NCBI RefSeq assembly: GCF_004151105.1
Contig: NZ_PHRF01000005.1
Coordinates: forward strand, 140,016 to 204,015
Length of the DNA: 64,000 nt
Direction: 5' to 3'
Source of the DNA: Streptomyces sp. L-9-10
GTDB lineage: Bacteria; Actinomycetota; Actinomycetes; Streptomycetales; Streptomycetaceae
Shown: positions 1 to 64,000 of the stretch, one piece after another
Position numbering within the stretch: the first letter of the stretch is position 1
Layout of the letters: the number at the start of each line of letters is the position of its first letter
Position numbers and translations under genes: made by a program
Notes under the pieces: generated by a model
The model's input: only the letters and a program-made list of their open reading frames with translations
The model's database searches: none
Told to the model about the DNA's origin: nothing

Positions 1-135
1 TACGGGCTGCTCAGCCCGGAGCTCTACCTGATCTTTGTCCGCGACCGGGGCTGGTCCCCCGAGGCCTGGGAGGAGTGGGCCTGTGCGGCCCTCACCGCCC
101 ACCTCTGCACTGATCACGGCGCTGATCACGAGTAA
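1..135 (+). CDS. C-terminal fragment, TetR-like tail
   Basis: Forty-four codons open at the left edge run in frame to TAA. The residues (SPELYLIFVRDRGWSPEAWE and the following helix) resemble the last helices of TetR-family regulators, where a phrase like RGWS-x-E-x-Y/W-E-x-W is common just before the end. The DNA-binding half lies outside the window, so the family call rests on this tail alone. It could equally be another small helical protein. Confidence 0.5.
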   Translation, partial: YGLLSPELYLIFVRDRGWSPEAWEEWACAALTAHLCTDHGADHE

Positions 136-412
136 GCCACCGGCCCTTCGGCAACAGCCGTCGAAGCAAGTCCGCGGCCGGCCGCGGCTGCGGCATCCGA
201 CCGGGACGCTCCTCGTCGGTGTCGGCGCTCTTCTGCTGTTGTCCGTCCTCGACAGCATGAGCATGAACGGACTCCGGCCGGGATCGGTGGCCGGGTCGCT
301 GCACGACCTGTTCGGCGGGGTCAGCCCGAATCTGCCGGCGGCGGGTGCGGTCCTGCTGATGTTCCTGCCTGCCGCGAACCGTTACTTCTCCTCGACGCCT
401 CGCACCCGGTGA
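122..412 (+). CDS. Possible small membrane protein, start uncertain
   Basis: An open frame downstream of and slightly overlapping the first gene shows two hydrophobic stretches: one around GTLLVGVGALLLLSVL and one around AAGAVLLMFLP near the C-terminus. No ATG or GTG with a convincing ribosome site precedes the first hydrophobic stretch. CTG codons at 110 and 122 are the only near starts, and the ATG at 35 lies inside the upstream gene. I recognise no family. It may be a small two-helix membrane protein, a remnant, or noncoding. Confidence 0.25.
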   Translation: MITSKPPALRQQPSKQVRGRPRLRHPTGTLLVGVGALLLLSVLDSMSMNGLRPGSVAGSLHDLFGGVSPNLPAAGAVLLMFLPAANRYFSSTPRTR

Positions 413-613
413 CGACGGCCGCCCGTCAACTGTCGTCTCGATCTCCGCCGCCCGGTGGTGGGCAAGCCCTGCCCGCCCACCACCGGCTCGGGCATGTCCG
501 CCTTTGCCGCCGCCACCGCCTCCCTCGGCTGTCCCGCTGGGCAGCCACACCTGCCGGTGCCTATCCCCGGCAGAGGGAGGCAGCGTCGTTCCGGTCGGCC
601 CATACTCGGATCC

Positions 614-1501
614 ATGAACGGAAGATCGCAGCTCGGGGAGTTCCTCCGGACCCGACGCTCCCAGTTGCGCCCCGACGATGTCGGGACGCCCACCTACGGG
701 GAGCGCCGCCGTGTACCGGGCCTTCGACGTGAGGAGTTGGCGCTGCTGGCGGGGGTGAGCCCTTCCTACTACGCCCGGCTGGAACAGGGGCACTCGCTGA
801 ACGCCTCACCTGAGGTACTGGACGCGATCGCCCAGGCTCTGCGCCTGAACGAGTCCGAGCGTCTGCATCTGCACGACCTGTCCCGGTCGGCCAAGTCCCG
901 CGGCCGGGGCCGACGCCCGGCGCCGGAGCGGATCACGGAGGCGACCTCTCAGCTCCTGGACGCGCTCGTGGACGTCCCGGCGATCGTGATCGGCCGGCGC
1001 AGCGACGTGCTGGCCTGGAACCGGCTCGGCCACGCGCTGTTCGCCGGACACCTGGACCCCGGTGCTCCGGACCTGACGGCCCGGCGCCCCAACATGGCCA
1101 GGCTGGTGTTCCTCGACGCTCACACCCGTGGCCTGTACGTGCACTGGCCGGCCAAGGCCAGGGCGGTCGTGGGAAATCTGCGCCTGGTGGCGGGCCAGTA
1201 CCCGGAGGACTCCGCACTGCACGCTCTGGTGGGTGAACTGAGCGCGAAGAGCGAGGACTTCGCGGCGATGTGGGCCGACCACCGTGTCAAGGCCTGCGAT
1301 GTCGCCGACTACGAGATGCGCCACCCGCTGGTCGGAACACTGACCGTCACCCAGCAGACCCTGTGTCACGGGACGGGGCCCAGCATCGTGGTCGCCACCA
1401 CCGAGGCCGGCTCACCCTCACGTACCGCCCTGGCCCTGCTCGCCCAGGCCACGGCTCCGGCCACCCCGTCTCGGCCGAAGGCCCGCGTCAGCACCAGCTG
1501 A
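614..1501 (+). CDS. XRE-family regulator with MmyB-like ligand domain
   Basis: A 295-aa transcriptional regulator. The N-terminal helix-turn-helix includes VPGLRREELALLAGVSPSYY and ARLEQG, the usual start of the Streptomyces XRE/MmyB group. From about residue 105 the PAS-like MmyB ligand-binding domain follows (VIGRRSDVLAWNRLGHALF, then NMARLVFLD, and AADYE/HPLVG-type motifs near the end). The ATG at 614 is chosen because it begins directly before the conserved LGEFLRTRR; an upstream in-frame ATG would add an unconserved extension. Such regulators usually control a neighbouring oxidoreductase or hydrolase. The secreted SMP-30 protein that follows on the same strand, 188 bp away, is the obvious candidate but this is inference. 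Confidence 0.88.
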   Translation: MNGRSQLGEFLRTRRSQLRPDDVGTPTYGERRRVPGLRREELALLAGVSPSYYARLEQGHSLNASPEVLDAIAQALRLNESERLHLHDLSRSAKSRGRGRRPAPERITEATSQLLDALVDVPAIVIGRRSDVLAWNRLGHALFAGHLDPGAPDLTARRPNMARLVFLDAHTRGLYVHWPAKARAVVGNLRLVAGQYPEDSALHALVGELSAKSEDFAAMWADHRVKACDVADYEMRHPLVGTLTVTQQTLCHGTGPSIVVATTEAGSPSRTALALLAQATAPATPSRPKARVSTS

Positions 1502-1689
1502 CCCCGCCCGCACCATCTGACCCCGCCCGCACCGGGGCAGACCCGAACCAACGCACCACCGGCCGCTGCCGAGCCCCGCCCTCTCCGGGGCCGGAGCCGC
1601 CCAACACCCTCGCGCGTCGGCGTACCGCTGCCGCATGCCCGAAATCCCCCGCACTCCTCACACCCCGACCAGAAAACAGTGAAGGCATC

Positions 1690-2679
1690 ATGCTGAACAA
1701 GCTCTCCAAGACCGCCCTGTCAGCCACCGCCCTGACCGCGGCCGCCGCCGCTGTCGCCGTCGCCGCGACCGGTCCGGCTCCCGCGTCGGCCGCCACCACA
1801 ACGGCTACAGCCCCGGTGGCCAACGCACGGATCGCCGCCCACTTCGACCTGGACAAGGGGCGGATGCCGGAGAACATCGCCCTGTCCCCGGACGGTACCG
1901 CCTACGTCACCTTCGCCGCCGCTCGCCAGATCGCCCAGGTCACCCCCGCGGGCGACACCCGGATCCTGGCCACACTGCCCGAGCCGGCCGACGGCGGCAT
2001 CCACACCCCGGTACTCGGCTTCGCCCTGACCACCGGCATCGCCCGAACCCACGACGGCACCCTGTACTTCCTGTACGCCACAGGCACCGACAGCCTCACG
2101 GGCCTGTGGCGCCTGCGCCCCGGCGGCGAACCGCGGCGCATCGCCGCCCTGCCCGCCGACGGTCTGCCCAACGGCCTGGCCCTGGACCCGCGTACGCGCA
2201 CCCTCTACATCACGGACTCGGTCCGCGGCACCATCTGGAGCGTTCCCGCCACCGGCGGCACCCCCACCGTCTGGTCCGCCGCCCCCGAGCTGGCCTCCGC
2301 CGGATTCCTCGGCGCCAACGGCCTGAAGATCCGCGACGGGGCGGTGTGGGCCACCAACCTCGACAAGGCCACCCTCCTGCGCATCCCCGTCCTCCGTGGC
2401 GGGCAGGCCGGACGTGTGCAGATCCGGGCCACCGGCCTGACCGGCGTCGACGACTTCGCCTTCACCGGCCACGGCAACCAGATCCTGGCCACCCTCAACG
2501 GCCCCGGCGAGGTCGCGCTCGTACAGCCCAACGGCCGCCACACCACCGTCCTGAGCACCACCGACGGTCTCCAGAACCCCACATCCATCGCGCTGCGTGG
2601 AAACACCGTCTATGTCCTGAGCGCCGCCTACACCACCGCCAACGACCCCAACCTCATGCTCGCGGACCTCAACAACTGA
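1690..2679 (+). CDS. Secreted SMP-30/gluconolactonase-like beta-propeller protein
   Basis: A 329-aa exported protein. Residues 1 to about 36 form a Sec signal peptide (MLNKLSKTALSATALTAAAA, cleavage near ASA-A). The mature part is a beta-propeller of the SMP-30/gluconolactonase/LRE superfamily: repeated blades such as ENIALSPDGTAYVT, GLALDPRTRTLYITD, ANGLKIRDGAVWATN and PTSIALRGNTVYV. Family members hydrolyse lactones or simply bind ligands; the substrate cannot be read from sequence. The ATG at 1690 precedes the signal peptide; an upstream in-frame extension is low-complexity and not coding-like. It lies downstream of the MmyB regulator and ends against a strong hairpin terminator shared with the convergent wall-protein gene. 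Confidence 0.85.
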   Translation: MLNKLSKTALSATALTAAAAAVAVAATGPAPASAATTTATAPVANARIAAHFDLDKGRMPENIALSPDGTAYVTFAAARQIAQVTPAGDTRILATLPEPADGGIHTPVLGFALTTGIARTHDGTLYFLYATGTDSLTGLWRLRPGGEPRRIAALPADGLPNGLALDPRTRTLYITDSVRGTIWSVPATGGTPTVWSAAPELASAGFLGANGLKIRDGAVWATNLDKATLLRIPVLRGGQAGRVQIRATGLTGVDDFAFTGHGNQILATLNGPGEVALVQPNGRHTTVLSTTDGLQNPTSIALRGNTVYVLSAAYTTANDPNLMLADLNN

Positions 2680-2742
2680 GACCCCACCGCCACCTTCGGT
2701 ACGCGGATCGCTCCGCTGCTGCCGGTGATCGAGCCGGTCATG

Positions 2743-2775
2743 CCGACGGGCCGGTGCATCGCACCGGCCCGTCGG
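2743..2775. terminator. Bidirectional hairpin terminator
   Basis: A perfect 15-bp stem (left arm 2743-2757, right arm 2761-2775) closes a 3-nt ATC loop. It lies between the convergent SMP-30-like and LAXTG-protein genes, so it can end transcription from both sides. No T-run follows, as is usual for Streptomyces. Confidence 0.85.
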
Positions 2776-2787
2776 GGGTTTCGGGTG

Positions 2788-5292
2788 TCAGCGGTGCCTT
2801 GCGCGCCGCTTACGGCTGACGAGGACGGCTGTCGCACCCGCACCGAGCAGCAGGGCCACGAGGGCGAGAACCTCCCCCAGGCCGGACGTACCGGTGTTCG
2901 CGAGGGAGCCCGGGGGCCGGCCGGCCGGTGCCGGGGTGTTGGGCGCCGGGGCCGTCGGCGGCGCCTGTGTCGGAGTCGGGGACGGGGACGGGGATGCGGT
3001 CGGCGTGGGTGTCGGCGATGCCTCCTGCGGGATGTACACGCCGGCGTCAATCGTGTGATCAACCCCTCCTGGCGTGGTCGGTGCGGTGACCGGGGCATAC
3101 CCATCGCACAGCCGGCCGGTGGTCGGCGGGGTCACATTGGAGTCATGTACCCGGTCGTCACCGACCCTCGGCAAGGTGAACCTCAGGTCGGTGGCGGCCG
3201 GCCGGCCCGGCACCTCGCTGGTGTCCGCGGTGCACACATCGAACTGCACGGTGTACTTGGCGCCCGGTGTCAGCTCGTAGTCCGCGCCGACACCGCCGAA
3301 GTAGTACTCGCCGGCGGCATCGGTCGTGGTCGTGGCGACCTTCTTGCCCTCTGCGTCCAGCAGGTTGATCGTCGCATCCGGCAGCAGCACCTGCCCGGGG
3401 TCCTGGACGCCGTTGTGGTCGCCGTCGTACCACACCACGTTGCCGATCTGGATCGGCGCGTTCGCCGCGGCGTACGCGATGTCGCCGAGACCACCGGCCT
3501 TGCCGAACCCGTTCTGGTTCGGACCGATGAACTGGTAGGCGTTGGCGGCCGGGTCGTTGCCGGGCCCGAGGCCGGTGGCGACGTCGTAGTAGCCGGTTCC
3601 GTTGGTGATGACATTGCCGGTCGGGTCCATCTGCGTGCTGACGACCCACTGCTGCTGCGGGATGTAGGCGACCGATCCCAGCGCGGACTCCTGGTGCGGC
3701 CCGGGTTGGGTCGCGGAGCCGCCGTTCGGGAAGAAGTCACCCGGGAAGTACTCGACGACGCCGCCGGGCTGGACCCCGTCAATGGTCGGGTCCGTGGCGT
3801 GGTCGGGGCAGCTTCCGGTGCCCTCCCACTCGTACCCGCCGGTGGGCGTGGCGCAGGCCATACTGATGTCGCCGCCGGACATGCCGTTCTGCGGGGTGTT
3901 GTTGCCCGGCCTCGGGTCCAGCCCGCCCCAGCTCACGACGTCCATGAACCGGTCGCGGAAGCCGAGGATCAGCGAGCCGTCGCGGGCGAAGGCCGTAGTG
4001 GCCAGCTCCGGCTGCGGATTGATCATCGGGCCGTTCACACTGAAGGTGTCCCAGTCCTCCAGGTCGGTGTTCCACGGGTTCCAGTGGTTGACCTGGTCTC
4101 GGCCGGAGTTGCTGGTGAGCACGCTCCCGCGCTCGGCGGTCAGCGGCTGGGACAGCACGGTGGTGAACCGCTCGCCGTCGTAGGTGGCGACGACGGCCTT
4201 CAGGTCCGAGCGTTCCTGTGTGCTCTCCGCGCTGCACACGCCCCCGACATACAGGGTGTTGTTGTGGGTGGCCAGGCTGAACGGACGCCAGTCGTCGGCC
4301 GACGCGCAGCCCGGGTCGGGGATCGGCACGGTCGCCTTGGGCGCCGAGGCCGTGGGCCCGGTCGCGTCGAAGCTGACCAGGCTGCGGGTGAGCAGGTTCA
4401 CCGCGTACAGGGTCGAGCCGTCCTCCGACAGGGTCAGGCCGCCGATGCTCTCCTTGCCCGGTGCGTCGGTGAACCCGGCGTCCTTGATCAGGTTGGCGGT
4501 GTCGTGCGGTGTCTCCGTGGCGCCCGGCACCTTCGCGAACAGTTTCGGGGCGCCCCCGCCGTCGGCCGGCACGGTGTAGATCGCGTCACCGCCGTCCGGC
4601 CCGTACTCGGTGTACCGCCGGGCGAAAGCCGACTGGAACAGCTGGTCGCGGTACTTGTCGTAGGCCAGCCCGAAGGTCGTGCCCACCTGGTCCTGCGTGT
4701 TGAGCACCTCCGGGCATGCCTGCTGGTCGGGACAGTTGCCGCGGGCGTCCGTCCCGAACGCGACCAGTGCCCGGGTGTCCGTCCCGCCCGCGCCGCTCTG
4801 GATCGGCACGAAATAGCGGGAATCGGGCAGTGTGTAGTCGGCCGGGTCCCAGACCCCGGTGATCACCGAGTCGTCCTTGCCGTCCGAGACGTCCACGAAC
4901 GTGGTGAAGCTGTCGAAGTGGTTCGGCGCGGTCGAGGCGGGCGCCGCCCGCAGATAGTCTCTGTAGGGTGCCGGGACGGTGACATCGACCCGGTAGCGGC
5001 CGCCGGTCAGCTCGTTCGACGGCGGCACGATGACCTTTCCGGTGGCATCCGTGACACCGGTGACGTGATGGCCGGCGGAGTCGGCGACATCGACCTTCAT
5101 TCCCCGCTGCGGCACGTCCATCGTCGAGTTGATCACGCCGGTGCCGAAGAAGTCCCGCAGTACCTGGACGGTCAGGGTGCCGTCAGAGGCCGAAGCGTCG
5201 GCCTGCCCGGCGCCGGTCAAGACCGCGCCTGCGCCGCCCCCCACAAGTAGGAGGCCGGACAGCCCTAACCGCACCACTCCACGTAATGGCAT
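2788..5292 (-). CDS. LAXTG-anchored cell-wall protein with SdrD_B-like domain
   Basis: An 834-aa surface protein. It has an N-terminal signal peptide (VVRLGLSGLLLVGGGAGAVL, cleavage near ADA). A large ectodomain shows propeller-like phrases (GGLTLSEDGSTLYAVN, NNTLYVGGVC). An SdrD_B-type carboxypeptidase-regulatory-like module follows at about 640-700 (IGNVVWYDGDHNGVQDPGQV, then TTTTDAAGEYYFGGV). A Pro/Thr/Ser-rich wall spacer then leads to the sorting signal LANTG, a hydrophobic helix and a basic tail (SRKRRARHR). LAXTG is the motif used by class E sortases in Streptomyces; no sortase gene is in this window. Codons 3 and 9 are TTA, so translation should depend on bldA tRNA and be tied to development. 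Function of the ectodomain is unknown. Confidence 0.9.
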   Translation of the reverse strand: MPLRGVVRLGLSGLLLVGGGAGAVLTGAGQADASASDGTLTVQVLRDFFGTGVINSTMDVPQRGMKVDVADSAGHHVTGVTDATGKVIVPPSNELTGGRYRVDVTVPAPYRDYLRAAPASTAPNHFDSFTTFVDVSDGKDDSVITGVWDPADYTLPDSRYFVPIQSGAGGTDTRALVAFGTDARGNCPDQQACPEVLNTQDQVGTTFGLAYDKYRDQLFQSAFARRYTEYGPDGGDAIYTVPADGGGAPKLFAKVPGATETPHDTANLIKDAGFTDAPGKESIGGLTLSEDGSTLYAVNLLTRSLVSFDATGPTASAPKATVPIPDPGCASADDWRPFSLATHNNTLYVGGVCSAESTQERSDLKAVVATYDGERFTTVLSQPLTAERGSVLTSNSGRDQVNHWNPWNTDLEDWDTFSVNGPMINPQPELATTAFARDGSLILGFRDRFMDVVSWGGLDPRPGNNTPQNGMSGGDISMACATPTGGYEWEGTGSCPDHATDPTIDGVQPGGVVEYFPGDFFPNGGSATQPGPHQESALGSVAYIPQQQWVVSTQMDPTGNVITNGTGYYDVATGLGPGNDPAANAYQFIGPNQNGFGKAGGLGDIAYAAANAPIQIGNVVWYDGDHNGVQDPGQVLLPDATINLLDAEGKKVATTTTDAAGEYYFGGVGADYELTPGAKYTVQFDVCTADTSEVPGRPAATDLRFTLPRVGDDRVHDSNVTPPTTGRLCDGYAPVTAPTTPGGVDHTIDAGVYIPQEASPTPTPTASPSPSPTPTQAPPTAPAPNTPAPAGRPPGSLANTGTSGLGEVLALVALLLGAGATAVLVSRKRRARHR

Positions 5293-5428
5293 GGCATTCC
5301 TTTACCTCGTCCCACACTTTTGCCCACGCGGCAAATGCAGGGGCGAGCCTACAAGTTGACTCAACGTCATGTCCGGTAAACGCAGAGTTTGAGGGTGCCT
5401 CGGCGGAGACCTGTTACAGTCGCGCCGC

Positions 5429-6238
5429 GTGCGGAGCATCAGAACGCGGAGCATCAATAGCAAGCAGGGTCTCCTGAGGCGCGCGGCAGGGCGGTGCCGC
5501 CGGTGGCCGAGGTCGCGCTGGGTGGCAGCCGCCGTCATCGGCATCATGGCTGCCTCGATCACGGCCTTCGTTCTCCTCGGCAACAGCGGTGGCCCCACCG
5601 CCCCGAGGGCGTTGACCCCGGACGAGGTGAACCGGCTGGCGATCACGCGGTTCCTCAACTACCAGGCGGGAGGCCGGGCGGTGACGATCACCGTGCCGAA
5701 CGCCACCGGCGGGCTGGTGATCACCGGATCCATCGATTACCGCACCCACACCGGTTACGGGGTGGTGCGCGGGACCGGGCGCGACACGTCCAGCGACGGG
5801 CTGATCCAGTGGACAGCCACCACCGTCCTGGTCCACCCCATGACAGATCCCCCGGCAGCCGCACCGGCGTCGCCACCCGCGTCCGGTTGGCACAGCCGTC
5901 AGCTGCGGACATCCGGCATGTCCCTCGACACCGCGCTGGGCGTCGCGCTCCGCCTCGGCAACGACCGGCCGGACAACGCCGCACTGCTGCCGCAGAACGG
6001 CGCCGCATGGGTCGGGCGGGACAAGGTGCACGGCCATCGGACGGACATCATGAACGGGCCGGACGCCGATACGAAGGCCAGTACGTCAGGGACCGTGCGG
6101 TACTGGATCGGTTCGGACGGCACCATGCACCGGGTTCAGGTCAGTGTCGCCTCCGAACCGCAGCCGGTGGTCTTCGACTTCGACACCCGGACGTACGTCC
6201 CCGTCCAGCCGGTCCCGGGAATCACACCGGCGCCGTAG
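5429..6238 (+). CDS. Membrane-anchored hypothetical protein
   Basis: A 269-aa protein starting at GTG. The first 30 residues are strongly basic, followed by one transmembrane helix at about 31-51 (WVAAAVIGIMAASITAFVLL), so the remainder is likely outside the membrane. The soluble part contains a beta-rich stretch (VTITVPNATGGLVITGSIDY, RTHTGYGVVRG) and a C-terminal TVRYWIGSDGTMHRVQVSV, a layout reminiscent of LppX/LprG-like lipid-binding proteins, though there is no lipobox and I cannot assign it to the family. It is divergent from the wall-protein gene with about 136 bp between them, and its 3' end lies 30 bp from the convergent beta-helix lipoprotein. Confidence 0.72.
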   Translation: MRSIRTRSINSKQGLLRRAAGRCRRWPRSRWVAAAVIGIMAASITAFVLLGNSGGPTAPRALTPDEVNRLAITRFLNYQAGGRAVTITVPNATGGLVITGSIDYRTHTGYGVVRGTGRDTSSDGLIQWTATTVLVHPMTDPPAAAPASPPASGWHSRQLRTSGMSLDTALGVALRLGNDRPDNAALLPQNGAAWVGRDKVHGHRTDIMNGPDADTKASTSGTVRYWIGSDGTMHRVQVSVASEPQPVVFDFDTRTYVPVQPVPGITPAP

Positions 6239-6268
6239 CCGCCGCTCACAAGGTCCGCACGCCGCCGT

Positions 6269-7615
6269 TCACGAGGTCCGCACCCGCGCACCGGCGGCGA
6301 GCAGCGACGCCGACGGCAGCGCGATGTCGGCGATGTCCGGCAGCGCGGGAACGTCCGGCACGACGGTGGCGCCTGTGGTGGTGGCACGCGGGAACTCCGG
6401 CTGCGGGCCCGGCGCGGCCACGTCGGTGAACGGGATGCCCGCGGGCGGCGTCGGACTCGCCCAGCTGCCGGACGGCGTGGGTGACGTGGCGGGAACCGGA
6501 CATGACGCGGTGTCCGCGAGCCCTGCGGGTACGGTCCTCCGAAGCGCGTTCCCTCGCAGGCAGTTGCCCTGTCCGCGGGTGGCGGTGGGAAACGTCCAGC
6601 CGACGTCGACGCCGTTGGCGGTGAAGGTGTTGTCCGTGATCCGGTTGCGGTCCGCCGTCAGGTCGGCGGTCGCGGTGATCATGAGCCCGGCGTTGGTGTT
6701 GCCGGTGATCCGGTTGCGGATGAACCGGTTGTCGCTGCCGCCGTCGACGCCGACCCCGATGCCCCAGCCGCCGTCGGCCTGTACGGGGGTCCGCGGCTGC
6801 TGGTTGTCCGCGATCAGGTTGCCGGCGACGACGGCGTCGCGCTGCGGGAGCAGTTTCTCCTGGTGGTCGGAGTTGGTGGTCAGTCCGACGCGGTTGCCGA
6901 CCAGACGGTTTCCGGCCACATACATGTCGCCGCTGGCATTGGTGCCTTCGTACCCCACCGCGTTGAGTTCGGAGACATTGTCCCGCACCACGATCCGACA
7001 CGGCTTGCACTGGCCGACATAGATCCCCGAGTCCGCCCCGCCCGATGCGTAGGAGTGTTCGATGACACCGTTCTGCGCGGAGAACGCGTAGATGCCGTAC
7101 AGACCGTTACGGGTCGCGGTCACATACGAGACCAGGAACGACTTCAGGAGGGTGACGGGTTCATCGCCGGTGTCGTAGCCGCCGCTCCCCGGCAGCCCGG
7201 CGACCGCCGCCGCCGAACCGGTGACCAGCACCCCGTTCTGCGTGTTCTTCTGCACGGTCAGGTTCTCCACGGCCACCCCGGGCGCGGTGACGACCACCCC
7301 GTTCGGCCGCCGCAACTCCCCGTCGATGACCACCTTGTCCCGGGACTCGCCGCGCAGTGTGATGCGAGCCGTGTCGATCCTCACCGACTCGCGGTACACA
7401 CCCGGAGCCACCAGCACCAGATCACCGGTCCGGGCCAGGGACACCGCGTCCGAGATCGTCGGGGCGTCACCGGGCACACGGATCGTCACCCGCGCGCCCT
7501 CCGGCCGTCGGCCCTTGCCCGATCCGTCGTCGCCGCCACCGCCACCACCGCAACCGGCCACCAGTGTCAGTACGCCCAGTACCGCCGCCATCACGCGAAG
7601 AGCTGATCGAGACAT
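6269..7615 (-). CDS. Parallel beta-helix lipoprotein
   Basis: A 448-aa exported lipoprotein. The signal peptide ends in LTLVAGC with the lipidated Cys at residue 22, followed by a Gly-rich linker. The body is a right-handed parallel beta-helix of the NosD/pectate-lyase-like type. It starts with an entry motif typical of such folds (VPGDAPTISDAVSLARTGDL, VLVAPGVYRESV) and continues with repeated N-x-V/I turns (ENLTVQKNTQNGVLVTG, NRLVGNRVGLTTN, NRFIRNRITGNTNAG). Two Cys pairs (CKPC; C-x-n-C near the end) may form disulfides. No catalytic residues can be named; it could bind or cleave a polysaccharide. The ATG at 7615 is used because a longer frame adds 36 non-signal residues and would overlap the divergent peroxidase gene. 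Confidence 0.85.
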   Translation of the reverse strand: MSRSALRVMAAVLGVLTLVAGCGGGGGGDDGSGKGRRPEGARVTIRVPGDAPTISDAVSLARTGDLVLVAPGVYRESVRIDTARITLRGESRDKVVIDGELRRPNGVVVTAPGVAVENLTVQKNTQNGVLVTGSAAAVAGLPGSGGYDTGDEPVTLLKSFLVSYVTATRNGLYGIYAFSAQNGVIEHSYASGGADSGIYVGQCKPCRIVVRDNVSELNAVGYEGTNASGDMYVAGNRLVGNRVGLTTNSDHQEKLLPQRDAVVAGNLIADNQQPRTPVQADGGWGIGVGVDGGSDNRFIRNRITGNTNAGLMITATADLTADRNRITDNTFTANGVDVGWTFPTATRGQGNCLRGNALRRTVPAGLADTASCPVPATSPTPSGSWASPTPPAGIPFTDVAAPGPQPEFPRATTTGATVVPDVPALPDIADIALPSASLLAAGARVRTS

Positions 7616-7702
7616 GATCCCAGTCTGGCACGGCGGCGAATTCCCCGCCGCAATAGGAAAGTTGAACGGCGGACGCGCGGCGAGTGTGGCACTCTGCACT
7701 TC

Positions 7703-8860
7703 ATGAACCGCGCCGATCGCCACCCGTCACGTCGCGCGTTCCTCGATGCGACCGGCGCCATGGCGGCCACCGGTCTCATCGCCGGGTGCTCATCGGACTC
7801 CGGCCGGCCGGGCCCGCCCGCCTCTTCCAGGGCGGCCACGCCCACGACGGTTCCGGCGACAGGCCGGCATCAGGCGGGCGTCACGCTTCCCCGGTCGGCC
7901 CAGCGCAACCTGCTGGCCGTGGTGGCCGACCTCGGCACCGCGGTGGCGCCCGGCCCGTTACTGGCCGAACTCGGCGAGACCATCGGCACCCTCGCCGCCG
8001 GGTCCGACCCTCGGCTGCTGGGTCTGTCCCCGGGTGACCTGACCGTGACCGTCGGCGTGGGTCCGCGGCTGGTGCGGTCGGCCGGTGCTTCACTGCCCGG
8101 CGCGGCCGACCTCCCGCGGTTCTCCCGCGAGCGGATCGCCTCGCGGGCACGCGGCGGTGATCTGCTGATACAGATCTGCGCCGACGACGCGCTGCTCGTA
8201 CCGGTCGCCGCCGCCGCGCTCCTGGACCGGGCCGGCGACCGCATCCGGGAACGCTGGCGGCAGACCGGACGCCGCGGTGAGAACGTGTCCGTCGCCGAGG
8301 GCGTCACCGCACCGCGCAACCTGCTCGGTTTCATCGACGGCATCGTGGGCCCGCACACGAACGCCGAGCAAGAACGTGACCTGTGGCTGGCGGGGCCCCC
8401 CGCGGTCGCCGGCGGCACCCTGGCTGTCCTGCGGCGCATGGAACTCGACCTGACACGGTTCGCCGCCCTGTCCGTCGCCGAACAGGAAGCGGTCTTCGGG
8501 CGGCGCCGGGCCAGTGGCGTACCCCTCTCCGGCGGCACCGTCGCCTCGGGCCCGGAACTCGGCGCCAAGACACCCGACGGCCGCTATCTCGTCCCCGTGG
8601 ACGCCCACGTCCGCAGGGCGAACCCGACCGTGGTCGGCGTCGGCCACATGCTCCGCCGTTCCTACAGCACCGACGAGCCCGCCCCCGGCCTGCTCTTCAT
8701 CAGCTTCCAGAACGACCTGCGGACCTTCACGGCCACGCTCAGCCGCATGGACACCTCCGACGCACTGCTCCCCTTCACCACCACGACCGCCAGTGCGACC
8801 TTCCTGATCCTCCCCGGCTTCGACCGGCAGCACCCGCTCGGTTCCCACCTGTTCGGCTGA
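7703..8860 (+). CDS. Tat-exported Dyp-type heme peroxidase
   Basis: A 385-aa dye-decolourising peroxidase of the EfeB/DypA kind. It begins with a twin-arginine signal (SRRAFLDATG, then AMAATGLIAGC), so it is folded and loaded with heme before export; the Cys after the hydrophobic part may also be lipidated. The diagnostic GxxDG motif is GFIDG at residues 209-213 (distal Asp212), and the likely proximal heme ligand is His302 in VDAHVRR. Family members use H2O2 to oxidise dyes, phenols or lignin-like compounds, or strip iron from heme. No efeO/efeU partners are adjacent. Codon 86 is TTA (7958-7960), so expression should be bldA-dependent. Only 87 bp separate it from the divergent beta-helix lipoprotein, implying a shared promoter region. 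Confidence 0.92.
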   Translation: MNRADRHPSRRAFLDATGAMAATGLIAGCSSDSGRPGPPASSRAATPTTVPATGRHQAGVTLPRSAQRNLLAVVADLGTAVAPGPLLAELGETIGTLAAGSDPRLLGLSPGDLTVTVGVGPRLVRSAGASLPGAADLPRFSRERIASRARGGDLLIQICADDALLVPVAAAALLDRAGDRIRERWRQTGRRGENVSVAEGVTAPRNLLGFIDGIVGPHTNAEQERDLWLAGPPAVAGGTLAVLRRMELDLTRFAALSVAEQEAVFGRRRASGVPLSGGTVASGPELGAKTPDGRYLVPVDAHVRRANPTVVGVGHMLRRSYSTDEPAPGLLFISFQNDLRTFTATLSRMDTSDALLPFTTTTASATFLILPGFDRQHPLGSHLFG

Positions 8861-9080
8861 CTCCGCCGTGCCGTCTGCGTACGTGTCGCCGGTCCCGGCA
8901 CGACAATGAGACGTGGCGCGCCCGGCCCGTGCCACCGAGAACCTGGCGCGGTCCCAGCCGAAGCGCCGGGGCCGCGTGGTGGGGAGCACTCCGGTGAAGC
9001 GGGCCGCTGCCGGCGGTCACGGCGAGTCGTGACGACCGTTCGGCAGGCCGCACCGTGCGGACGGGCCGTGCGTGGCCCGG

Positions 9081-10400
9081 TCACGTATGCCCGTCCCGCC
9101 TGCCGTGCCGACGAGCACCGATGGTGCCGGTCCCCATCCCCCGAATAGGCAGATCGTTCTCCGCCGGGCCTTCCGGGCGTGCCGGGGGCGTGCCGGTGGC
9201 GGCTGACGCTCTTCCGTAGCGTTGGGCGAGAGGAGCGGAGCTGATGCCGTGTGCGACGACACTGAGCAGCACGGTGCACACGACCACCGGGACGATCGAC
9301 TGCCAGGCCGGCGGGGCGAGTTCTTCGACCGCCAGCAGACCGAAGATGACGGACGCCAGACCACGCGGGCCGAACCAGCCCACGAACAGGAGGGTCTTCC
9401 TGTCCAGACCGCTTCCGGTGAGGGAGAGGGCCACCGGCAGCATGCGTACCACCGTCAGGCTCAGTACCGCGTAGAGCGCTGCCTGCCAGGTGAGGTGCTC
9501 GAAGGCGGCCGGAACCAGTACGGCGCCGAAGAGGAGCCACACCAGCACCGAGAACAGCGAGGCGGATTGTTCGACGAACAGCAGCACACGCTGTCGGGCG
9601 CCGTGTGTCGATCCGAAGGCCAGTCCGGCGACGAAGGCGGCGACGAAACCGTTGCCGCCGATCGCGATGGCCGAGGTGTAGCTGAGAAGGGCCAGGGCCA
9701 GAACACCCGTCCCGGCGACGTCCTCGGTGGCCCAGCCCTTGCGCAGCGCGATGCGCAGCCCGCGTCCGGCGATCAGTCCGAGCACCGTGCCGTAGCCCAG
9801 GCCGATGGCGAGTTCCACGAGGGCGCTGCCAGGGGTATGCGTGTCCGACGTACTCCCGGCCGCGGCCACTCCGGCCAGGGCGAGTACGACGAACGGGGTG
9901 GCGATGCCGTCGTTCAGGCCGCTCTCGACGTTGATGAGCCGGCGGATCCTCGCGGGCACGACCGGATCGACCATCATCGTGGCGCCGAGCGCGGCGTCTG
10001 TCGGAGCGAGTGCGGCGGCGACGTACAGTGCGGCCCATCCCGACACCCCGGGGAGCAGACCCACGGCCAGCAGGGTGCCGAGGCCGATGCACAACGGCAG
10101 TCCGAGCAACAGAAGCCGTACATACAGGCCGAGTTCCGGGCGCAGGGCCCGGAAGGACAGCCGTGCGGCATCGGTGAAGAGCACCCAGGCCAGTGTCACC
10201 TCGGCGAGTGTGCGTACGGTTTCGGGCGACGGAGCCAGGTCCAGTACGCCGAGTCCCTCGCTCAGTAACAGGCCCAGCAGTACGAAAGCCACGGGGGCGG
10301 TGAGTTCGACGCGTGCCAGCCGCTGCGAGAACAGGCCCCAGAGGAAGAGAAGAAGGAGGATCAGCGAGAAGATTCCATCCACTGTGGACTCCGTAACCAT
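9081..10400 (-). CDS. CPA1-type Na+/H+ (cation/proton) antiporter
   Basis: A 439-aa polytopic membrane protein with about 12 hydrophobic helices. The CPA1/NhaP hallmark helix is present: INVESGLNDGIATPFVV, containing the ND pair that carries the exchanged ions; ALAPTDAALGATM is the second core motif. The protein should swap protons for Na+ or K+ in pH and salt homeostasis. The C-terminal 45 residues are hydrophilic and Arg/Gly-rich. There is no cytoplasmic NAD- or TrkA-type domain. Codon 45 is TTA (10266-10268), another likely bldA target. It stands alone, with no partner gene in the operon. Confidence 0.9.
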   Translation of the reverse strand: MVTESTVDGIFSLILLLLFLWGLFSQRLARVELTAPVAFVLLGLLLSEGLGVLDLAPSPETVRTLAEVTLAWVLFTDAARLSFRALRPELGLYVRLLLLGLPLCIGLGTLLAVGLLPGVSGWAALYVAAALAPTDAALGATMMVDPVVPARIRRLINVESGLNDGIATPFVVLALAGVAAAGSTSDTHTPGSALVELAIGLGYGTVLGLIAGRGLRIALRKGWATEDVAGTGVLALALLSYTSAIAIGGNGFVAAFVAGLAFGSTHGARQRVLLFVEQSASLFSVLVWLLFGAVLVPAAFEHLTWQAALYAVLSLTVVRMLPVALSLTGSGLDRKTLLFVGWFGPRGLASVIFGLLAVEELAPPAWQSIVPVVVCTVLLSVVAHGISSAPLAQRYGRASAATGTPPARPEGPAENDLPIRGMGTGTIGARRHGRRDGHT

Positions 10401-10636
10401 GGCCGCGTCGTCGGCTGGGTCCTGCCGACCGGACAGGGCTTGGAGGCTGATTCTCGGTGATCGTGGCGCCCAGGGGGTTCAGCCGGAGGCGGAGACCATG
10501 GCTTTCACCCGAGTGGTGGCAGGCGCGGTGCGGCTCCCGGCGCCTCGTCGGTGGTGTTGCCGCTGACGGCGGTGCTGATCCGATCGGGTACCACGCGACC
10601 TGGTGCCGCCCATGCGGCGAGATCCGTGCGGCGAGA

Positions 10637-11218
10637 TCACCGGCCCAGGCCGGCGGCCTTGCGGGACCGTTCGTCCCAGACGGGCTCCACGGCGGCGAAG
10701 GTCGGGCCATGGCCTCGGCGGTAGACCATCAGGGTCCGTTCGAACGTGATGACGATGACGCCGGTCTGGTTGTAGCCGATCGTCCGAACGGTGATGATCC
10801 CGGTTTCAGGGTGACTCCTGGACTCCCGGGCCCCGAGGACCTCGGACTGGGAGTAGACGGTGTCGCCCTCGAACACGGGGTTGGGCAGGCGTACGCGGTC
10901 CCAGCCGAGGTTGGCCATCACATGCTGGGATACGTCGGTCACGCTCTGTCCCGTGACCAGTGCCAACGTGAAGGTGGAGTCCACGAGCGGTCGGCCCCAA
11001 CGTGTTCCGGCGGAGTAGTGCCGGTCGAAGTGCAGGGGGGCGGTGTTCTGCGTGAGAAGGGTCAGCCATGAGTTGTCGGTCTCCAGCACGGTGCGCCCCA
11101 GCGGGTGCCGGTAGACGTCCCCGACGGTGAAGTCCTCGAAGTACCGGCCGGTCCAGCCCGTCACGGGCTGCGGTGCGGACGTGTCCTCTGTGCGGCTCAG
11201 GATGGTCATGCACTCCAT
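10637..11218 (-). CDS. MaoC-family acyl-CoA hydratase
   Basis: A hot-dog-fold hydratase of about 193 aa. The hydratase-2 region reads TLLTQNTAPLHFDRHYSAG: the catalytic His is present, but the canonical Asp of GDxNP-x-H is Asn, as I recall for mesaconyl/itaconyl-type MaoC enzymes. The opening GRYFEDFTVGDVYRHPLGRT is typical of the group. With a family III CoA-transferase and a dicarboxylate permease alongside, the likely job is hydrating an unsaturated C5 dicarboxyl-CoA such as itaconyl- or mesaconyl-CoA; this is inference. Start codons at 11218 and 11209 are both possible. A longer frame from 11266 would run through the inverted repeat at 11241-11260, so I reject it. Confidence 0.82.
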   Translation of the reverse strand: MECMTILSRTEDTSAPQPVTGWTGRYFEDFTVGDVYRHPLGRTVLETDNSWLTLLTQNTAPLHFDRHYSAGTRWGRPLVDSTFTLALVTGQSVTDVSQHVMANLGWDRVRLPNPVFEGDTVYSQSEVLGARESRSHPETGIITVRTIGYNQTGVIVITFERTLMVYRRGHGPTFAAVEPVWDERSRKAAGLGR

Positions 11219-11240
11219 ACTCGGAGCCGTGAACGCGTCT

Positions 11241-11260
11241 GTGAAATAGCAAGATTTCAC
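11241..11260. promoter_or_regulatory. Inverted repeat, probable LysR operator for maoC-like gene
   Basis: Perfect palindrome GTGAAAT-N6-ATTTCAC in the short gap between the LysR stop and the MaoC start. It fits the T-N11-A geometry of LysR-type sites. The half-site ATTTCAC recurs at 12204-12210 in the LysR/CoA-transferase divergent promoter, which suggests the one regulator controls both. Confidence 0.6.
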
Positions 11261-11265
11261 CGGCA

Positions 11266-12159
11266 CTATGCGTGTGGCGCATGGGATGTGGAACAGACGT
11301 AGTCGAGAAAGCGCTGGACCACGGGCGAGCGGACGCCCGACGCGGGAGTGATGACGCCTACTGTGCGCACGGCATCCGCGTCGTCCAGGGCGACCGCGAC
11401 GACAGAGCCCCGCCAGTCCGCCGGGCTGCCCGTGGTGGGTGTGACGGCAACACCCAGGCCCGCTTCGACCAGTGAGCGCAGGGTGGTCAGTTCAGTGCTT
11501 TCGAGCGTGACACGCGGGGTGAAGCCGGCGGCCGCACAGAGCCTGTCGGTGATCTGGCGCAAACCGAAGACCGGCTGCAGGGCGACGAAGGTCTCTTCGG
11601 CCAGCTCGGCCGTCCTGACCCGCCGCCGCCCGGCCAGGCGGTGGCCGGCGGGAACGAGGAGACACAAGGGCTCCTCCCTCAGCGGTATCCACACAAGGTC
11701 GTCCCCGGCGGGCCGCGGACTGGTCAACCCCATGTCCAGGCGCCCGCGCCGGACACCGTCCACCACCGAGTCGGCGGCGTCGCCCCGCAACTCGAACGTG
11801 GTCCGCGGGGCGACGGAGTGGTATCCGGAGAGCAGTTCGGGCACCAGCCACGTCCCGTAGGAGTGCAGAAAGCCGACGGCCACGGTGCCGGCGTCCGGGT
11901 CGACCAGTGTGGCGATGCGCTGTTCCGCTGTCTCGATCTCGGCGATGGCGCGCAACGCGTGCGCACGGAAGACCTCGCCGTACTTGTTCAGCCGCAACCT
12001 GTTCTGATGCCTGTCGAACAGTGGCACGCCGACGCGGGCCTCCAGCCGTTTGATCGCCCGGGACAGTGTCGGCTGGGAGATGTTCATCCGCTCCGAGACC
12101 AAGGTGACGTGCTCGTACTCGGCCAGTGCCGTGAACCACTGCAGCTCTCTGATCTCCAC
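11266..12159 (-). CDS. LysR-family transcriptional regulator
   Basis: A 297-aa LysR regulator. Residues 1-60 form the winged helix (EIRELQWFTALAEYEHVTLV, SQPTLSRAIKRLE), followed by the substrate-binding-like effector domain. The GTG at 12159 (followed by EIRELQWF) is the usual LysR start; an ATG at 12183 would add eight residues. It is divergent from the CoA-transferase/permease operon and co-directional with the MaoC gene just downstream, the layout of itaconate regulators such as ItcR. Its ligand is therefore likely a C4-C5 dicarboxylate or CoA ester (inference). No TTA codon. Confidence 0.88.
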   Translation of the reverse strand: MEIRELQWFTALAEYEHVTLVSERMNISQPTLSRAIKRLEARVGVPLFDRHQNRLRLNKYGEVFRAHALRAIAEIETAEQRIATLVDPDAGTVAVGFLHSYGTWLVPELLSGYHSVAPRTTFELRGDAADSVVDGVRRGRLDMGLTSPRPAGDDLVWIPLREEPLCLLVPAGHRLAGRRRVRTAELAEETFVALQPVFGLRQITDRLCAAAGFTPRVTLESTELTTLRSLVEAGLGVAVTPTTGSPADWRGSVVAVALDDADAVRTVGVITPASGVRSPVVQRFLDYVCSTSHAPHA

Positions 12160-12191
12160 GCTCGGACTATACGCCAGACGCATGGACTGTG

Positions 12192-12210
12192 GAGAAAATC
12201 GTCATTTCAC
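12192..12210. promoter_or_regulatory. Imperfect second LysR half-site pair
   Basis: The sequence GAGAAAAT-CGTC-ATTTCAC lies between the LysR and CoA-transferase genes. The right arm ATTTCAC is identical to that of the perfect palindrome upstream of the MaoC gene; the left arm is degenerate and its spacing shorter. I take it as a weaker site of the same LysR protein. Confidence 0.4.
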
Positions 12211-12271
12211 AGCGGGCGGTCGCGGCCGGAAAGTGTCCTCACATCCATCAGGACTCCATGGGAGGGACCCC

Positions 12272-13510
12272 ATGTCCGAGCCGCATTCCCCCGAGGACGA
12301 CCGCGCGCCCGACAGCACGACCGGCCCGCTGGCCGGGCTGGTCGTCGTATCGCTTGAGCAGGCCGTCGCCGCCCCGTTCGCGACGCGGCAGCTCGCCGAT
12401 CTGGGCGCGCGCGTCATCAAGATCGAACGACCTGGCAGTGGTGATCTGGCGCGAGGCTACGACCGGACCGTGCACGGCATGTCCAGCCATTTCGTCTGGC
12501 TCAACCGGGGCAAGGAGAGTGTGCAGATCGATGTCCGCTCGCCTGAGGGCAACCGGCAGTTGCGTGATCTGGTCGACCGAGCCGATGTCCTGGTCCAGAA
12601 CCTGGCTCCCGGAGCCGCCGCCCGGCTGGGTATCGGGCACACCGCCCTGGCTCTGAGCCATCCCCGCCTGATCACCTGCGACATCTCCGGCTACGGCAGC
12701 AGCGGCGGTTACCGCGACCGCAAGGCCTACGATCTCCTGATCCAGAGCGAGGCGGGACTGCTGTCCATCACGGGCACCCCCGACACGCCGTCGAAGGTCG
12801 GCCTGTCCATCGCCGACATCTGCGCCGGGATGTACGCCCACTCCGGCATCCTCACCGCCCTGTTGAAACGGGCACGTACCGGCCGCGGTTCCCAGATCGA
12901 GGTCTCCATGCTGGAGGCGCTGGGCGACTGGATGGGATATGCCGAGTACTACACCCGCTACGGAGGGACAGCGCCGGCGCGAACAGGTGCAAGCCACGCC
13001 ACGATCGCCCCCTACGGTCCCTTCGTCACACGGGACGGGCAGACCATCGTGCTGGGACTGCAGAACGAGCGGGAGTGGGCTTCGTTCTGCGTGACCGTCC
13101 TGCGCCGTAAGGATCTGCTCGATGACAGCCGGTTCGCCGGAAACGCCGACCGGGTGTCCCACCGGGCCGATCTCGACGAGCTGGTACGCGAGGTGGCGGG
13201 AAGCCTCTCCGGCAAGGAGTTGGTGAACCGCCTGGAGGAGGCGCGGATCGCCCACGCACGCCAACGCGGCATGCGGGAGTTCAGTGACCACCCCCAGCTG
13301 CGCGAGCGCGGTCGCTGGGCCTCCTTCGACAGCCCTGTCGGACCGCTGACGGGGCTGATTCCACCGGTCACCTTCCACGACGAAGGGGACAGCCCTTCGC
13401 GTCTGAGGCCCGTTCCGGCCCTGGGCGAACACACCGAGGCTGTTCTCACCTGGCTCAGCTCGTCCCGGGCCGGTACGCGTGAGGAAGGTGCGCGATGCCC
13501 ACGGAACTGA
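12272..13510 (+). CDS. CaiB/BaiF family III CoA-transferase
   Basis: A 412-aa formyl-CoA-transferase-type enzyme that moves CoA between carboxylic acids through an aspartyl-CoA thioester. The N-terminal motif LAGLVVVSLEQAVAAPFATR, then LADLGARVIKIERPGSGD, and the central RKAYDLLIQSEAGLLSITG are diagnostic; the Asp in AYDLL is at the place of the catalytic Asp. The start at 12272 has a GGGAGGG ribosome site 5-10 bases before it. Its last codons overlap the permease start by 16 bp, so the two are translationally coupled. Near neighbours suggest a dicarboxylate donor/acceptor such as succinyl-CoA with itaconate, mesaconate or malate; the exact acid is inferred, not shown. Confidence 0.9.
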   Translation: MSEPHSPEDDRAPDSTTGPLAGLVVVSLEQAVAAPFATRQLADLGARVIKIERPGSGDLARGYDRTVHGMSSHFVWLNRGKESVQIDVRSPEGNRQLRDLVDRADVLVQNLAPGAAARLGIGHTALALSHPRLITCDISGYGSSGGYRDRKAYDLLIQSEAGLLSITGTPDTPSKVGLSIADICAGMYAHSGILTALLKRARTGRGSQIEVSMLEALGDWMGYAEYYTRYGGTAPARTGASHATIAPYGPFVTRDGQTIVLGLQNEREWASFCVTVLRRKDLLDDSRFAGNADRVSHRADLDELVREVAGSLSGKELVNRLEEARIAHARQRGMREFSDHPQLRERGRWASFDSPVGPLTGLIPPVTFHDEGDSPSRLRPVPALGEHTEAVLTWLSSSRAGTREEGARCPRN

Positions 13511-14733
13511 CCGGCGTGCTGGTGCTCGCGGTTGTCTTCACTCTGTCCAGTCTGCGGGGGCTGAACATGGGCGTACTGGCCCTGGTCGCGGCCTTCTTGC
13601 TGGGCTGTGTCGGGCTGGGCCGCACTCCCCAGCAGGTGCTGGACGGGTTTCCCGCGGAGATGTTCGTCGTCCTTGTCGCGGTGACGTTCCTGTTCGGGAC
13701 AGCGCGGGTCAACGGGACCGTGAACTGGATGGTGCACGCCGCCCTGCGGGGAGTCGGCACACGCCTGGCCATCATGCCCTGGGTCCTGTTCGGCTTGGCC
13801 GCATTGCTGTGTGCGACGGGGGCAGCGTCTCCCGCGGCGGTTGCCATCGTCGCGCCCATCGGCATCACCTTCGCCGTGCAGCAGGGCATCAGCCCTCTGT
13901 TCGTCGGTCTGATGACGGTCAACGGGGCTGCCGCAGGCAGCTTCGCGCCGACCGGCATCCTGGGCGGGATCGTCAATTCCACCCTCGACAACAATGGACT
14001 GCACGCCAGCGGTTGGCAGTTGTTCGTCGGCACCTTCGCCTTCAACGTCGCCGTCGGCGTGGTCACTCAGGTGGTCTTCGGACGCCGGTGTGCCCAACAG
14101 CGGGCGGGCTCCGGGTCCGAAGGGCCGGCGGCTTCCGCGGTCACGCTGGGAGCGGAGCAGGCGGCAACACTGGGGGCGATGCTCGCCCTGGTACTGGGGA
14201 CCACCGTCTTCTCCCTGGACACGGGGTTCCTTGCGCTGTCGCTGGCCGCCGCGCTGGCTCTGTTGTTCCGGCGCACAGCCCGCGAGGCGTCCCAGGAAAT
14301 TGCCTGGCCCGTGGTTCTGCTGGTCTGTGGCATCGTCACCTACATCGCGCTCCTGCAGAGCCTCGGCGTCGTCGACTCCCTGGGGCGGATGATCGCAGGG
14401 ATCGGTGCGCCGCTGCTCGCCGCGCTGATCATCTGTTACGTCGGTGGCGTTGTCTCGGCTTTCGCCTCCACCACCGGCATTCTGGGCGCTCTGATGCCGC
14501 TGGCAGTTCCCTTCCTTGCCTCCGGGGCCATTGGTACCACCGGCATGGTGATCGCCCTGGCCTCAGCGGCCACGGTGGTCGATGCCAGTCCCTTCTCCAC
14601 CAACGGTGCCCTGGTCGTCGCCAACACCCCCGAGCACCAACGGGATGGCGCCTACCGCGGACTGCTGCGCTGGGGAGCGGGTGTGTGCGTGCTGGCTCCC
14701 ATAGCCGCCTGGCTCATCTTCGTGGTCATCTGA
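13495..14733 (+). CDS. MatC/SLC13-type dicarboxylate permease
   Basis: A 412-aa integral membrane protein with about 11 helices. The N-terminal half (VVFTLSSLRGLNMGVLALVA, then PAEMFVVLVAVTFLFG) matches the MatC N-terminal family of malonate/dicarboxylate carriers in the ion-transporter superfamily; a second repeat carries GGVVSAFASTTGILGALMPL. It should import a C3-C5 dicarboxylate. Overlap with the CoA-transferase stop shows they are one transcript, so the imported acid is probably the transferase substrate. A hairpin terminator follows. No binding protein or ATPase is associated, so it is a secondary carrier. Confidence 0.85.
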   Translation: MPTELTGVLVLAVVFTLSSLRGLNMGVLALVAAFLLGCVGLGRTPQQVLDGFPAEMFVVLVAVTFLFGTARVNGTVNWMVHAALRGVGTRLAIMPWVLFGLAALLCATGAASPAAVAIVAPIGITFAVQQGISPLFVGLMTVNGAAAGSFAPTGILGGIVNSTLDNNGLHASGWQLFVGTFAFNVAVGVVTQVVFGRRCAQQRAGSGSEGPAASAVTLGAEQAATLGAMLALVLGTTVFSLDTGFLALSLAAALALLFRRTAREASQEIAWPVVLLVCGIVTYIALLQSLGVVDSLGRMIAGIGAPLLAALIICYVGGVVSAFASTTGILGALMPLAVPFLASGAIGTTGMVIALASAATVVDASPFSTNGALVVANTPEHQRDGAYRGLLRWGAGVCVLAPIAAWLIFVVI

Positions 14734-14822
14734 CCCCGGCCCGGCCTGACACACGTGGACGGAGAGATGATCGATCCGCCACTCCTGCGGCGGTCCGCCC
14801 TCGCCGCGCCGCCGGACCGGAT

Positions 14823-14847
14823 CGTACGGCCGGGTTCGGGCCGTACG
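14823..14847. terminator. Hairpin terminator between convergent genes
   Basis: CGTACGGCC (14823-14831) pairs with GGCCGTACG (14839-14847) around a 7-nt loop. It lies just past the permease and directly against the LacI stop codon, so it can serve both convergent units. Confidence 0.75.
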
Positions 14848-15915
14848 TCAGGAGGGCGGAGGCGCGGTGCTGGCGCGCACGATGAGGGCGGGTTCCACCG
14901 CCATCCGGCGGGGCCCGTCCGTCCTGCCGTCGATCTGGTCGAGCAGCAGGGTGACGCAGTGTCGTCCCACCTCGTCGAAGTCCTGGCGCACGGTGGTCAG
15001 GGGCGGCTGGAAGAACGCGGCCTCGGCGATGTCGTCGAACCCGGCCACGCTGACGTCGCCCGGCACGTCGCGGCCGGCCTCGTGCAGCGCGCGCATCAGC
15101 CCGAGCGCCATCTGGTCGTTGGCCGCGAAGACCGCGGTCACCTCGGGGAGTCCGGCCAGCTCCCGTCCGGCCCTGTATCCGGATTCCGCGGTCCAGTCCC
15201 CGTACAGCACGTCGGGAACCGGGGCACCGGTCCCGGCCAGGGTGCTCCGCCAGGACTCGGCGCGTCGGCGGGCGGCGAACGAGTCGCGGGGACCGGCCAC
15301 ATGCCAGACCGTGCGGTGGCCGAGGCCGAGCAGGTGGGCGACCACGCCATGGGCGCCGTGGGCCTGGTCGAAGTCGACGTTGGGGTAGCGGTGTCCCGTG
15401 TCGCCGTCGGCGACGACGACGGGCATGGTGGGTGGCAGATGGAGGGACGGGGTGTCGAGCATCTGCGACTCGACCAGCACGATGCCGTCGACGGACTGCA
15501 GCATCAGATGCTGGAACGCCTGCCGTACGGCGGCTTCGGTCTGCGCCCGTACGCCCATGAAGTTCACGGAGAAGTCGGCCTCGCGGGCGGCGTCGGCGAT
15601 CGCGGCGAGCGTCCGGGCGTTGCCGTGGGCGCCGACGTCGAAGCTGACGACACCCAGGGCGCCGAACCTGCCGGTCACCAGCGCGCGGGCCGCCGTGTTG
15701 GGGCGATAGCCGAGGGTCTGCATCGCGGACAGCACCTTCTCGCGCGTGGCCGCGTCGACGTTCTCGCGGTTGTTCGCCACCCGGGAGACGGTCTGCGAGG
15801 AGACGTCGGCCATCGCCGCGACGTCCGCCATGGAGGGCCACTGGCGGGCCGGCCGCGACCGCGGCGACCTCGTCCTCTTCTTCTCCGTCGCCATACGCGG
15901 GTTCTCCGTCGCCAT
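14848..15915 (-). CDS. LacI-family repressor of the galactan locus (LacI-1)
   Basis: A 355-aa LacI/GalR regulator. The DNA-binding part is MADVAAMADVSSQTVSRVAN with the hinge-region phrase TLGYRPNTAARAL, followed by a periplasmic-binding-protein-like sensor domain (VVADGDTGHRYPNVDFDQAH; GDVSVAGFDDIAEA). It is divergent from the GH43 gene; the intergenic region carries two TGTTNACGCNAACA palindromes, one near each gene, implying autorepression and control of the glycanase. The effector is probably galactose or a galacto-oligosaccharide (inference). The start is ambiguous: a 21-bp duplication gives MATENPR-MATEKKR, and a good GGAG site sits inside the first copy, so translation may begin at 15915 or 15894. 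Confidence 0.9.
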   Translation of the reverse strand: MATENPRMATEKKRTRSPRSRPARQWPSMADVAAMADVSSQTVSRVANNRENVDAATREKVLSAMQTLGYRPNTAARALVTGRFGALGVVSFDVGAHGNARTLAAIADAAREADFSVNFMGVRAQTEAAVRQAFQHLMLQSVDGIVLVESQMLDTPSLHLPPTMPVVVADGDTGHRYPNVDFDQAHGAHGVVAHLLGLGHRTVWHVAGPRDSFAARRRAESWRSTLAGTGAPVPDVLYGDWTAESGYRAGRELAGLPEVTAVFAANDQMALGLMRALHEAGRDVPGDVSVAGFDDIAEAAFFQPPLTTVRQDFDEVGRHCVTLLLDQIDGRTDGPRRMAVEPALIVRASTAPPPS

Positions 15916-15987
15916 ACGCGGGCCTTTCGCTGAGGACCCCGGATCGATCCCTTGACGCGGGAAACTGCAGCGGCCCGTCCTACCACC

Positions 15988-16003
15988 ATGTTGACGCAAA
16001 CAT
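15988..16003. promoter_or_regulatory. LacI operator O1 (lacI-1 side)
   Basis: Palindrome ATGTTGACGCAAACAT with the central CG typical of LacI/GalR operators. It lies 73 bp upstream of the LacI-1 start and close enough to serve autorepression. Confidence 0.75.
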
Positions 16004-16087
16004 AGCGGTCGGTCAATCCAACGAGTGTTCCCGTCCAAGTCCTTGACAGGCCAGGATGCCGCTCCCAAACTCTCCCCCGAGCCGCTC

Positions 16088-16103
16088 GTGTTAACGCGAA
16101 CAT
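16088..16103. promoter_or_regulatory. LacI operator O2 (GH43 side)
   Basis: GTGTTAACGCGAACAT, same architecture as O1 and centred 100 bp downstream of it, in the 378-bp divergent region. It lies about 190 bp before the GH43 start. Two sites about ten helical turns apart could allow looping between promoters. Apart from O1 and O2, I see nothing else coding in 15916-16293. Confidence 0.7.
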
Positions 16104-16293
16104 GGAAGGGCGATCCATCCGATGTAACACGGCGGCTGTACACCCCCGCCAGTCCGGGGGGCTCTGCCCCCGGGCTTCTTTCCGCTGCGCGCACTCCAGC
16201 ACGGCCGTGTGCGCCGACCCCGTCATCGGCCGGTTCTTCCTGCGCCGACGCGCGGTCCTGCCCTGTCCACCGAACAGCAAGAGGTACGCGATC

Positions 16294-17733
16294 ATGCGAC
16301 GCAAGCTCCCCGGGGCGGCGATGGCTATCGCCGTTCTGTCCGCCCTCCTTCTGTCTCTCCTCAGCGCCATGGGTACCTCCCAGGCGGCCCCGGCGGCCGT
16401 CAGCAACGCCACGCAGTTCACCGATCCGAACGGCGACCCCGTGCATGCCCACGGCGGCGGGGTCGTCAAGGTCGGCCAGTACTACTACTGGTTCGGCGAG
16501 AACCGGAACGCCGACAACTCCTTCCGGTACGTCTCCGCCTATCGCTCCACCGACCTCAAGACGTGGGAGTTCCGTCGTCACGTCCTGACCCAGGCCACCG
16601 ATCCGGAGCTCCGATCCGCCAACATCGAGCGGCCCAAGGTCATGTACAACAGCGCGACCGGAACGTTCGTGATGTGGATGCACAAGGAGAGCGCCACCGA
16701 CTACAGCGAGGCGCGCGCCGCGGTCGCGGTCTCCTCGACCGTGGACGGGGACTACACCTGGCGGGGCAGCTTCCGTCCGCAGGGCCACATGTCCCGTGAC
16801 ATCACCACCTTCGTCGACACCGACGGCACCGGGTACATGATCTCGGCCGCCAACGAGAACGCCGACCTGCACGTCTACCGGCTGACGCCCGACTACACCG
16901 CGGTGGAGTCGCAGGTCCAGAAGCTCTGGGCGGGCCAGTGGCGCGAGGCGCCGGCCATGTTCAAGCGCGACGGCGTCTACTTCCTGCTGACCTCCGGTGC
17001 GACCGGCTGGTCGCCGAACCAGCAGAAGTACGGCACGGCGACCAGCATCACCGGCACCTGGAGCGATCTGCGGGACATCGGCGACTCCACGACCTACGGT
17101 TCCCAGACCGCGTACGTCCTGCCCGTCCAGGGCAGCTCGGGCACTTCGTACCTGTACATGGGCGATCGCTGGGGCAATTCCATGGGTGGCATGGTCAACG
17201 ACTCCCAGTACGTCTGGCTGCCGCTGACGTTCCCCACCAGGACCACGATGAGCATGGACTACTTCCCGCAGATCAGCGTCGACACCGCGGCGGGCAGGGT
17301 GGAAGGCCTCGGTACCTGGGAGACGCTGACGGCCGCGCACAGTGGCAAGTGCGCCGACACAGCCGACCGGTCCACGGCGGACGGGGCCGCTCTGATCCAG
17401 TGGGCCTGCGGCACGAACGCGGTCAACCAGCAGTTCTGGCTCAAGAGCCGCGATGCCAACACGGTGCAGATCGTGCTGCGCCACAGCGGCAAGTGCCTCG
17501 GCGTCCGCGACGCCTCCACGGACGATGGCGCCGCTGTTGTCCAGGACACCTGTGACGGCGGCGCCGACCAGCAGTGGACCGTGCGGAAGACCGATACGAC
17601 CGTACAAATCGCCGCACGGCACAGCGGTAAGTGTCTCGACGTCACCAACCAGTCCGCCGCCGACGGCACACTGCTCGTTCAGTGGACCTGTAACACCGGC
17701 GACAACCAGAAGTGGCGACGCTCGGCCGTATGA
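16294..17733 (+). CDS. Secreted GH43 exo-beta-1,3-galactanase-like enzyme with CBM13
   Basis: A 479-aa secreted glycosidase. The signal peptide (MRRKLPGAAMAIAVLSALLL, cleavage near QAA) is followed by a five-bladed GH43 domain at about 35-330: DPVHAHGGGVVKVGQYYYWF, IERPKVMYNSATGTFVMWMH, DGVYFLLTSGATGW. The AHGGG/YYYWFGE opening resembles GH43 subfamily 24, exo-beta-1,3-galactanases, in which the usual Asp base is missing from this position. A ricin-type CBM13 follows, with three repeats that each contain HSGKC and a QxW-like end (QFW, QQW, QKW). The same pair of modules occurs in the characterised S. avermitilis 1,3-galactanase. It should trim the beta-1,3-galactan backbone of arabinogalactan. 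AAGAGG precedes the ATG. Confidence 0.86.
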   Translation: MRRKLPGAAMAIAVLSALLLSLLSAMGTSQAAPAAVSNATQFTDPNGDPVHAHGGGVVKVGQYYYWFGENRNADNSFRYVSAYRSTDLKTWEFRRHVLTQATDPELRSANIERPKVMYNSATGTFVMWMHKESATDYSEARAAVAVSSTVDGDYTWRGSFRPQGHMSRDITTFVDTDGTGYMISAANENADLHVYRLTPDYTAVESQVQKLWAGQWREAPAMFKRDGVYFLLTSGATGWSPNQQKYGTATSITGTWSDLRDIGDSTTYGSQTAYVLPVQGSSGTSYLYMGDRWGNSMGGMVNDSQYVWLPLTFPTRTTMSMDYFPQISVDTAAGRVEGLGTWETLTAAHSGKCADTADRSTADGAALIQWACGTNAVNQQFWLKSRDANTVQIVLRHSGKCLGVRDASTDDGAAVVQDTCDGGADQQWTVRKTDTTVQIAARHSGKCLDVTNQSAADGTLLVQWTCNTGDNQKWRRSAV

Positions 17734-17737
17734 CCGG

Positions 17738-17766
17738 CGCGGGGCTCCCCTGCCCCGAGCCCCGCG
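17738..17766 (+). terminator. Hairpin terminator after GH43 gene
   Basis: CGCGGGGCTC (17738-17747) pairs perfectly with GAGCCCCGCG (17757-17766). It starts five bases after the GH43 stop, so the following GH30 gene either has its own promoter or relies on read-through. Confidence 0.8.
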
Positions 17767-17871
17767 TCACCCCGCGCACCCCGCGCCTCCCCGCGCGGGG
17801 TGCGCCCCGGCGGCACCTCGGAGCACGTCCGGCCGCCGCCCGACACAACCCCACCGACCAGGGAGTAGTAC

Positions 17872-19917
17872 GTGTTCCGCGCCCCCAAGCGATCAACGTC
17901 CCGTCCCCATCTCCATCCTCGCCCTCGCCCTCGCTCAGGTTTCCGGCGTACCGGTGCGGCGCTCGCCGCCACCGGCACCGCGGTCACCCTGGCCGCCACC
18001 GGCCTCACCGGACCGCCGGCGACGGCCGCGAGTGCGGCCGGGACGGTGACCGTCCGCCTCGATCCCAGCTACCAGCAGCCGCCGTTCCAGGGATGGGGCA
18101 CTTCCCTCGCCTGGTTCGCCAATGTCACCGGCGGCTGGCCCGACGCCCAGCGCAACCGGCTGGCCGATGACCTCTACGGGGCGAACGGGCTCGGGTTCAC
18201 CATCGCCCGCTACAACATCGGCGGCGGCGACAGCCCCGAGACCACCCCCTATCTGCGTCCCGGAGCGGCGGTCCCCGGCTACTGGAACCGGCCGGGTCCC
18301 GAGGCACCCGACTGGTGGGACCCGGCCGACCCGGACCACTGGAACCCGAACGCCGACGCCAACCAGCGCTGGTGGCTCGCCGCGGCCAAGGCGCGCGGCG
18401 CCAGGACCTTCGAGGCGTTCTCCAACTCCGCCCCGTACTTCATGACCAACAGCGGCCGCGTCTCCGGTGCGGTGAACGGCTGGCAGGACAATCTCCGCTC
18501 CGACCAGTACGAAAGGTTCGCCGCCTATCTCTCCGGCGCCCTCCGGCGCGCGCAGGACTCCACCGGTGTCACGTTCGGCTCCCTCTCCCCGGTCAACGAG
18601 CCCAACACCGACTACTGGCGCGCCGGCGGCCGCCAGGAGGGTTCCCACTGGGACCCCGCCTCACAGGCGCGCATGATCTCCACGCTGCGCGCCGCCCTGG
18701 ACGCGAAGGGCGTGACCACCCCGATCGCGGCCATGGACGAGACCAACCCCGCGGTGTTCCGCGGCAACTGGGAGTCGTACGCCCCGGCCGTCCGCGACGC
18801 CGTCGGCCGGCTCAACACGCACACCTACGGGACGAACGGCCGAACCGGCGTGCGTGACATCGCCAAGGGCACGGGCACCCCGCTGTGGATGTCCGAGGTG
18901 GACGTCGGTGGCAGCGTCCCCCAGAGCTTCACCGACATGAGCCCCGCACTCGACCTGGCCGACCGCGTCAACGACGACATCAGGGAGCTGGAACCCCGGG
19001 CCTGGGTGCTGTGGCAGGCCATCGAGGACTACGAGAACATGACCCCGGCCCATGAGAACTCCAACTGGGGCCTGATCCAAGCCGACTTCACCCCGGAGGA
19101 CGCCGCCACCGAGCCGCTGCGCAAGAACAAGAAGTACTGGGCGATGGCCAACTACAGCCGCTTCGTGCGTCCGGGCGCCCGCGTCATCAACACCGACGGC
19201 GCCGACACCTTGGCCGCGCTGCGCCCGGCCGGACAAGGGGCCGTCGTCGTCCACACCAACCCCACCGGGGCGGATCAGGAGCTCACCCTGGACCTCGACG
19301 GGTTCCAGAGCGTCGGCAGCGCCCCCGTCGAGCGCTACACCACCGACGCCACCAAGAACCTCCAGCGCGAGAGCGACGTCACGACCGTCGGCAAGACCCT
19401 GAAGGTCACCGTCGGCGCCGGTTCCGTCACGACCTTCGTACTGCCGGGAGTCGGCGGCGTGAACACCGCCACCGCCACGGCTCCCACGGGCGCACCCCGC
19501 CAACTGGTCAACGACAACAGCGGGATGGCGCTCGCCGTCGCCACGGTGAACGGGAAGAGCACACCGGTGCAACGCACCTCCGACCCCGCCGACCCCGCCC
19601 AGCAGTGGACCTTCACCAAGCTGTCCGCGGCCGACTGGGGCAGCACCGCCGCCTACCGCATCACCAACGTCAAGACGGGCGAGGCCCTCTCGGGCTCGGA
19701 AGACGTGCTCGCGTTCGCCAAACCCGGATCGTCCTCGGCCCGGCAGAAGTGGATGCGCTCGACCACTGGTGACGGTCACGCCACCCTGATCAACAACGCC
19801 ACCGGCAAACTCCTCGATGTCACCGGGGCCGCCACGGGCGACGGAACCCCCGTCGGCATCTACCAGCCCACGACGGGCAGCAACCAGTCCTGGACCCTCC
19901 ACGGCATCGCCGGGTGA
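17872..19917 (+). CDS. Secreted GH30 endo-beta-1,6-galactanase-like enzyme with ricin-type domain
   Basis: A 681-aa secreted glycosidase starting at GTG with a GGGAG site. The basic N-terminus and hydrophobic stretch (FRRTGAALAATGTAVTLAAT) form a long signal peptide. The GH30 (beta/alpha)8 domain spans about 55-540: QGWGTSLAWFANVTGGWPD, acid/base Glu in SPVNEPNTDYW, nucleophile Glu in LWMSEVDVGG, and the side beta-domain around TLAALRPAGQGAVVVHTNPT. The GWGTSLAW form fits subfamily GH30_5, endo-beta-1,6-galactanases, known in S. avermitilis beside the GH43 exo-1,3-galactanase. A divergent ricin-like domain at the C-terminus (QQWTF, QSWTL) likely binds galactan. It would cut the beta-1,6-linked side chains of arabinogalactan. 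Confidence 0.86.
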   Translation: MFRAPKRSTSRPHLHPRPRPRSGFRRTGAALAATGTAVTLAATGLTGPPATAASAAGTVTVRLDPSYQQPPFQGWGTSLAWFANVTGGWPDAQRNRLADDLYGANGLGFTIARYNIGGGDSPETTPYLRPGAAVPGYWNRPGPEAPDWWDPADPDHWNPNADANQRWWLAAAKARGARTFEAFSNSAPYFMTNSGRVSGAVNGWQDNLRSDQYERFAAYLSGALRRAQDSTGVTFGSLSPVNEPNTDYWRAGGRQEGSHWDPASQARMISTLRAALDAKGVTTPIAAMDETNPAVFRGNWESYAPAVRDAVGRLNTHTYGTNGRTGVRDIAKGTGTPLWMSEVDVGGSVPQSFTDMSPALDLADRVNDDIRELEPRAWVLWQAIEDYENMTPAHENSNWGLIQADFTPEDAATEPLRKNKKYWAMANYSRFVRPGARVINTDGADTLAALRPAGQGAVVVHTNPTGADQELTLDLDGFQSVGSAPVERYTTDATKNLQRESDVTTVGKTLKVTVGAGSVTTFVLPGVGGVNTATATAPTGAPRQLVNDNSGMALAVATVNGKSTPVQRTSDPADPAQQWTFTKLSAADWGSTAAYRITNVKTGEALSGSEDVLAFAKPGSSSARQKWMRSTTGDGHATLINNATGKLLDVTGAATGDGTPVGIYQPTTGSNQSWTLHGIAG

Positions 19918-19951
19918 CACAGGGAAGGCGCTGCCCCTGGCCACCGTGGTC

Positions 19952-21703
19952 CTACTCTTCGGTCGGGCCGAGGTCGGGCGTCTTCCGGAAGTCGACGGTA
20001 CGTGCGTGGCGGGCGGAGTGCAGCTCGAACACGACGATCTCGTTGGTGCCCGCGCGCAGTACGGGGGCGGGCACGTACAGGGACCGCTGGGGCCCACGGG
20101 ACCAGTAGCGGCCCAGCGCGAAACCGTTGATCCACGCGTTGCCCTTCGTCCAGCCGTCGAGATGGAGAAAGGTGTCCGCCACCGCGGCCAGCTCGAAGCT
20201 GCCGCGGTGGAAGGCCGGACCGGTCGGCACGATGGCGGTAGCGGTGAACGGAATCGCGTCCAGGGAGGTCAGCGGCAGCGGTCTGCTGGTCCATCCGGCG
20301 AGTTCCGCGCCGTCCAGCAGGACCTTGCCGGGCAGCCCCTTCCTGTCGTGGATGCCGGGACCGTAGTTGACGCGGCCCTGGTTCTCCACGAGCAGGTTCA
20401 GGACGCTGCCGGGGCGCGGCACGGTGAAGGCGAGGGCGTGCTCGTGGTTCTCCCGCTCCAGAACCCCGACGGGCTGCCCGTCGAGGAAGACCTGAGCGCG
20501 GTCGCGGACCTGCTCCAGTTCGAGGAGCACGGGCCCCTGGGCCGGCAGGACGGTCTCGTACAGGACGAATCCGAAGTCCTGCCCGAGCTGCTCCATCGTC
20601 AGCGGGTGGGAGGACTCGACGGCGTCTCCGAGGGCCGGAGCGCAGTCCAGCAGGCCGGCGCTGGTGGTCAACGGGACGGAGGAGAGGGCGAGTTTGGCCG
20701 AGCGCGCGGGCACGGGAGTGGCAGGGACCGGCGCGTACTTGGCGATGACCTCGCGGAAGGCGGTGAACTTCTCGGTGGGGTCGCCGGCTTCGTCGAGAGG
20801 CGCGTCGTAGTCGTAGGAGGTGACGGTCGGCCGGTAGGTGTGCTTTTCATTGGCGCCATTGGTGAAGCCGAAGTTCGTGCCGCCGTGGAACATATAGAAG
20901 TTGACCGAGGCCCCGGTCGACAGCAGTTCGTCCAGCTCCCGCGCCGCCTGGTCGGGATCGCGGACCACGTGGTGGCCGCCCCAGCGGTCGAACCAGCCGA
21001 TCCAGAACTCGGTCGACAACAGGGGGCCGTTCGGCTGATGCGCGCGCAGGGTGGCGAGGTTCTGGGTGGAGCGGCTGCCGAAGTTGGCGGTCGCGAGGAC
21101 CCCCGGCAGCGCGCCGCGCTCCAGGTCGTCGGGCTGATCGCAGGTGAACAGAGGCACATCGACACCGCTCCGGCGGAGTGAGCCGGCGAGGTGTTCCAGG
21201 TAGGCGGTGTCGTCACCGCAGGCGCCGTACTCGTTCTCCACCTGCATGGCGAGTACCGGCCCGCCGCGCGTGGCCAGGTAGGGCAGGAGCGGAGGGAGAA
21301 GCCGGGCGAAGTAGTCGTCGACCGCCGCGAGAAAAAGGGGGTCGCGGGTGCGCAGGCGGATACCGCGTTGGGCCAGCAGCCAGGAGGGAAGGCCGCCGCC
21401 TTCCCATTCCGCGCAGATGTAGGGGCCCGGGCGGAGCAGAACATGGAGGCCCTCGGCGGCCGCGAGGTCGAGGAAGGCGGGCAGATCAAGCGCGTCGTCG
21501 ATGCGGAACTGGTCCGGCCGCGGCTGATGGAGGTTCCAGGGGACGTACGTCTCGACGGTGTTGAGGCCCATGAGGCGGGCCTTGTGTAGCCGGTCGGCCC
21601 ACTGCGCGGGATGGACCCGGAAGTAGTGCAGTCCGCCGGACAGGAGCCGGAAGGGTTCGCTGTCCAGGCGGAATCCGCCGCCGTCGATCTGGAGAACGGG
21701 CAT
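19952..21703 (-). CDS. GH35 beta-galactosidase, intracellular type
   Basis: A 583-aa GH35 enzyme without a signal peptide. Catalytic residues are visible: acid/base Glu in MQVENEYGACG and nucleophile Glu in STEFWIGWFDRWGG. The YVPWNLHQPRPDQFRIDDAL and RPGPYICAEWEGGGLPSW blocks are classic for the family; C-terminal jelly-roll domains (GSFELAAVADTFLHLDGWTK, NGFALGRYW) complete it. AGGAG lies before the ATG at 21703, and a longer frame would run through the operator. It should hydrolyse terminal beta-galactose from imported oligosaccharides. A perfect LacI palindrome 77 bp upstream puts it in the galactan regulon. Its 3' end faces the GH30 gene with a 34-bp gap. Confidence 0.92.
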   Translation of the reverse strand: MPVLQIDGGGFRLDSEPFRLLSGGLHYFRVHPAQWADRLHKARLMGLNTVETYVPWNLHQPRPDQFRIDDALDLPAFLDLAAAEGLHVLLRPGPYICAEWEGGGLPSWLLAQRGIRLRTRDPLFLAAVDDYFARLLPPLLPYLATRGGPVLAMQVENEYGACGDDTAYLEHLAGSLRRSGVDVPLFTCDQPDDLERGALPGVLATANFGSRSTQNLATLRAHQPNGPLLSTEFWIGWFDRWGGHHVVRDPDQAARELDELLSTGASVNFYMFHGGTNFGFTNGANEKHTYRPTVTSYDYDAPLDEAGDPTEKFTAFREVIAKYAPVPATPVPARSAKLALSSVPLTTSAGLLDCAPALGDAVESSHPLTMEQLGQDFGFVLYETVLPAQGPVLLELEQVRDRAQVFLDGQPVGVLERENHEHALAFTVPRPGSVLNLLVENQGRVNYGPGIHDRKGLPGKVLLDGAELAGWTSRPLPLTSLDAIPFTATAIVPTGPAFHRGSFELAAVADTFLHLDGWTKGNAWINGFALGRYWSRGPQRSLYVPAPVLRAGTNEIVVFELHSARHARTVDFRKTPDLGPTEE

Positions 21704-21779
21704 GTGCTGCTGCTCCTGTGCTGGAGGGGGATGCACGGTGGAGGCGTCGCGAACCGGCGGAAAGCCGCACCTCACGAGT

Positions 21780-21795
21780 ATGTTTACGTAAACAC
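21780..21795. promoter_or_regulatory. LacI operator O3 upstream of GH35
   Basis: TGTTTACGTAAACA is a perfect 14-bp palindrome (21781-21794) in the 485-bp divergent region between the GH35 gene and the sugar-binding protein gene. The rest of that region (21704-22188) shows only an imperfect inverted repeat at 21930-21951, with arms GCGATG and CATCGC around a CATATG core, which could regulate the transporter. Confidence 0.78.
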
Positions 21796-22188
21796 ACTGG
21801 TGATGGCAAGCCCTGTGATCCATACCCTCCGCACGGCGGACTCGGCACCTCCGGCCGCGTTCACCCCGAACTCCGAAACGTCACAAGGACGTTTCGGCGA
21901 CGCCACCCCCTTGACGACAGGCCGTAACGGCGATGTCATATGTCGCATCGCGTTTGAACCTGTTGGCTTCTGAGGTTTTCCTGCTCGATCGGCGCCCAAC
22001 TTGCCGACTCCGCGTGACCCACTGGCCGCAATATCACGTTTTCCAACATCCCCGCCCTCGTGGCAGTCGGATGACCGCTCCATTGCTCAGCGCGCCTCCG
22101 CACCTCCACGAATACGCCGGCCTGTTCCCGCACGCGCCCCGCACGCCCGGCACCGCCGACCGGTGTCCGTACCAAGGAGAGTCCGTTC

Positions 22189-23229
22189 ATGACCCGTTCC
22201 CACCGCACTCGCGCCACCGCGGCCGTCGGCCTGCTGTGCAGCCTGGCCCTGACGACCGCCTGCTCCTCGGGCAAGGAGTCCACGGGCAAGGGCGAGGCCG
22301 GCCCGGTGACAGGCAAGATCTCCGTCACCTATCTGCAGAAGCAGGGCGACCAGGAGTACTTCGTCGGCGAGGCCGCCGGAGCCAGGGCGAAGGCCGACGA
22401 ACTCGGCATCGACCTCAAGGTCGTCAACCTCGGCAACGACGCCAACAAGACCGTGAGCGAAGTGCAGGCCGCCATCGCCCAGAAGGTCAACGGCGTGATC
22501 ATCGTCGTGCCCGACCCGGCGGTGGGCCCCCAGGTCGTCCAGACCGCGAAGGACGGCAAGGTCGCTCTGCTCACCTCGGACGACCAGATCTGCACCACCG
22601 GCTCCGACCCGGCGGCTTGTGGCAAGGCCGACCTCGTCCCCCGTATCGGCTTCAGCGGTACGCAGATGGGAAGCGAGGTCGGCAAGCGAGCCGCCGCCGA
22701 GTACAAGAAGGCGAACTGGAAGGCCGCCGACACCCGCGTCATCTCCGCCTGGAAGCAGGACGTCACCGTCTGCGGCGACCGGGTCAAGGCCGCGAAGCAG
22801 GCATTCGGTACGGCCGTCCCCGGGGTGAAGACGATCGACGTACCCACGGACAACACCCCCACGGGAGCCCAGGACAAGATCGCCGCGACCATCACGGCCA
22901 ACTCCGGTGTCAGGAACTGGGTGGTGTGGGGCTGCAACGACGAGAACGTCGCGGGTGGCGTCACCGCCCTGCAGAACGCCGGCATCAGCCCCGACCGTGT
23001 CATCGGTGTCGGTCTCGGTGCCTACCTGGCCTGCAAGGAATGGGGCTCCGGCAAGCCCAGCGGCATGAAGGCCGCGCTGTTCATCAACGGCGAGGACGTC
23101 GGCGCGCTCGCCGTGCAGACCATGTACGACAAGCTCAAGAAGGGCAAGGAGTTCCCCGCCGAGGGCTTCGCACCCACCACCATGGTCGACCCGTCCAGCT
23201 GGAAGTCCTCCGGTCTCACCTGCGGCTGA
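22189..23229 (+). CDS. ABC sugar-binding lipoprotein (Peripla_BP_4 type)
   Basis: A 346-aa extracellular binding protein. The lipobox LALTTAC ends the signal peptide; the mature protein is a type I periplasmic-binding fold (ISVTYLQKQGDQEYFVGEAA, KVNGVIIVVPDPAVGPQVV, VVWGCNDENVAGGVTAL) of the ribose/arabinose/galactose group. It delivers a monosaccharide to the ATPase and permease that follow. Because the locus breaks arabinogalactan, L-arabinose or D-galactose is the likely ligand; the overall similarity is to AraF-like proteins, but this is inference. Three Cys in the mature domain (C-x-n-CG, VCGD) could form disulfides. A hairpin after the stop should raise its level over the downstream genes. 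Confidence 0.87.
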   Translation: MTRSHRTRATAAVGLLCSLALTTACSSGKESTGKGEAGPVTGKISVTYLQKQGDQEYFVGEAAGARAKADELGIDLKVVNLGNDANKTVSEVQAAIAQKVNGVIIVVPDPAVGPQVVQTAKDGKVALLTSDDQICTTGSDPAACGKADLVPRIGFSGTQMGSEVGKRAAAEYKKANWKAADTRVISAWKQDVTVCGDRVKAAKQAFGTAVPGVKTIDVPTDNTPTGAQDKIAATITANSGVRNWVVWGCNDENVAGGVTALQNAGISPDRVIGVGLGAYLACKEWGSGKPSGMKAALFINGEDVGALAVQTMYDKLKKGKEFPAEGFAPTTMVDPSSWKSSGLTCG

Positions 23230-23264
23230 CCCTCACCAGCTCGCGACCGAGACCGGTTCCGGCC

Positions 23265-23294
23265 CTGGCCCGCCCCCCTTCGCCGGCGGGCCAG
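23265..23294 (+). terminator. Attenuating hairpin inside the sugar ABC operon
   Basis: CTGGCCCGCC (23265-23274) pairs with GGCGGGCCAG (23285-23294) around a 10-nt loop. It lies between the binding-protein and ATPase genes, a place where a partial terminator or 3'-stabilising stem usually favours the binding protein. Confidence 0.65.
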
Positions 23295-23360
23295 AGCAAC
23301 CCGCCGGCTCCGGCGCTCTCCGGCCCGTCCGCCCCCGTACAAACGCCTTCGAGGTAGCCC

Positions 23361-24959
23361 ATGAGTTCCACGCGCAGTCCGGCCCCCGATCCTCGCTCCT
23401 CGCCCGAGGGGCGCGGAGACCCGCCCTCTTCCGTCGGCGTCCACTCCGTCGGGGTTCAGGGGATCGTCAAGCGCTTCGGCGCGGTCCAGGCGCTCGGCGG
23501 TGTCACCTTGGACTTTCCGCGCGGCCAGGTCACCGCGTTGATGGGGGAGAACGGCGCCGGCAAGTCCACCCTGCTGAAGATCCTCACCGGCGATCACCGC
23601 CCGACCGAGGGCCACGTCCTCATCGACGGTCTGCGGGTCGACCTCGACTCGCCCGCCCGGGCCCGCGCCGCCGGAATCCGCATCATCCCGCAGGAACCGG
23701 AGATCATCCCGCATGTCTCCGTGGCCGAGAACGTCTACGCCGGAGCGCTGCCCCGCGGACGGGGCAGACTCTTCGACCGCCGCGAACTGCTCCGGCGTGT
23801 CGAGGCCGACCTCGAACGGCTCGGTTTCGCCGACGTGCTCGACCCGCGCCTCCTCGGCTCCCAGCTGACTCCGGCTCAGCGGCAACTCGTCGAGATCATA
23901 AGGGCGTTGACCGGCGAGACCGCGGCGAAGGTCATCGCCTTCGACGAGCCCACCTCCTCGCTCTCCGAGCACGAGGTCGACGCCCTCTTCGCCCTCATAC
24001 GGCGATTGCGCGCCGAGGGCATCGCCGTCGTCTACGTCTCCCACCGCATGCAGGAGATATTCCAGCTCGCCGACCGCATCGCCGTACTGCGGGACGGCAC
24101 GCTGGTGGGAGTCGAGGAGGCCGGCCGCACCGATGAGGCCGGCCTCGTCCGGCTCATGGTCGGCCGTGACCTGTCCACCATGTTCGTACGACAACGCGTC
24201 GCCACCGAGCGGCTCGTCCTCGACGTCAGGAACGTCACCACCGACGACGTACACGACATCACCCTGAAGGTGCACTCCGGCGAAGTGGTCGGCCTGGCAG
24301 GGCTCATCGGAGCGGGCCGCTCGGAGCTGGCTCTCGCCCTGGCCGGCGATCTCCCCGTCCACAGCGGATCCATCACGCTCGACGGCACACGACTACGCCT
24401 CGGCAGCCCCCGCGAGGCAATCGGGGCGGGCCTGGGTCTGGCACCCGAGGAGCGCAAGGCCCAGGCGCTGTTCCCGCACCGCTCGATCCGCGACAACACC
24501 TCGCTCGTGGTCCTCGACCGGCTCCGCCGCTTCCGCTTCGTACGGCGCAAGGCCGAACGCGAACTGACACAGCACTACGCCGACCGGCTCAGGGTCCGCG
24601 CCCCCTCCATCGAACACGAGGTCCGCAAACTCTCCGGCGGCAATCAGCAGAAGGTCGTGCTCGCCCGCTGGCTGGCGCGCAAACCCAAGGTCCTGATCCT
24701 CGACGAGCCGACCCGCGGTATCGACGTCGGGGCCAAGGCCGAGATCTACCAGATCATCGCCGCCCTGGCCGCGGACGGTGTGGCCGTGCTCGTGATCTCC
24801 TCCGAACTGCCTGAACTCCTCGGGCTCTCGGACCGCGTCATCGTGATGCAGGCAGGCCGGATCACCGGCGAACTCGACCGCGACGAAGCCACCGAAGAAG
24901 CCCTCCTCGCCCTGGCCATGGCCGACGACATCACCCCCGCCCCTGGAGCCTCCTCATGA
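23361..24959 (+). CDS. Double ATPase of monosaccharide ABC importer
   Basis: A 532-aa AraG/RbsA/MglA-type protein with two nucleotide-binding domains in one chain. The first has a full Walker A (MGENGAGKSTLLK), Q-loop (IIPQEPEIIPHVSVAEN) and Walker B (VIAFDEPTSSLS). Its signature is replaced by LTPAQRQLVEI, the usual degenerate form. The second has the atypical P-loop GLIGAGRSEL, signature LSGGNQQKVVLARWLA and Walker B VLILDEPTRGID. Substrate of this class is a pentose or hexose. Its stop overlaps the permease start by four bases (ATGA), so the two are coupled. Confidence 0.92.
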   Translation: MSSTRSPAPDPRSSPEGRGDPPSSVGVHSVGVQGIVKRFGAVQALGGVTLDFPRGQVTALMGENGAGKSTLLKILTGDHRPTEGHVLIDGLRVDLDSPARARAAGIRIIPQEPEIIPHVSVAENVYAGALPRGRGRLFDRRELLRRVEADLERLGFADVLDPRLLGSQLTPAQRQLVEIIRALTGETAAKVIAFDEPTSSLSEHEVDALFALIRRLRAEGIAVVYVSHRMQEIFQLADRIAVLRDGTLVGVEEAGRTDEAGLVRLMVGRDLSTMFVRQRVATERLVLDVRNVTTDDVHDITLKVHSGEVVGLAGLIGAGRSELALALAGDLPVHSGSITLDGTRLRLGSPREAIGAGLGLAPEERKAQALFPHRSIRDNTSLVVLDRLRRFRFVRRKAERELTQHYADRLRVRAPSIEHEVRKLSGGNQQKVVLARWLARKPKVLILDEPTRGIDVGAKAEIYQIIAALAADGVAVLVISSELPELLGLSDRVIVMQAGRITGELDRDEATEEALLALAMADDITPAPGASS

Positions 24960-25993
24960 CCGTCACCATCACCCCGGACCCAGCCCTGAAAGGCCCGGCA
25001 CACGACAGCCGAAGCCGCGGCCGGGCCGGGCTTTGGGCCTCCATCGGCGGGCAGAACCTCAGTCTGATCGGTGCCCTCGTCGTCGTCCTCGCCCTCTTCG
25101 GCGCTCTCAACGACAACTACCTCAGCCTGACGAACATGCAGGTCATCGCCGAGGCCGCCACCATCACCGGCCTGCTCGCCATCGTGCAGACGGTCGTCAT
25201 CATCTGCGGCGGGCTCGACATCTCCGTCGGCTCACAGGTCGGTGTGGCCTCGGTCGTCAGCGCCATGGTCTTCACCAGCACAGGCTCCAATGCCTTCCTC
25301 GGCATGGCCGCGGCCGTCGGTACCGGACTCCTCGTCGGCGTCCTCAACGGACTGATCATCGTCTACGGACGCGTCAACCCCACCATCGCCACCCTCGCCG
25401 GCCTCGCCGCGTACAAGGGCCTGGCCCAGCTGATCTCCAACGGCCGCGCACAGGGTTACGTCCTCAACAACGACGTCTTCGTCTTCCTGGGCCGCGGCAA
25501 GATCGCCGGGCTGCCCGTGATGGTCTGGATCCTGGCCGTCGTCGCCGGCGCCGTGCATCTCCTGCTCAAGTACACCGACATCGGCCGCAACCTCTACGCC
25601 ATCGGCGGCAACGACACCGCGGCGCGCCTCGCCGGCATCAGCATCAACAAGTACCTCGTCTTCGTATACGCCCTGATCGGCATCGTCGCCGCCATCGCCG
25701 GCATCCTGCTCACCGCCCGCACCGGCTCCGGCCAGCCCACCTCCGGCAGCGAAGGACTCGAACTCAAAGCCATCACCGCCGCGGCCCTCGGCGGCTGCGC
25801 CCTCAAGGGCGGCAAGGGCGGCATCGGCGGCACACTCCTCGCCGTCGCCCTGCTCGGCTGCCTGGAGAACGGCCTCACCGTCGAAGGCATCAACTCCTTC
25901 TGGCAGAACGTCGCCCAGGGCACACTCCTCGTCGTCGCCGTCGTCATCCAGCAGCGCCGCAACGGCGAACGAGCCGTCGGACTGCCCACTTAG
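24956..25993 (+). CDS. Permease of monosaccharide ABC importer
   Basis: A 345-aa RbsC/AraH-family permease (BPD_transp_2) with about ten helices. Family phrases include GLLAIVQTVVIICGGLDISV, VNPTIATLAGLAAYKGLAQL, YAIGGNDTAARLAGI and ALGGCALKGGKGGIGGTLLA. It forms the membrane channel, probably as a dimer, for the binding protein at 22189 and the ATPase at 23361. The stop codon overlaps the stop of the convergent LacI-2 gene (see findings). Confidence 0.92.
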   Translation: MTVTITPDPALKGPAHDSRSRGRAGLWASIGGQNLSLIGALVVVLALFGALNDNYLSLTNMQVIAEAATITGLLAIVQTVVIICGGLDISVGSQVGVASVVSAMVFTSTGSNAFLGMAAAVGTGLLVGVLNGLIIVYGRVNPTIATLAGLAAYKGLAQLISNGRAQGYVLNNDVFVFLGRGKIAGLPVMVWILAVVAGAVHLLLKYTDIGRNLYAIGGNDTAARLAGISINKYLVFVYALIGIVAAIAGILLTARTGSGQPTSGSEGLELKAITAAALGGCALKGGKGGIGGTLLAVALLGCLENGLTVEGINSFWQNVAQGTLLVVAVVIQQRRNGERAVGLPT

Positions 25994-27123
25994 GACCTCT
26001 CCCCCGCCTTCTTCGACGCCCTGGCCGGCCCCCGCCCCTGCCCCGCGGTGGCGGGCGTGCACGCGGCCGTGCTCCGGCGGACGACCAGAGTGGTCGGCAC
26101 GAGCGTCGTACCGCCCTCCACCGTCTCACCGCGCAGTTCCCGCAGAACGGCGTCGACACACAGTTCCCCGACCTTGGCGAAGTCCTGACGGACCGTTGTC
26201 AGCGGCGGGATGAACGAGGCGGCCTCCGCTATGTCGTCGAAACCCACCACGCTGACCTCCTCCGGCACACGCCTGCCACGCTCGTGCAGCGCCCGCAGCA
26301 CACCGAGAGCCATCTGGTCGTTCGCCACGAACACCGCCGTGCAGTCGGGCTCCTCCGCCAGCCGGAGGCCCGCCTCGTAGCCGGATTCGGGGGTCCAGTC
26401 GCCGCGCAGCGGGGGCGGCACCTCGCGCCCGTCCTCACGCAACGCCGCCTCCCAGGCGGCCTCGCGACGGCCCGCCGCGAACGACTCCTCGGGCCCTGCC
26501 AGGTGCCAGACCGTGCCGTGGCCGAGGTCCAGCAGGTGCCGCACTGCCGTACGCGCGCCCTGCTGCTGATCGGTGTCCACCACAGGGAACCGGTCACCGG
26601 CGTCGGAGTCCACGACGACGACCTTCACATGAGGCGGCAGTGCCAGTGACGTCGTGTCGAGCAGGTGTACCTCCATGATCAGCACGACCGCGTCCACCGC
26701 GAGTTCGTCGAGCCGTGTGAAGGCACCCCTGACGTTGTCCTGGGTCGGCGCGTCGAGCGGGATCAGCGTGACCGCGTACCCCGCGCGGGACGCGCAGTTC
26801 GCGATGGCCTCCAGGGTCCGTACATTGCCGGTGCTCGAGAGGCTCATCGTGATGACACCGATGGTCCGGAAGTCCCCGCGCTTGAGGGCGCGGGCGGCGC
26901 TGTTGGGCCGGTAGCCGAGCTCCTTCATGGCGTCCAGCACTCTCCGCCGGGTGCTCTCGATGACGGCCGGGTCTCCGTTGGAGACCCTGGAGACCGTCTG
27001 CGACGAGACGCCGGCGACCCGGGCGACGTCCGCCATCGAGACACGGCGCTGCCGCCCTTTCGCGGCACGCCGTCCCCCGCCGTCGGCCGTCTTCGCCCGA
27101 GCGTCAGTGTCCTTGTCCGTCAT
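25990..27123 (-). CDS. Second LacI-family repressor (LacI-2)
   Basis: A 377-aa LacI/GalR regulator. The helix-turn-helix is SMADVARVAGVSSQTVSRVS with hinge ELGYRPNSAARAL; the sensor domain is close to that of LacI-1 (HGTVWHLAGPEESFAAGRRE, VVGFDDIAEAASFIPPLTTV). The recognition-helix core SSQTVSRV is identical in the two repressors, so they may share operators. It lies convergent to the monosaccharide importer and divergent from the oligosaccharide importer, with an operator between. The effector is probably an imported galactan-derived sugar. Alanine/arginine-rich tail of about 20 residues has no known role. Confidence 0.9.
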   Translation of the reverse strand: MTDKDTDARAKTADGGGRRAAKGRQRRVSMADVARVAGVSSQTVSRVSNGDPAVIESTRRRVLDAMKELGYRPNSAARALKRGDFRTIGVITMSLSSTGNVRTLEAIANCASRAGYAVTLIPLDAPTQDNVRGAFTRLDELAVDAVVLIMEVHLLDTTSLALPPHVKVVVVDSDAGDRFPVVDTDQQQGARTAVRHLLDLGHGTVWHLAGPEESFAAGRREAAWEAALREDGREVPPPLRGDWTPESGYEAGLRLAEEPDCTAVFVANDQMALGVLRALHERGRRVPEEVSVVGFDDIAEAASFIPPLTTVRQDFAKVGELCVDAVLRELRGETVEGGTTLVPTTLVVRRSTAACTPATAGQGRGPARASKKAGERS

Positions 27124-27194
27124 CGAAATCCCTTCCGTTCACTACCGCTTCATGCTTGACGCCCCCCAGCGGGAGTGTCACCATCACGCTACCG

Positions 27195-27210
27195 ATGATT
27201 ACGTAAACAT
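27195..27210. promoter_or_regulatory. LacI operator O4 upstream of oligosaccharide importer
   Basis: ATGATTACGTAAACAT differs from the O3 palindrome at one position. It sits 72 bp upstream of LacI-2 and 97 bp upstream of the first permease gene, able to repress both. Confidence 0.72.
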
Positions 27211-27306
27211 TTCCCATCGGGCCAGCCTCCGCCCGGCCGTCTCCGGCCCGAAGGCCCTCTTCCCCCCTCTCTCCGGACCGGTCGGCCACCGAACAAGGAA
27301 CCAGCC

Positions 27307-28233
27307 ATGACGCTCCTGTCGACGCCCGCGAAGGCAGCACCACCACCCCGCCCACGAGCGCGGTCACACGTCCGCAAGCAGGCCCTCATCGGCTGGGGAT
27401 TCGCCGGTCCGTTCGTCGCCGTCTTCGCGCTCGTCTTCCTCGCGCCGATCGGATACGCCCTGTATCTGAGCCTGTTCCGCGACCGGCTGATCGGCGGCAC
27501 GTCGTTCGTGGGCCTGGACAACTACGCCCAGGCGCTGACCGATGCGCGGTTCTGGGAAGGACTGACCAGGGTCGGACTCTTCCTTGCCGTACAGGTGCCG
27601 ATCATGCTGGGTATCGCGCTGCTGGTGGCGCTCGCGATCGACAGCGGCCGGTTGTACGGCAAGAGCTTCTTCCGTATCTCGGTCTTCCTGCCGTATGCAG
27701 TACCGGCCGTGGTCGCCAGCCTCATGTGGGGCTTCATCTACGGCACCAGATTCGGACTGGTGGGCAACATCAATGACACCTTCGCCGTCTCACTGCCCGA
27801 CCCTCTCTCCCCTTCGCTCGTGCTCGCCTCCATAGGCAACATCGTGACCTGGGAGTTCGTGGGGTACAACATGCTGATCTTCTACTCCGCGCTCAAGATC
27901 GTCCCACGATCGCTGTACGAGGCGGCGGCGATCGACGGAGCCGGCGAGTGGCGGGTCGTGACCGCGATCAAGCTGCCGGCCATCCGCGGCTCCCTGGTCA
28001 TCGCGACGATCTTCTCGATCATCGGAAGTTTCCAGCTCTTCAACGAGCCGAGCATTCTGCAGAAGCTCGCCCCCAACGCGATCACAAGCGATTTCACTCC
28101 CAACCTCTACACCTACTCGCTGTCCTTCTCCGGCCGGCAGCACAACTACGCAGCGACCGTGGCGATCGTGATGGGTGTCATCACCGCGATCATCGCCTAC
28201 GCCGTCCAGCTGCGCGGCATGCGGAAGGGCTGA
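27307..28233 (+). CDS. ABC oligosaccharide permease, MalF-like
   Basis: A 308-aa CUT1-family permease with six helices (WGFAGPFVAVFALVFLAPIG first). The EAA cytoplasmic loop that docks the ATPase reads EAAAIDGAGEWRVVTAIKLP. FVGLDNYAQALTDARFWEGL is a common family block. It pairs with the next gene to form the channel. Like most Streptomyces CUT1 systems there is no ATPase in the operon; the shared MsiK/MalK-type ATPase encoded elsewhere is the likely energiser. First gene of an operon that includes the binding protein and exported GH35, so galacto-oligosaccharides are the likely cargo. Confidence 0.9.
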   Translation: MTLLSTPAKAAPPPRPRARSHVRKQALIGWGFAGPFVAVFALVFLAPIGYALYLSLFRDRLIGGTSFVGLDNYAQALTDARFWEGLTRVGLFLAVQVPIMLGIALLVALAIDSGRLYGKSFFRISVFLPYAVPAVVASLMWGFIYGTRFGLVGNINDTFAVSLPDPLSPSLVLASIGNIVTWEFVGYNMLIFYSALKIVPRSLYEAAAIDGAGEWRVVTAIKLPAIRGSLVIATIFSIIGSFQLFNEPSILQKLAPNAITSDFTPNLYTYSLSFSGRQHNYAATVAIVMGVITAIIAYAVQLRGMRKG

Positions 28234-28236
28234 GCC

Positions 28237-29208
28237 ATGAGCGCGCACGTCTCCAGCGTCCCCCCGACCTCCACCGGCCCCACGGAACCGACCGGTTCGC
28301 CCGGGACGGCCCGTACCGGCCACGCCCCGGTCCGGTCCCGCCGCCGTCACCCCCGCACTCCGCTCAATCCCCGCCCCAGCGTCCCTCTCACCCTCCTGGT
28401 CGGGCTGGTCCTCGTCTACACACTGCTGCCGCTCGCCTGGCTGGTCATCAACGCGACCAAGGACCAGGAGGGCCTGCTCGACTCCTTCGGACTGTGGTTC
28501 GGCAAGGACTTCAACCTCTGGGACAACATCTCCCGCACGCTGTCCTACGACGACGGCGTCTTCGTCCGCTGGCTGCTGAACACCCTGCTGTACGTCGCCG
28601 TGGGAGCGGGCGGCGCCACGGTCCTCGCCGTCCTGGGCGGCTACGCACTCGCCACGTACGAATTCCCCGGCCGCCGCGCCGTGTTCGCGGTCGTCCTCGG
28701 GGCCGTGGCCGTGCCGGGCACGGCCCTGGCGGTGCCGACGTTCCTGATGTTCAGCGGTATGGGACTGACCAACACCCCCTGGGCCGTCATCATCCCCTCG
28801 CTCATCTCACCGTTCGGGCTCTACCTGATGTGGGTGTTCGCCGCCGAGGCCGTACCCGTCGAGCTCCTCGAAGCGGCCCGCATCGACGGCTCCGGTGAGC
28901 TGCGTACGTTCTTCCGCATCGCACTGCCGCTGCTGATGCCGGGCACGGTCACCGTGCTGCTGTTCTCCATGGTCGCGACCTGGAACAACTACTTTCTGCC
29001 ACTGATCATGATCAAGGACCCGGACTGGTATCCGCTCACGCTCGGGCTCAACGCCTGGAACGCCCAGGCACAGACCGCGGGCGGCGAGGCCGTCTTCGAT
29101 CTCATCATCACCGGCTCCCTGCTCACGATCGCCCCGATCGTCGCGATCTTCCTCCTGCTCCAGCGCTACTGGCAGTCCGGCCTGGCCGCGGGCAGCGTCA
29201 AGGAATGA
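28237..29208 (+). CDS. ABC oligosaccharide permease, MalG-like
   Basis: A 323-aa CUT1 permease, starting three bases after the previous stop. A Pro/Thr/Arg-rich cytoplasmic N-terminus of about 45 residues precedes six helices (SVPLTLLVGLVLVYTLLPLA). The EAA loop is ELLEAARIDGSGELRTFFRI, and the ending QRYWQSGLAAGSVKE is characteristic of MalG-like proteins. It forms a heterodimer with the product of the gene before. Confidence 0.9.
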   Translation: MSAHVSSVPPTSTGPTEPTGSPGTARTGHAPVRSRRRHPRTPLNPRPSVPLTLLVGLVLVYTLLPLAWLVINATKDQEGLLDSFGLWFGKDFNLWDNISRTLSYDDGVFVRWLLNTLLYVAVGAGGATVLAVLGGYALATYEFPGRRAVFAVVLGAVAVPGTALAVPTFLMFSGMGLTNTPWAVIIPSLISPFGLYLMWVFAAEAVPVELLEAARIDGSGELRTFFRIALPLLMPGTVTVLLFSMVATWNNYFLPLIMIKDPDWYPLTLGLNAWNAQAQTAGGEAVFDLIITGSLLTIAPIVAIFLLLQRYWQSGLAAGSVKE

Positions 29209-29302
29209 CCCCGGCCCCACCCGTTCTCCCCGTCCCCCTCCCCGCGTCCGCCCCCGCTTCTGCCCCCTCTCCCACCCGCACACCGAACCAGGAGCACCAC
29301 CC

Positions 29303-30637
29303 ATGAGAACGAACAGCACCCGACGGCTTCTCGGTGCCGTCGCCACGGCCTGTGTGATGGCCCTCGGCGCCACCGCCTGCGGCTCGTCCGACCCGGCCAC
29401 CGACGGCGGCGGCAAGAAGGACGTCAAGTCCGCGCTGGAGAAGGGCGGCAAGGTGACGGTATGGGCATGGGAGCCCACACTGAAGAAGGCGGTGGCCGGC
29501 TTCGAGAAGAAGTACCCCAAGGTCGACGTCGAACTCGTCAACGCCGGCACCGGCGACAAGCAGTACACCGCGCTGCAGAACGTCATCACCGCCGGCTCCG
29601 GCGCCCCCGACGTGGCGCAGGTCGAGTACTACGCCGTCGGCCAGTTCGCCATCGGCAAGTCCCTGGAGGACCTCGGGAGCTACGGTGCGACCGCGTACGA
29701 CAAGACCTTCACCACCGGTCCGTGGAACGCCGTGAAGTACGACAAGTCCATCTACGCCCTGCCGATGGACTCGGGTCCCATGGCGCTGTTCTACAACAAG
29801 AAGGTCTTCGACAAGCACGGCGTCAAGGTCCCGGTCACCTGGGACGAGTACGTCGAGGCGGCGCGCACCCTGCACAAGGCCGATCCCGAGATCTTCATCA
29901 CCAACGACACGGGCGACGCGGGCGCCACCACCAGCCTCATCTGGCAGGCCGGGGGCCGCCCTTACAAGACCGAGGGCACCGACGTCTCGATCGACTTCGG
30001 GGACGCAGGCACCAAGACCTACACGAACACCTGGCAGAAGCTGCTCACCGAGGACCTGATCGCTCCGGTCAGCTCATGGAGCGACGAGTGGTACAAGGGC
30101 CTGGCCGACGGCAGCATCGCCACACTGGCCATAGGCGCCTGGATGCCCGCCAGCTTCACCTCGGGCGTCGCGTCCGCCTCCGGTGACTGGCGCGTGGCAC
30201 CCCTCCCGCAGTGGACCGAGGGCGACAAGACCGGCGCCGAGAACGGTGGCAGCTCCCTCGCCGTACCGAAGGCCGCCAAGAACAAGGAACTGGCCTACGC
30301 CTTCGTCGAGTACGCGACCACGGGCGCCGGTGCCTCGGCCCGCGTCGCCGAGGGCTCGTTCCCCGCCACCAAGGGGGACCTGGGGTCGAAGACGTTCCTG
30401 GACGCCGCGTTCCCCTACTTCGGCGGCCAGCGGGCGAACAGGATCTTCGCGGACGCGGCCGGCAACGTCGGCACCGACTGGTCGTACCTGCCGTACCAGG
30501 TCTACGCGAACTCCATCTTCAACGACACCGTGGGCAAGGCCTACATCTCCTCGACCCCCCTCAGCAAGGGGCTGGAGGACTGGCAGCAGGCGAGCATCAC
30601 ATACGGCACCGACCAGGGGTTCAGCGTCAACAAGTAG
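29303..30637 (+). CDS. ABC oligosaccharide-binding lipoprotein
   Basis: A 444-aa family 1 extracellular solute-binding protein. The signal peptide ends at the lipobox ALGATAC; the mature part has the cluster phrases VTVWAWEPTLKKAVAGFEKK, YALPMDSGPMALFYNKKVFD and WDEYVEAARTLHK. It captures an oligosaccharide for the two permeases upstream. A CCAGGAG ribosome site precedes the ATG. A strong hairpin after the stop separates it from the GH35 gene, so the binding protein is probably made in excess of the hydrolase. Confidence 0.9.
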   Translation: MRTNSTRRLLGAVATACVMALGATACGSSDPATDGGGKKDVKSALEKGGKVTVWAWEPTLKKAVAGFEKKYPKVDVELVNAGTGDKQYTALQNVITAGSGAPDVAQVEYYAVGQFAIGKSLEDLGSYGATAYDKTFTTGPWNAVKYDKSIYALPMDSGPMALFYNKKVFDKHGVKVPVTWDEYVEAARTLHKADPEIFITNDTGDAGATTSLIWQAGGRPYKTEGTDVSIDFGDAGTKTYTNTWQKLLTEDLIAPVSSWSDEWYKGLADGSIATLAIGAWMPASFTSGVASASGDWRVAPLPQWTEGDKTGAENGGSSLAVPKAAKNKELAYAFVEYATTGAGASARVAEGSFPATKGDLGSKTFLDAAFPYFGGQRANRIFADAAGNVGTDWSYLPYQVYANSIFNDTVGKAYISSTPLSKGLEDWQQASITYGTDQGFSVNK

Positions 30638-30712
30638 TCCGGTCACGCGTCGGCGGCCGTACCGGACCCCTCCGGCACGGCCGCGCGACCGACCACCTCG
30701 CCGTGTCGCTGT

Positions 30713-30739
30713 GACGACGCGGACGACGCGGACGACGCG
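30713..30739. repeat. Tandem 9-bp repeat
   Basis: Three perfect copies of GACGACGCG, followed by a decayed GACGGCGAC stretch to about 30775. It sits in the 252-bp gap between the binding protein and GH35 genes, where I see no gene. Confidence 0.7.
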
Positions 30740-30825
30740 GACGGCGACGCCTGCGGAGAAGACGGCGACGGCGGACAGTTGCCGACCGCCGGCACGTCCC
30801 GCGTACCCGCCCCTCCGCATGACAC

Positions 30826-30849
30826 GACCCCGGGGACGGCCCCGGGGTC
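30826..30849 (+). terminator. Hairpin before exported GH35 gene
   Basis: GACCCCGGGG (30826-30835) pairs perfectly with CCCCGGGGTC (30840-30849) over a 4-nt loop. It lies 41 bp before the GH35 start and may reduce read-through from the transporter operon. Confidence 0.8.
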
Positions 30850-30889
30850 GGCGACTTCGTACGACACGACACCACACCGAGGAGAAGAG

Positions 30890-33646
30890 ATGGACTACTC
30901 GTCGTACATCCGACCCGAGGCCGTCAGCCGTCGGGGGGCGATGAAACTGCTGGGCGCCGGTGCGGCGGCGGTCGCCGCCGGCCCCGTCCTCGGTGGGCTG
31001 CCGCGGCCCTCCGAAGCGCTGGCGGCCGATCGCGCGGCGGCAGAGCCCGTGATGCTGGTCAATGTGCGCAGCGGCCTCCGGCTCGATGTCGAGGGCGGGT
31101 CCGCTGCCGACGGTGCCGCGGTCATCCAGTGGAAGGCCACCGGTGCCACCAACCAGCTGTGGTCGCCAACCCAGGTGGGCGGCGGGTGGGTGACGATCGG
31201 CTCGGTGGCGTCGGCCAGGGTCCTCGACGTGTACGGGGGCCGGACCGTCGACGGCTCGCAGGTGATCCAGTGGCAGGGCAACGGCGGAACCAACCAGCAG
31301 TGGCGCCTGGACGATGCGGGCCAGGGCCGGGTGAAGATCGTCAGCAGGCCCAGCGGCAAGCTCCTCTCGGTGGCGGGGTCCGCCACCACCGGCGGCGCGA
31401 CGATCGAGATCCGTTCCGACACCGCGGACCCGAGTCAGCTGTGGAAGGTCGTGCCCTCGCTCGGCTATCACCTGGACGTGGCGGCAGCCGAGCCGAGGAC
31501 CGACACGGCGCTGGCCAACGCCGGAGGAGCCGGCGCGGGGGTCGCCTACGGCGTCACACGCAACGCCTGGTCCAGAAACGGGCAAGCCTGGTATCCGGTC
31601 AGCGGCGAGTTCCACTACGTCCGCCACCCCGCTCACCGCTGGGAGCGCGAGCTGGGCAAGATGCGCGCGGCCGGACTCGACACCGTGGCCACGTACCTGT
31701 TCTGGAACCACCACGAGGAGCCGCAGGGCACCTGGGACTGGACGGGCCACAAGGACCTTCGCGCGTTCGTGACCGCCGCCCAGCGACAGGGACTACTGGT
31801 CTGGCTGCGTGTCGGCCCGTACATCAACGCGGAAGCCACCAACGGGGGCATCCCTTCTTTCGCCCTGTCCGGAAAGCGCACCGACGATCCGGGTTACCTG
31901 GCCAAGGTCGGGTCCTACTTCTCCCGGATCGCGGACCAGGTCCAGGGGTTGTTCGTCAAGGACGGCGGGCCCATCGTCGGAATCCAGCTGGAGAACGAAT
32001 TCGCCTCCGGCGACCCGGCCCACATCACCACCCTGCGTCGGATGTGCGTGGAGCGCGGGTTGGTGGTGCCGTACTACACGGTCACGGCCAACTCCAACTT
32101 CGACAAGGACACCGCGATTCCGCTGCAGGGCGCCTACTGCTACCGCGGGTGGGAGGCCAATGGCGGGACCTCCCCCGTGTCCGGGTTCATCTACGGCACC
32201 GACGAGTGGACCGCCAACACCGACATCGGCGAGGCGAGGTACAACACCCTCGACTACCCGCGCGGGTTCTGCGAACTGGGCACCGGCAGTCCGATGCGCG
32301 GCACCAGCCGCTTCCGCGTCGAGCGTGAGCACGTGGTGGCGCACGCCTACGACTGTGTCGGCCGGGGCGCGAACTACCTGGGCTACTACATGTTCCATGG
32401 CGGGACCCAGACAGCCGGTCTGAACGGAGACTGGGCGCTCACCTACGACTTCCAGGCCCCGCTGGGCGAGTTCGGCCAGACCAGGGACTCCTACCGGTAC
32501 TACCGGCGGCTGCACACCTTCACCGCCGGCTACACCGAGGAACTCGTCAGGACCCGGGTCAGCCGCGACCCCGGACAGATCATGGACCCGGCGCAGACCA
32601 GCCGGCTGCGGTACATCGGCCGCTTCGACACCGCCGGCCGCGGTTTCGTGTTCGTCAACAACACCCAGCGCAATGTCACTCTGTCCAGCCGCGACGACAT
32701 GCAGATCCAGGTACACACGGCCGACGGGACGGTCACACTGCCCGACAAGCCCCTGACCATGCCGAAGGACCGCTGCAACGCGTTCCCCGTCATGACCGAT
32801 CTGAACGGCGTCGACCTGCGCTGGGCCACCGTCGAACCCCTGGCGAAGGTGTCCGGCGACGACGTCCCCACCTTCGTCTACTGGGCACCGGACTGGACCG
32901 ACCGGGCGCTCGCCTTCGACGCGTCCGTCGTCCTCACCCGCGAGTCGGGATCCTTCACCCAGACGGTGACCGGCACCGAGCGGATCGCGCGTGTCCCGGC
33001 CGGGCGGCGCACTTCCCTCCTGGTGCGCGGGGCCGGCACACAGGCCCCCCGCGCGCGGATCGTCGTCCTGAGCGAGGCCGAGTCACTCGACGCGGTGGTC
33101 GCCCCGCTCAACGGACGCGACCGGCTGATCATCACGAGGAAGGCCCAGCTTTCCGGGCTGGCACCGACCGCGCGGTTCACCGCCCGTGCGGGGAGCGTCA
33201 TCACCGCCGACATCCTGCCGGCGGGCGGTCTCGCTCCGAGGGCCGGATGGGACAGGGCTCAGGGCAGTGCCCCCTTCGCGCGCTACACCTTCCGGCTCGG
33301 CGCCTCCCCCGCCGCCCCGAAGGTCACGGCCGCGGGCACCGGACGGTGGCGCATCACCAGCGACCCCGCGGACCTGGCCGACCTGACCGAAGCTCAGCTG
33401 ATCCTGGATTACCGGGGCGGCGAAGCGACCTTGACCGGAGCGGGAACGAAGATCACGAACGACCTCTATCACGGCGAGACCTGGACCATCGACCTGAAGA
33501 ACCTTACCGACACCGATCGCGCTGACCTCCTGGTCGACGTATCCGCATGGGACGACGCGATCGACGGCGTCACACGCCCGTCCGGCACCATGCCGAGTCT
33601 GCCCGGGTGGACCTGGAACCCGATGCGTGAGGCGGTCTGGGCCTGA
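30890..33646 (+). CDS. Tat-exported GH35 beta-galactosidase with N-terminal ricin domain
   Basis: A 918-aa secreted galactosidase. The N-terminus SRRGAMKLLGAGAAAVAAG is a twin-arginine signal. Residues about 50-205 form a ricin-type trefoil with QLW, QQW and QLW ends (TNQLWSPTQVGGG, NQQWRLDDAGQ, SQLWKVVPS), placed before rather than after the catalytic domain. The GH35 barrel follows (SGEFHYVRHPAHRWERELGK, WLRVGPYINAEATNGGIPSF), with acid/base Glu in GIQLENEFASG and probable nucleophile Glu in GFCELGTGSP. The nucleophile region differs from the intracellular GH35 (TEFWIGW), so the two are only distant paralogues. Beta-sandwich domains fill the C-terminus. GAGGAGAAGAG precedes the ATG at 30890. 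It should release galactose from galactan outside the cell. Confidence 0.88.
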   Translation: MDYSSYIRPEAVSRRGAMKLLGAGAAAVAAGPVLGGLPRPSEALAADRAAAEPVMLVNVRSGLRLDVEGGSAADGAAVIQWKATGATNQLWSPTQVGGGWVTIGSVASARVLDVYGGRTVDGSQVIQWQGNGGTNQQWRLDDAGQGRVKIVSRPSGKLLSVAGSATTGGATIEIRSDTADPSQLWKVVPSLGYHLDVAAAEPRTDTALANAGGAGAGVAYGVTRNAWSRNGQAWYPVSGEFHYVRHPAHRWERELGKMRAAGLDTVATYLFWNHHEEPQGTWDWTGHKDLRAFVTAAQRQGLLVWLRVGPYINAEATNGGIPSFALSGKRTDDPGYLAKVGSYFSRIADQVQGLFVKDGGPIVGIQLENEFASGDPAHITTLRRMCVERGLVVPYYTVTANSNFDKDTAIPLQGAYCYRGWEANGGTSPVSGFIYGTDEWTANTDIGEARYNTLDYPRGFCELGTGSPMRGTSRFRVEREHVVAHAYDCVGRGANYLGYYMFHGGTQTAGLNGDWALTYDFQAPLGEFGQTRDSYRYYRRLHTFTAGYTEELVRTRVSRDPGQIMDPAQTSRLRYIGRFDTAGRGFVFVNNTQRNVTLSSRDDMQIQVHTADGTVTLPDKPLTMPKDRCNAFPVMTDLNGVDLRWATVEPLAKVSGDDVPTFVYWAPDWTDRALAFDASVVLTRESGSFTQTVTGTERIARVPAGRRTSLLVRGAGTQAPRARIVVLSEAESLDAVVAPLNGRDRLIITRKAQLSGLAPTARFTARAGSVITADILPAGGLAPRAGWDRAQGSAPFARYTFRLGASPAAPKVTAAGTGRWRITSDPADLADLTEAQLILDYRGGEATLTGAGTKITNDLYHGETWTIDLKNLTDTDRADLLVDVSAWDDAIDGVTRPSGTMPSLPGWTWNPMREAVWA

Positions 33647-33655
33647 CAACTCCTC

Positions 33656-33690
33656 GGCCCCGCCGTGAAACCGGCGACCACGACGGGGCC
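33656..33690 (+). terminator. Hairpin terminator ending the galactan locus
   Basis: GGCCCCGCCGTG (33656-33667) pairs with CACGACGGGGCC (33679-33690) with one mismatch. It starts ten bases after the GH35 stop. Confidence 0.82.
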
Positions 33691-34153
33691 TCCCCGGGAT
33701 TCCCGGTGCCGTGAGCACCGGTTGGCGATCTTCACGCGAACCCCACACTTTGTCATGTACGCAACAATCTGAATATCGACAAGTCAACCCGTTCGATCGA
33801 ACACGCTCCGGCTGCTCACCCCCGAAGAAGCCGGAGAGGGTTCCGGGTTGCCCTTCACGGAGAACCGGCTCGGGCCGGGCCGTGGTCCCGCCCATAGCGG
33901 TGGTTGCGTGAACGCCCGGGGTGGTGGAGCTGTCGCGCAACAGACAAGCGCAGGACGCTTGGTGGCCATCGGTCGCGGCTCACGGACGGGCGGTCCGGCA
34001 CGCCTGCGCTTCGCGGACGCCCTGGCTCGCCGGCCCTGATCCCGGCGAACGCGCCCGTGACGGGACATCAGGCCCGGAAGGGACGGGCCTGCGGGGCCGG
34101 GATGCCTCACGTTTCCTGTGCGTTTCGTCCTGTCGGGCGGTTGTGCGGAGAAC

Positions 34154-34183
34154 TTGAAAAGATCGCTGATAATTTTGTATGAC
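34154..34183 (+). promoter_or_regulatory. Housekeeping-type promoter for the PBP gene
   Basis: TTGAAA (34154-34159) and TATGAC (34178-34183) are spaced by 18 bp, close to the HrdB consensus. The rest of the 634-bp gap from 33647 to here shows a terminator and no convincing gene. Confidence 0.65.
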
Positions 34184-34185
34184 CG

Positions 34186-34280
34186 CAAGGGCCGCAAAGC
34201 GGCTGGGGGGATGGCAGCCGCGTCAGCGGCAGCTGTGTCGACCCGAAGGGGCCGCACGTAGTGGGGAGTGAGACCCAGCC
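34186..34280 (+). other. Structured 5' leader of the PBP gene
   Basis: About 95 nt between the predicted transcription start and the ATG. It contains the hairpin GCCGC-AAA-GCGGC (34191-34203), a G-run, and a second stem GCCGC-GTCA-GCGGC (34217-34230). GC-rich stems this close together are more than a simple ribosome site needs. I cannot match it to a known riboswitch. Confidence 0.35.
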
Positions 34281-36554
34281 ATGACAGAGGCAGGGCAGGG
34301 GCCGGGGGGTCCGGAAGAGAGCCGCGGGTCATCGGGCCGACGGATCGCTTCGCGGGGGGCCGGGTTCGGTGATGAGCACAGTGGCGGCGGCCGGGCACGT
34401 CTTCCCGCCGACCCCGAACGCACCATGCAGCTCAAGGTGCCCCCGCCGTCCGAGCGCGCGGAGTCGGCTCCGCCCGCCGACGAGGCCACGCCGTCGCGGG
34501 TGCGGCGGCCGGAGCCGTCCAGCGGGCGAGCCGACCGGCGCAAGGCCGCGCGGCCGCCGTCCGCCCGCAGGCGGTTGGGCACGCTCCTGGCCCCCCTCGC
34601 CGGGCCGACGATGTCGTACGCCCGCCGGCTCAGACCGCACTATCCGCGTCCCGGCCGGTCCGGTTGGCGCCGCTGGGCGCCCTCCTTGCGGCAGTGGCTG
34701 GGCGGAACGCTGACAGCCGTCGGGCTGACCGGTCTGTTCCTGGGCATCGCCTACGCCGCGACGGACATACCGGAGAACCTGAACACGTACGCCACCCAGC
34801 AGGACAACGTGTACTTCTGGTCCGACGGCACCCCCATGGCCCGTACCGGCTGGGTACAGCGGCAGGCGATGCCGCTGAAGGACATACCCCAGGACGTCCG
34901 CTCGGCCGTGCTGGCGGCCGAGAACGAGAGCTTCTACAGCGACCCCGGCATCTCGTCCAAGGGCCTCACCCGCGCTCTGTGGCGCACGATCGGGCGGGGT
35001 GACACCCAGGGCGGCTCGACCATCACCCAGCAGTACGTCAAGAACGTCTACCTGAACCAGGACCAGAGCATCAGCCGCAAGTTCACCGAGGCGATGATGG
35101 CTCTGAAGCTCGACAACCAGATGAGCAAGGACGAGATCCTGGAGGGATACCTCAACACCAGCTGGTTCGGCCGGGGCACCTATGGCATCCAGCGCGCCGC
35201 GCAGGCGTATTACGGCAAGGACGTCAGCCAACTCGACGCGAGCCAGGCCGCTTTCCTCGCCTCGCTGCTCAAGGGCGCCGGCCTGTACGACCCCACGCTG
35301 AGCGCCGCCAACCATGACCGGGCCGTGGAGCGCTGGAACTGGATCCTGGACCGGATGGTCAAGATCGGCAAGCTGTCGGCGTCCGAGCGGGCCGGCTATC
35401 GCACCTTCCCCGAGCCGCTCAAGCAGAACCCGCTGTACGACACCGGCCAGCAGAGCGACTACCTGGTGGAACTCGCCTCCCAGCACGCCACGAAGGCCGC
35501 CGGCATGTCGGCCAAACAGTTCGACCTGGGCGGCTACCAGATCTACACGACCTTCGACCGCAAGCGGGAGGCGGCACTCGACGACGAGGTGACCAAGGCG
35601 CGGAAGAAGGCCCTGGAGACCCACCCGGACGCGGCCGCCACCGCCCACTACGGTGCCGCTTCGGTGGCCACCGACGGCCGGATCCTCGCCGTCTACGGCG
35701 GTCCGGACCACCGCAAACAGGGCTACAACGAGTCCAACGCCACGACGGTTCCCGCCGGTTCGGCCTTTCTGCCCTTCGTCTACGCGGCAGGTTTAGAACA
35801 CGGCGCCGTCAAGGAGCGCGACGCACCCCGGGAGCCCGTCACCCCGGAGTCCCTCTACGACGGCGACGACGGTGTGCCCGTCAGCACGCCGGAGGGACCC
35901 TACTGGGACCGCGCCGGCAAGAAGGTCGCCGCCCACAACGACGGCCGCAAGTCATGGGGTTCGATCACGCTGCGCGAGGCCCTCGCCGAGTCGGTGAACA
36001 CCCCCTTCATGCAGCTGGGCATGGACACCGGCCTGGACAAGGTGAAGCAGACGGCACTGGCGGCCGGACTGCTGTCGTCGAGCATGGGGCCGCAGGTACC
36101 CGCCCTGTCCTTGGGCAGCTCCACGCCGAGTGCGATCCGTATGGCCAGCGGCTACGCCACCTTCGCCGCCGCGGGGCAGCACACCGACCCGTACTCCGTG
36201 CGCCGCGTCACCCGGAACGGCACAGCCGTACGGCTGGACCTGCCGCACGCGCGCCGCGCGATGGACCCCCGGGTGGCCGAGGAGGTGACCCGGGCACTCA
36301 CGGACTCCATCCGCTCCGCCCACCCGGACGCCGCTCCCGCCGGCGCCGCGGTGTCCGGCAAGGCCGGCACCACCGCGAACGACACCGCCGCCTGGTACAT
36401 CGGCACGGCCCGCGCTGTGACGACCGCCGTGGTCGTCTACCGCATCGATCTGGCCAAGAGCCTCGAACCGCTGCCCCTGAAGGGGATCGCGGGAACCGCC
36501 GACGACAGCGTCCCGTACGACATCTGGGCCGGCGCCATGAGCCCATTGAGCTGA
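34281..36554 (+). CDS. Class A PBP-like glycosyltransferase with degenerate transpeptidase
   Basis: A 757-aa membrane protein: a disordered cytoplasmic tail of about 135 residues, one helix (about 139-160), a GT51 peptidoglycan glycosyltransferase domain and a penicillin-binding transpeptidase domain. GT51 motifs are present: catalytic Glu214 in AAENESFYSDPG, and QGGSTITQQYVKN. In the transpeptidase the SxxK motif reads S494-A-F-L497, so the essential Lys is Leu, and KTG reads K694-A-G; only SVN (571-573) is normal. It should polymerise glycan strands but probably cannot cross-link peptides by the usual acyl-enzyme. Codon 505 is TTA (35793-35795), making it a likely bldA target for aerial growth. 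Followed by the deacetylase and amidase genes on the same strand. Confidence 0.9.
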   Translation: MTEAGQGPGGPEESRGSSGRRIASRGAGFGDEHSGGGRARLPADPERTMQLKVPPPSERAESAPPADEATPSRVRRPEPSSGRADRRKAARPPSARRRLGTLLAPLAGPTMSYARRLRPHYPRPGRSGWRRWAPSLRQWLGGTLTAVGLTGLFLGIAYAATDIPENLNTYATQQDNVYFWSDGTPMARTGWVQRQAMPLKDIPQDVRSAVLAAENESFYSDPGISSKGLTRALWRTIGRGDTQGGSTITQQYVKNVYLNQDQSISRKFTEAMMALKLDNQMSKDEILEGYLNTSWFGRGTYGIQRAAQAYYGKDVSQLDASQAAFLASLLKGAGLYDPTLSAANHDRAVERWNWILDRMVKIGKLSASERAGYRTFPEPLKQNPLYDTGQQSDYLVELASQHATKAAGMSAKQFDLGGYQIYTTFDRKREAALDDEVTKARKKALETHPDAAATAHYGAASVATDGRILAVYGGPDHRKQGYNESNATTVPAGSAFLPFVYAAGLEHGAVKERDAPREPVTPESLYDGDDGVPVSTPEGPYWDRAGKKVAAHNDGRKSWGSITLREALAESVNTPFMQLGMDTGLDKVKQTALAAGLLSSSMGPQVPALSLGSSTPSAIRMASGYATFAAAGQHTDPYSVRRVTRNGTAVRLDLPHARRAMDPRVAEEVTRALTDSIRSAHPDAAPAGAAVSGKAGTTANDTAAWYIGTARAVTTAVVVYRIDLAKSLEPLPLKGIAGTADDSVPYDIWAGAMSPLS

Positions 36555-36615
36555 CCGGCGGACCGTCGGAACCCGTACCCGCACCCGTACCCCCCCTCGC
36601 AGATTTGAGCCCCGT

Positions 36616-37902
36616 ATGAAGTCGACTCCCGGCCGCCGCCGCAAGGCGCGCGCCCCCCGGCGCACCGCCCGTACCCGGTTCGTGACCCTCGCGGCGGCCT
36701 TGGTCGTCGTCTGCGCGGTCGTCGTGGGCTTCCTGGCGCTGAACCCCTCCGACGACGGTGCGCCGGCCGCCTCCGGCGACGACGGATGGGCCGGCTGGGG
36801 CTCGGCGAAGGCCGGCGAGGAGCCGGAATGGGACGGCAAGACCAAGGTGCTCGGCGACGGGTCGACCTCCTACACCGGTCCGCAGAAGGGCCAGTTGCAG
36901 GCGGTACCGCTCAAACCGGGTGAGAAACCGCCCCAGTTCGTCGTCTTCTCCTGGGACGGCGCACTGGAGGGCGACGACCGGCTCTTCTCCCACTACCGGG
37001 AGCTGGCCAAGAAGTACGACGCCCACATGACCTTCTTCCTCACCGGCATCTATCTGCTGCCCAAGGACAAGAAGGACCTCTATCGCCCGCCCCAGCACCC
37101 GGTGGGCTCCGCCGCGATCAGCTACCCCACCGACGAGCACATCCGGACCACCCTGACGCAGCTCGCCGGGGCCTACCGGGACGGCCACGAGATCGGCTCC
37201 CACTTCAACGGCCACTTCTGCGGCGACAAGGGGGGCGGTGACTGGAGCGTGGAGGAGTGGAAGAGCGAGATCGACCAGTTCTACGACTTCGTGGAGAAGT
37301 GGAAGACCAACGCCGGTTACCAGGACATGCCCCCGTTGCCCTTCGACCCGCGCAAGGAGGTGACCGGCGGTCGCGCGCCCTGTCTGGAGGGCCAGGCGAA
37401 CCTGCTGAAGGCCATGAAGAGCTACGGCTGGCGCTACGACGCCAGCTCCCCGGGTGAGTTCCAGATATGGCCGACCAAGAAGGACGGCATCTGGGGCCTT
37501 CCGCTCCAGATGCTTCCGTACCCGGGCGGGAAGTACCAGGGCCTGTCGATGGACTTCAACTTCCTCTACAACCAGTCCGAGGGCGAGACCGAGGGAGACC
37601 CGGCCAAGTACCCCGACTGGGAGCAGCAGACCGTCGACTCCTACATGGCGGGGTTCAATCGTGTCTACTACGGCAGCCGGGCTCCGCTGTTCATCGGCAA
37701 TCACTTCGAGGACTGGAACGGCGGCATCTACATGAGGGCCGTCGACCAGGTGATCAAGAACGTCTGCACCAAGAAGGGCACCAAGTGCGTGTCCTTCAAG
37801 GAACTCGCCGACTGGCTCGACGTGCAGAAGCCCGAGACGCTGGAGCGCATGCGCGGACTGGACCCGGCACAGTCGCCCGACTGGTCCACGGTGGTCAAGT
37901 GA
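36616..37902 (+). CDS. Membrane-anchored NodB-like polysaccharide deacetylase
   Basis: A 428-aa protein with a basic N-terminus and one helix at about 23-43 (FVTLAAALVVVCAVVVGFLA), facing outward. The deacetylase fold is recognisable from VVFSWDGALEGDDRLF, where the first metal-motif Asp is retained but the usual TFDDG is altered to SWDGA. The zinc motif GHEIGSHFNGH has the two His spaced as H-x3-H. It may act on N-acetylated wall or capsular glycans. Other conserved blocks (TFFLTGIYLLP, RAPCLEGQANLLKAMKSYGW, RAPLFIGNHFEDW) recur in a Streptomyces-specific branch. Starts 61 bp after the PBP gene, so they likely share a transcript. Confidence 0.82.
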   Translation: MKSTPGRRRKARAPRRTARTRFVTLAAALVVVCAVVVGFLALNPSDDGAPAASGDDGWAGWGSAKAGEEPEWDGKTKVLGDGSTSYTGPQKGQLQAVPLKPGEKPPQFVVFSWDGALEGDDRLFSHYRELAKKYDAHMTFFLTGIYLLPKDKKDLYRPPQHPVGSAAISYPTDEHIRTTLTQLAGAYRDGHEIGSHFNGHFCGDKGGGDWSVEEWKSEIDQFYDFVEKWKTNAGYQDMPPLPFDPRKEVTGGRAPCLEGQANLLKAMKSYGWRYDASSPGEFQIWPTKKDGIWGLPLQMLPYPGGKYQGLSMDFNFLYNQSEGETEGDPAKYPDWEQQTVDSYMAGFNRVYYGSRAPLFIGNHFEDWNGGIYMRAVDQVIKNVCTKKGTKCVSFKELADWLDVQKPETLERMRGLDPAQSPDWSTVVK

Positions 37903-37938
37903 CCCTGGAAACAGTCTGGTTCCACTTGTGCCCTTCGC

Positions 37939-37966
37939 TTCACACCTCGCACACATCCCGTGTGAA
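37939..37966. promoter_or_regulatory. Inverted repeat upstream of amidase gene
   Basis: TTCACAC (37939-37945) and GTGTGAA (37960-37966) form a symmetric pair with a 14-bp spacer in the deacetylase-amidase gap. This could be an operator or a promoter-proximal stem; no partner is known. Confidence 0.4.
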
Positions 37967-38008
37967 GATGCGATCGCGCAGTAGGTGCGCCGAAGAGGAG
38001 GAACGTCA

Positions 38009-39181
38009 TTGAAAACGAGAAGAGTGAGCCGTAGGCGGAGCCGCGCCGCCATAGTCGCGGTGGTGGCCTCGATGGCCGCCGGCGTCGCGCTCGGGCCCGG
38101 CTGGAGCGCGAGCGCGGCGGTCGTCGACGACCCGTCGGTGGACTCGGCGACCAGGGCCACGTTCCAGCGGCTGGCCGACGCGGTCTTCGCCGACCGCACA
38201 CGGGCCCTGGTGGACGACGCCCCGAGCGGGCTCCGGCAGCGCACCTCCGGCTTCACCGGAACGGTGCGGCTGTCCGAGACGCAGTCACGCGAGGAGGACG
38301 CGACGCTCGAAGAACTGCGTGCCCGCAAGTCCCGCCTGGCCCGGCTCGGCGAGACGTACAGCGGAGCCGACACCAGTGTCACGCTGGACGCCACACGGGT
38401 GGAGGGCCGGCGCGCCACAGTCGCCGTCACCGAGAGGACGACCCTGACATACGGGAAGGCCAGGGGCGCCGAGCCGAAGACCACCGGGTTCCGGGCCCAC
38501 CACGAACTGACCTTCCAGGCCGACCGCGAGGGCGGCTGGCAGCTGACCGCCGTCCGCGACACGGACGACGGCCACCTCGCGGTCAACCAGGTGGCCGAGC
38601 CGTCCGCCGCCGCACCGGTCGCCGCCGCCGACGACCCGCCCTCGGCGCCCCGCGCGGCCACCACGCGCCCGGCGCCGTCCAACCCGAAGAACTTCACGGC
38701 CGGCGGGTACGACTACAACGCCATGGCGGCCTACGCGACGAAGCACTGGAACAACTACAACCCGGACTACCCCAGCTTCGACGGCGCCGGCGCCGGCGGG
38801 GACTGCACCAACTTCGTCAGCCAGTCCCTGAAAGCGGGCGGCTGGAAGCATGTTCCCGGCTACACGACGGACTTCCACAAGTGGTTCGGCAACGCCGAGA
38901 TCCAGTCGTACTCCTTCGTCGGCGTCAACGAGTTCTCCTGGTTCGCACTGTCGTCCGCACGGGCGACCAGCCTTGCCAACGTGTACCAGATGGACATCGG
39001 TGATGTGCTCCAGCTGGACTTCGACAAGGACGGGTCCAAGGACCATACGATGATCGTCACCTCCCGCAGCCAGCAGGGCGTGCCGTACCTCACGTACCAC
39101 TCCATCGACACCTACAACAGGTCGATGGCCAGCCTCATCGCGTCGTACCCGACCGCGGCGTACTACGCCTACCGCACCTGA
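38009..39181 (+). CDS. Secreted Amidase_6-domain protein
   Basis: A 390-aa exported protein that starts at TTG, chosen because GAGGAGG lies at the right distance before it and the next residues (KTRRVSRRRSRAAIVAVVAS) form a signal peptide. The C-terminal 150 residues are an Amidase_6 putative amidase domain: NYNPDYPSFDGAGAGGDCTN with FVSQSLKAGGW, the Cys being the likely nucleophile, and a later DHTMIVTSR with the His. The N-terminal half (ATRATFQRLADAVFADRT) has no clear family. The role is probably hydrolysis of an amide bond in the wall or in an extracellular peptide. It is the last gene before a strong bidirectional terminator. Confidence 0.85.
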   Translation: MKTRRVSRRRSRAAIVAVVASMAAGVALGPGWSASAAVVDDPSVDSATRATFQRLADAVFADRTRALVDDAPSGLRQRTSGFTGTVRLSETQSREEDATLEELRARKSRLARLGETYSGADTSVTLDATRVEGRRATVAVTERTTLTYGKARGAEPKTTGFRAHHELTFQADREGGWQLTAVRDTDDGHLAVNQVAEPSAAAPVAAADDPPSAPRAATTRPAPSNPKNFTAGGYDYNAMAAYATKHWNNYNPDYPSFDGAGAGGDCTNFVSQSLKAGGWKHVPGYTTDFHKWFGNAEIQSYSFVGVNEFSWFALSSARATSLANVYQMDIGDVLQLDFDKDGSKDHTMIVTSRSQQGVPYLTYHSIDTYNRSMASLIASYPTAAYYAYRT

Positions 39182-39256
39182 GCGGTAGCCGACGGCGGTC
39201 CCTACGGTTCGTCACCACACGTGCGCGTGCCGACCGGGCCGCGAGCGGGTTACGCG

Positions 39257-39288
39257 GACGCTCGGCTGGGGTCTCCCAGCCGAGCGTC
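39257..39288. terminator. Bidirectional 14-bp hairpin terminator
   Basis: GACGCTCGGCTGGG (39257-39270) pairs perfectly with CCCAGCCGAGCGTC (39275-39288) over a GTCT loop. It separates the convergent amidase and metallophosphoesterase genes. Confidence 0.9.
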
Positions 39289-39335
39289 ACTCACGGGAGC
39301 TCCGTGCGGCTCGCCCCCTTCGGCCGCGGGCGGTG

Positions 39336-41006
39336 CTACTCGCCGAACGTCAGCGAGGCGGCTGGCGAGGCGTTGCCGTACGCGTCGACGGCGACGACCC
39401 GCGCGGTGTACCGCGTGCCGGCCGCGTTCGCCGGGACGGGGATGTCGAGGGTGTTGGGGCGGGGCATGAAGTAGTACTCGGAGAGCACCTTGGAGGAGAC
39501 GACCTTCGCACCGGCCGTCGTGTCCGTGACGGTCACGTCGTAGTGGTGGACCAGCTGGTCGTCCGTCGCCTGGGTGACACGGAGAGCGGTGGCGCCCGCG
39601 TCGGTGGTGACGGCCTTCAGCGGCTGCCGGGAGGTGAACCGCGGGGCGGTCCTGTTGCGCGCGGCGGCGGTGTAGCGGAAGTTGTCCTTGATCTCCTGGT
39701 CGGTCCTGCCCTTGAGCCGCAGGGTCCAGGTCGGTCCGCTGAGGGTTCCGGAACTGGCGTACGGCGGCTGCGGATTGGCCGACCACGTGCCGCCCTGGTA
39801 GATGTCGTGCTTGTCGGCGTTCATGTTGACGCGCGCGATCTCCGTGCGGTCCTTGTAGACCTCGATGAAGAGGGCCTGCGCGGTGGTCGCCTCGAAGCGG
39901 TCGGCGAGACCGGTGTCGGTGATGGCCTGGTAGCCGTGGTCGACCTCCACGTACGACATCGAGCCGTCGTTGACGGCCGTGAAGTCCTTCTGGGCGATGG
40001 ACCGTTCGTCGTTGATGTTGAGGTGCGAGTGGCCGCTGAGGTACACCGCCTGCGGGAAGTCGGCGAGGTCCTGGGTGAGCAGCGGGTTGGACGTCTGCTG
40101 GTCGTCCATGACGGTGCCGGGGGCGGGCCGGTGGCCCTGGACGAGGATGGGCTTGTTGATGCTCGCCGGGTCGGCGGTGATCCGCGCGAGACGGTCCTTG
40201 AGCCAGGCCCGCTGGGCCGTGTCGCCGTTGTACGTCTCGGTGTTGATCGTGAACAGGTGCACCCCGTTGACGTTCGACTCGTAGTAGCCGCCGCCCGCGT
40301 CCGGGAACCACTCGCGGGGGTACCCGGCCCGTACGGCCGCGAGACTCGCGTCGTGGTTGCCGTTCGAGATGAGCAACTGGGTGTCGGTCATGCCCTTGCG
40401 GGCGAGATTCGCCTGGAAGATCTCCGAGACGGTCTTGTGGTCGGCTCCGCGACCGTCACCGTTGTCGTTGATCATGTCGCCGTTGGACAGGATCGCGTCG
40501 GGCCGCGGGAAGATCGACCCGATGGTGTCGAAGAACGCCTCGTACCTCTTGTCGCCGGTCGCGTGGCTGTCCGTGTGCACATCGGACATGACCACGAGCT
40601 TGGCGATCGGCTTCTCCCGGGTCTTGATGAGATAGCCGTACGACACCGGCGCGCTTCCCTTCCTTCCGTCGAAGGCGGCAGCCGTGAGGTTGGTGTCCTC
40701 GCTGATCCGCAGCGGCTTCCCGGGTGCGTACACCCGGCTCCGGTACGTCGGGGTGGTCCCGTCGAGTGTGTACCGGACGACGGTGCCGCGCTCCGACGTC
40801 AGCTTGACCGAGACGGCCTTCTCGTACCGCCCGCCGGGGACGCTGACACCGGGCGCGGCCGGTGCGCCGTCCTGGGGCCGGGCGTCGGCGTGCGCGACGA
40901 CGGGTGACACGAGGGCGGCGGACACGACGGCGATGGCGAGAGGAGCACATCTCACAGGGGACTTCACAAGGGGCTTCACAGGGTCCTTCTCTCCCGAGAG
41001 GGTCAT
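39336..41006 (-). CDS. Secreted metallophosphoesterase with CHB_HEX_C-like domain
   Basis: A 556-aa exported protein. The signal peptide APLAIAVVSAALVSPVVAHA precedes a chitobiase-C-terminal-like beta-sandwich (VRYTLDGTTPTYRSRVYAPG). The calcineurin-type phosphoesterase domain has its full metal-binding set: SDVHTD, GDMINDN, GNHDAS and GHSHLN. A C-terminal region (FTSRQPLKAVTTDAGATALR, then VTVTDTTAGAKVVSSKVLSE) looks fibronectin-like. The substrate is a phosphate ester outside the cell, possibly nucleotides or teichoic-acid-type polymers. The ATG at 41006 begins the signal peptide; an upstream in-frame ATG would add ten residues. Confidence 0.88.
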   Translation of the reverse strand: MTLSGEKDPVKPLVKSPVRCAPLAIAVVSAALVSPVVAHADARPQDGAPAAPGVSVPGGRYEKAVSVKLTSERGTVVRYTLDGTTPTYRSRVYAPGKPLRISEDTNLTAAAFDGRKGSAPVSYGYLIKTREKPIAKLVVMSDVHTDSHATGDKRYEAFFDTIGSIFPRPDAILSNGDMINDNGDGRGADHKTVSEIFQANLARKGMTDTQLLISNGNHDASLAAVRAGYPREWFPDAGGGYYESNVNGVHLFTINTETYNGDTAQRAWLKDRLARITADPASINKPILVQGHRPAPGTVMDDQQTSNPLLTQDLADFPQAVYLSGHSHLNINDERSIAQKDFTAVNDGSMSYVEVDHGYQAITDTGLADRFEATTAQALFIEVYKDRTEIARVNMNADKHDIYQGGTWSANPQPPYASSGTLSGPTWTLRLKGRTDQEIKDNFRYTAAARNRTAPRFTSRQPLKAVTTDAGATALRVTQATDDQLVHHYDVTVTDTTAGAKVVSSKVLSEYYFMPRPNTLDIPVPANAAGTRYTARVVAVDAYGNASPAASLTFGE

Positions 41007-41097
41007 CGTAACGAATCGATAACCGGTCTGAACCAAAGACGTTAGGTGTCACACGCGGGCACCCGAGGGGGAGTTCATCGACCACTTCATGAAAACC

Positions 41098-41112
41098 GGG
41101 TGAACGTCACCC
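41098..41112. promoter_or_regulatory. Short palindrome in metallophosphoesterase/SARP intergenic region
   Basis: GGGTGA-ACG-TCACCC is a perfect inverted repeat in the 319-bp divergent gap (41007-41325), where I see no gene. It could be an operator for either side. Confidence 0.4.
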
Positions 41113-41325
41113 GCCGGGAGGTCACGCCCGCCCTCCGTGGCCGACGGCCGCGATCCGCTCGGTTCCGGAACCGGATCCGGTATCGTGCTCCCACCCCACC
41201 TGGCCTTTCTCGGGCCGGCAGCCGTCGTCAGTTGCCCGGAGCACCTACGGAACCACCGCATGTGGATCGCGGTCTCATTCATGACCGCCCAACCAGTCAA
41301 TGTGATACGAGAAGAGTCAGGCACC

Positions 41326-44300
41326 ATGGCACGTCTCCGGTTTTCGCTGCTCGGCCCGCTACGGATCCTCCGGGACGGCGTCCCTCTGGCCGTGGGGTAT
41401 CCGCAGCAGCAGGCGATGCTCGCCGCGCTGCTGCTCAGGCCGGGGCGTGTCGCCGGGGCGGCCGATCTGTCCGATGCGCTGTGGGGCACGGCCCCGCCCG
41501 CGAAGGCCGTGTCGACACTGCGGACCTACGCCTGGCGCTGGCGACGGATACTCACGGCCGGTCAGCCGGACCTGGACGTACTCGTGACGTCGGGCGACGG
41601 CTACCGGCTTCACGTCCCCGAGCAGTCCATCGACGCCTTCCGGGTCACCGAGCTCACGGCCCGGGCGGACCGGGCCGGTGCGCAGGGGCGGCCCGAGCAG
41701 GCCAGGGAACTGCTGTGGCAGGCGCTGGAGTTGTGGGAGGGCGAGCCGCTCGCCGGTATGCCCGGCCCGTTCGCGGAGCGGCAGCGCCAGCGGTTCTGCG
41801 AGCTGCGCCTGACACTGCTCGAAGAGCGTCTGGCGTACGAGCTCGCGCTGGGCCACGCGGCGCGCTGCGTGCCGGAACTCACCGAGCTGACCACCGAACA
41901 CCCCCTGCGCGAACGCCCCTACGGCCTGCTGATGACGGCTCTGTATCAGGCGGGGCGGTCCGCCGACGCGCTCGGCGTCTTCCGCGGCGCCCGGCAGCTC
42001 CTCGTCGACGAACTCGGGGTGGAGCCGGGACCCGCGCTCGAAGAACTGCACCAGCGCATCCTGGAGCGCGATCCCGCCTTGGCTCCCCCGGCGTCCGAGG
42101 TGCTCAGCCTCGTCGGCGGCGCGGAGGCCGATGGGGAGAGCGAGCGGGCGAAGGATCGGCCGGAACCGCCGCCGAGCCCCCGGCCGCTGCCCATTCCGGC
42201 TCATCTCCCGCCCCAGGAGCCCGACTTCATCGGCCGCGAGGATCTCGTCGACGCACTCGACCGGTGCCTGCGGGAGCCGGAGCGCAGCACACCCGCGGTG
42301 GCCGTCCTCGTCGGCATGGGAGGGGTCGGCAAGACGTCGCTGGCACTCCATGTGGCGCACCGGGTGCGGGGCGCCTTTCCGGACGGGCAGTTGTACGCGG
42401 ATCTGCACGGCGGCGACGCGGAACCGAGCAGACCCGAGGTCGTACTGGCGAACTTCCTCTCCGCGATGGGCATCGCCGCCGACGCGCTGCCGGACGACAT
42501 CGAGGCCAGAACCGCCCTCTTCCGGTCCATGGTCGACGGCCGCCGGATGCTGATCGTGCTCGACAACGTGCGGGACGCCTGGCAGTTGCGGTCGCTGCTG
42601 CCCGCCGCCAAGGGCTGCGCCGTGGTCGTGACGAGCCGGAACAGGATGGTCGGCCTGCCGGTGACCCTGCAACTCAATGTGGACGTGTTCCACAGCTCGG
42701 AGGCCGCCCGGCTGCTGCGCCGGGCGATCGGGGAAGCGCGGGTGGCGGCCGAGCCCGAGGCGGCGCTCGGGCTCGTCGAGGCGTGCGGGTTCCTGCCGCT
42801 GGCCGTGCGGATCGTGGCCGCACGGCTCGCCTCCCGCCCCATGTGGTCCATCGCCGGCCTGCGGGAACGGCTGGCCGTGGAGTGGCGCCGCTTGGACGAG
42901 CTGCGCGCCGGTGAGCTGGCCGTCGAGGCGGTGTTCGAGCTCAGCTACCGCCAGCTGACGGCCGAACAGGCGGCGGGGTTCCGGCGGCTCGCGGCGGTGG
43001 ACTGCGGGGAGATCGGCGTTGCCGCGGCCGCGGCGATGCTCGCGACGGACGCGGCCCACGCCGAGGACACCCTCGAGTCATTGGTCGACGCCTGCCTGCT
43101 GGAGTCGAGGGTGCTCGGTCGCTACCGCTACCACGACCTGCTGCGCGCCTTCGCACGCGGCAAGTCGCGCGACGAACGGACCGACGAGGCGGCGGCGATC
43201 CAGGACCGGCTGCTCGATTTTCTGCTGTCGACGGCCTGCGAGGCGTTCCGGCACGCCGTCCCCGCCGATCCGGTGGCCAGCGCCTTCGCCCCGCCCGGAG
43301 TGCCCGGTCTGACCTTCGCCGATCTGGGCGCCGCACGGCGGTGGGCGCTGATCGAGGCGGAGGACGCCCGTGCGCTGGTGGCCCAGATCGCCTCGGCGAC
43401 GGCTCGTACGTCCGACGAGGGCGGCGCGGTGACGGACGCCGCGCGCTACGAGGACGAGGTGCGCCGGCTGCGTCGCGCTGTCGATCTGCTCATCGCGCTC
43501 AGCCCGTTCGATGTCGGCAACCGCTATGCCGAACTGGTGTCCACGGCGGATGCCCTGGTGCACGCCGCCGTGCGGCTCGGCGACCGCAGGGCCGAGGGGC
43601 GGGCCCGCTTCCTGCGGTGCACGATCGCCCTGGCCGCCGCTCGGTTCGCCGACGCCGAGACCGAGGCGAGGTCGGCGCTCACGGCGTGCCGGGAGGTGGG
43701 TGACACCGTTGTGCTCCAGCAGGTCCTCAACGACCTCGGCCTCATCGCCCAGTACATGTCGCGGTATCCCGAGGCGGTCGCGTGCTTCACCGAATCCATC
43801 GCTCTGGCCCGTGAGTTGGGCCACCGCACGGCTGAGACGGCGACCATGGTGAACGCCGCGCTCGCGCAGGTGCGCGCCGGGAACCCCACCGAGGCGGTGG
43901 TGGTCTGCCGTGAGGTCCTGGACAGCGGGGCCTACGCGCAGGACAGCTCGGGACAGGCGTACGCCATGTACGTACGGGGCCTCGCGCTACAGGCCCTGGG
44001 CGAGCACGGCGAGGCCGTGTCGTGGTTCGAGGCGTGCCTGGAGCTGTGCGCGAGCGCCGGCCTGCACTCCCGCAGTGTGCACGCGCGCTATCGCCTCGCC
44101 GAGAGCCTGCGTGCGCTCGGTGACCTCGAACAGGCCCTGCCGCACGCCGAGCAGGCGCTGGCGCAGTGTGAGGACATCGCGTTCGAGCGGGACCGGGGGC
44201 ACGCCCTGGCGATCCTCGGCCATGTGCTCGCCGACCTCGGGCGTACGGTCGAGGCGCATGCGCTGTGGGAGCGTGCGCACACGCTGTTCACGCGTCTCGA

Positions 44301-44364
44301 CCTGCCCGAGGCGGCCGCGCCGCTGCGCGGCCCGGACCACGAGTTGACCAGGGCCCCCGGGTGA
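41326..44364 (+). CDS. SARP-NB-ARC-TPR transcriptional activator (AfsR-like)
   Basis: A 1012-aa large SARP. The order is: OmpR-type winged helix (1 to about 90; RFSLLGPLRILRDGVPLAVG), bacterial transcriptional activator domain (about 97-245; SIDAFRVTELTARADRAGAQ, LGVEPGPALEELHQRILERD), NB-ARC ATPase (about 290-560; P-loop GMGGVGKTS at 330-338, MLIVLDNVRD, GFLPLAVRI), and C-terminal TPR repeats (about 780-1012). Such proteins activate secondary metabolite operons. It lies upstream, on the same strand, of the peptide/radical SAM operon starting at 45303 and is the natural candidate for its activator. The ATG at 41326 directly precedes the conserved LGPL; no strong ribosome site is visible. No TTA codon. 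Confidence 0.9.
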   Translation: MARLRFSLLGPLRILRDGVPLAVGYPQQQAMLAALLLRPGRVAGAADLSDALWGTAPPAKAVSTLRTYAWRWRRILTAGQPDLDVLVTSGDGYRLHVPEQSIDAFRVTELTARADRAGAQGRPEQARELLWQALELWEGEPLAGMPGPFAERQRQRFCELRLTLLEERLAYELALGHAARCVPELTELTTEHPLRERPYGLLMTALYQAGRSADALGVFRGARQLLVDELGVEPGPALEELHQRILERDPALAPPASEVLSLVGGAEADGESERAKDRPEPPPSPRPLPIPAHLPPQEPDFIGREDLVDALDRCLREPERSTPAVAVLVGMGGVGKTSLALHVAHRVRGAFPDGQLYADLHGGDAEPSRPEVVLANFLSAMGIAADALPDDIEARTALFRSMVDGRRMLIVLDNVRDAWQLRSLLPAAKGCAVVVTSRNRMVGLPVTLQLNVDVFHSSEAARLLRRAIGEARVAAEPEAALGLVEACGFLPLAVRIVAARLASRPMWSIAGLRERLAVEWRRLDELRAGELAVEAVFELSYRQLTAEQAAGFRRLAAVDCGEIGVAAAAAMLATDAAHAEDTLESLVDACLLESRVLGRYRYHDLLRAFARGKSRDERTDEAAAIQDRLLDFLLSTACEAFRHAVPADPVASAFAPPGVPGLTFADLGAARRWALIEAEDARALVAQIASATARTSDEGGAVTDAARYEDEVRRLRRAVDLLIALSPFDVGNRYAELVSTADALVHAAVRLGDRRAEGRARFLRCTIALAAARFADAETEARSALTACREVGDTVVLQQVLNDLGLIAQYMSRYPEAVACFTESIALARELGHRTAETATMVNAALAQVRAGNPTEAVVVCREVLDSGAYAQDSSGQAYAMYVRGLALQALGEHGEAVSWFEACLELCASAGLHSRSVHARYRLAESLRALGDLEQALPHAEQALAQCEDIAFERDRGHALAILGHVLADLGRTVEAHALWERAHTLFTRLDLPEAAAPLRGPDHELTRAPG

Positions 44365-44486
44365 CCGGGGGTTCCGGATGACCACCCCGTGGGCCGGGTC
44401 GCGGGGAAGCACCGGGTGACCGGGGTCCGTATCGCCGGGGGCCGGGTTCGGCTCGCGGCGATACGGCATGGTCCGTCCGCGCCGTT

Positions 44487-44690
44487 CTACCGCGTGTCCG
44501 CCGGCGGATCCCAGTCGGAGCCTGTGCTGTTCCACTCCACGGAGCCGTGGCCGTGCTGCGATGTCGCGTCCGTCGAATCCTCCGCCGTCGAAAGCGCTGT
44601 CGCGGACATGCCCGTCAGCGCGCAGAGGAGGACGATTCCGGCCGCCAGTTCCTTTACCCGATTGTGCTTCAGCCTGCTTCGGCGGGACAT
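44487..44690 (-). CDS. Small exported protein next to the LuxR gene
   Basis: A 67-aa product with a basic start (MSRRSRLKHNRVKE), one hydrophobic helix (LAAGIVLLCALTGMSATALS) and an acidic Ser/Asp/His-rich tail ending in DWDPPADTR. It looks like a signal peptide plus a short mature peptide of about 33 residues. AAGGGGG precedes its ATG, supporting a real gene. Its start overlaps the 3' end of the LuxR gene by 22 bp, so the two are coupled. No family recognised. It could be a secreted peptide signal, an accessory of the neighbouring peptide operon, or an independent secreted protein. Confidence 0.62.
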   Translation of the reverse strand: MSRRSRLKHNRVKELAAGIVLLCALTGMSATALSTAEDSTDATSQHGHGSVEWNSTGSDWDPPADTR

Positions 44691-45016
44691 CGAATTCCCC
44701 CTTCAATTCGTGCGAACGTATTGCGGTTACGGTCGTCGGAGCGTACAGGTGCGGTGTCGGACCACACGTGGGTGCCGAGGGCGGCGCCCAGTTGGAATCG
44801 GTTGTCGACACCGAGCCGGTTCATCAGGGCGCGCAGCATATTGGTCACGGTACGGGGGCTGACCCCGAGCCGATGCGCGGCACTGACATCCGTGTGGCCT
44901 GCCAACAGGAGCGAAACGAGTTTGAGTTGGCGCTCATCGAGGGCAATGCGGAGTGGCGGGGCCGGTCGGGGCACCGTATGCGGTAACCGGCCCGATCGAT
45001 CGTTCATTGCTGTCAC
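44669..45016 (-). CDS. Stand-alone LuxR-type HTH regulator
   Basis: A 115-aa protein with a NarL/LuxR winged helix and no receiver or sensor domain: ALDERQLKLVSLLLAGHTDV, SAAHRLGVSPRTVTNMLRAL and NRFQLGAALG. The GTG at 45016 is preferred because GGGGAGAGAT stands before it; an ATG at 45007 is possible. It is divergent from the 20-codon peptide gene and could act on that operon promoter. Single-domain regulators of this kind often act with a second activator, here perhaps the SARP. Overlap with the small exported protein links the two genes. Confidence 0.8.
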   Translation of the reverse strand: MTAMNDRSGRLPHTVPRPAPPLRIALDERQLKLVSLLLAGHTDVSAAHRLGVSPRTVTNMLRALMNRLGVDNRFQLGAALGTHVWSDTAPVRSDDRNRNTFARIEGGIRCPAEAG

Positions 45017-45236
45017 ATCATCTCTCCCCGGTGCAACTGCTGGCCCGACAACAGTCTCAGAACCCGATCTACGGATGATCACTGCGCGAGCGCGCCTCGA
45101 TCTATGCCTCATGGACGCGCCGCGCGCCAAAGACAGTCAGCGCGGGAAGAGAAGAGCCTTCCCAGGGCCCGTATTTCCGTAATCAGCATCCTTCGCGATG
45201 CCGCTCAATTCGATGTGCGGGAAACAGAAATCGGTC

Positions 45237-45266
45237 TTGCTCCCGCTGTCGGGCGGTGCCTAACGT
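45237..45266 (+). promoter_or_regulatory. Candidate promoter of the peptide/radical SAM operon
   Basis: TTGCTC and TAACGT are spaced by 18 bp, 37 bp before the peptide ATG. Just downstream lies a TTCG-rich stretch (45272-45290) that contains the motif GTTCG twice and could be a SARP or LuxR contact. The rest of 45017-45236 shows no gene. Confidence 0.45.
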
Positions 45267-45302
45267 GATGATCGTTCGTTCCGTTCGATCAAGGAGGAAA
45301 TC

Positions 45303-45365
45303 ATGGCGAAGCACGCTGCGCTCCTGCGCCCCCGTCTCGACAAGGTCAAGCCGCAGGGCCGCTGA
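45303..45365 (+). CDS. 20-residue peptide, candidate RiPP precursor
   Basis: A 21-codon frame encodes MAKHAALLRPRLDKVKPQGR. The ribosome site AAGGAGG six bases before the ATG is the strongest in the window, so it is surely translated. The peptide is basic (three Lys, four Arg) with one Asp. It begins an operon with an M16 peptidase and a radical SAM enzyme, the arrangement of short precursors such as PqqA, though its sequence is not PqqA (no Glu-x3-Tyr). A 13-bp TTCG hairpin after the stop would let the peptide be made in excess of its enzymes. Alternative: a regulatory leader peptide, but there is no run of one amino acid to sense. No homologue recognised. Confidence 0.7.
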   Translation: MAKHAALLRPRLDKVKPQGR

Positions 45366-45381
45366 AAAGCGGAGCATTGAT

Positions 45382-45411
45382 GTATGCCGCCACCTTCGGG
45401 TGGCGGCATAC
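45382..45411 (+). terminator. 13-bp TTCG hairpin after the peptide gene
   Basis: GTATGCCGCCACC (45382-45394) pairs perfectly with GGTGGCGGCATAC (45399-45411) over a TTCG tetraloop. It lies between the peptide stop and the M16 gene, so it should act as a partial terminator or RNA-stabilising stem. Confidence 0.85.
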
Positions 45412-45449
45412 CCGCTTGACGAAAGCGAATTACCGAATGGAGGGCTGCT

Positions 45450-46667
45450 GTGCATCAGTTCACCACGGTGGACGGCCCCGTACCCGTCGTCGGCATGATC
45501 GACGAGCGGCTGAGTACGACCACCATCTGCCTCGCGTCCAAGTACGGTTCGCGACTCGACCCCGAGGGGCAGTGCGGGCTCGCCCATGTGCTGGAGCACG
45601 TACTGATGTCGGCGCCCGTCGGGGCCGTCCCGTCGCTGAGCGAGTACGTCGAGCGGCTCGGCGGGCACGCCAACGCGGAGACCGGCCTCGACCGCATGCT
45701 CTTCTACGCGCAGATAGCCCCGGACGACGCCGATGAGATCGCCGGGCTGCTCTACCAGGCGGTCCTGCGACCGCGGTGGAGCGACGACGTCCTCGAACAG
45801 GAGAAGAGGGCCGTCTTCCAGGAACTGGCCGCCGCCGCGGCCGACCACAGCGACGTCGCGCAGGACGCGTTCTTCGCGCACTCCTTCCCGGGGCATCCGA
45901 TGGGACGCCCGGTCGCGGGCACGAAGGCCGACATCGAACGGTGTGGCACGACGTCGGTCGCCGCCGCCCACGCGGAGCGGCTGCTGACCGCTCCGCTGTC
46001 GTTGATCGTGGTGGGCCCCAGGCTGCCGAAGACCGTCGATCCCGTGGTGGCCGGCATCGAGCCGCGAATCCTCGCGGCCATCGGTACGGCTCCGGCGACC
46101 ATGCCGCCCTCGCCGCCGCCGCTGCCGCCGCAACCGGTGCGCTGGTCGACGGAGTTCACGTGGCTGTGCGCGGGCGCGCGCTCGGTGCCGGAACACGATC
46201 CGCGCAGACCCCACTTCAACGTCCTCGCCCAGCTGCTCGGTTCGAGCCCGTCGTCGCTTCTGTACCGCCGGCTGCGCGGCGAGGCGGGACTCGCCTACAC
46301 CTTCTACGCGTGGAACCGCGGTTACGCCGACACCGGCGTGTGGCGCGTCCTGGCCGGTGTGGAGCCGGGCAACGGAGACGCGGCACTGGACGTGATCCGC
46401 ACCGCGCTCGACGAGGTCGCGACGAAGGGCCCCGCACCGGAGGATCTGGCCTCCGCCCGGCGCCAGGCACGGATGCGCGTCCTCACCTCCATGGACACCC
46501 CGCTGGACTGCGCCCGCTTCCTCGCCCTGCGCGGCGGCGGACTCGGTTCCTGGTCGCCCGCCGACGAGGTCGCGTACATCGACGCGGTGACCGCGGACGA
46601 TCTGCGCCGTGCCGCCGCCCACGTCCGGGACGGCCTGCGGGCCGTGGCCAGTCCGGCGGCGCCGTGA
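45450..46667 (+). CDS. M16-family zinc peptidase
   Basis: A 405-aa peptidase starting at GTG behind GGAGGG. The inverted zinc motif H46-V-L-E49-H50 with the third ligand Glu125 exactly 74 residues later fits pitrilysin/PqqF-type enzymes and indicates an active protein. The C-terminal half is the M16_C domain (LRGEAGLAYTFYAWNRGYAD). Single-repeat M16 proteins work as dimers and take short unfolded peptides into a closed chamber. Here the 20-mer just upstream is the obvious substrate: it may cut leader or follower residues from the modified peptide. No signal peptide, so it acts in the cytoplasm. Its stop overlaps the next start by four bases. Confidence 0.9.
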   Translation: MHQFTTVDGPVPVVGMIDERLSTTTICLASKYGSRLDPEGQCGLAHVLEHVLMSAPVGAVPSLSEYVERLGGHANAETGLDRMLFYAQIAPDDADEIAGLLYQAVLRPRWSDDVLEQEKRAVFQELAAAAADHSDVAQDAFFAHSFPGHPMGRPVAGTKADIERCGTTSVAAAHAERLLTAPLSLIVVGPRLPKTVDPVVAGIEPRILAAIGTAPATMPPSPPPLPPQPVRWSTEFTWLCAGARSVPEHDPRRPHFNVLAQLLGSSPSSLLYRRLRGEAGLAYTFYAWNRGYADTGVWRVLAGVEPGNGDAALDVIRTALDEVATKGPAPEDLASARRQARMRVLTSMDTPLDCARFLALRGGGLGSWSPADEVAYIDAVTADDLRRAAAHVRDGLRAVASPAAP

Positions 46668-47455
46668 ACACGACGGACGACTACCTGGAGCGGGCCCGGC
46701 TGGCCGGTCTGGTGGACGAGGTCCGCGGGCACCGGTACGTGGCCGGCGCGTACGACGACCCGTTCACCGCGCGCCCGCAGGTCCTGGTCGAGTACTGCGA
46801 CCCGGGGCTGCCCGAGGACGCCGAGGCGCTCGGTGAGCTCTGCGACCGCGTACGGAAGCGCCACACGGACGCCGAGGCGGTTCTGCTGCGCGCGTCGGGC
46901 GGTGTGCCGCTGCCGGAGCCATGGCGGCCCCGCCTCACCTATATCCGGCACGACCGCTCCGCGAACGCCACCCCGCCGCGCCCCGGTCCGGCCGGTACGG
47001 CGGTGGGCGTGCGTCCCGCCACGCCCGGCGACGACGCGCGCGTCCACGCCTGGCTGGTGCAGGCGTACCGCAACGCCTACCCGGGGCAGCAGGTCGACGC
47101 ACAACACGCCGGCATCAAGGTCGTGCTGGCGAATCCGGGACGGCGCTCGTTCATCGCCCATGTCGCGGGCGTACCCATCGGGCACGGAACGGTCCTGACC
47201 GACGAGCGGGACGAGGTCACCGGGGAGGCGTTCGCCGAGCTGGTGGACATCCTCGTCGATGACGCGGAGTACCGGCGGGAGGCGACCTCGGCACTGGTCG
47301 CCGCCGCCGCGCGGGCCACCGTCGGACGCCGTCTGTGCGGCCACGTGGTCCACCCCCACGAGCCGGAGCCGGCCCGGCACGCGGACATGGTGCTCCAGAC
47401 GCTGCTGCGCTCCGACTGGTCGATCGACCACGCCTTCTGGGAGCGCACGTGGTGA
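46664..47455 (+). CDS. GNAT-like acyltransferase-domain protein
   Basis: A 263-aa protein beginning at the GTG of a GTGA overlap with the peptidase stop. Residues 110-250 look like a GNAT fold: VGVRPATPGDDARVHAWLVQ opens beta1/alpha1, and a central strand with GVPIGHGTVLTDE and ELVDILVDDAEYRREATSAL matches the acetyl-CoA binding region loosely; the usual Q/RxxGxG/A loop is not clear. The first 110 residues (RARLAGLVDEVRGHRYVAGA) have no known domain. It may acylate the peptide or an amino group on a precursor. Assignment to GNAT is moderate; it could be a substrate-recognition subunit. Confidence 0.6.
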   Translation: MNTTDDYLERARLAGLVDEVRGHRYVAGAYDDPFTARPQVLVEYCDPGLPEDAEALGELCDRVRKRHTDAEAVLLRASGGVPLPEPWRPRLTYIRHDRSANATPPRPGPAGTAVGVRPATPGDDARVHAWLVQAYRNAYPGQQVDAQHAGIKVVLANPGRRSFIAHVAGVPIGHGTVLTDERDEVTGEAFAELVDILVDDAEYRREATSALVAAAARATVGRRLCGHVVHPHEPEPARHADMVLQTLLRSDWSIDHAFWERTW

Positions 47456-47472
47456 CCCACGAAGGGATACAC

Positions 47473-48615
47473 ATGCCCGACTCGCCCGCCGGGTCGCCTC
47501 TCGCCGCGCCGCCCGCGCCCACGCTGGATCTCTTCTTCGCCGCCTTGGGCGTGGACCCGCAGGAACCTCTGCGGGACCTCGTCCGCGGCGCCCGCTCGCT
47601 GCGCGGCCACCTGGCGCCCCTGATCCTGTCCGTCGCGGCCCATCAGGGGGCGGCCCTCGGCAGCGGCTCCCGCGACGAAGTGCGCCGCATGCGGGTCCGG
47701 GTCGACGACTACCGCGAACTCGCGGCGCTCCTGTCGGCCGATGTGCCCGGGGTCCGCGTCCTCAAGGGCCCGTCGCTGGCGGATCACTACCCGAGCGAGG
47801 TGCTGCGCCCCAGCGGTGACCTGGACGCGTACGTACCGGACGAGGCGGCGCTGTGGCAGGCCGTGGCGACGGTGCTCCGCGCCCGGCCGGTGAGCGATGT
47901 CGATGTGACGGTGCTGGGCAGCGGGGCGCGCGTGCACTGGGTGGTGGTGCTGCGCTGGCCCGCGCAGGACCCGGTCCTCGATCCCGATCACCGCGTCGAG
48001 TTGGTGACCTTCGCCTACCCCGGCGAGCCCGGCGTGCTGCCGGTGCGTGCCGAGCCGCCGCCGGACCAGGTGACCTGCGACCTGCTGGCCATCGCGGAGG
48101 AGGCGTTCCAGCGGCCCTTCAGCGTCAAGGACGTCCTCGACCTGGCACTCGCTCTGAACAGCCCCGGCTGTCCGCCCCCGGCGGCCCTCGCCGAGGCCGC
48201 CGACCGCTACCGGCTCGCGCCGGAACTGCTGCGGCTGAGCCGGACGCTGCACGACACCCACGCGCTGCCGAGCCCGGTCAACGACCGCCTCCTGACACTG
48301 CTGCGCGGCCCCGCCGCGCGCGGTCTGGCCGAGCGGCGCGCCCGCGAGGCCGCTCCCCCGGAGCCCGAGCGCGCCTGGACCCGGGAGCCCTGTCTGAACA
48401 GTGGCCGTTCCCTGCACGGCCTGCGGCTGCCCGCCGGGCCGACGCCCGGCCCGGACACCGAAGTGTGTTTCCACCCGTTCGCCGACGGCGTTCTGCTGCG
48501 CTGCCCGGTAGGCGACTTCCTGATGGTCGGGACGGAGCTCGTGGACCCCGCCGCCTACCACGCGGCGCTCGTCGAACTCCGGCGGCTGCGCGCCCTCAAC
48601 GGGGCGCGGCCATGA
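47473..48615 (+). CDS. NTP_transf_5-type nucleotidyltransferase
   Basis: A 380-aa protein of the uncharacterised nucleotidyltransferase family PF14907. The pattern VLKGPSLADHYPSEVL followed by RPSGDLDAYV matches its KG-x-n-Y and GDLD elements: the two Asp of DLD are metal ligands of the pol-beta-type active site. Relatives sit in RiPP clusters, for example beside the kinase of the paeninodin lasso peptide. It may transfer NMP to a hydroxyl, phosphate or carboxylate on the peptide. GAAGGG precedes the ATG at 47473; GTG codons just upstream are alternatives. Its stop overlaps the ABC ATPase start (ATGA). Confidence 0.78.
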   Translation: MPDSPAGSPLAAPPAPTLDLFFAALGVDPQEPLRDLVRGARSLRGHLAPLILSVAAHQGAALGSGSRDEVRRMRVRVDDYRELAALLSADVPGVRVLKGPSLADHYPSEVLRPSGDLDAYVPDEAALWQAVATVLRARPVSDVDVTVLGSGARVHWVVVLRWPAQDPVLDPDHRVELVTFAYPGEPGVLPVRAEPPPDQVTCDLLAIAEEAFQRPFSVKDVLDLALALNSPGCPPPAALAEAADRYRLAPELLRLSRTLHDTHALPSPVNDRLLTLLRGPAARGLAERRAREAAPPEPERAWTREPCLNSGRSLHGLRLPAGPTPGPDTEVCFHPFADGVLLRCPVGDFLMVGTELVDPAAYHAALVELRRLRALNGARP

Positions 48616-49556
48616 GCACCGTCGATGTCCAGGACCTCACCCGCCGGTTCCGCGGCCGCAAGGGCACCGAGGTCACCGCGCTCGACGCGGTGAGCCTGCG
48701 CGCCGAGGAAGGCGAGGTCGTGGGGCTCCTCGGGCCCAACGGCGCGGGCAAGACCACGCTGTCGCGGATCCTCACGACGCTGCTGCTGCCCACGTCCGGC
48801 TCGGCCCGCGTGGAGGGCCTCGACGTGGTGCGCGACGCGCCCAGGGTGCGCGAGCGCATCGGCCTCGTACTCGGCGGTGAACGCGGGCTCTACGGACGCC
48901 TGACGGCCCGCCAGAACCTGCGCTACTGGGGCGCCATGCAGGGGCTCACCGGCAGCCGTTGCCGCCGCCGGGCCGACGAGCTTCTGGAGCGCCTCGGCCT
49001 CGCCGAGCGTGCCGACGACCGCGTGGAGACGTACTCGCGTGGCATGGTGCAGCGGGTCCACCTGGCCCGCGCGCTGCTCCGTGACCCGCGCCTGCTCATC
49101 ATGGACGAGCCCACCAGCGGCATGGACCCCCATGCGGCGCAGGGCTTCCGCGGGCTCGTCGAGGAGCTGCGCGACGGCGGTTCGACCGTGCTCCTCGCCA
49201 CTCACGACATGCAGGAAGCGCAGGCGCTGTGCTCGCGGGTCGCGCTGATCGACCACGGCCGCATCCTGCGGGAGGGCGCGCCGAAGGACCTGCTCACCGG
49301 TCTCGACACGCCCCGGACCGTGACCGCGGGCGGGGTGTCGGCGGACGCCGCGGAGACCGTCGCACGTATCCCGGGCGTCACCCTGGACGGGCCGACGCCG
49401 GAGGGGTTCGCGACGCTCCGGATCACGGAGGACGACGCGGTGTCCGAGGTGCTCCGGGTACTGACCGCCGCGGGAGTGCGCGAACTGTCGGTGGCCGCGC
49501 CCACCCTGGCCGAGGTGTACCGGTCCATCATCGAGGACCGGGAGTTCGCCCTCTGA
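48612..49556 (+). CDS. ABC exporter ATPase
   Basis: A 314-aa DrrA-like ATPase of the ABC-2 type. Walker A is GPNGAGKTT (41-49), signature YSRGMVQRVHLA (a variant of LSGGQ), Walker B LLIMDEPTSG and switch His in LLATHDM. The C-terminal extension of about 80 residues (DAVSEVLRVLTAAGVRELSV, then TLAEVYRSIIEDRE) is usual for exporters. With the two permeases that follow, overlapping by one and eight bases, it should export the finished product or give self-resistance. Confidence 0.92.
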   Translation: MSTVDVQDLTRRFRGRKGTEVTALDAVSLRAEEGEVVGLLGPNGAGKTTLSRILTTLLLPTSGSARVEGLDVVRDAPRVRERIGLVLGGERGLYGRLTARQNLRYWGAMQGLTGSRCRRRADELLERLGLAERADDRVETYSRGMVQRVHLARALLRDPRLLIMDEPTSGMDPHAAQGFRGLVEELRDGGSTVLLATHDMQEAQALCSRVALIDHGRILREGAPKDLLTGLDTPRTVTAGGVSADAAETVARIPGVTLDGPTPEGFATLRITEDDAVSEVLRVLTAAGVRELSVAAPTLAEVYRSIIEDREFAL

Positions 49557-50311
49557 TGGCCGCCTTCGTGCGATTGCAGTGGCTGCTCCTGACGCGGTCC
49601 CCGCGCCTGCTGGCCACGCTGTTCGTCGTCCCGCTGTACGCGATCGTCCTCTTCACCACCGTGCGCTCGTACGGGGCGCCGGAGCTGGCCGCCACCGTGG
49701 CGCTGACCGCCTTCTCGATGAGCATGTGGTCGCAGGCGATGTTCGTCGCGGCGGAAGTCGTCGACAACGACCGCTGGGACGGCACCTTGGAGCCCTCGCT
49801 CCTCACCCCGGACGCCTATGTGCGCTCACTGGTGACGCGGGTCTGCACCATCACCGCGCTGAGCGTGCCGGTCCTGGTGGAGGTCATCGCGATCGGCCGG
49901 ATCGGCTTCGGATTCCCGCTGCCCGTGCAGGAGCCCCTCACCGCGCTCGCGGCCGTGCTGCTGCTCGTGGTCGGCACCGCGGGGTCGGCGCTCCTGGTCT
50001 GCGCGCTCATGATCCTCGTACCACTGGGGCGCCTGCTGCAGAACGCCCTGACCTACCCCTTCTACATCCTCGGCGGCCTGATTCTCCCCGTCACCTCCCT
50101 GCCGGCCCCCGTCGAGTGGATCGCGCGGCTGTTCTTCCTCTCCCACGGGGCGCAGCTGCTCCGTGACGCGATGACCGGGTCCGGACACGGCCGGCCGGCC
50201 CACTTCACGGCCCTGATCGTCCTGTCGGCCCTCCAGCTGGCGGTGGGCGTGTTCCTGCTGCGCCGCGCCCTGTCACGGGCCCGCCGGGGGGAGGCCAGGC
50301 TCTGTGCGTAA
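49556..50311 (+). CDS. ABC-2 permease, first subunit
   Basis: A 251-aa membrane protein with six helices (LLATLFVVPLYAIVLFTTVR, VEVIAIGRIGFGF, LTALAAVLLLVVGTAGSALL, FYILGGLILPVTSLP). The FYILGGLILPVTSLPAPVEW block near the end is typical of ABC-2 drug/polysaccharide exporters. It forms a heterodimer with the next gene product. Start ATG shares its A with the previous TGA (TGATG). Confidence 0.88.
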   Translation: MAAFVRLQWLLLTRSPRLLATLFVVPLYAIVLFTTVRSYGAPELAATVALTAFSMSMWSQAMFVAAEVVDNDRWDGTLEPSLLTPDAYVRSLVTRVCTITALSVPVLVEVIAIGRIGFGFPLPVQEPLTALAAVLLLVVGTAGSALLVCALMILVPLGRLLQNALTYPFYILGGLILPVTSLPAPVEWIARLFFLSHGAQLLRDAMTGSGHGRPAHFTALIVLSALQLAVGVFLLRRALSRARRGEARLCA

Positions 50312-51095
50312 CGCCAAGGCGCTGCTCCACCAGATCGGCTACGGACTGCTGAGCAGCTACCAGGACTACCGCGCGCTCTACACATGGCGCTCGTGGCTGT
50401 TCGGCTGGATGGTGCGGCTGTTGTGCCAGGTCCTGTTCTTCTCGATGGTGGGCCAGGCGATCGGCTCGGACGGCGCGCAGCGCTACATGGCGCTGGGCAA
50501 CGCGGTGATCCTGGGACCGCTCGGCGCGCTCGGCGTCGTGTCCTCCAGCGTCGGTGAACGCCGGGGCGGAACCCTGCAGTTCCTGCTGCTCAGCCGCAAC
50601 GGCCCGTTCCCTGTACTGATGTCACGGGGGCTGTACTGGGCCGTCGACGGCATCGTCGCCTCGTGCTTCGCCCTCGTCGTGCTGCGCTGGCTGGTAGGGG
50701 TCGAGATCGGTCCGCTGGTCCTGCCCGTCTGCTTCCTGCTCCAGGTGCTGATCACGCTCAGCGGCTACAGCCTGGCCCTCGCCCTCGCGGGGGTCAGCCT
50801 GCGGTGGCCGGAGTGCCGCATGTATCTGACAGCCGGGACGACGATCCTGCTGATGACGCTCGCCGGGGTCAACACGGAGCCGCCGCGCGAGGGTTTCGGC
50901 GGCGTCCTCGTCTCGGTGCTCCCGGCCACGCACGGGCTGCGTGCGATGCGTTCGGCCGTGGCCGGTGACGGCGTTCCGCTCACCGCCGTCCTCGCGGAGT
51001 GCGGGGTGCTGCTCCTCTGGGGCGCGGTCAGCTGGCTGACGCTCACCGGGTCCCTCCGCCACCAGGTGCGCGCCGGCACCCTCACCCTCCGCTGA
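50304..51095 (+). CDS. ABC-2 permease, second subunit
   Basis: A 263-aa membrane protein starting at GTG, eight bases inside the first permease gene. Features of the DrrB/CcmB kind include LFGWMVRLLCQVLFFSMVGQ, GDERRGGTLQFLLLSR-type coupling segment (GERRGGTLQFLLLSR) and the late helix LTAVLAECGVLLLWGAVSW. Partner of the preceding permease; together with the ATPase it makes a complete exporter. A 54-bp gap follows, the largest in the operon after the peptide hairpin. Confidence 0.88.
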   Translation: MRNAKALLHQIGYGLLSSYQDYRALYTWRSWLFGWMVRLLCQVLFFSMVGQAIGSDGAQRYMALGNAVILGPLGALGVVSSSVGERRGGTLQFLLLSRNGPFPVLMSRGLYWAVDGIVASCFALVVLRWLVGVEIGPLVLPVCFLLQVLITLSGYSLALALAGVSLRWPECRMYLTAGTTILLMTLAGVNTEPPREGFGGVLVSVLPATHGLRAMRSAVAGDGVPLTAVLAECGVLLLWGAVSWLTLTGSLRHQVRAGTLTLR

Positions 51096-51149
51096 GGTCC
51101 GCTCCCCCGTCCCGACGTCCCCACCGTTTCCAGCAGAGAGATGCCGCCC

Positions 51150-51863
51150 ATGAGCACTGCGCACACCTACAGCCTGGTCGGCCCGCCCGGGTCGGGGAAG
51201 ACCACGCAGGCCGCGCGCCTCGTCGCGGTCCTGGGCGAGACCTGGGGATCCCCGGTCCTGTGCGCGTCGGTGCCCGCGCTGCTGCGCGGCGACCGCGCCG
51301 TCGACGCCCGCCTCACCCCGCGGGAGCGGACCCGCGTGGCCCGGGTGCGCGGGGCAGCGCACGCGCGGGCCGACCGGGGCGAGCTGATGCCCGCCGAACT
51401 CGACCGCGTCCTGCTGGAGTTGGCGAGCAGGGTGGCCGAGAGCGAACCGGTCGTGCTCGACAGCGTGCCGCGCGGACGCGAGCAGGCCCGCCTCCTGCTG
51501 GCGAGCGGCCTCCCCATCGAACAGCTGACGGTGTTTCATCTCCGGCCCCCGGGCGACCCGTTGGACTTCTCGCTGCGCCGACAGCTCTCCCGGGCGGCGC
51601 CCACCGGCGAGAGCCCGACCGTGCGGGACCTCGCACGGATGAAGCGGAAGGCCGGTGTCTACGTCGAGCAGAGCCTCCCCGCTCTCACCGACATCGCGCG
51701 CGCCGGGGCGCCCGTGGCCGACATCGACGCGGACGCTCCCGTCGAGTGGGTCGCCCAGGAGATACACGACCACCTGGCACGCGGCGGAGCCCTGCGACCG
51801 CCCCGCGCCGTGGCCGCCACCGGCGTCGGTCCGACGCGGCAAGGAGGCGAGCCGTGCGTCTGA
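51150..51863 (+). CDS. NMP-kinase-like P-loop protein
   Basis: A 237-aa protein with Walker A GPPGSGKTT (11-19) and an adenylate-kinase-like core: LLLELASRVAESEPVVLDSV and PRGREQARLLL correspond to the D-G-x-P-R region of NMP kinases, here DSVPR. FHLRPPGDPLDFSLRRQL and the short lid (KRKAGVYVEQSLPAL) replace the standard lid domain, so it is not the housekeeping Adk. It may phosphorylate a nucleotide or the modified peptide. The ATG at 51150 is taken because a start at 51141 would have its ribosome site touching the codon. Its 3' end overlaps the phosphatase by ten bases. Confidence 0.75.
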   Translation: MSTAHTYSLVGPPGSGKTTQAARLVAVLGETWGSPVLCASVPALLRGDRAVDARLTPRERTRVARVRGAAHARADRGELMPAELDRVLLELASRVAESEPVVLDSVPRGREQARLLLASGLPIEQLTVFHLRPPGDPLDFSLRRQLSRAAPTGESPTVRDLARMKRKAGVYVEQSLPALTDIARAGAPVADIDADAPVEWVAQEIHDHLARGGALRPPRAVAATGVGPTRQGGEPCV

Positions 51864-52450
51864 TCCTGGTCCGGCACGGACGTACGCAGGCCAACGCGCG
51901 GGCACGCTTCCCGCTCTCCTCCGCCGTACCGCTGGACGCAACCGGCCGCGAGCAGGTCACGCGCACCGGGCAGCAGATCGCCGCCACGGACTTCCGGCCC
52001 GAGATCATCCACAGCAGCGACGCCGAGCGCGCCGCGCAGACCGCCGCCCTGCTCAGGGACGTGATCGCACCGGGACTGCCCATCGTGCCGCGCACCGACC
52101 TGCGCGAACTGGACTGGGGCGAGCTGCGCGGACGGTCCACCTCCACGGGCCCCGCGGGCGAGGCCGCGTACGCCCGCTGGCAGCGCGACCCGATGGGCCG
52201 GCTGCCCGGCGGGGAGGGGCTCGCCGACGTGGCGGCCCGGGTGGCCCGGGTGCTGCGGCTGATCACCGACGACGGGCGTCCGGCGATCGTCGTGTCCCAC
52301 GCGGTCACACTCACCGTCCTGACGGCACAGGCCAACGGCTGGGACCTCGCCGAGACCTGGCGTTCACACCGGGCGCACCTGTCCACCGGACAGTTCCGCC
52401 TCCTCGACCTGCCCGCACCACACGGTGCGGTCCGCCCTCTCCCCCACTGA
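51854..52450 (+). CDS. Histidine phosphatase-superfamily protein
   Basis: A 198-aa phosphoglycerate-mutase-like phosphatase. The catalytic RHG (residues 7-9) lies in LILVRHGRTQANARARF; SDAERAAQTA, RELDWGELRGR and the second catalytic His in IVVSHAVTLTVL complete the active site. AAGGAGG precedes the GTG start. CobC/Gpm-type members remove phosphate from small metabolites; with a kinase, NTP-transferase and PEP-type phosphotransferase in the operon it could remove a protecting phosphate late in biosynthesis (inference). Confidence 0.9.
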   Translation: MRLILVRHGRTQANARARFPLSSAVPLDATGREQVTRTGQQIAATDFRPEIIHSSDAERAAQTAALLRDVIAPGLPIVPRTDLRELDWGELRGRSTSTGPAGEAAYARWQRDPMGRLPGGEGLADVAARVARVLRLITDDGRPAIVVSHAVTLTVLTAQANGWDLAETWRSHRAHLSTGQFRLLDLPAPHGAVRPLPH

Positions 52451-52478
52451 CCCCGTACCACGTGAAAGGTGCACCGCC

Positions 52479-53417
52479 ATGGCCTACCCGTCGCTGTCCC
52501 CACTGATCGAGGAAGGCGTGCTCGATGAGGTCCTGGAAGGACTCGGCTTCCTCCACGCGAACGACCGCTGCCGCCGCAACTGCACCCACTGCCCCGCCTT
52601 CGGGGACACGAATCCGGTGGAGATGACGCCCTTCGCGACCCTGACGCGGCTCGCACGCGACGTCGGCGAGGCGTTCCAGGACCGCGGGATCACCCCGCGG
52701 CGCAGCATCGCCTCCTGGCGGATCAGTGATCCGCTCGACTACCACGTCAGGGACGGCAAAACCACCCGGACCACGTTCGACGTCGCCCGCCTATGGCGTG
52801 AACACCTCGGTCAGGGGCTGTACCTGGTGACCAACGGCAGCGAGGGCAAGCGGTTCGCGCAGACCGCGCTGCGCCAGGTCGCCGCGGCGCCCGAGGTCGT
52901 CTCGCAGGTCAAGCTGACCGTCACGCCCTGCGACGCGGGCTGGGGCAGCGAGCGCTATCTGCACAGCATCGCCGAGGACGTCGCGACGCTCGCGACGCTG
53001 TGGGACCTGGGCTCGACCCGCATGGAGGACCCCACGGGCCTGCGGTTCCGCATCAATCTCAAATCGACGGCGGACCGGCGCGAAGAGGCGCTCCAGTTCA
53101 TGGCCCGGGCACTGGAGTTGGCCGGGCTGCGCCCCGACGAGTCGGAGAAGGCACTGGCCGATCCGCGGCGCGTCTCGGCGAAGGACATCTACGACCTGGG
53201 CTCGTACGTCGGGGACAGCCCGGTCGTGAACGCTCTCAGTATCAAGGGGCGGGACGGGAAGCGGTTCAAGTCGACCGCGGAGACCCGCACACACCACCAG
53301 TACGGCATCTACCCCGACGGCAGCGTCCGGGTCATCGACATGTACGAGTTCAAGGTCTACGAGGCGACCGGCGAGTCCGGCGCGCCGCTCCGCGTCGACC
53401 TGCGGAGCGCCGCCTGA
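52479..53417 (+). CDS. Radical SAM enzyme
   Basis: A 312-aa radical SAM protein with the iron-sulfur motif C31-x3-C35-x2-C38 (CRRNCTHC). The barrel continues with RRSIASWRISDPLDY, GLYLVTNGSEGKRF and VSQVKLTVTPCDAGWG. There is no Cys-rich SPASM or twitch extension, so only one cluster is expected. It lacks an obvious RRE-type peptide-binding domain. In the operon it is the best candidate for forming a C-C, C-N or epimerised centre on the 20-mer or a cofactor-like intermediate; the chemistry cannot be named from sequence. Gap of 28 bp to the phosphatase, 47 to the next gene. Confidence 0.9.
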   Translation: MAYPSLSPLIEEGVLDEVLEGLGFLHANDRCRRNCTHCPAFGDTNPVEMTPFATLTRLARDVGEAFQDRGITPRRSIASWRISDPLDYHVRDGKTTRTTFDVARLWREHLGQGLYLVTNGSEGKRFAQTALRQVAAAPEVVSQVKLTVTPCDAGWGSERYLHSIAEDVATLATLWDLGSTRMEDPTGLRFRINLKSTADRREEALQFMARALELAGLRPDESEKALADPRRVSAKDIYDLGSYVGDSPVVNALSIKGRDGKRFKSTAETRTHHQYGIYPDGSVRVIDMYEFKVYEATGESGAPLRVDLRSAA

Positions 53418-53464
53418 CGTCCGGCACCGGGCCGGGGCGGAGGAAACAGAGGACAGGAGTCAAG

Positions 53465-55498
53465 GTGAAGCAGGACAGAGTCGTACCGCTGTATCGAGCC
53501 GACGGGTTCCCGACGCTGCTCACGGGCGCGAAGGCACAGGCCCTGGCCCGCCTGAACGGGGCCGGCCTTTCGGTCCCGGACGGCGTCTGCGTGACCTCCC
53601 TCTGGTTCGGCGAGGTGGCGTCCCGCACGGACATCGGCCGGTCGATCGAGCACAACCTGCGCGACCTCAGCGCGATCCCCACCGGCACGGGCCGCTCCCT
53701 GGAACTCATCCGCCGTGCCCTGACACGCACGCCGTGGCCCGACGACCTGGTCGCGGAGGTGAGCGAGGCGGCACGGCGGCTGCTCGCGGCGGGGCCGGTG
53801 ATGGTGCGCTCCTCGGTTCCGGTGGAGGACGGTGCCGGACTGTCCTTCGCCGGTGTCTTCGAGTCCGAGGGCCCACTGGAGTCCGTGCCGGAGGTCCTCG
53901 CGGCGCTCGGCCGCTGCTGGGCGGCGCTGTACTCGGCCCGCGTCGTGTCGTACGCCCGCGGCCGACTGCCCGACGAGTACGCCGCTTTCCTCCAGTCCTG
54001 GGTGCGGCCCGACGCGCACGGTGTGCTGTTCACCCGGGATCCGGTCACGCGCGCCGACGGGCCGATCACCGATGTCGCCTGGGGCAACACGACCGACACC
54101 ACGTCAGGGCGCGCGAGCGCCGGCCGCGTCGCTCTCACAGCCGGTGACGGCGACGGCGACTCCGGCGTCACACTGCCGCGCGCACTGCGGGACTCGCTCA
54201 ACTCCCTTGCCCGGCAGGGCGAACAGCTCTTCGGCCATCCGCTCGACATCGAGTGGGTGTGGAGCGACGGCCGCCTCCACACGCTACAGGCGCGGCCGAT
54301 CACGCACGCCACCGCGACCCGCGCCCCGGCGGCCGCGTGGTGGCCCGACTCCGATGTCGGGGCACTGCACGACGTCGACCTCGGCCTGTGCCGACGGCGC
54401 TTCGAAGGCGCCCTGATGAAGCACATCTGGCTGCGGCGGCAGTGCGCGGCTCTCGACGTGCCGACGTACCGCGAGGCGTACGTCGTCTACCGCCCGGAGG
54501 ACACGCGGCGACTCGCGGACGAGCTCGCCGGTCATCTGCGCACCGAGTACGTCCAGGTCAACTGGGCCGCGCGCGGCACAGGCACCGTCGCACCGCTGGC
54601 GGAGCTCGCCCTCCACCTCAAGCGCGGGCACGACCGCAACCCGTTGGGCGACCCGGCGTTCTGCGCGGCGCACATCGGGGAGATCGTGCCCGCCGAGGCG
54701 TCCGGCTTCTCCGCCGTGCTCGGTGACGGGACCGTCGTCATCGAGGCGTTCCCCGCCGGGCTTCCGGGCATCAAGGAGGGCGGGCTCGTCCCGTCGGTCT
54801 TCACTGTCACGCCCGCCGGGCAGGTCGTCCGCGAGCACATCGCCACGTTCGACCGCCGGTGCCGCGTCGAGCCCGGCGAGGGCTGGTGGTGGCACCCGGA
54901 GGACACACCCCCGTACACCTTCGACCGGCCCGACGCCGAGGTCCTGGACATCGCCGGCCTCACCCGCGCCCTGTGCGAGTCCCTCGGGGAGGCACGTGTG
55001 GAGTGGTACGCCGGTGACGAAGGCGCCATGGTCCGTGACGTCAGCCTCGAAGGCGGTCGCCTCGACGCCCCCTCGTCCCCCGGCGGGCAGCTGATCTCGG
55101 GCGGTGTCGCCTCGGGTACGGTCCTCAACCTGCCGGACCTCGGGGATCTCGACGAGGCGGCCCGCACGCTGGAGGTCAGCGTCGTCGGCTCCGGCATGGA
55201 CAACGCCGCGGTCATGGCGGACGCCCGGATCACCGCCGCCGTCGACGCGGTCGGCGGCGCCAAGGACGTCATCGTGGTGGCCGAGTACCCGTCGGCGGGG
55301 CTCATCCCGCTGGTGGACCTCGCCGCGGGCTTCGTCTTCCAGCGCGGCAACCTCCTGTGCCACACCGCCATCGTGCTGCGTGAACGAGGAGTCCCGGCGA
55401 TCGTGTCACCCGGTGCCGCGCGGCTGCGGGACGGGATGGCGGTGGAGATCTCGCCCGCCGGGGTAACGGTCCTGAGCGACCGGGGGCAGGCGTGCTAG
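53465..55498 (+). CDS. PEP synthase/rifampin-phosphotransferase-like protein
   Basis: A 677-aa protein starting at GTG behind AGGAG. The N-terminal ATP-binding domain of the PEP-synthase/PPDK type shows VRSSVPVEDGAGLSFAG (from Val114, with Glu121-Asp122) and HPLDIEWVWSDGRLHTLQAR plus PIT. The C-terminal swivelling phosphohistidine domain has its His at 633 (LLCHTAIVLRERGVPAIV). Between them about 300 residues have no known fold, and the PEP-binding barrel of PpsA is missing. Domain order ATP-substrate-His is that of rifampin phosphotransferase, which cleaves ATP to AMP and Pi and phosphorylates its target through His. It may therefore phosphorylate the peptide or a small precursor. The following gene starts inside its last codons. 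Confidence 0.85.
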   Translation: MKQDRVVPLYRADGFPTLLTGAKAQALARLNGAGLSVPDGVCVTSLWFGEVASRTDIGRSIEHNLRDLSAIPTGTGRSLELIRRALTRTPWPDDLVAEVSEAARRLLAAGPVMVRSSVPVEDGAGLSFAGVFESEGPLESVPEVLAALGRCWAALYSARVVSYARGRLPDEYAAFLQSWVRPDAHGVLFTRDPVTRADGPITDVAWGNTTDTTSGRASAGRVALTAGDGDGDSGVTLPRALRDSLNSLARQGEQLFGHPLDIEWVWSDGRLHTLQARPITHATATRAPAAAWWPDSDVGALHDVDLGLCRRRFEGALMKHIWLRRQCAALDVPTYREAYVVYRPEDTRRLADELAGHLRTEYVQVNWAARGTGTVAPLAELALHLKRGHDRNPLGDPAFCAAHIGEIVPAEASGFSAVLGDGTVVIEAFPAGLPGIKEGGLVPSVFTVTPAGQVVREHIATFDRRCRVEPGEGWWWHPEDTPPYTFDRPDAEVLDIAGLTRALCESLGEARVEWYAGDEGAMVRDVSLEGGRLDAPSSPGGQLISGGVASGTVLNLPDLGDLDEAARTLEVSVVGSGMDNAAVMADARITAAVDAVGGAKDVIVVAEYPSAGLIPLVDLAAGFVFQRGNLLCHTAIVLRERGVPAIVSPGAARLRDGMAVEISPAGVTVLSDRGQAC

Positions 55499-57066
55499 CA
55501 CCCCAACCACTCTGGCGTACAAGGGCGTTGCGGGCTCTCGACCTGGACGACGCTCGGCTGGTCGAACGGCTGCTGTGCGACGACTCCCGAGGCAGTGAGG
55601 CGTGGCGGCGGCTGCTGGCACGGGCGGACTTCGTCCCCGACGGCTTCACGGCGGCCGAGCGGATGAACGGCGGGGTACTGCTCGGCCCTTCGGAGAGCGA
55701 CTTCGGCTCATGGCTCTCCGGCATGATCGCGGGGAAGCTGCGACGGGTGACGCCCCCGGCCGGCGGCGGGGCCGACGGGGCCGACGGGGACCATGGCAGC
55801 GGCTGGGGCGGTCACGGCGACGGGCGCGACCGGGGCGACGACGACCGCGGGGACGCGGACCCCGCCGTCGTCGCCTTCTGCCACGAACAGACGATGCGGC
55901 TGCTCGAACACTCCGTGGCGGGGGCACCGGTGGCACGGACGCTGGCCAACCAGGAGGTGCCGTCGGTGGTGGACCGCGTCATCGCGCACTGCGTGTTCGG
56001 CGACGTCCGGGCACCGGTGGTCACGCACCGGACCTACGCACACCGCTCCGTCCGTGTGGCTCTGGAACTCGCCTCGTCGGTTGCCGAGAGGTGCGGCCAG
56101 GACCTGGCCGCCCTGCTGCGCTACAGCCTCGCCGCCGGACTCATCGGCGCCGGGCAGAAGCTGCGCGCCCCCGGCCCCGGGACGGCGCTGCCCGTCGGCG
56201 ACTCGGATGATCCCGCGGCAGTGGCACGGGGACTGTGGCCGAAGTACCGGGAACTGGCCGAGCGCCCGCTGCTCGTCGACCACTGGGAGGCCTTCCGCGC
56301 CGACGTACTGGACGGGCCGTGCCGGTTGGTGTGGTTCTTCGACGACTGCGCCGAGACCGTGATCGACCTCCTGCTGCTCGACCGCCTCGTGGCGGCCAAT
56401 CCCCGGCTCCAGCTGACCCTGGTCCCCAAGTCCCTGCCGTGTTATACGGACGCCGACACCGCTCTCGTACTGCGCCTGCTCGACTCGCCGCGCCTGCGCG
56501 CGCTCGGCGTCGAGCGGTTGCGGGCCACGGACGTCTGCACCACCGGACCGAGCATGGCCACGGCCAACCTGCGCAAAGTGTCCCCGGAACTCGCCCGGGC
56601 GCTGGACGAAGCACAGTGCGTGTTCGTGAAGGGCACCAACATCCACGAGATGTTCCAGGGTGGCATCAGCAAAGTGATGTACACCGGATTCGTGCTGGTC
56701 AGCGAGTTCAACGAAAGCGCGATAGGAGTGGACGCGAGCACCGCGCCGCTGCTCCTGGTCCGCTCCGGGCCGGGCGAGTACACGAACTGGGGGTTCGAGG
56801 GACGCCGCAACCGCACGGTGCGGTACGCCGACGGCCGTGAAGTCCCGTTGTGCTGGAGCACCCTGATGGACCGGGAACGCCGCACACAGTGCACCGAACC
56901 GGCCCTGCTCCGCGACGAGTTGCATCTGCTCACCTCACTCGCCGGACAGGTCGCGCCCAGGACGCGTGCCGCACTGGAGAGCGAGAGGGAGCGGGTGAGC
57001 CGAAGGCTGCACCAGCTCACAGGGGCGACAGCCGGGCCGATCCCCTCCCCTACCCTCTCCTCATAG
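55492..57066 (+). CDS. DUF89/ARMT1-like protein
   Basis: A 524-aa protein of the DUF89 (damage-control phosphatase/ARMT1-like) family. Key blocks are VWFFDDCAETVIDLLLLDRL, where DDCAE stands for the usual DNAGE metal site, then LTLVPKSLPCYTDADTALVL and FVKGTNIHEMFQGGISKVMY. Family members dephosphorylate sugar or nucleotide phosphates with Co/Ni/Mn; ARMT1 is also reported to methylate carboxylates. Here it could hydrolyse a phospho-intermediate in the pathway. A Gly/Asp-rich loop at about 83-125 is unlike other members. GTG start overlaps the previous gene by seven bases. Confidence 0.85.
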   Translation: MLAPQPLWRTRALRALDLDDARLVERLLCDDSRGSEAWRRLLARADFVPDGFTAAERMNGGVLLGPSESDFGSWLSGMIAGKLRRVTPPAGGGADGADGDHGSGWGGHGDGRDRGDDDRGDADPAVVAFCHEQTMRLLEHSVAGAPVARTLANQEVPSVVDRVIAHCVFGDVRAPVVTHRTYAHRSVRVALELASSVAERCGQDLAALLRYSLAAGLIGAGQKLRAPGPGTALPVGDSDDPAAVARGLWPKYRELAERPLLVDHWEAFRADVLDGPCRLVWFFDDCAETVIDLLLLDRLVAANPRLQLTLVPKSLPCYTDADTALVLRLLDSPRLRALGVERLRATDVCTTGPSMATANLRKVSPELARALDEAQCVFVKGTNIHEMFQGGISKVMYTGFVLVSEFNESAIGVDASTAPLLLVRSGPGEYTNWGFEGRRNRTVRYADGREVPLCWSTLMDRERRTQCTEPALLRDELHLLTSLAGQVAPRTRAALESERERVSRRLHQLTGATAGPIPSPTLSS

Positions 57067-57098
57067 CTGCCGCCCCCTCCCCCGACCTTGGAGCCCAC

Positions 57099-57431
57099 GT
57101 GCCGGAGCCCGAAGCCGACTGGCTGGACGAAGTCGAACGCATCGCCGCCGGGGCGATCGAGCGCTTCCCCCGCCACAACGACATCTTCCACCTCGTCTCC
57201 CGCCTGGCCGAGGAGACGGGGGAAGTCGCCCAGCAGATCAACCGCTTGGAGGGCATGGGCGTCAAACGCGAGCGCCACGGCGAACCGGACGTCGACAACC
57301 TCACCAAGGAGGTGCTCGACGTGGTGCGCTGCGCCGTGACCATCGCCATGCACTACGGCTGTGTCGACGACCTCCGGGCGCTCACCTCGGAGAAGCTGGC
57401 TTCGTATCGCCTGGAGGGATGGGTGAGCTGA
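57099..57431 (+). CDS. MazG-like nucleotide pyrophosphohydrolase
   Basis: A 110-aa all-alpha NTP pyrophosphatase. The magnesium motif E38-E39-x2-E42 (RLAEETGEVAQQI) and E71-x2-D74 (KEVLDVVRC) are complete. GTG at 57099 follows GGAG at a good distance. It cuts NTPs to NMP and pyrophosphate, and is short like the dUTPase/MazG-type iMazG proteins. As the last gene of the operon it could supply NMP to the kinase-like protein or clear a toxic NTP product. Convergent with the MBL-fold gene 28 bp on. Confidence 0.85.
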   Translation: MPEPEADWLDEVERIAAGAIERFPRHNDIFHLVSRLAEETGEVAQQINRLEGMGVKRERHGEPDVDNLTKEVLDVVRCAVTIAMHYGCVDDLRALTSEKLASYRLEGWVS

Positions 57432-57459
57432 CGCCGCCCGGCATCCGCCCATCCGCCCG

Positions 57460-58404
57460 TCAGCGAAAGGCTCCGGGGCTCGTCTCCGGGCCGGCTGTCG
57501 CCCATGGCCCGAGGGCGAACCCGCCGCTCGCCCGTACGACTTCCACAGCACCCGCACCACCGAAGTGGGCGGGGACGAGCAACTCCCGTTCGTCGGCCGC
57601 CCGCCCGAGAATACGGCGGCGGCTGGCCACCGCTTGTTCCGGGGCCAGGCAGGCGTTGCTGTTGCAGCAGGGCTGGAGGATCTGCACCGGGCTGTGCAGC
57701 AGGTCTCCGACGAAGACCGCCCGATCGCTTCCGGACGCGAGTCGGAGCACGGACGAGCCGGGGGTGTGGCCGGGCGCGGACTCCAGGGTGAGGTGTTCGT
57801 CGATGCGGTGGAGGCCGTCCCACAGCACGGCCTGCCCGGCCTGGTGGATGGGGGCGACGCTGTCTTCGTAGATCAGGCGGTCGACCTCCTGCCGGCCGTT
57901 CCCGTACGCGTTGTCCGGACCGTAGTGGAAATCGTCCGCGGCGGGAATGAGGTATTGGGCGTTGGGGAACGTCGGTACCCACTGCCCGTCCGCGTCGACG
58001 GTGTTCCAGCCGACGTGATCGACGTGGAGGTGGGTGTTGACGACGACGTCGACATCCCCCGGGCGAACACCGGCCCTCGCCAGGAGGTCGAGGAAATCCC
58101 CCTGACGCCGGTGGAAGTACGGAGCCATGCCCGGTCGTTCGCGCCCGTTGCCCGCTCCTGTGTCGACCAGGACAGTCCGTCCGGCGCTGCGCACTACCCA
58201 CGACTGCAACGCGATCACCGTCCTGTCGCTGTCCCGCCTCCAGTGGTCGGGGGCGAGCCACTGCTCGTTGTCCTTCCATACATCGGCACTGACTTCCGGA
58301 AGGAACTCGGAGGTGGGCAGGAACGGTTCATGCCACTCCACGACCCGGATGACCTCGACATCCCCCAGCACCATGCTCTGTACACGCTCGTCCTCATTCA
58401 CCAT
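57460..58404 (-). CDS. MBL-fold metallohydrolase
   Basis: A 314-aa metallo-beta-lactamase-fold protein. The metal motif is THLHVDHVGW; further ligands are His in SAPGHTPGSSVL, Asp in VFVGDLLHSPV and a late His in VPAHFGG. The motif set and length resemble quorum-quenching or arylsulfatase-like members, but the substrate is not readable. The ATG at 58404 begins VNEDERV; an upstream ATG would add 12 residues and reach toward the AraC gene. It is divergent from the AraC regulator 100 bp away, the likely controller. Confidence 0.87.
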   Translation of the reverse strand: MVNEDERVQSMVLGDVEVIRVVEWHEPFLPTSEFLPEVSADVWKDNEQWLAPDHWRRDSDRTVIALQSWVVRSAGRTVLVDTGAGNGRERPGMAPYFHRRQGDFLDLLARAGVRPGDVDVVVNTHLHVDHVGWNTVDADGQWVPTFPNAQYLIPAADDFHYGPDNAYGNGRQEVDRLIYEDSVAPIHQAGQAVLWDGLHRIDEHLTLESAPGHTPGSSVLRLASGSDRAVFVGDLLHSPVQILQPCCNSNACLAPEQAVASRRRILGRAADERELLVPAHFGGAGAVEVVRASGGFALGPWATAGPETSPGAFR

Positions 58405-58504
58405 GTGCTCGACTCTAAGAACGGTGAACGATCCCCTCAATGCGCATCCAGCTCAATAAAATACGCTTCCGTCTCATGCCTCAGATGGGAGATATCCTGG
58501 GTGG

Positions 58505-59524
58505 ATGGATGTGGTGAGCGACGCGATCGCTGCCGTGCACCTCGGGCACCCTTCGTCCCAGCGGGTGCGGATGGGCGGCAGCTGGTGCGCGCGGCTGGAC
58601 CCGTACGACGGCGCGGGCTTCCATGTCGTCCTGAAGGGCAGCTGCTGGCTACTGACCGACAGCGGTGCCCACGTGTCCCTCGGCGTGGGTGACGCGGTGC
58701 TGCTGCCCCATGGCACGGGCCGCGTGATCGCCGATTCCCCGGTCGACGCGGCGACCGCGAGGGAGAAGGCGGTGCCGGTCGAACGATTGCCTGTGGTGAT
58801 GGGGGCGAGCCCGGGGTCGGGGCCGCTAGCCCGGCCCGATCGCGAGGAGACGGAGATGCTCTGCGGCACGTACTGGCTCGACTGCAGCCGGATGCACCCG
58901 CTCATGGCAGAGCTGCCCGAAGTCGTGCACCTTCCCAGCCGGGTGGGCACCCACCTCGAACTCCGCGCCGCGATCGACCTGCTGGCCGGTGAGCTGGACG
59001 AGGTACGGCCCGGCTCCTGCGTCGCGCTCCCGAACCTGCTCGACCTCCTCCTCGTCTACATGATCCGCTCCTGGATGGCCGAATCCACCAGCGGATCCTG
59101 GCCCGGCGCGCTGGGCGACCCGGTGACGTCCGCCGCCCTGCGGGCGCTCCACTCGAACCCCGCCGCGCCGTGGAGCAACGACCGCCTGGCCGCGGAGGCG
59201 GGCGTCTCCCGCCCCACGCTGGCCCGCCGGTTCACCACCCTGGTCGGCCGTCCTCCGATGGCGTACCTCACCTGGTGGCGTGTGATCCTCGCCGCCACCC
59301 TGCTCCGCGACACCACGGAAACCCTGGCCACCATCGCCGCCCGGGTCGGCTACGGCAGCCCGTACGCACTCTCACACGCCTTCGCGAGGGAGTTCGGTAC
59401 CACACCGGGGCGGTATCGAGCGCGGGCCGTGAGCCGGGCGGCCTCCGCCGCAGACCCTCAACTCACGCCGAAACAAACTGACATCGGGAAACTCGGTCCC
59501 GGCCGCCGGGCGGCCAAGCCGTAG
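58505..59524 (+). CDS. AraC-family regulator with cupin_6 domain
   Basis: A 339-aa regulator. The N-terminal cupin_6 sensor (GGSWCARLDPYDGAGFHVVL, VSLGVGDAVLLPHG) is followed by the two helix-turn-helix units (NDRLAAEAGVSRPTLARRFT; LATIAARVGYGSPYALSHAF). This class often controls a divergent oxidoreductase or hydrolase; here the MBL-fold gene. The stop is 19 bp from the convergent small membrane protein gene. Confidence 0.9.
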   Translation: MDVVSDAIAAVHLGHPSSQRVRMGGSWCARLDPYDGAGFHVVLKGSCWLLTDSGAHVSLGVGDAVLLPHGTGRVIADSPVDAATAREKAVPVERLPVVMGASPGSGPLARPDREETEMLCGTYWLDCSRMHPLMAELPEVVHLPSRVGTHLELRAAIDLLAGELDEVRPGSCVALPNLLDLLLVYMIRSWMAESTSGSWPGALGDPVTSAALRALHSNPAAPWSNDRLAAEAGVSRPTLARRFTTLVGRPPMAYLTWWRVILAATLLRDTTETLATIAARVGYGSPYALSHAFAREFGTTPGRYRARAVSRAASAADPQLTPKQTDIGKLGPGRRAAKP

Positions 59525-59542
59525 TCACCCTCGGATACGCCC

Positions 59543-59959
59543 TCAGTGATTGTGTCCGGGCAGGTGGAAGCGGTGTGCCGGGCGACGCGAGGCCGACGGG
59601 GAAGGCGTGGATGAGCCGTGGGCACCCTCTCCTCTGTGGTCGGCCTCGGGCGGTGCCGTGCGGGAATCGTCGAGCCGGCCTCTGAGTTCATCGCGCTCGG
59701 ACACCGCCGCGCGCGCCGCGCGGCGCTTCCTGCTCCGGTGAGCGAGGAGAGCCGCACCTCCCAGCATGAGCCACAGCCCGAGGCCGAAGATCAGCGCCAG
59801 GGCGATCCCGCTCAGGAAGGCACCCAGTGCGTTGAGGGTGAACGGCGTACTGCCGAACAACGTCACGGCGTAATCCGGCCCCCCGGAGAGGTTGAAGGCG
59901 ATGAGGATCGCCGTAAAAGCGGCTGTGGCCGCCATCAGCAGGATTCCGATGATCAGCAT
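59543..59959 (-). CDS. Small two-helix membrane protein
   Basis: A 138-aa protein with two or three hydrophobic segments: LIIGILLMAATAAFTAILIA (1-25) and ALGAFLSGIALALIFGLGLW with LMLGGAALL (45-75). A charged tail of about 60 residues follows (SRKRRAARAAVSERDELRGR). GAGG precedes the ATG at 59959; an upstream ATG has none. The layout resembles Streptomyces LapA-like or hypothetical membrane proteins of unknown role. The tail probably lies in the cytoplasm because of the arginines. Confidence 0.75.
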   Translation of the reverse strand: MLIIGILLMAATAAFTAILIAFNLSGGPDYAVTLFGSTPFTLNALGAFLSGIALALIFGLGLWLMLGGAALLAHRSRKRRAARAAVSERDELRGRLDDSRTAPPEADHRGEGAHGSSTPSPSASRRPAHRFHLPGHNH

Positions 59960-60122
59960 GGGCTGCACCTCGCAGCGATCGGGCGGAGTTGGCCAGTGCC
60001 TCCTCAGGAAGGGCGGCGCCAGGCCACACTCCGCCAGAAACACAAGCTCCTGGTGCTCCTACTCTCCTCGGGTGTCGGACCGCCTGCATCTGGGAACGCG
60101 CCCGTCCCGGCGGACAAGGCCC

Positions 60123-60158
60123 CCTGGCTGGTAGCCCCGGCCGGGGTTACCAGCCAGG
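60123..60158 (-). terminator. 18-bp near-perfect hairpin terminator
   Basis: The two 18-nt arms 60123-60140 and 60141-60158 pair with one G-T wobble and no extra loop, the centre being CCGG-CCGG. It lies just past the oxidoreductase stop (60170). Confidence 0.85.
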
Positions 60159-60169
60159 AGTTACCGGGC

Positions 60170-60862
60170 TCAGCCGCGGGTGGCGGCGGCGAGCGCCGTG
60201 CGGAGCGTCGCGGCGTCCGCGCTCCTGCCCGGGTCGTCGGCGGTGATGCCGAGGCCCTTCGGGTTCTGCGCGTACGGAACGACATACGCCGGTGTGTCGC
60301 GCTGGAAGCGCCAGCTGTCGGCGAGGGTCCCCCCGTCGACGGTGTCGAAGCCGAGGAGGTCGAGCAGCCGGGTCGCGGACGCCTTCGCCCCGGGGTCGTC
60401 GCCGGCGATCGGGAGGGCCGTGCGGTCGGCCGCGCCCGTGGGCCGGGCGAGTGCCGTCAGATGCTTGAAGTAGATGTTGTTGAACGCCTTCACCACCTTG
60501 GCGTCGGGCAGATGCCGCTGGAGGAGTTCGCTGGTGGTGGTCTTCTCCGTGTCCAGCTCGGCGATCTGTCCGTCGCGCTCGGGGTAGTAGTTGTTCGTGT
60601 CGAGAACGACCTTCCCCGCCAGCGGTGCCACCGGCACCTGGCGGTAGTTCTTCAGCGGGACGGTCACCACGACCCAGTCCCCGGCCGCCGCCGCCTCGGC
60701 GGGGGTCGCGGCCCGCGCCCGCGGTCCCAGCTCCGCCACCAGCTCGGCGAGGGTCTCCGGCCCGCGTGAGTTGCTCAGGACCACATCCAGCCCGGCGGCG
60801 ACGCCGAGCCGCGCGAGGGTGCTGCCGATGTGTCCACTGCCGATCAGTCCAAGAGTGCTCAT
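60170..60862 (-). CDS. F420/NADP-type oxidoreductase, NAD(P)-binding
   Basis: A 230-aa protein of the NADP oxidoreductase coenzyme-F420-dependent group. The nucleotide fold is GLIGSGHIGSTLARLGVAAG followed by VVLSNSRGP, whose Asn-Ser-Arg points to NADPH. WVVVTVPLKNYRQVPVAPLA, KVVLDTNNYYPERDGQI and VKAFNNIYFKHL are family blocks. It may reduce F420 or a small carbonyl substrate. It stands alone between two hairpin terminators. Confidence 0.87.
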   Translation of the reverse strand: MSTLGLIGSGHIGSTLARLGVAAGLDVVLSNSRGPETLAELVAELGPRARAATPAEAAAAGDWVVVTVPLKNYRQVPVAPLAGKVVLDTNNYYPERDGQIAELDTEKTTTSELLQRHLPDAKVVKAFNNIYFKHLTALARPTGAADRTALPIAGDDPGAKASATRLLDLLGFDTVDGGTLADSWRFQRDTPAYVVPYAQNPKGLGITADDPGRSADAATLRTALAAATRG

Positions 60863-60940
60863 GCTGGTCCCAGCCGCATACCCGGGCTCGGTATTCCCGC
60901 CGCACCCGCGTGGTCGTGCGCGGACACGAACGACCACGAG

Positions 60941-60983
60941 CGGCCGTGGGCACCCATCGGGGCTCGGTGGGTGCCCACGGCCG
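60941..60983 (-). terminator. 16-bp perfect hairpin terminator
   Basis: Left arm 60941-60956 (CGGCCGTGGGCACCCA) pairs with right arm 60968-60983 over an 11-nt loop. It ends the amidohydrolase unit (stop at 61018). Confidence 0.9.
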
Positions 60984-61017
60984 GGCGAAGTGCGGCGGGG
61001 GAGCTGAAGGAGGATGC

Positions 61018-62409
61018 TCAGGCGGACGGGGTGTTCAGCACGTAGGCGCGTGAGGTGTGCACCTCGGCGCGCAGGGCGGGCAGATCGACGTCGAGGACGT
61101 GTCCGTCCCACTTGCGGGGTTCGCCGTTGATGAGTACGGCGCTGATGTTGCGGGCGTCGGAGCCCAGGACGATCGTGCCGATGGGGTCGTTGAGGGGCAT
61201 GTTGTTGAGGTCCTCGGCCTGGATGACGAGGAGGTCGGCCTTCTTGCCCGGGGTGAGCGAACCGGTGACAGCGTCCAGGCCGTTGGTGCGGGCGCCCTGG
61301 AGAGTGGCGAAGTCGAGGACGTCATGGGCGGTGATACGGGAGGGCTGCCGGTCGGTGCCGTAGGCGGCGTTGACCGCGCGCATCCGCTGGATGGCGTGCA
61401 GAGCTCGCATCTGGGTGAACATGTCGCTGGCCAGGGCGACTTCGACGTCGATGCTCAGTCCGGGACGGATCCCGACCGCGAGTGCCTCGTCAACGGCGGG
61501 GATCGCGGTCTCCAGGCCGATCTGCGCGTCGGACGTGGGGGCGAGCGCCACGGTGGTGCCGGTCGCGCCCATGGCCCGCCATGCCTCGGCGGTCAGTCCG
61601 GTGGAGTGGATGAGGGTGACATCGGGGCCGAGGATGCCGTCCCCGGCCCAGCGCAGGACCGCCTCGGAGGAGGACGTGCCGAAGACGGCGTCCACGCTCA
61701 CCCCGATGCCCAAGTCCTTCGCCACACGAGCGAGTTCGGGACCGTAGGCGAGTGCGGGTCCGGCGATCTCGTCGGTGGCCAGGGTCGCCAGGCGCAGCGT
61801 GAGCAGTTGGTCGTCACTGCTGAAGTACCGGTCCTTGATACGGGTCAGGTCGCCGGGCCACTGCCGGTCCCAGTCGCCGAAGTGCGGGCCCATGGAGGCG
61901 TGTACGCCGCGGATGCCCGTGTCACGGAGGGCCTCGACGGCGGCGTCGGAGTGTTCCCGGGTACGGGAGTTGTGCGAGAAGTCGAGCATGGTGGTGATGC
62001 CGCTGTCGATCGCGGTCAGGGCGGCCAGCCGGGTGCCGATGTACATGTCCTCGGGCCGGTAGACGGTGGCGTAACCGGCCAGGGTGGCCATGACATAGCC
62101 ACCGAGGTCGTCGACGTCCGGCATGATCCGGCGCAGCTGGGCCTCCCAGGCATGCCGGTGGGTGTCGACGAAGCCGGGGCTGAGGATCGTACCGCCGGCG
62201 TCCACGACCACGGCGTCACCCGCGTCGAGGCCGTGGCCGACGCCGGTGATGGTGTCGCCTTCGATGAGGAGGTCTCCACCGTCGATGACGCCGAGACCGG
62301 GGTCCATGGTGACGATGGTCGCGCCGGTGAAGAGAATGCGCCGCTGGTCGGCGGGCCTGCGCCGCACCGCTTCGAGCACGGCCGCACTGGTGGTGTCGTT
62401 GACGTTCAT
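61018..62409 (-). CDS. Amidohydrolase-superfamily protein (Atz/TRZ-like)
   Basis: A 463-aa enzyme with the composite beta-sandwich formed by both ends (RILFTGATIVTMDPGLGVID; LTPGKKADLLVIQAEDL) and the catalytic barrel between. HxH zinc ligands are in GFVDTHRHAWEAQLRR; a further His is in TLIHSTGLT, and the catalytic Asp in LASDMFTQMR. The middle His usually seen in a V-x-H block is replaced here by GVSVDAVFG, so the metal site is not entirely standard. Relatives deaminate or dechlorinate nitrogen heterocycles. It lies 94 bp downstream of the chimeric gene 62504 on the same strand, probably one transcript. Confidence 0.88.
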   Translation of the reverse strand: MNVNDTTSAAVLEAVRRRPADQRRILFTGATIVTMDPGLGVIDGGDLLIEGDTITGVGHGLDAGDAVVVDAGGTILSPGFVDTHRHAWEAQLRRIMPDVDDLGGYVMATLAGYATVYRPEDMYIGTRLAALTAIDSGITTMLDFSHNSRTREHSDAAVEALRDTGIRGVHASMGPHFGDWDRQWPGDLTRIKDRYFSSDDQLLTLRLATLATDEIAGPALAYGPELARVAKDLGIGVSVDAVFGTSSSEAVLRWAGDGILGPDVTLIHSTGLTAEAWRAMGATGTTVALAPTSDAQIGLETAIPAVDEALAVGIRPGLSIDVEVALASDMFTQMRALHAIQRMRAVNAAYGTDRQPSRITAHDVLDFATLQGARTNGLDAVTGSLTPGKKADLLVIQAEDLNNMPLNDPIGTIVLGSDARNISAVLINGEPRKWDGHVLDVDLPALRAEVHTSRAYVLNTPSA

Positions 62410-62503
62410 GGGGATCTTCTTTCCGTACGGCGGAGTCGGCCGGGGAGGCCGGAGCGTGAGCCTGAGCGGCTGGGAGGGGTGAGCGCGCCGGCGGGAGGCC
62501 GGG

Positions 62504-63253
62504 TCAGCCGAGCTTCATGACGTAGCCCGCGTGGTGGAGTTCATCGCCCCGGAACTCCCCGTAGGCCCAGAAGCCGAGGTCGTCCAGGTAGTCGATACGG
62601 TCGCCGTCGATCCAGTAGCGGCCCTGGTAGGCGTGCGGGCGCCCGCCCCGGGTCTCGTCGTAGCGGCCGTCGGCGGTGAGCTCCTGGTGCAGGAAGTCGT
62701 TCTTGTCGATCCAGACACCGATGCGCGGGCTGCCGGTCGGATCCGTGGTGGCCGGGATGCCCGCCTCGGGGGCGGTGGCCCGGCCGGGGACGTCGATGCC
62801 GGCCCACAGCACCGGCCGACCGGCCGCGACAAGCGCGCGGACCTGTCCCGGCCGTGTCATGACCGTGGCGACCGCGTCCCGCACGTCGGTGGCGAGTTCG
62901 TCGGGCACCACCAGGAAGTCGGAGGTGTTGCCCGGGGTCAGCGTCGCGGCGTACTCCGAGCGGTGTCCGCGGCCACCGGCCAGCGCCACGGTGTCCACGA
63001 CGGCGGGGGCGATGGTCATACCCGTGCAGTCCACGACGATGGCGTTGTCGTCCTGGGCGGCGGTGACGATGGCGGGCCCGACCCCCACGATCAGGGAGCC
63101 GACGTACAGGAGGTCGGCGCCGGTCATGGTCCCGATCAACGGGTCCGTCGTCAGAATGCGGGCGTTGGTGAACAGGACGGGGCGGCCCTCGTCGTTCGAG
63201 AGGATCCCGTCGAGGGTCTCCGGGTTCCAGTCCACGGTGTCGGTGATGCTCAT
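62504..63253 (-). CDS. Barrel-less amidohydrolase remnant fused to Atu4866 domain
   Basis: A 249-aa chimera. Residues 1 to about 95 match the N-terminal composite sheet of amidohydrolases (RPVLFTNARILTTDPLIGTM, then NAIVVDCTGMTIAPAVVDTV), but the HxH that should follow VDT is absent. The sequence jumps to GNTSDFLVVPDELATDVRDA, which matches the C-terminal sheet of the amidohydrolase next door. The whole catalytic barrel is missing. Residues about 175-249 form an Atu4866-type beta domain (RIGVWIDKNDFLHQELTADG, RYWIDGDRIDYLDDLGFWAY). GAGGAG precedes the ATG, so it is expressed as a gene. It cannot be a hydrolase; binding or regulation is more likely. Confidence 0.82.
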   Translation of the reverse strand: MSITDTVDWNPETLDGILSNDEGRPVLFTNARILTTDPLIGTMTGADLLYVGSLIVGVGPAIVTAAQDDNAIVVDCTGMTIAPAVVDTVALAGGRGHRSEYAATLTPGNTSDFLVVPDELATDVRDAVATVMTRPGQVRALVAAGRPVLWAGIDVPGRATAPEAGIPATTDPTGSPRIGVWIDKNDFLHQELTADGRYDETRGGRPHAYQGRYWIDGDRIDYLDDLGFWAYGEFRGDELHHAGYVMKLG

Positions 63254-63408
63254 GGCGTGCTCCTCGGGGAAGGTCGCCTCGTGGGTGGTGCCCCCCGCGA
63301 GAGTGAGGGGCGGCACGCGTCCGAGGCGAGTGTCCGGCACCCGCAACGGCTGCCTGACCACCCAGGTTTGTCGCGCGGCGCAACGGCAACCAGGCCGCGG
63401 TGTCCCCA

Positions 63409-63421
63409 GGTGTCGCACACC
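63409..63421. promoter_or_regulatory. Inverted repeat in divergent Atu4866 region (a)
   Basis: GGTGT-CGC-ACACC, symmetric with a 3-nt centre, in the 347-bp gap 63254-63600 between the two divergent Atu4866 genes. Confidence 0.35.
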
Positions 63422-63519
63422 CACGATCCGTTCCGCCGCGAGCGAGGGGGCCTTCCCGGACGGCCCGCGCCGCTGTCGTACCGCACGAGGGGCCAAAGGG
63501 GCCCAGTCACCCGCGAGGG

Positions 63520-63536
63520 TGGGTGCGTGGCACCCA
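63520..63536. promoter_or_regulatory. Inverted repeat in divergent Atu4866 region (b)
   Basis: TGGGTGC-GTG-GCACCCA is a perfect palindrome 65 bp before the 63601 start. With repeat (a) it shares the 3-nt centre and a GGTG/CACC core, so one regulator may bind both. I see nothing else in this gap. Confidence 0.45.
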
Positions 63537-63600
63537 GGAGGCCCCCACCTGGGGAGACGGCGGCCTGGCCACTCCCGGCCACCGGGTGGACCGTGGACCC

Positions 63601-63891
63601 ATGACCAGCAACGACACGCCCCGCACCGCACACCCGTACGTCGGCATGTGGGTGACCGCGGACGGATTCATCCGGCAGGAACTACTGGCGAACGGCCGTT
63701 ACGACGAGGCCCGCGGCGACCGCCGCAGCGCCTACACCGGCAGCTACACCGTCACCGGCGACCACATCGACTACGTCGACGACACCGGCTTCACCGCGAC
63801 CGGCGACATCCGCGACGGCGTTCTCCACCACGAGCACCTGGTGCTCCACCGCGAGAGCGACGAGCCCTCTCACCATCAAGGCCGCCCCTGA
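63601..63891 (+). CDS. Free-standing Atu4866-domain protein
   Basis: A 96-aa protein that is nearly all Atu4866 domain: YVGMWVTADGFIRQELLANG, RYDEARGDRRSAYTGSYTVT, GDHIDYVDDTGFTATGDIRD. It is a paralogue of the C-terminal domain of the divergent gene at 62504 (shared GxW, QEL, NGRYDE/TADGRYDE, GxHIDY/GDRIDYLDD, and GFxAxG). The family has a small beta structure of unknown function. The start at 63601 precedes the conserved part by twelve residues; no strong ribosome site is visible. Past the stop the last 109 bp hold no gene I can see. Confidence 0.78.
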   Translation: MTSNDTPRTAHPYVGMWVTADGFIRQELLANGRYDEARGDRRSAYTGSYTVTGDHIDYVDDTGFTATGDIRDGVLHHEHLVLHRESDEPSHHQGRP

Positions 63892-64000
63892 CCGAGCCCG
63901 CCCCTAGGGCCTCTCGTTTGGATCATGCCGGGCTCGCGTGCCCGCGGTGACATCAGCCGCTGCCGCGGCGGGCCGCGCCTCGCCGCGTTGTCGTCGGTCA

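What the first reader, a model, noticed from the sequence alone, without database searches (positions are those of the whole stretch)
45303..57431. Undescribed peptide/radical SAM/nucleotide-transfer operon, candidate new RiPP class
Thirteen co-directional genes run with overlaps or short gaps: a 20-residue peptide, M16 peptidase, GNAT-like protein, PF14907 nucleotidyltransferase, ABC exporter (three genes), NMP-kinase-like protein, histidine phosphatase, radical SAM enzyme, PEP-synthase/Rph-like phosphotransferase, DUF89 phosphatase-like protein and MazG. I know short precursors with M16 plus radical SAM from PQQ, and PF14907 from lasso peptide clusters, but not this combination. Kinase, phosphotransferase, nucleotidyltransferase and two phosphate-removing enzymes point to a phosphorylated or nucleotidylated peptide-derived product, exported by the ABC system.
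Basis: partly seen in the sequence, partly recalled or inferred. Interest (0 to 1): 0.93.

Follow-up and report, generated by a model that had tools for sequence, protein, structure and literature searches.

The report
Streptomyces peptide–nucleotide hybrid gene cluster
A rare Streptomyces gene cluster combines a conserved 20-residue peptide gene and a protease gene with a radical-enzyme and phosphate-chemistry gene set that two distant relatives carry without the peptide, and together they likely make and export a peptide joined to a nucleotide-derived group, which would be a new type of natural product.

Summary
In detail: thirteen co-directional genes run from 45303 to 57431. All 13, the tiny peptide included, are collinear in the four other Streptomyces loci fetched (5 of 5 operons). 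The peptide keeps an invariant LRPRLDK core, found once in each of three operon-bearing genomes searched, and a hairpin follows it in all five loci. In two loci of a distant family (taken as Micromonosporaceae) the radical SAM homologue sits in a compact five-gene cassette (P-loop kinase, radical SAM, DUF89, MazG, histidine phosphatase) with no related peptide, M16, GNAT, PF14907 or PEP-synthase-like gene in the 15-20 kb fetched. So the radical SAM core is broader than the peptide module, and one enzyme set acting on a peptide is only partly supported. Between the two Streptomyces sub-lineages, peptide, M16 (42%) and GNAT (33%) changed together while the other ten genes kept 61-83% identity. 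I read two modules: peptide + M16 + tandem GNAT, and a nucleotide/phosphate-chemistry cassette, bridged by the PEP-synthase-like and PF14907 enzymes and exported. Product, joining step and all substrates are inferred. Nine searches of open-access papers listed no description of it.

The parts
45237..45266 (+). promoter-like TTGCTC-18-TAACGT, conserved in 3 of 3 window-type operons
   Evidence: read by eye in the alignment; the consensus scan found no promoter here
45303..45365 (+). 20-residue peptide gene MAKHAALLRPRLDKVKPQGR, candidate precursor or scaffold
   Evidence: present in 5 of 5 operons, LRPRLDK invariant
45382..45411 (+). 13-bp hairpin after the peptide; likely partial terminator (no T run)
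   Evidence: z -2.98 for 45290-45450; a hairpin in all 5 loci, of different sequence in the lavendulae type; not called by the terminator scan
45450..46667 (+). M16 peptidase, HxxEH intact (HVLEH)
   Evidence: PF00675 and PF05193 over cut-off; motif
46664..47455 (+). tandem-GNAT-fold acyltransferase-like protein
   Evidence: no Pfam hit; AF2 model pLDDT 80.5 and fold matches
47452..48615 (+). PF14907-like nucleotidyltransferase, SGDLDA motif (start uncertain; homology begins at residue 24 in some relatives)
   Evidence: PF14907 30.4 bits, cut-off 31.2
48606..49556 (+). ABC transporter ATPase (weakly DrrA-like)
   Evidence: PF00005 110 bits
49553..50311 (+). ABC-2 permease
   Evidence: PF01061 33.5 bits, cut-off 26.9
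50304..51095 (+). ABC-2 permease
   Evidence: PF01061 23.2 bits, below its cut-off 26.9
51141..51863 (+). adenylate-kinase-like nucleotide kinase
   Evidence: adenylate kinase models at E 5e-8 and weaker, far below cut-off; Walker A GPPGSGKT
51860..52450 (+). histidine phosphatase, nearest CobC-type
   Evidence: PF00300 122 bits; TIGR03162 91 bits, cut-off 163
52479..53417 (+). radical SAM enzyme of an unnamed family (CRRNCTHC)
53465..55498 (+). PEP-synthase/Rph-like enzyme: ATP-binding domain and swivelling His domain, no C-terminal PEP-domain hit
   Evidence: PF01326, PF00391; swivel His motif CHTAIV; 10 close relatives
55492..57066 (+). DUF89/ARMT1-like phosphatase-type protein
   Evidence: PF01937 50.6 bits; conserved DD..E, K, KG..HE residues in 8 rows
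57060..57431 (+). MazG-like protein (start uncertain)
   Evidence: PF03819 19.6 bits, cut-off 22
41137..44364 (+). BTAD/NB-ARC/TPR regulator, possible cluster regulator in the window's sub-lineage
   Evidence: a relative lies upstream in 3 of 3 window-type loci (74% and 51% identical in the two others, the latter about 2.7 kb away); none in the roughly 2.5-2.8 kb held upstream of the peptide in the 2 lavendulae-type loci

Best explanation
The operon likely makes a peptide-nucleotide type of natural product in two modules: the conserved 20-residue peptide would be trimmed by the M16 peptidase and acylated by the tandem-GNAT protein, and it would be joined to a small group that the kinase, radical SAM, DUF89, MazG and histidine-phosphatase enzymes are predicted to build from a nucleotide or phosphosugar. 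The PEP-synthase-like enzyme (a dikinase or ligase by domain layout) and the PF14907 nucleotidyltransferase are predicted to activate and attach that group, and the ABC system to export the product. Shown here: gene content, its conservation, the peptide's conserved core, the hairpin, two loci with the cassette and no related peptide, and the joint divergence of peptide, M16 and GNAT. Inferred: every substrate, the joining step, the export and any bioactivity. The window peptide has no Ser, Thr, Tyr or Cys, so any attachment would have to use Arg, Lys, His, Asp, Gln or a terminus.
For: 13 of 13 genes collinear in 5 of 5 Streptomyces operons. LRPRLDK invariant in 4 distinct peptides; the 3 variable DNA positions inside it are all synonymous third positions; one genomic match in each of 3 operon-bearing genomes searched. 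Peptide, M16 and GNAT change as a block in the lavendulae type (M16 42%, GNAT 33%) while the ten other genes stay at 61-83%. Five-gene cassette without the peptide module in the 2 distant loci read; there no M16, GNAT, PF14907 or PEP-synthase-like match better than E 0.1, and no short ORF with a ribosome site shared by the two loci within about 1.5 kb upstream and 0.6 kb downstream; no PF14907-protein relative in those 2 whole genomes. The radical SAM family is broad (53 proteins at E <= 0.001, 46 of them with CxxxCxxC) and the peptide operons seen lie in one narrow clade of it. Close relatives of the PEP-synthase-like enzyme are nearly confined to Streptomyces/Kitasatospora. Kinase, MazG and phosphatase annotations are of nucleotide/phosphate type. 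GNAT fold matches include peptide and amino-acid transferases.
Confidence: 0.42

Rival explanations
1. A RiPP pathway: the radical SAM enzyme and the phosphate enzymes all act on the peptide.
For: Peptide next to M16, with radical SAM in the same operon, in 5 of 5 Streptomyces operons; fold neighbours EpeE, SuiB, SkfB are RiPP maturases.
Against: Radical SAM, DUF89, MazG and phosphatase persist without a related peptide or M16 gene nearby in the 2 distant loci read; no Ser/Thr/Tyr/Cys in the window peptide; the 28-row alignment lists no cysteine among its invariant or nearly invariant columns, so no conserved auxiliary cluster beyond CxxxCxxC is indicated.
Confidence: 0.22
2. The short ORF is a regulatory leader peptide: ribosome stalling on it controls read-through of the hairpin, and the operon makes a nucleoside-type compound without any ribosomal peptide.
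For: Short ORF, strong ribosome site and hairpin before the first enzyme gene; the peptide has R-P-R and K-V-K, and R/K-x-R/K motifs are known from drug-dependent stalling peptides (recalled, no call). The hairpin's 3' arm pairs strongly upstream in L006 and L008.
Against: No alternative pairing conserved over the 4 loci tested: the 5' arm never pairs upstream better than most shuffles (fraction as low 0.20-0.96), and the 3' arm does so only in 2 of 4. It leaves M16 and GNAT unexplained.
Confidence: 0.2
3. A nucleoside or cofactor pathway in which M16 and GNAT serve resistance or housekeeping and the peptide is a chance ORF.
For: The five-gene core alone is nucleotide-like.
Against: LRPRLDK kept in 4 distinct peptides with synonymous changes only, and unique in 3 genomes.
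Confidence: 0.12

Closest known systems
Microcin C (peptide-nucleotide antibiotics)
   Same: Tiny ribosomal peptide in an operon with nucleotide chemistry and an exporter (microcin C features recalled)
   Different: No ThiF-like adenylating enzyme hit among the 12 operon proteins scanned with Pfam; peptide longer and without a conserved C-terminal Asn (1 of 4 distinct peptides ends in Asn)
PQQ and other radical SAM plus M16 pathways
   Same: Short precursor, radical SAM enzyme, M16 peptidase
   Different: M16 scores 27.6 bits on PqqF (cut-off 320) and highest on YfmF (74.4, cut-off 285); no PqqD/PqqE-type hit; core cassette exists without the peptide
Phosphorylated/glycosylated lasso peptides (paeninodin, pseudomycoidin PsmN)
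   Same: A nucleotidyltransferase-like protein and phosphate chemistry with a small peptide (PMC9266682, passages read)
   Different: No lasso B-protein or cyclase hit among 12 scanned proteins; the window peptide has no Ser/Thr to phosphorylate
Viperin-type radical SAM enzymes with nucleotide kinase
   Different: No NCBIfam hit of any kind for the radical SAM protein; DUF89, MazG and phosphatase partners
Rph / PigC-RedH type PEP-synthase-like enzymes
   Same: ATP-binding domain plus swivelling His domain
   Different: 115-142 bits against cut-offs of 999-1350; separate subfamily

Membership tests
RiPP pathway | conserved precursor gene beside the processing enzymes | tested here: met
   5 of 5 Streptomyces operons
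RiPP pathway | product contains residues of the peptide | not testable with these tools
   needs mass spectrometry
RiPP pathway | precursor present wherever the modifying enzyme is | tested here: inconclusive
   no related peptide in 2 distant cassette loci; an unrelated precursor elsewhere is not excluded
PQQ biosynthesis | PqqE/PqqD/PqqF-type proteins | tested here: not met
   only a 27.6-bit PqqF hit, cut-off 320; nothing for the radical SAM protein
Microcin C type | ThiF-like adenylating enzyme | tested here: not met
   no such Pfam hit in the 12 operon proteins scanned
Lasso peptide | B1/B2 and cyclase proteins | tested here: not met
   no such Pfam hit in the 12 operon proteins scanned
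Radical SAM superfamily | CxxxCxxC and partial TIM-barrel fold | tested here: met
Viperin | acts on NTPs; viperin family signature | tested here: inconclusive
Rifamycin phosphotransferase | family score over cut-off | tested here: not met
   115 bits, cut-off 999
DUF89/ARMT1-like | PF01937 over cut-off, metal-site residues | tested here: met
   50.6 bits, cut-off 25; conserved DD..E, KG..HE; metal-site assignment recalled
M16 peptidase | HxxEH | tested here: met
   HVLEH, PF00675
GNAT superfamily | GNAT fold | tested here: met
Known phage defence systems | PADLOC family hit | tested here: not met
   8 operon proteins and 2 of L014 scanned; only weak P-loop matches

The most novel reading that the evidence does not exclude
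A new class of natural product in which a ribosomal peptide with an LRPRLDK core is covalently joined, through a non-hydroxyl residue or terminus, to a radical-SAM-built nucleotide or phosphosugar by a PEP-synthase-like ligase; the five-gene kinase/radical SAM/DUF89/MazG/phosphatase cassette is itself a new, wider nucleotide-modifying pathway that Streptomyces recruited.
Probability: 0.3. Interest if true: 0.92.

Novelty: new variant of a known kind. Interest (0 to 1): 0.72.

Why it matters
It gives an unnamed radical SAM family (53 proteins found, fragments included) a defined set of partners, and it offers a natural comparison: the same enzyme core with and without a ribosomal peptide. If the two-module reading holds, it would be a second, chemically unrelated route to peptide-nucleotide compounds beside microcin C, from Streptomyces. 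Even if the peptide proves regulatory, the five-gene cassette is a phosphate-chemistry pathway that my searches did not find described and that can be tested in vitro.

Tried and rejected
Defence system: no PADLOC family beyond weak P-loop matches; no radical SAM relative in viral contigs, plasmids or phages and no DUF89 relative in plasmids. Known RNA element: no Rfam match over gathering score in 44300-59000. Attenuator: no conserved antiterminator pairing, although the hairpin's 3' arm pairs strongly upstream in L006 and L008 (0.01 and 0.00 of 300 mononucleotide shuffles as low) and not in the window or L007 (0.56 and 0.33); L009 was not tested. Relatives in other groups: 0 of 341 and 0 of 22 genomes of two families whose names I only guessed from genome sizes in the flagellin and rpoB listings. 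In some searches only 5 to 13 first-look candidates per genome were scored, so the counts of genomes are lower bounds. Solved structures by sequence: the radical SAM profile found only E 0.59 to TM_1862, 0.91 to RimO (both around the cysteine motif) and 0.59 to an unrelated protein; DUF89 to At2g17340 at E 0.018; PEP synthases for the PEP-synthase-like protein; the nucleotide kinase to adenylate kinases at E 7e-4 or weaker, below two designed TIM barrels at E 3e-5 to 5e-5 over its C-terminal part. The PEP-synthase-like and DUF89 searches scored only the 7994 candidates sharing most words, and of 183 PEP-synthase-like hits 120 were listed, so neither shows how far these genes follow the radical SAM family. 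Nine literature searches listed no description of this operon; I saw listings only, except passages of PMC10885120 and PMC9266682. The library is open-access PMC only.

The reading of the hairpin as a terminator rests on position and stability; it lacks a T run and the terminator scan did not call it.

Full report
What was checked. The window lies in an 8.85-Mb genome (G000:C5), which I take as Streptomyces because its genus mates and nearest named relatives are Streptomyces. Pfam scans of the 12 enzymes and transporters support M16, ABC ATPase, the first ABC-2 permease, histidine phosphatase, PPDK_N plus PEP-utilizers, and DUF89/ARMT1 over their cut-offs. PF14907, MazG, the nucleotide kinase and the second permease are sub-threshold. 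The GNAT-like protein has no Pfam hit, and the radical SAM protein has no radical SAM hit in Pfam and none at all in NCBIfam.

The operon is rare but real. Radical SAM relatives occur in 3 of 392 genomes of the genus, own included, and in 2 named genome contigs, S. flavofungini and S. lavendulae. All 13 genes are collinear in L006, L007, L008 and L009. The four distinct peptides are MAKHAALLRPRLDKVKPQGR, MAKHASILRPRLDKVKPQDR, MAKHAAALRPRLDKVKPKDN and MVRHHAVSLRPRLDKIRVRAGK; L007 and L009 share the last. LRPRLDK is invariant and its three variable DNA positions are synonymous third positions. Against this, differences over the whole gene among the three close operons show no third-position excess. 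A degenerate LRPRLDK pattern has exactly one match in each of G000, G226 and G038, all in the peptide, and none in G1412 and G1082, where the reversed control pattern had 2 and 1 matches. A hairpin follows the peptide in all five loci; it is the same in the window and L006, one end base differs in L008, and its sequence is different in the lavendulae type.

The finding that changes the reading. In one further family, 2 of 354 genomes carry the radical SAM relative. Both loci show P-loop kinase, radical SAM, DUF89, MazG and histidine phosphatase in that order, closely packed. In the fetched stretches (L013, 19.9 kb; L014, 15 kb) no peptide, M16, GNAT, PF14907 or PEP-synthase-like relative was matched, the best chance hits being E 0.16 and weaker; two generic ABC ATPases in L014 lie on the other strand more than 4 kb away. 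Within about 1.5 kb upstream and 0.6 kb downstream, L013 has no short ORF with a ribosome-site-like sequence and L014 has five hits (four ORFs) with nothing like LRPRLDK. No PF14907-protein relative is in either whole genome; M16 was not sought genome-wide. Pilimelia carries radical SAM and DUF89 on contigs of the same length (18,470), and no PEP-synthase-like relative with that contig length is among the 120 listed. The PEP-synthase-like enzyme has ten close relatives: nine from Streptomyces, Kitasatospora or an unnamed close source (two of them incomplete) and one at 37% from an unnamed source; the next is at 35% over 43% of the length.

Family tree. In a tree of 46 rows the three rows that stand for peptide operons read here (P0001 the window, P0002 99% identical to L006, P0003 identical to L007) lie in one clade with P0004 (99/94), inside a group with P0005 and Pilimelia (100/100), far from the two cassette-only rows. 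Whether P0004, P0005 and Pilimelia have the peptide was not seen. For S. albus, radical SAM, PEP-synthase-like and DUF89 proteins bear neighbouring locus tags (13045, 13040, 13035). Other samples gave the own genome only: 1 of 394 in the class and 1 of 170 in the family.

A second clue. Against the window, L006 and L008 keep 68-93% in every enzyme, M16 included (86-87%). In the lavendulae-type operons M16 falls to 42% and GNAT to 33%, the peptide outside its core changes, and the other ten genes stay at 61-83%. Peptide, M16 and GNAT therefore changed as a block. This fits enzymes matched to the peptide, but the promoter region changed too, so a single 5' recombination cannot be excluded.

Mechanism. 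I commit to two modules. Module 1 (peptide, M16, tandem GNAT) handles the peptide. Module 2 (kinase, phosphatase, radical SAM, DUF89, MazG) performs nucleotide or phosphosugar chemistry and exists alone elsewhere. The PEP-synthase-like enzyme and the PF14907 protein, seen here only with the peptide type, are the best candidates for the joining step. The PEP-synthase-like protein's scores on the PigC and RedH ligase models (142 and 130 bits, far below cut-off) are a lead that this domain layout includes ligases. PsmN in a lasso cluster (PMC9266682, passages) shows that a nucleotidyltransferase-like protein can decorate a phosphorylated peptide. M16 heteromers remove leaders in class III lanthipeptides (PMC10885120, passages). 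The absence of Ser, Thr, Tyr and Cys in the window peptide excludes ordinary O-phosphorylation or cysteine chemistry on it.

Residual doubt. The peptide could be a regulatory leader; the pairing test gave no conserved antiterminator but was mixed for the 3' arm. The radical SAM enzyme could still act on the peptide in Streptomyces. No product is known to me, and novelty is judged only from nine searches of an open-access library.

Noticed in passing
P0044, P0046, P0058 (related Streptomyces proteins): A BTAD regulator fused in frame to about the last third of the radical SAM protein (95-96% identical), with the PEP-synthase-like protein P0058 on a contig of the same length (543,369) as P0046: apparently a deletion remnant of the operon, which places a BTAD regulator upstream in those strains too.
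   Followed up: partly
P0050-P0053: Four metagenomic relatives of the radical SAM protein that lack the CxxxCxxC motif but still align over much of the rest.
   Followed up: no
window 45303-45365: The peptide holds R-P-R and K-V-K (R-P-R, K-I-R, R-V-R in the lavendulae type), resembling R/K-x-R/K stalling motifs known from drug-inducible leader peptides (recalled).
   Followed up: partly
L006 about 2735-2883, L008 about 2694-2842: The hairpin's 3' arm could pair strongly with upstream sequence in these two loci but not in the window or L007.
   Followed up: partly
L014:2-685: A GntR/UTRA regulator lies upstream of the five-gene cassette, followed by a small HTH-like ORF (940-1179) without a Pfam hit, which may hint at a mobile element.
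   Followed up: partly
L007:1-1832 and 15173-16473: In the S. lavendulae type the operon lies between genes that look by eye like a metal P-type ATPase/CsoR pair and a BlaI/M56 pair (not scanned), so its insertion site seems to differ from the window's.
   Followed up: no
window 57460-59524: A metallo-beta-lactamase-fold hydrolase and an AraC/cupin regulator follow the operon; tblastn found neither in L006, L007, L008 or L009.
   Followed up: yes
window 46664-47455: The tandem-GNAT model also matches Sba18/Sbb17, aminoacyl-tRNA-dependent peptide synthases solved with streptothrisamine: the protein might transfer an aminoacyl rather than an acetyl group.
   Followed up: no
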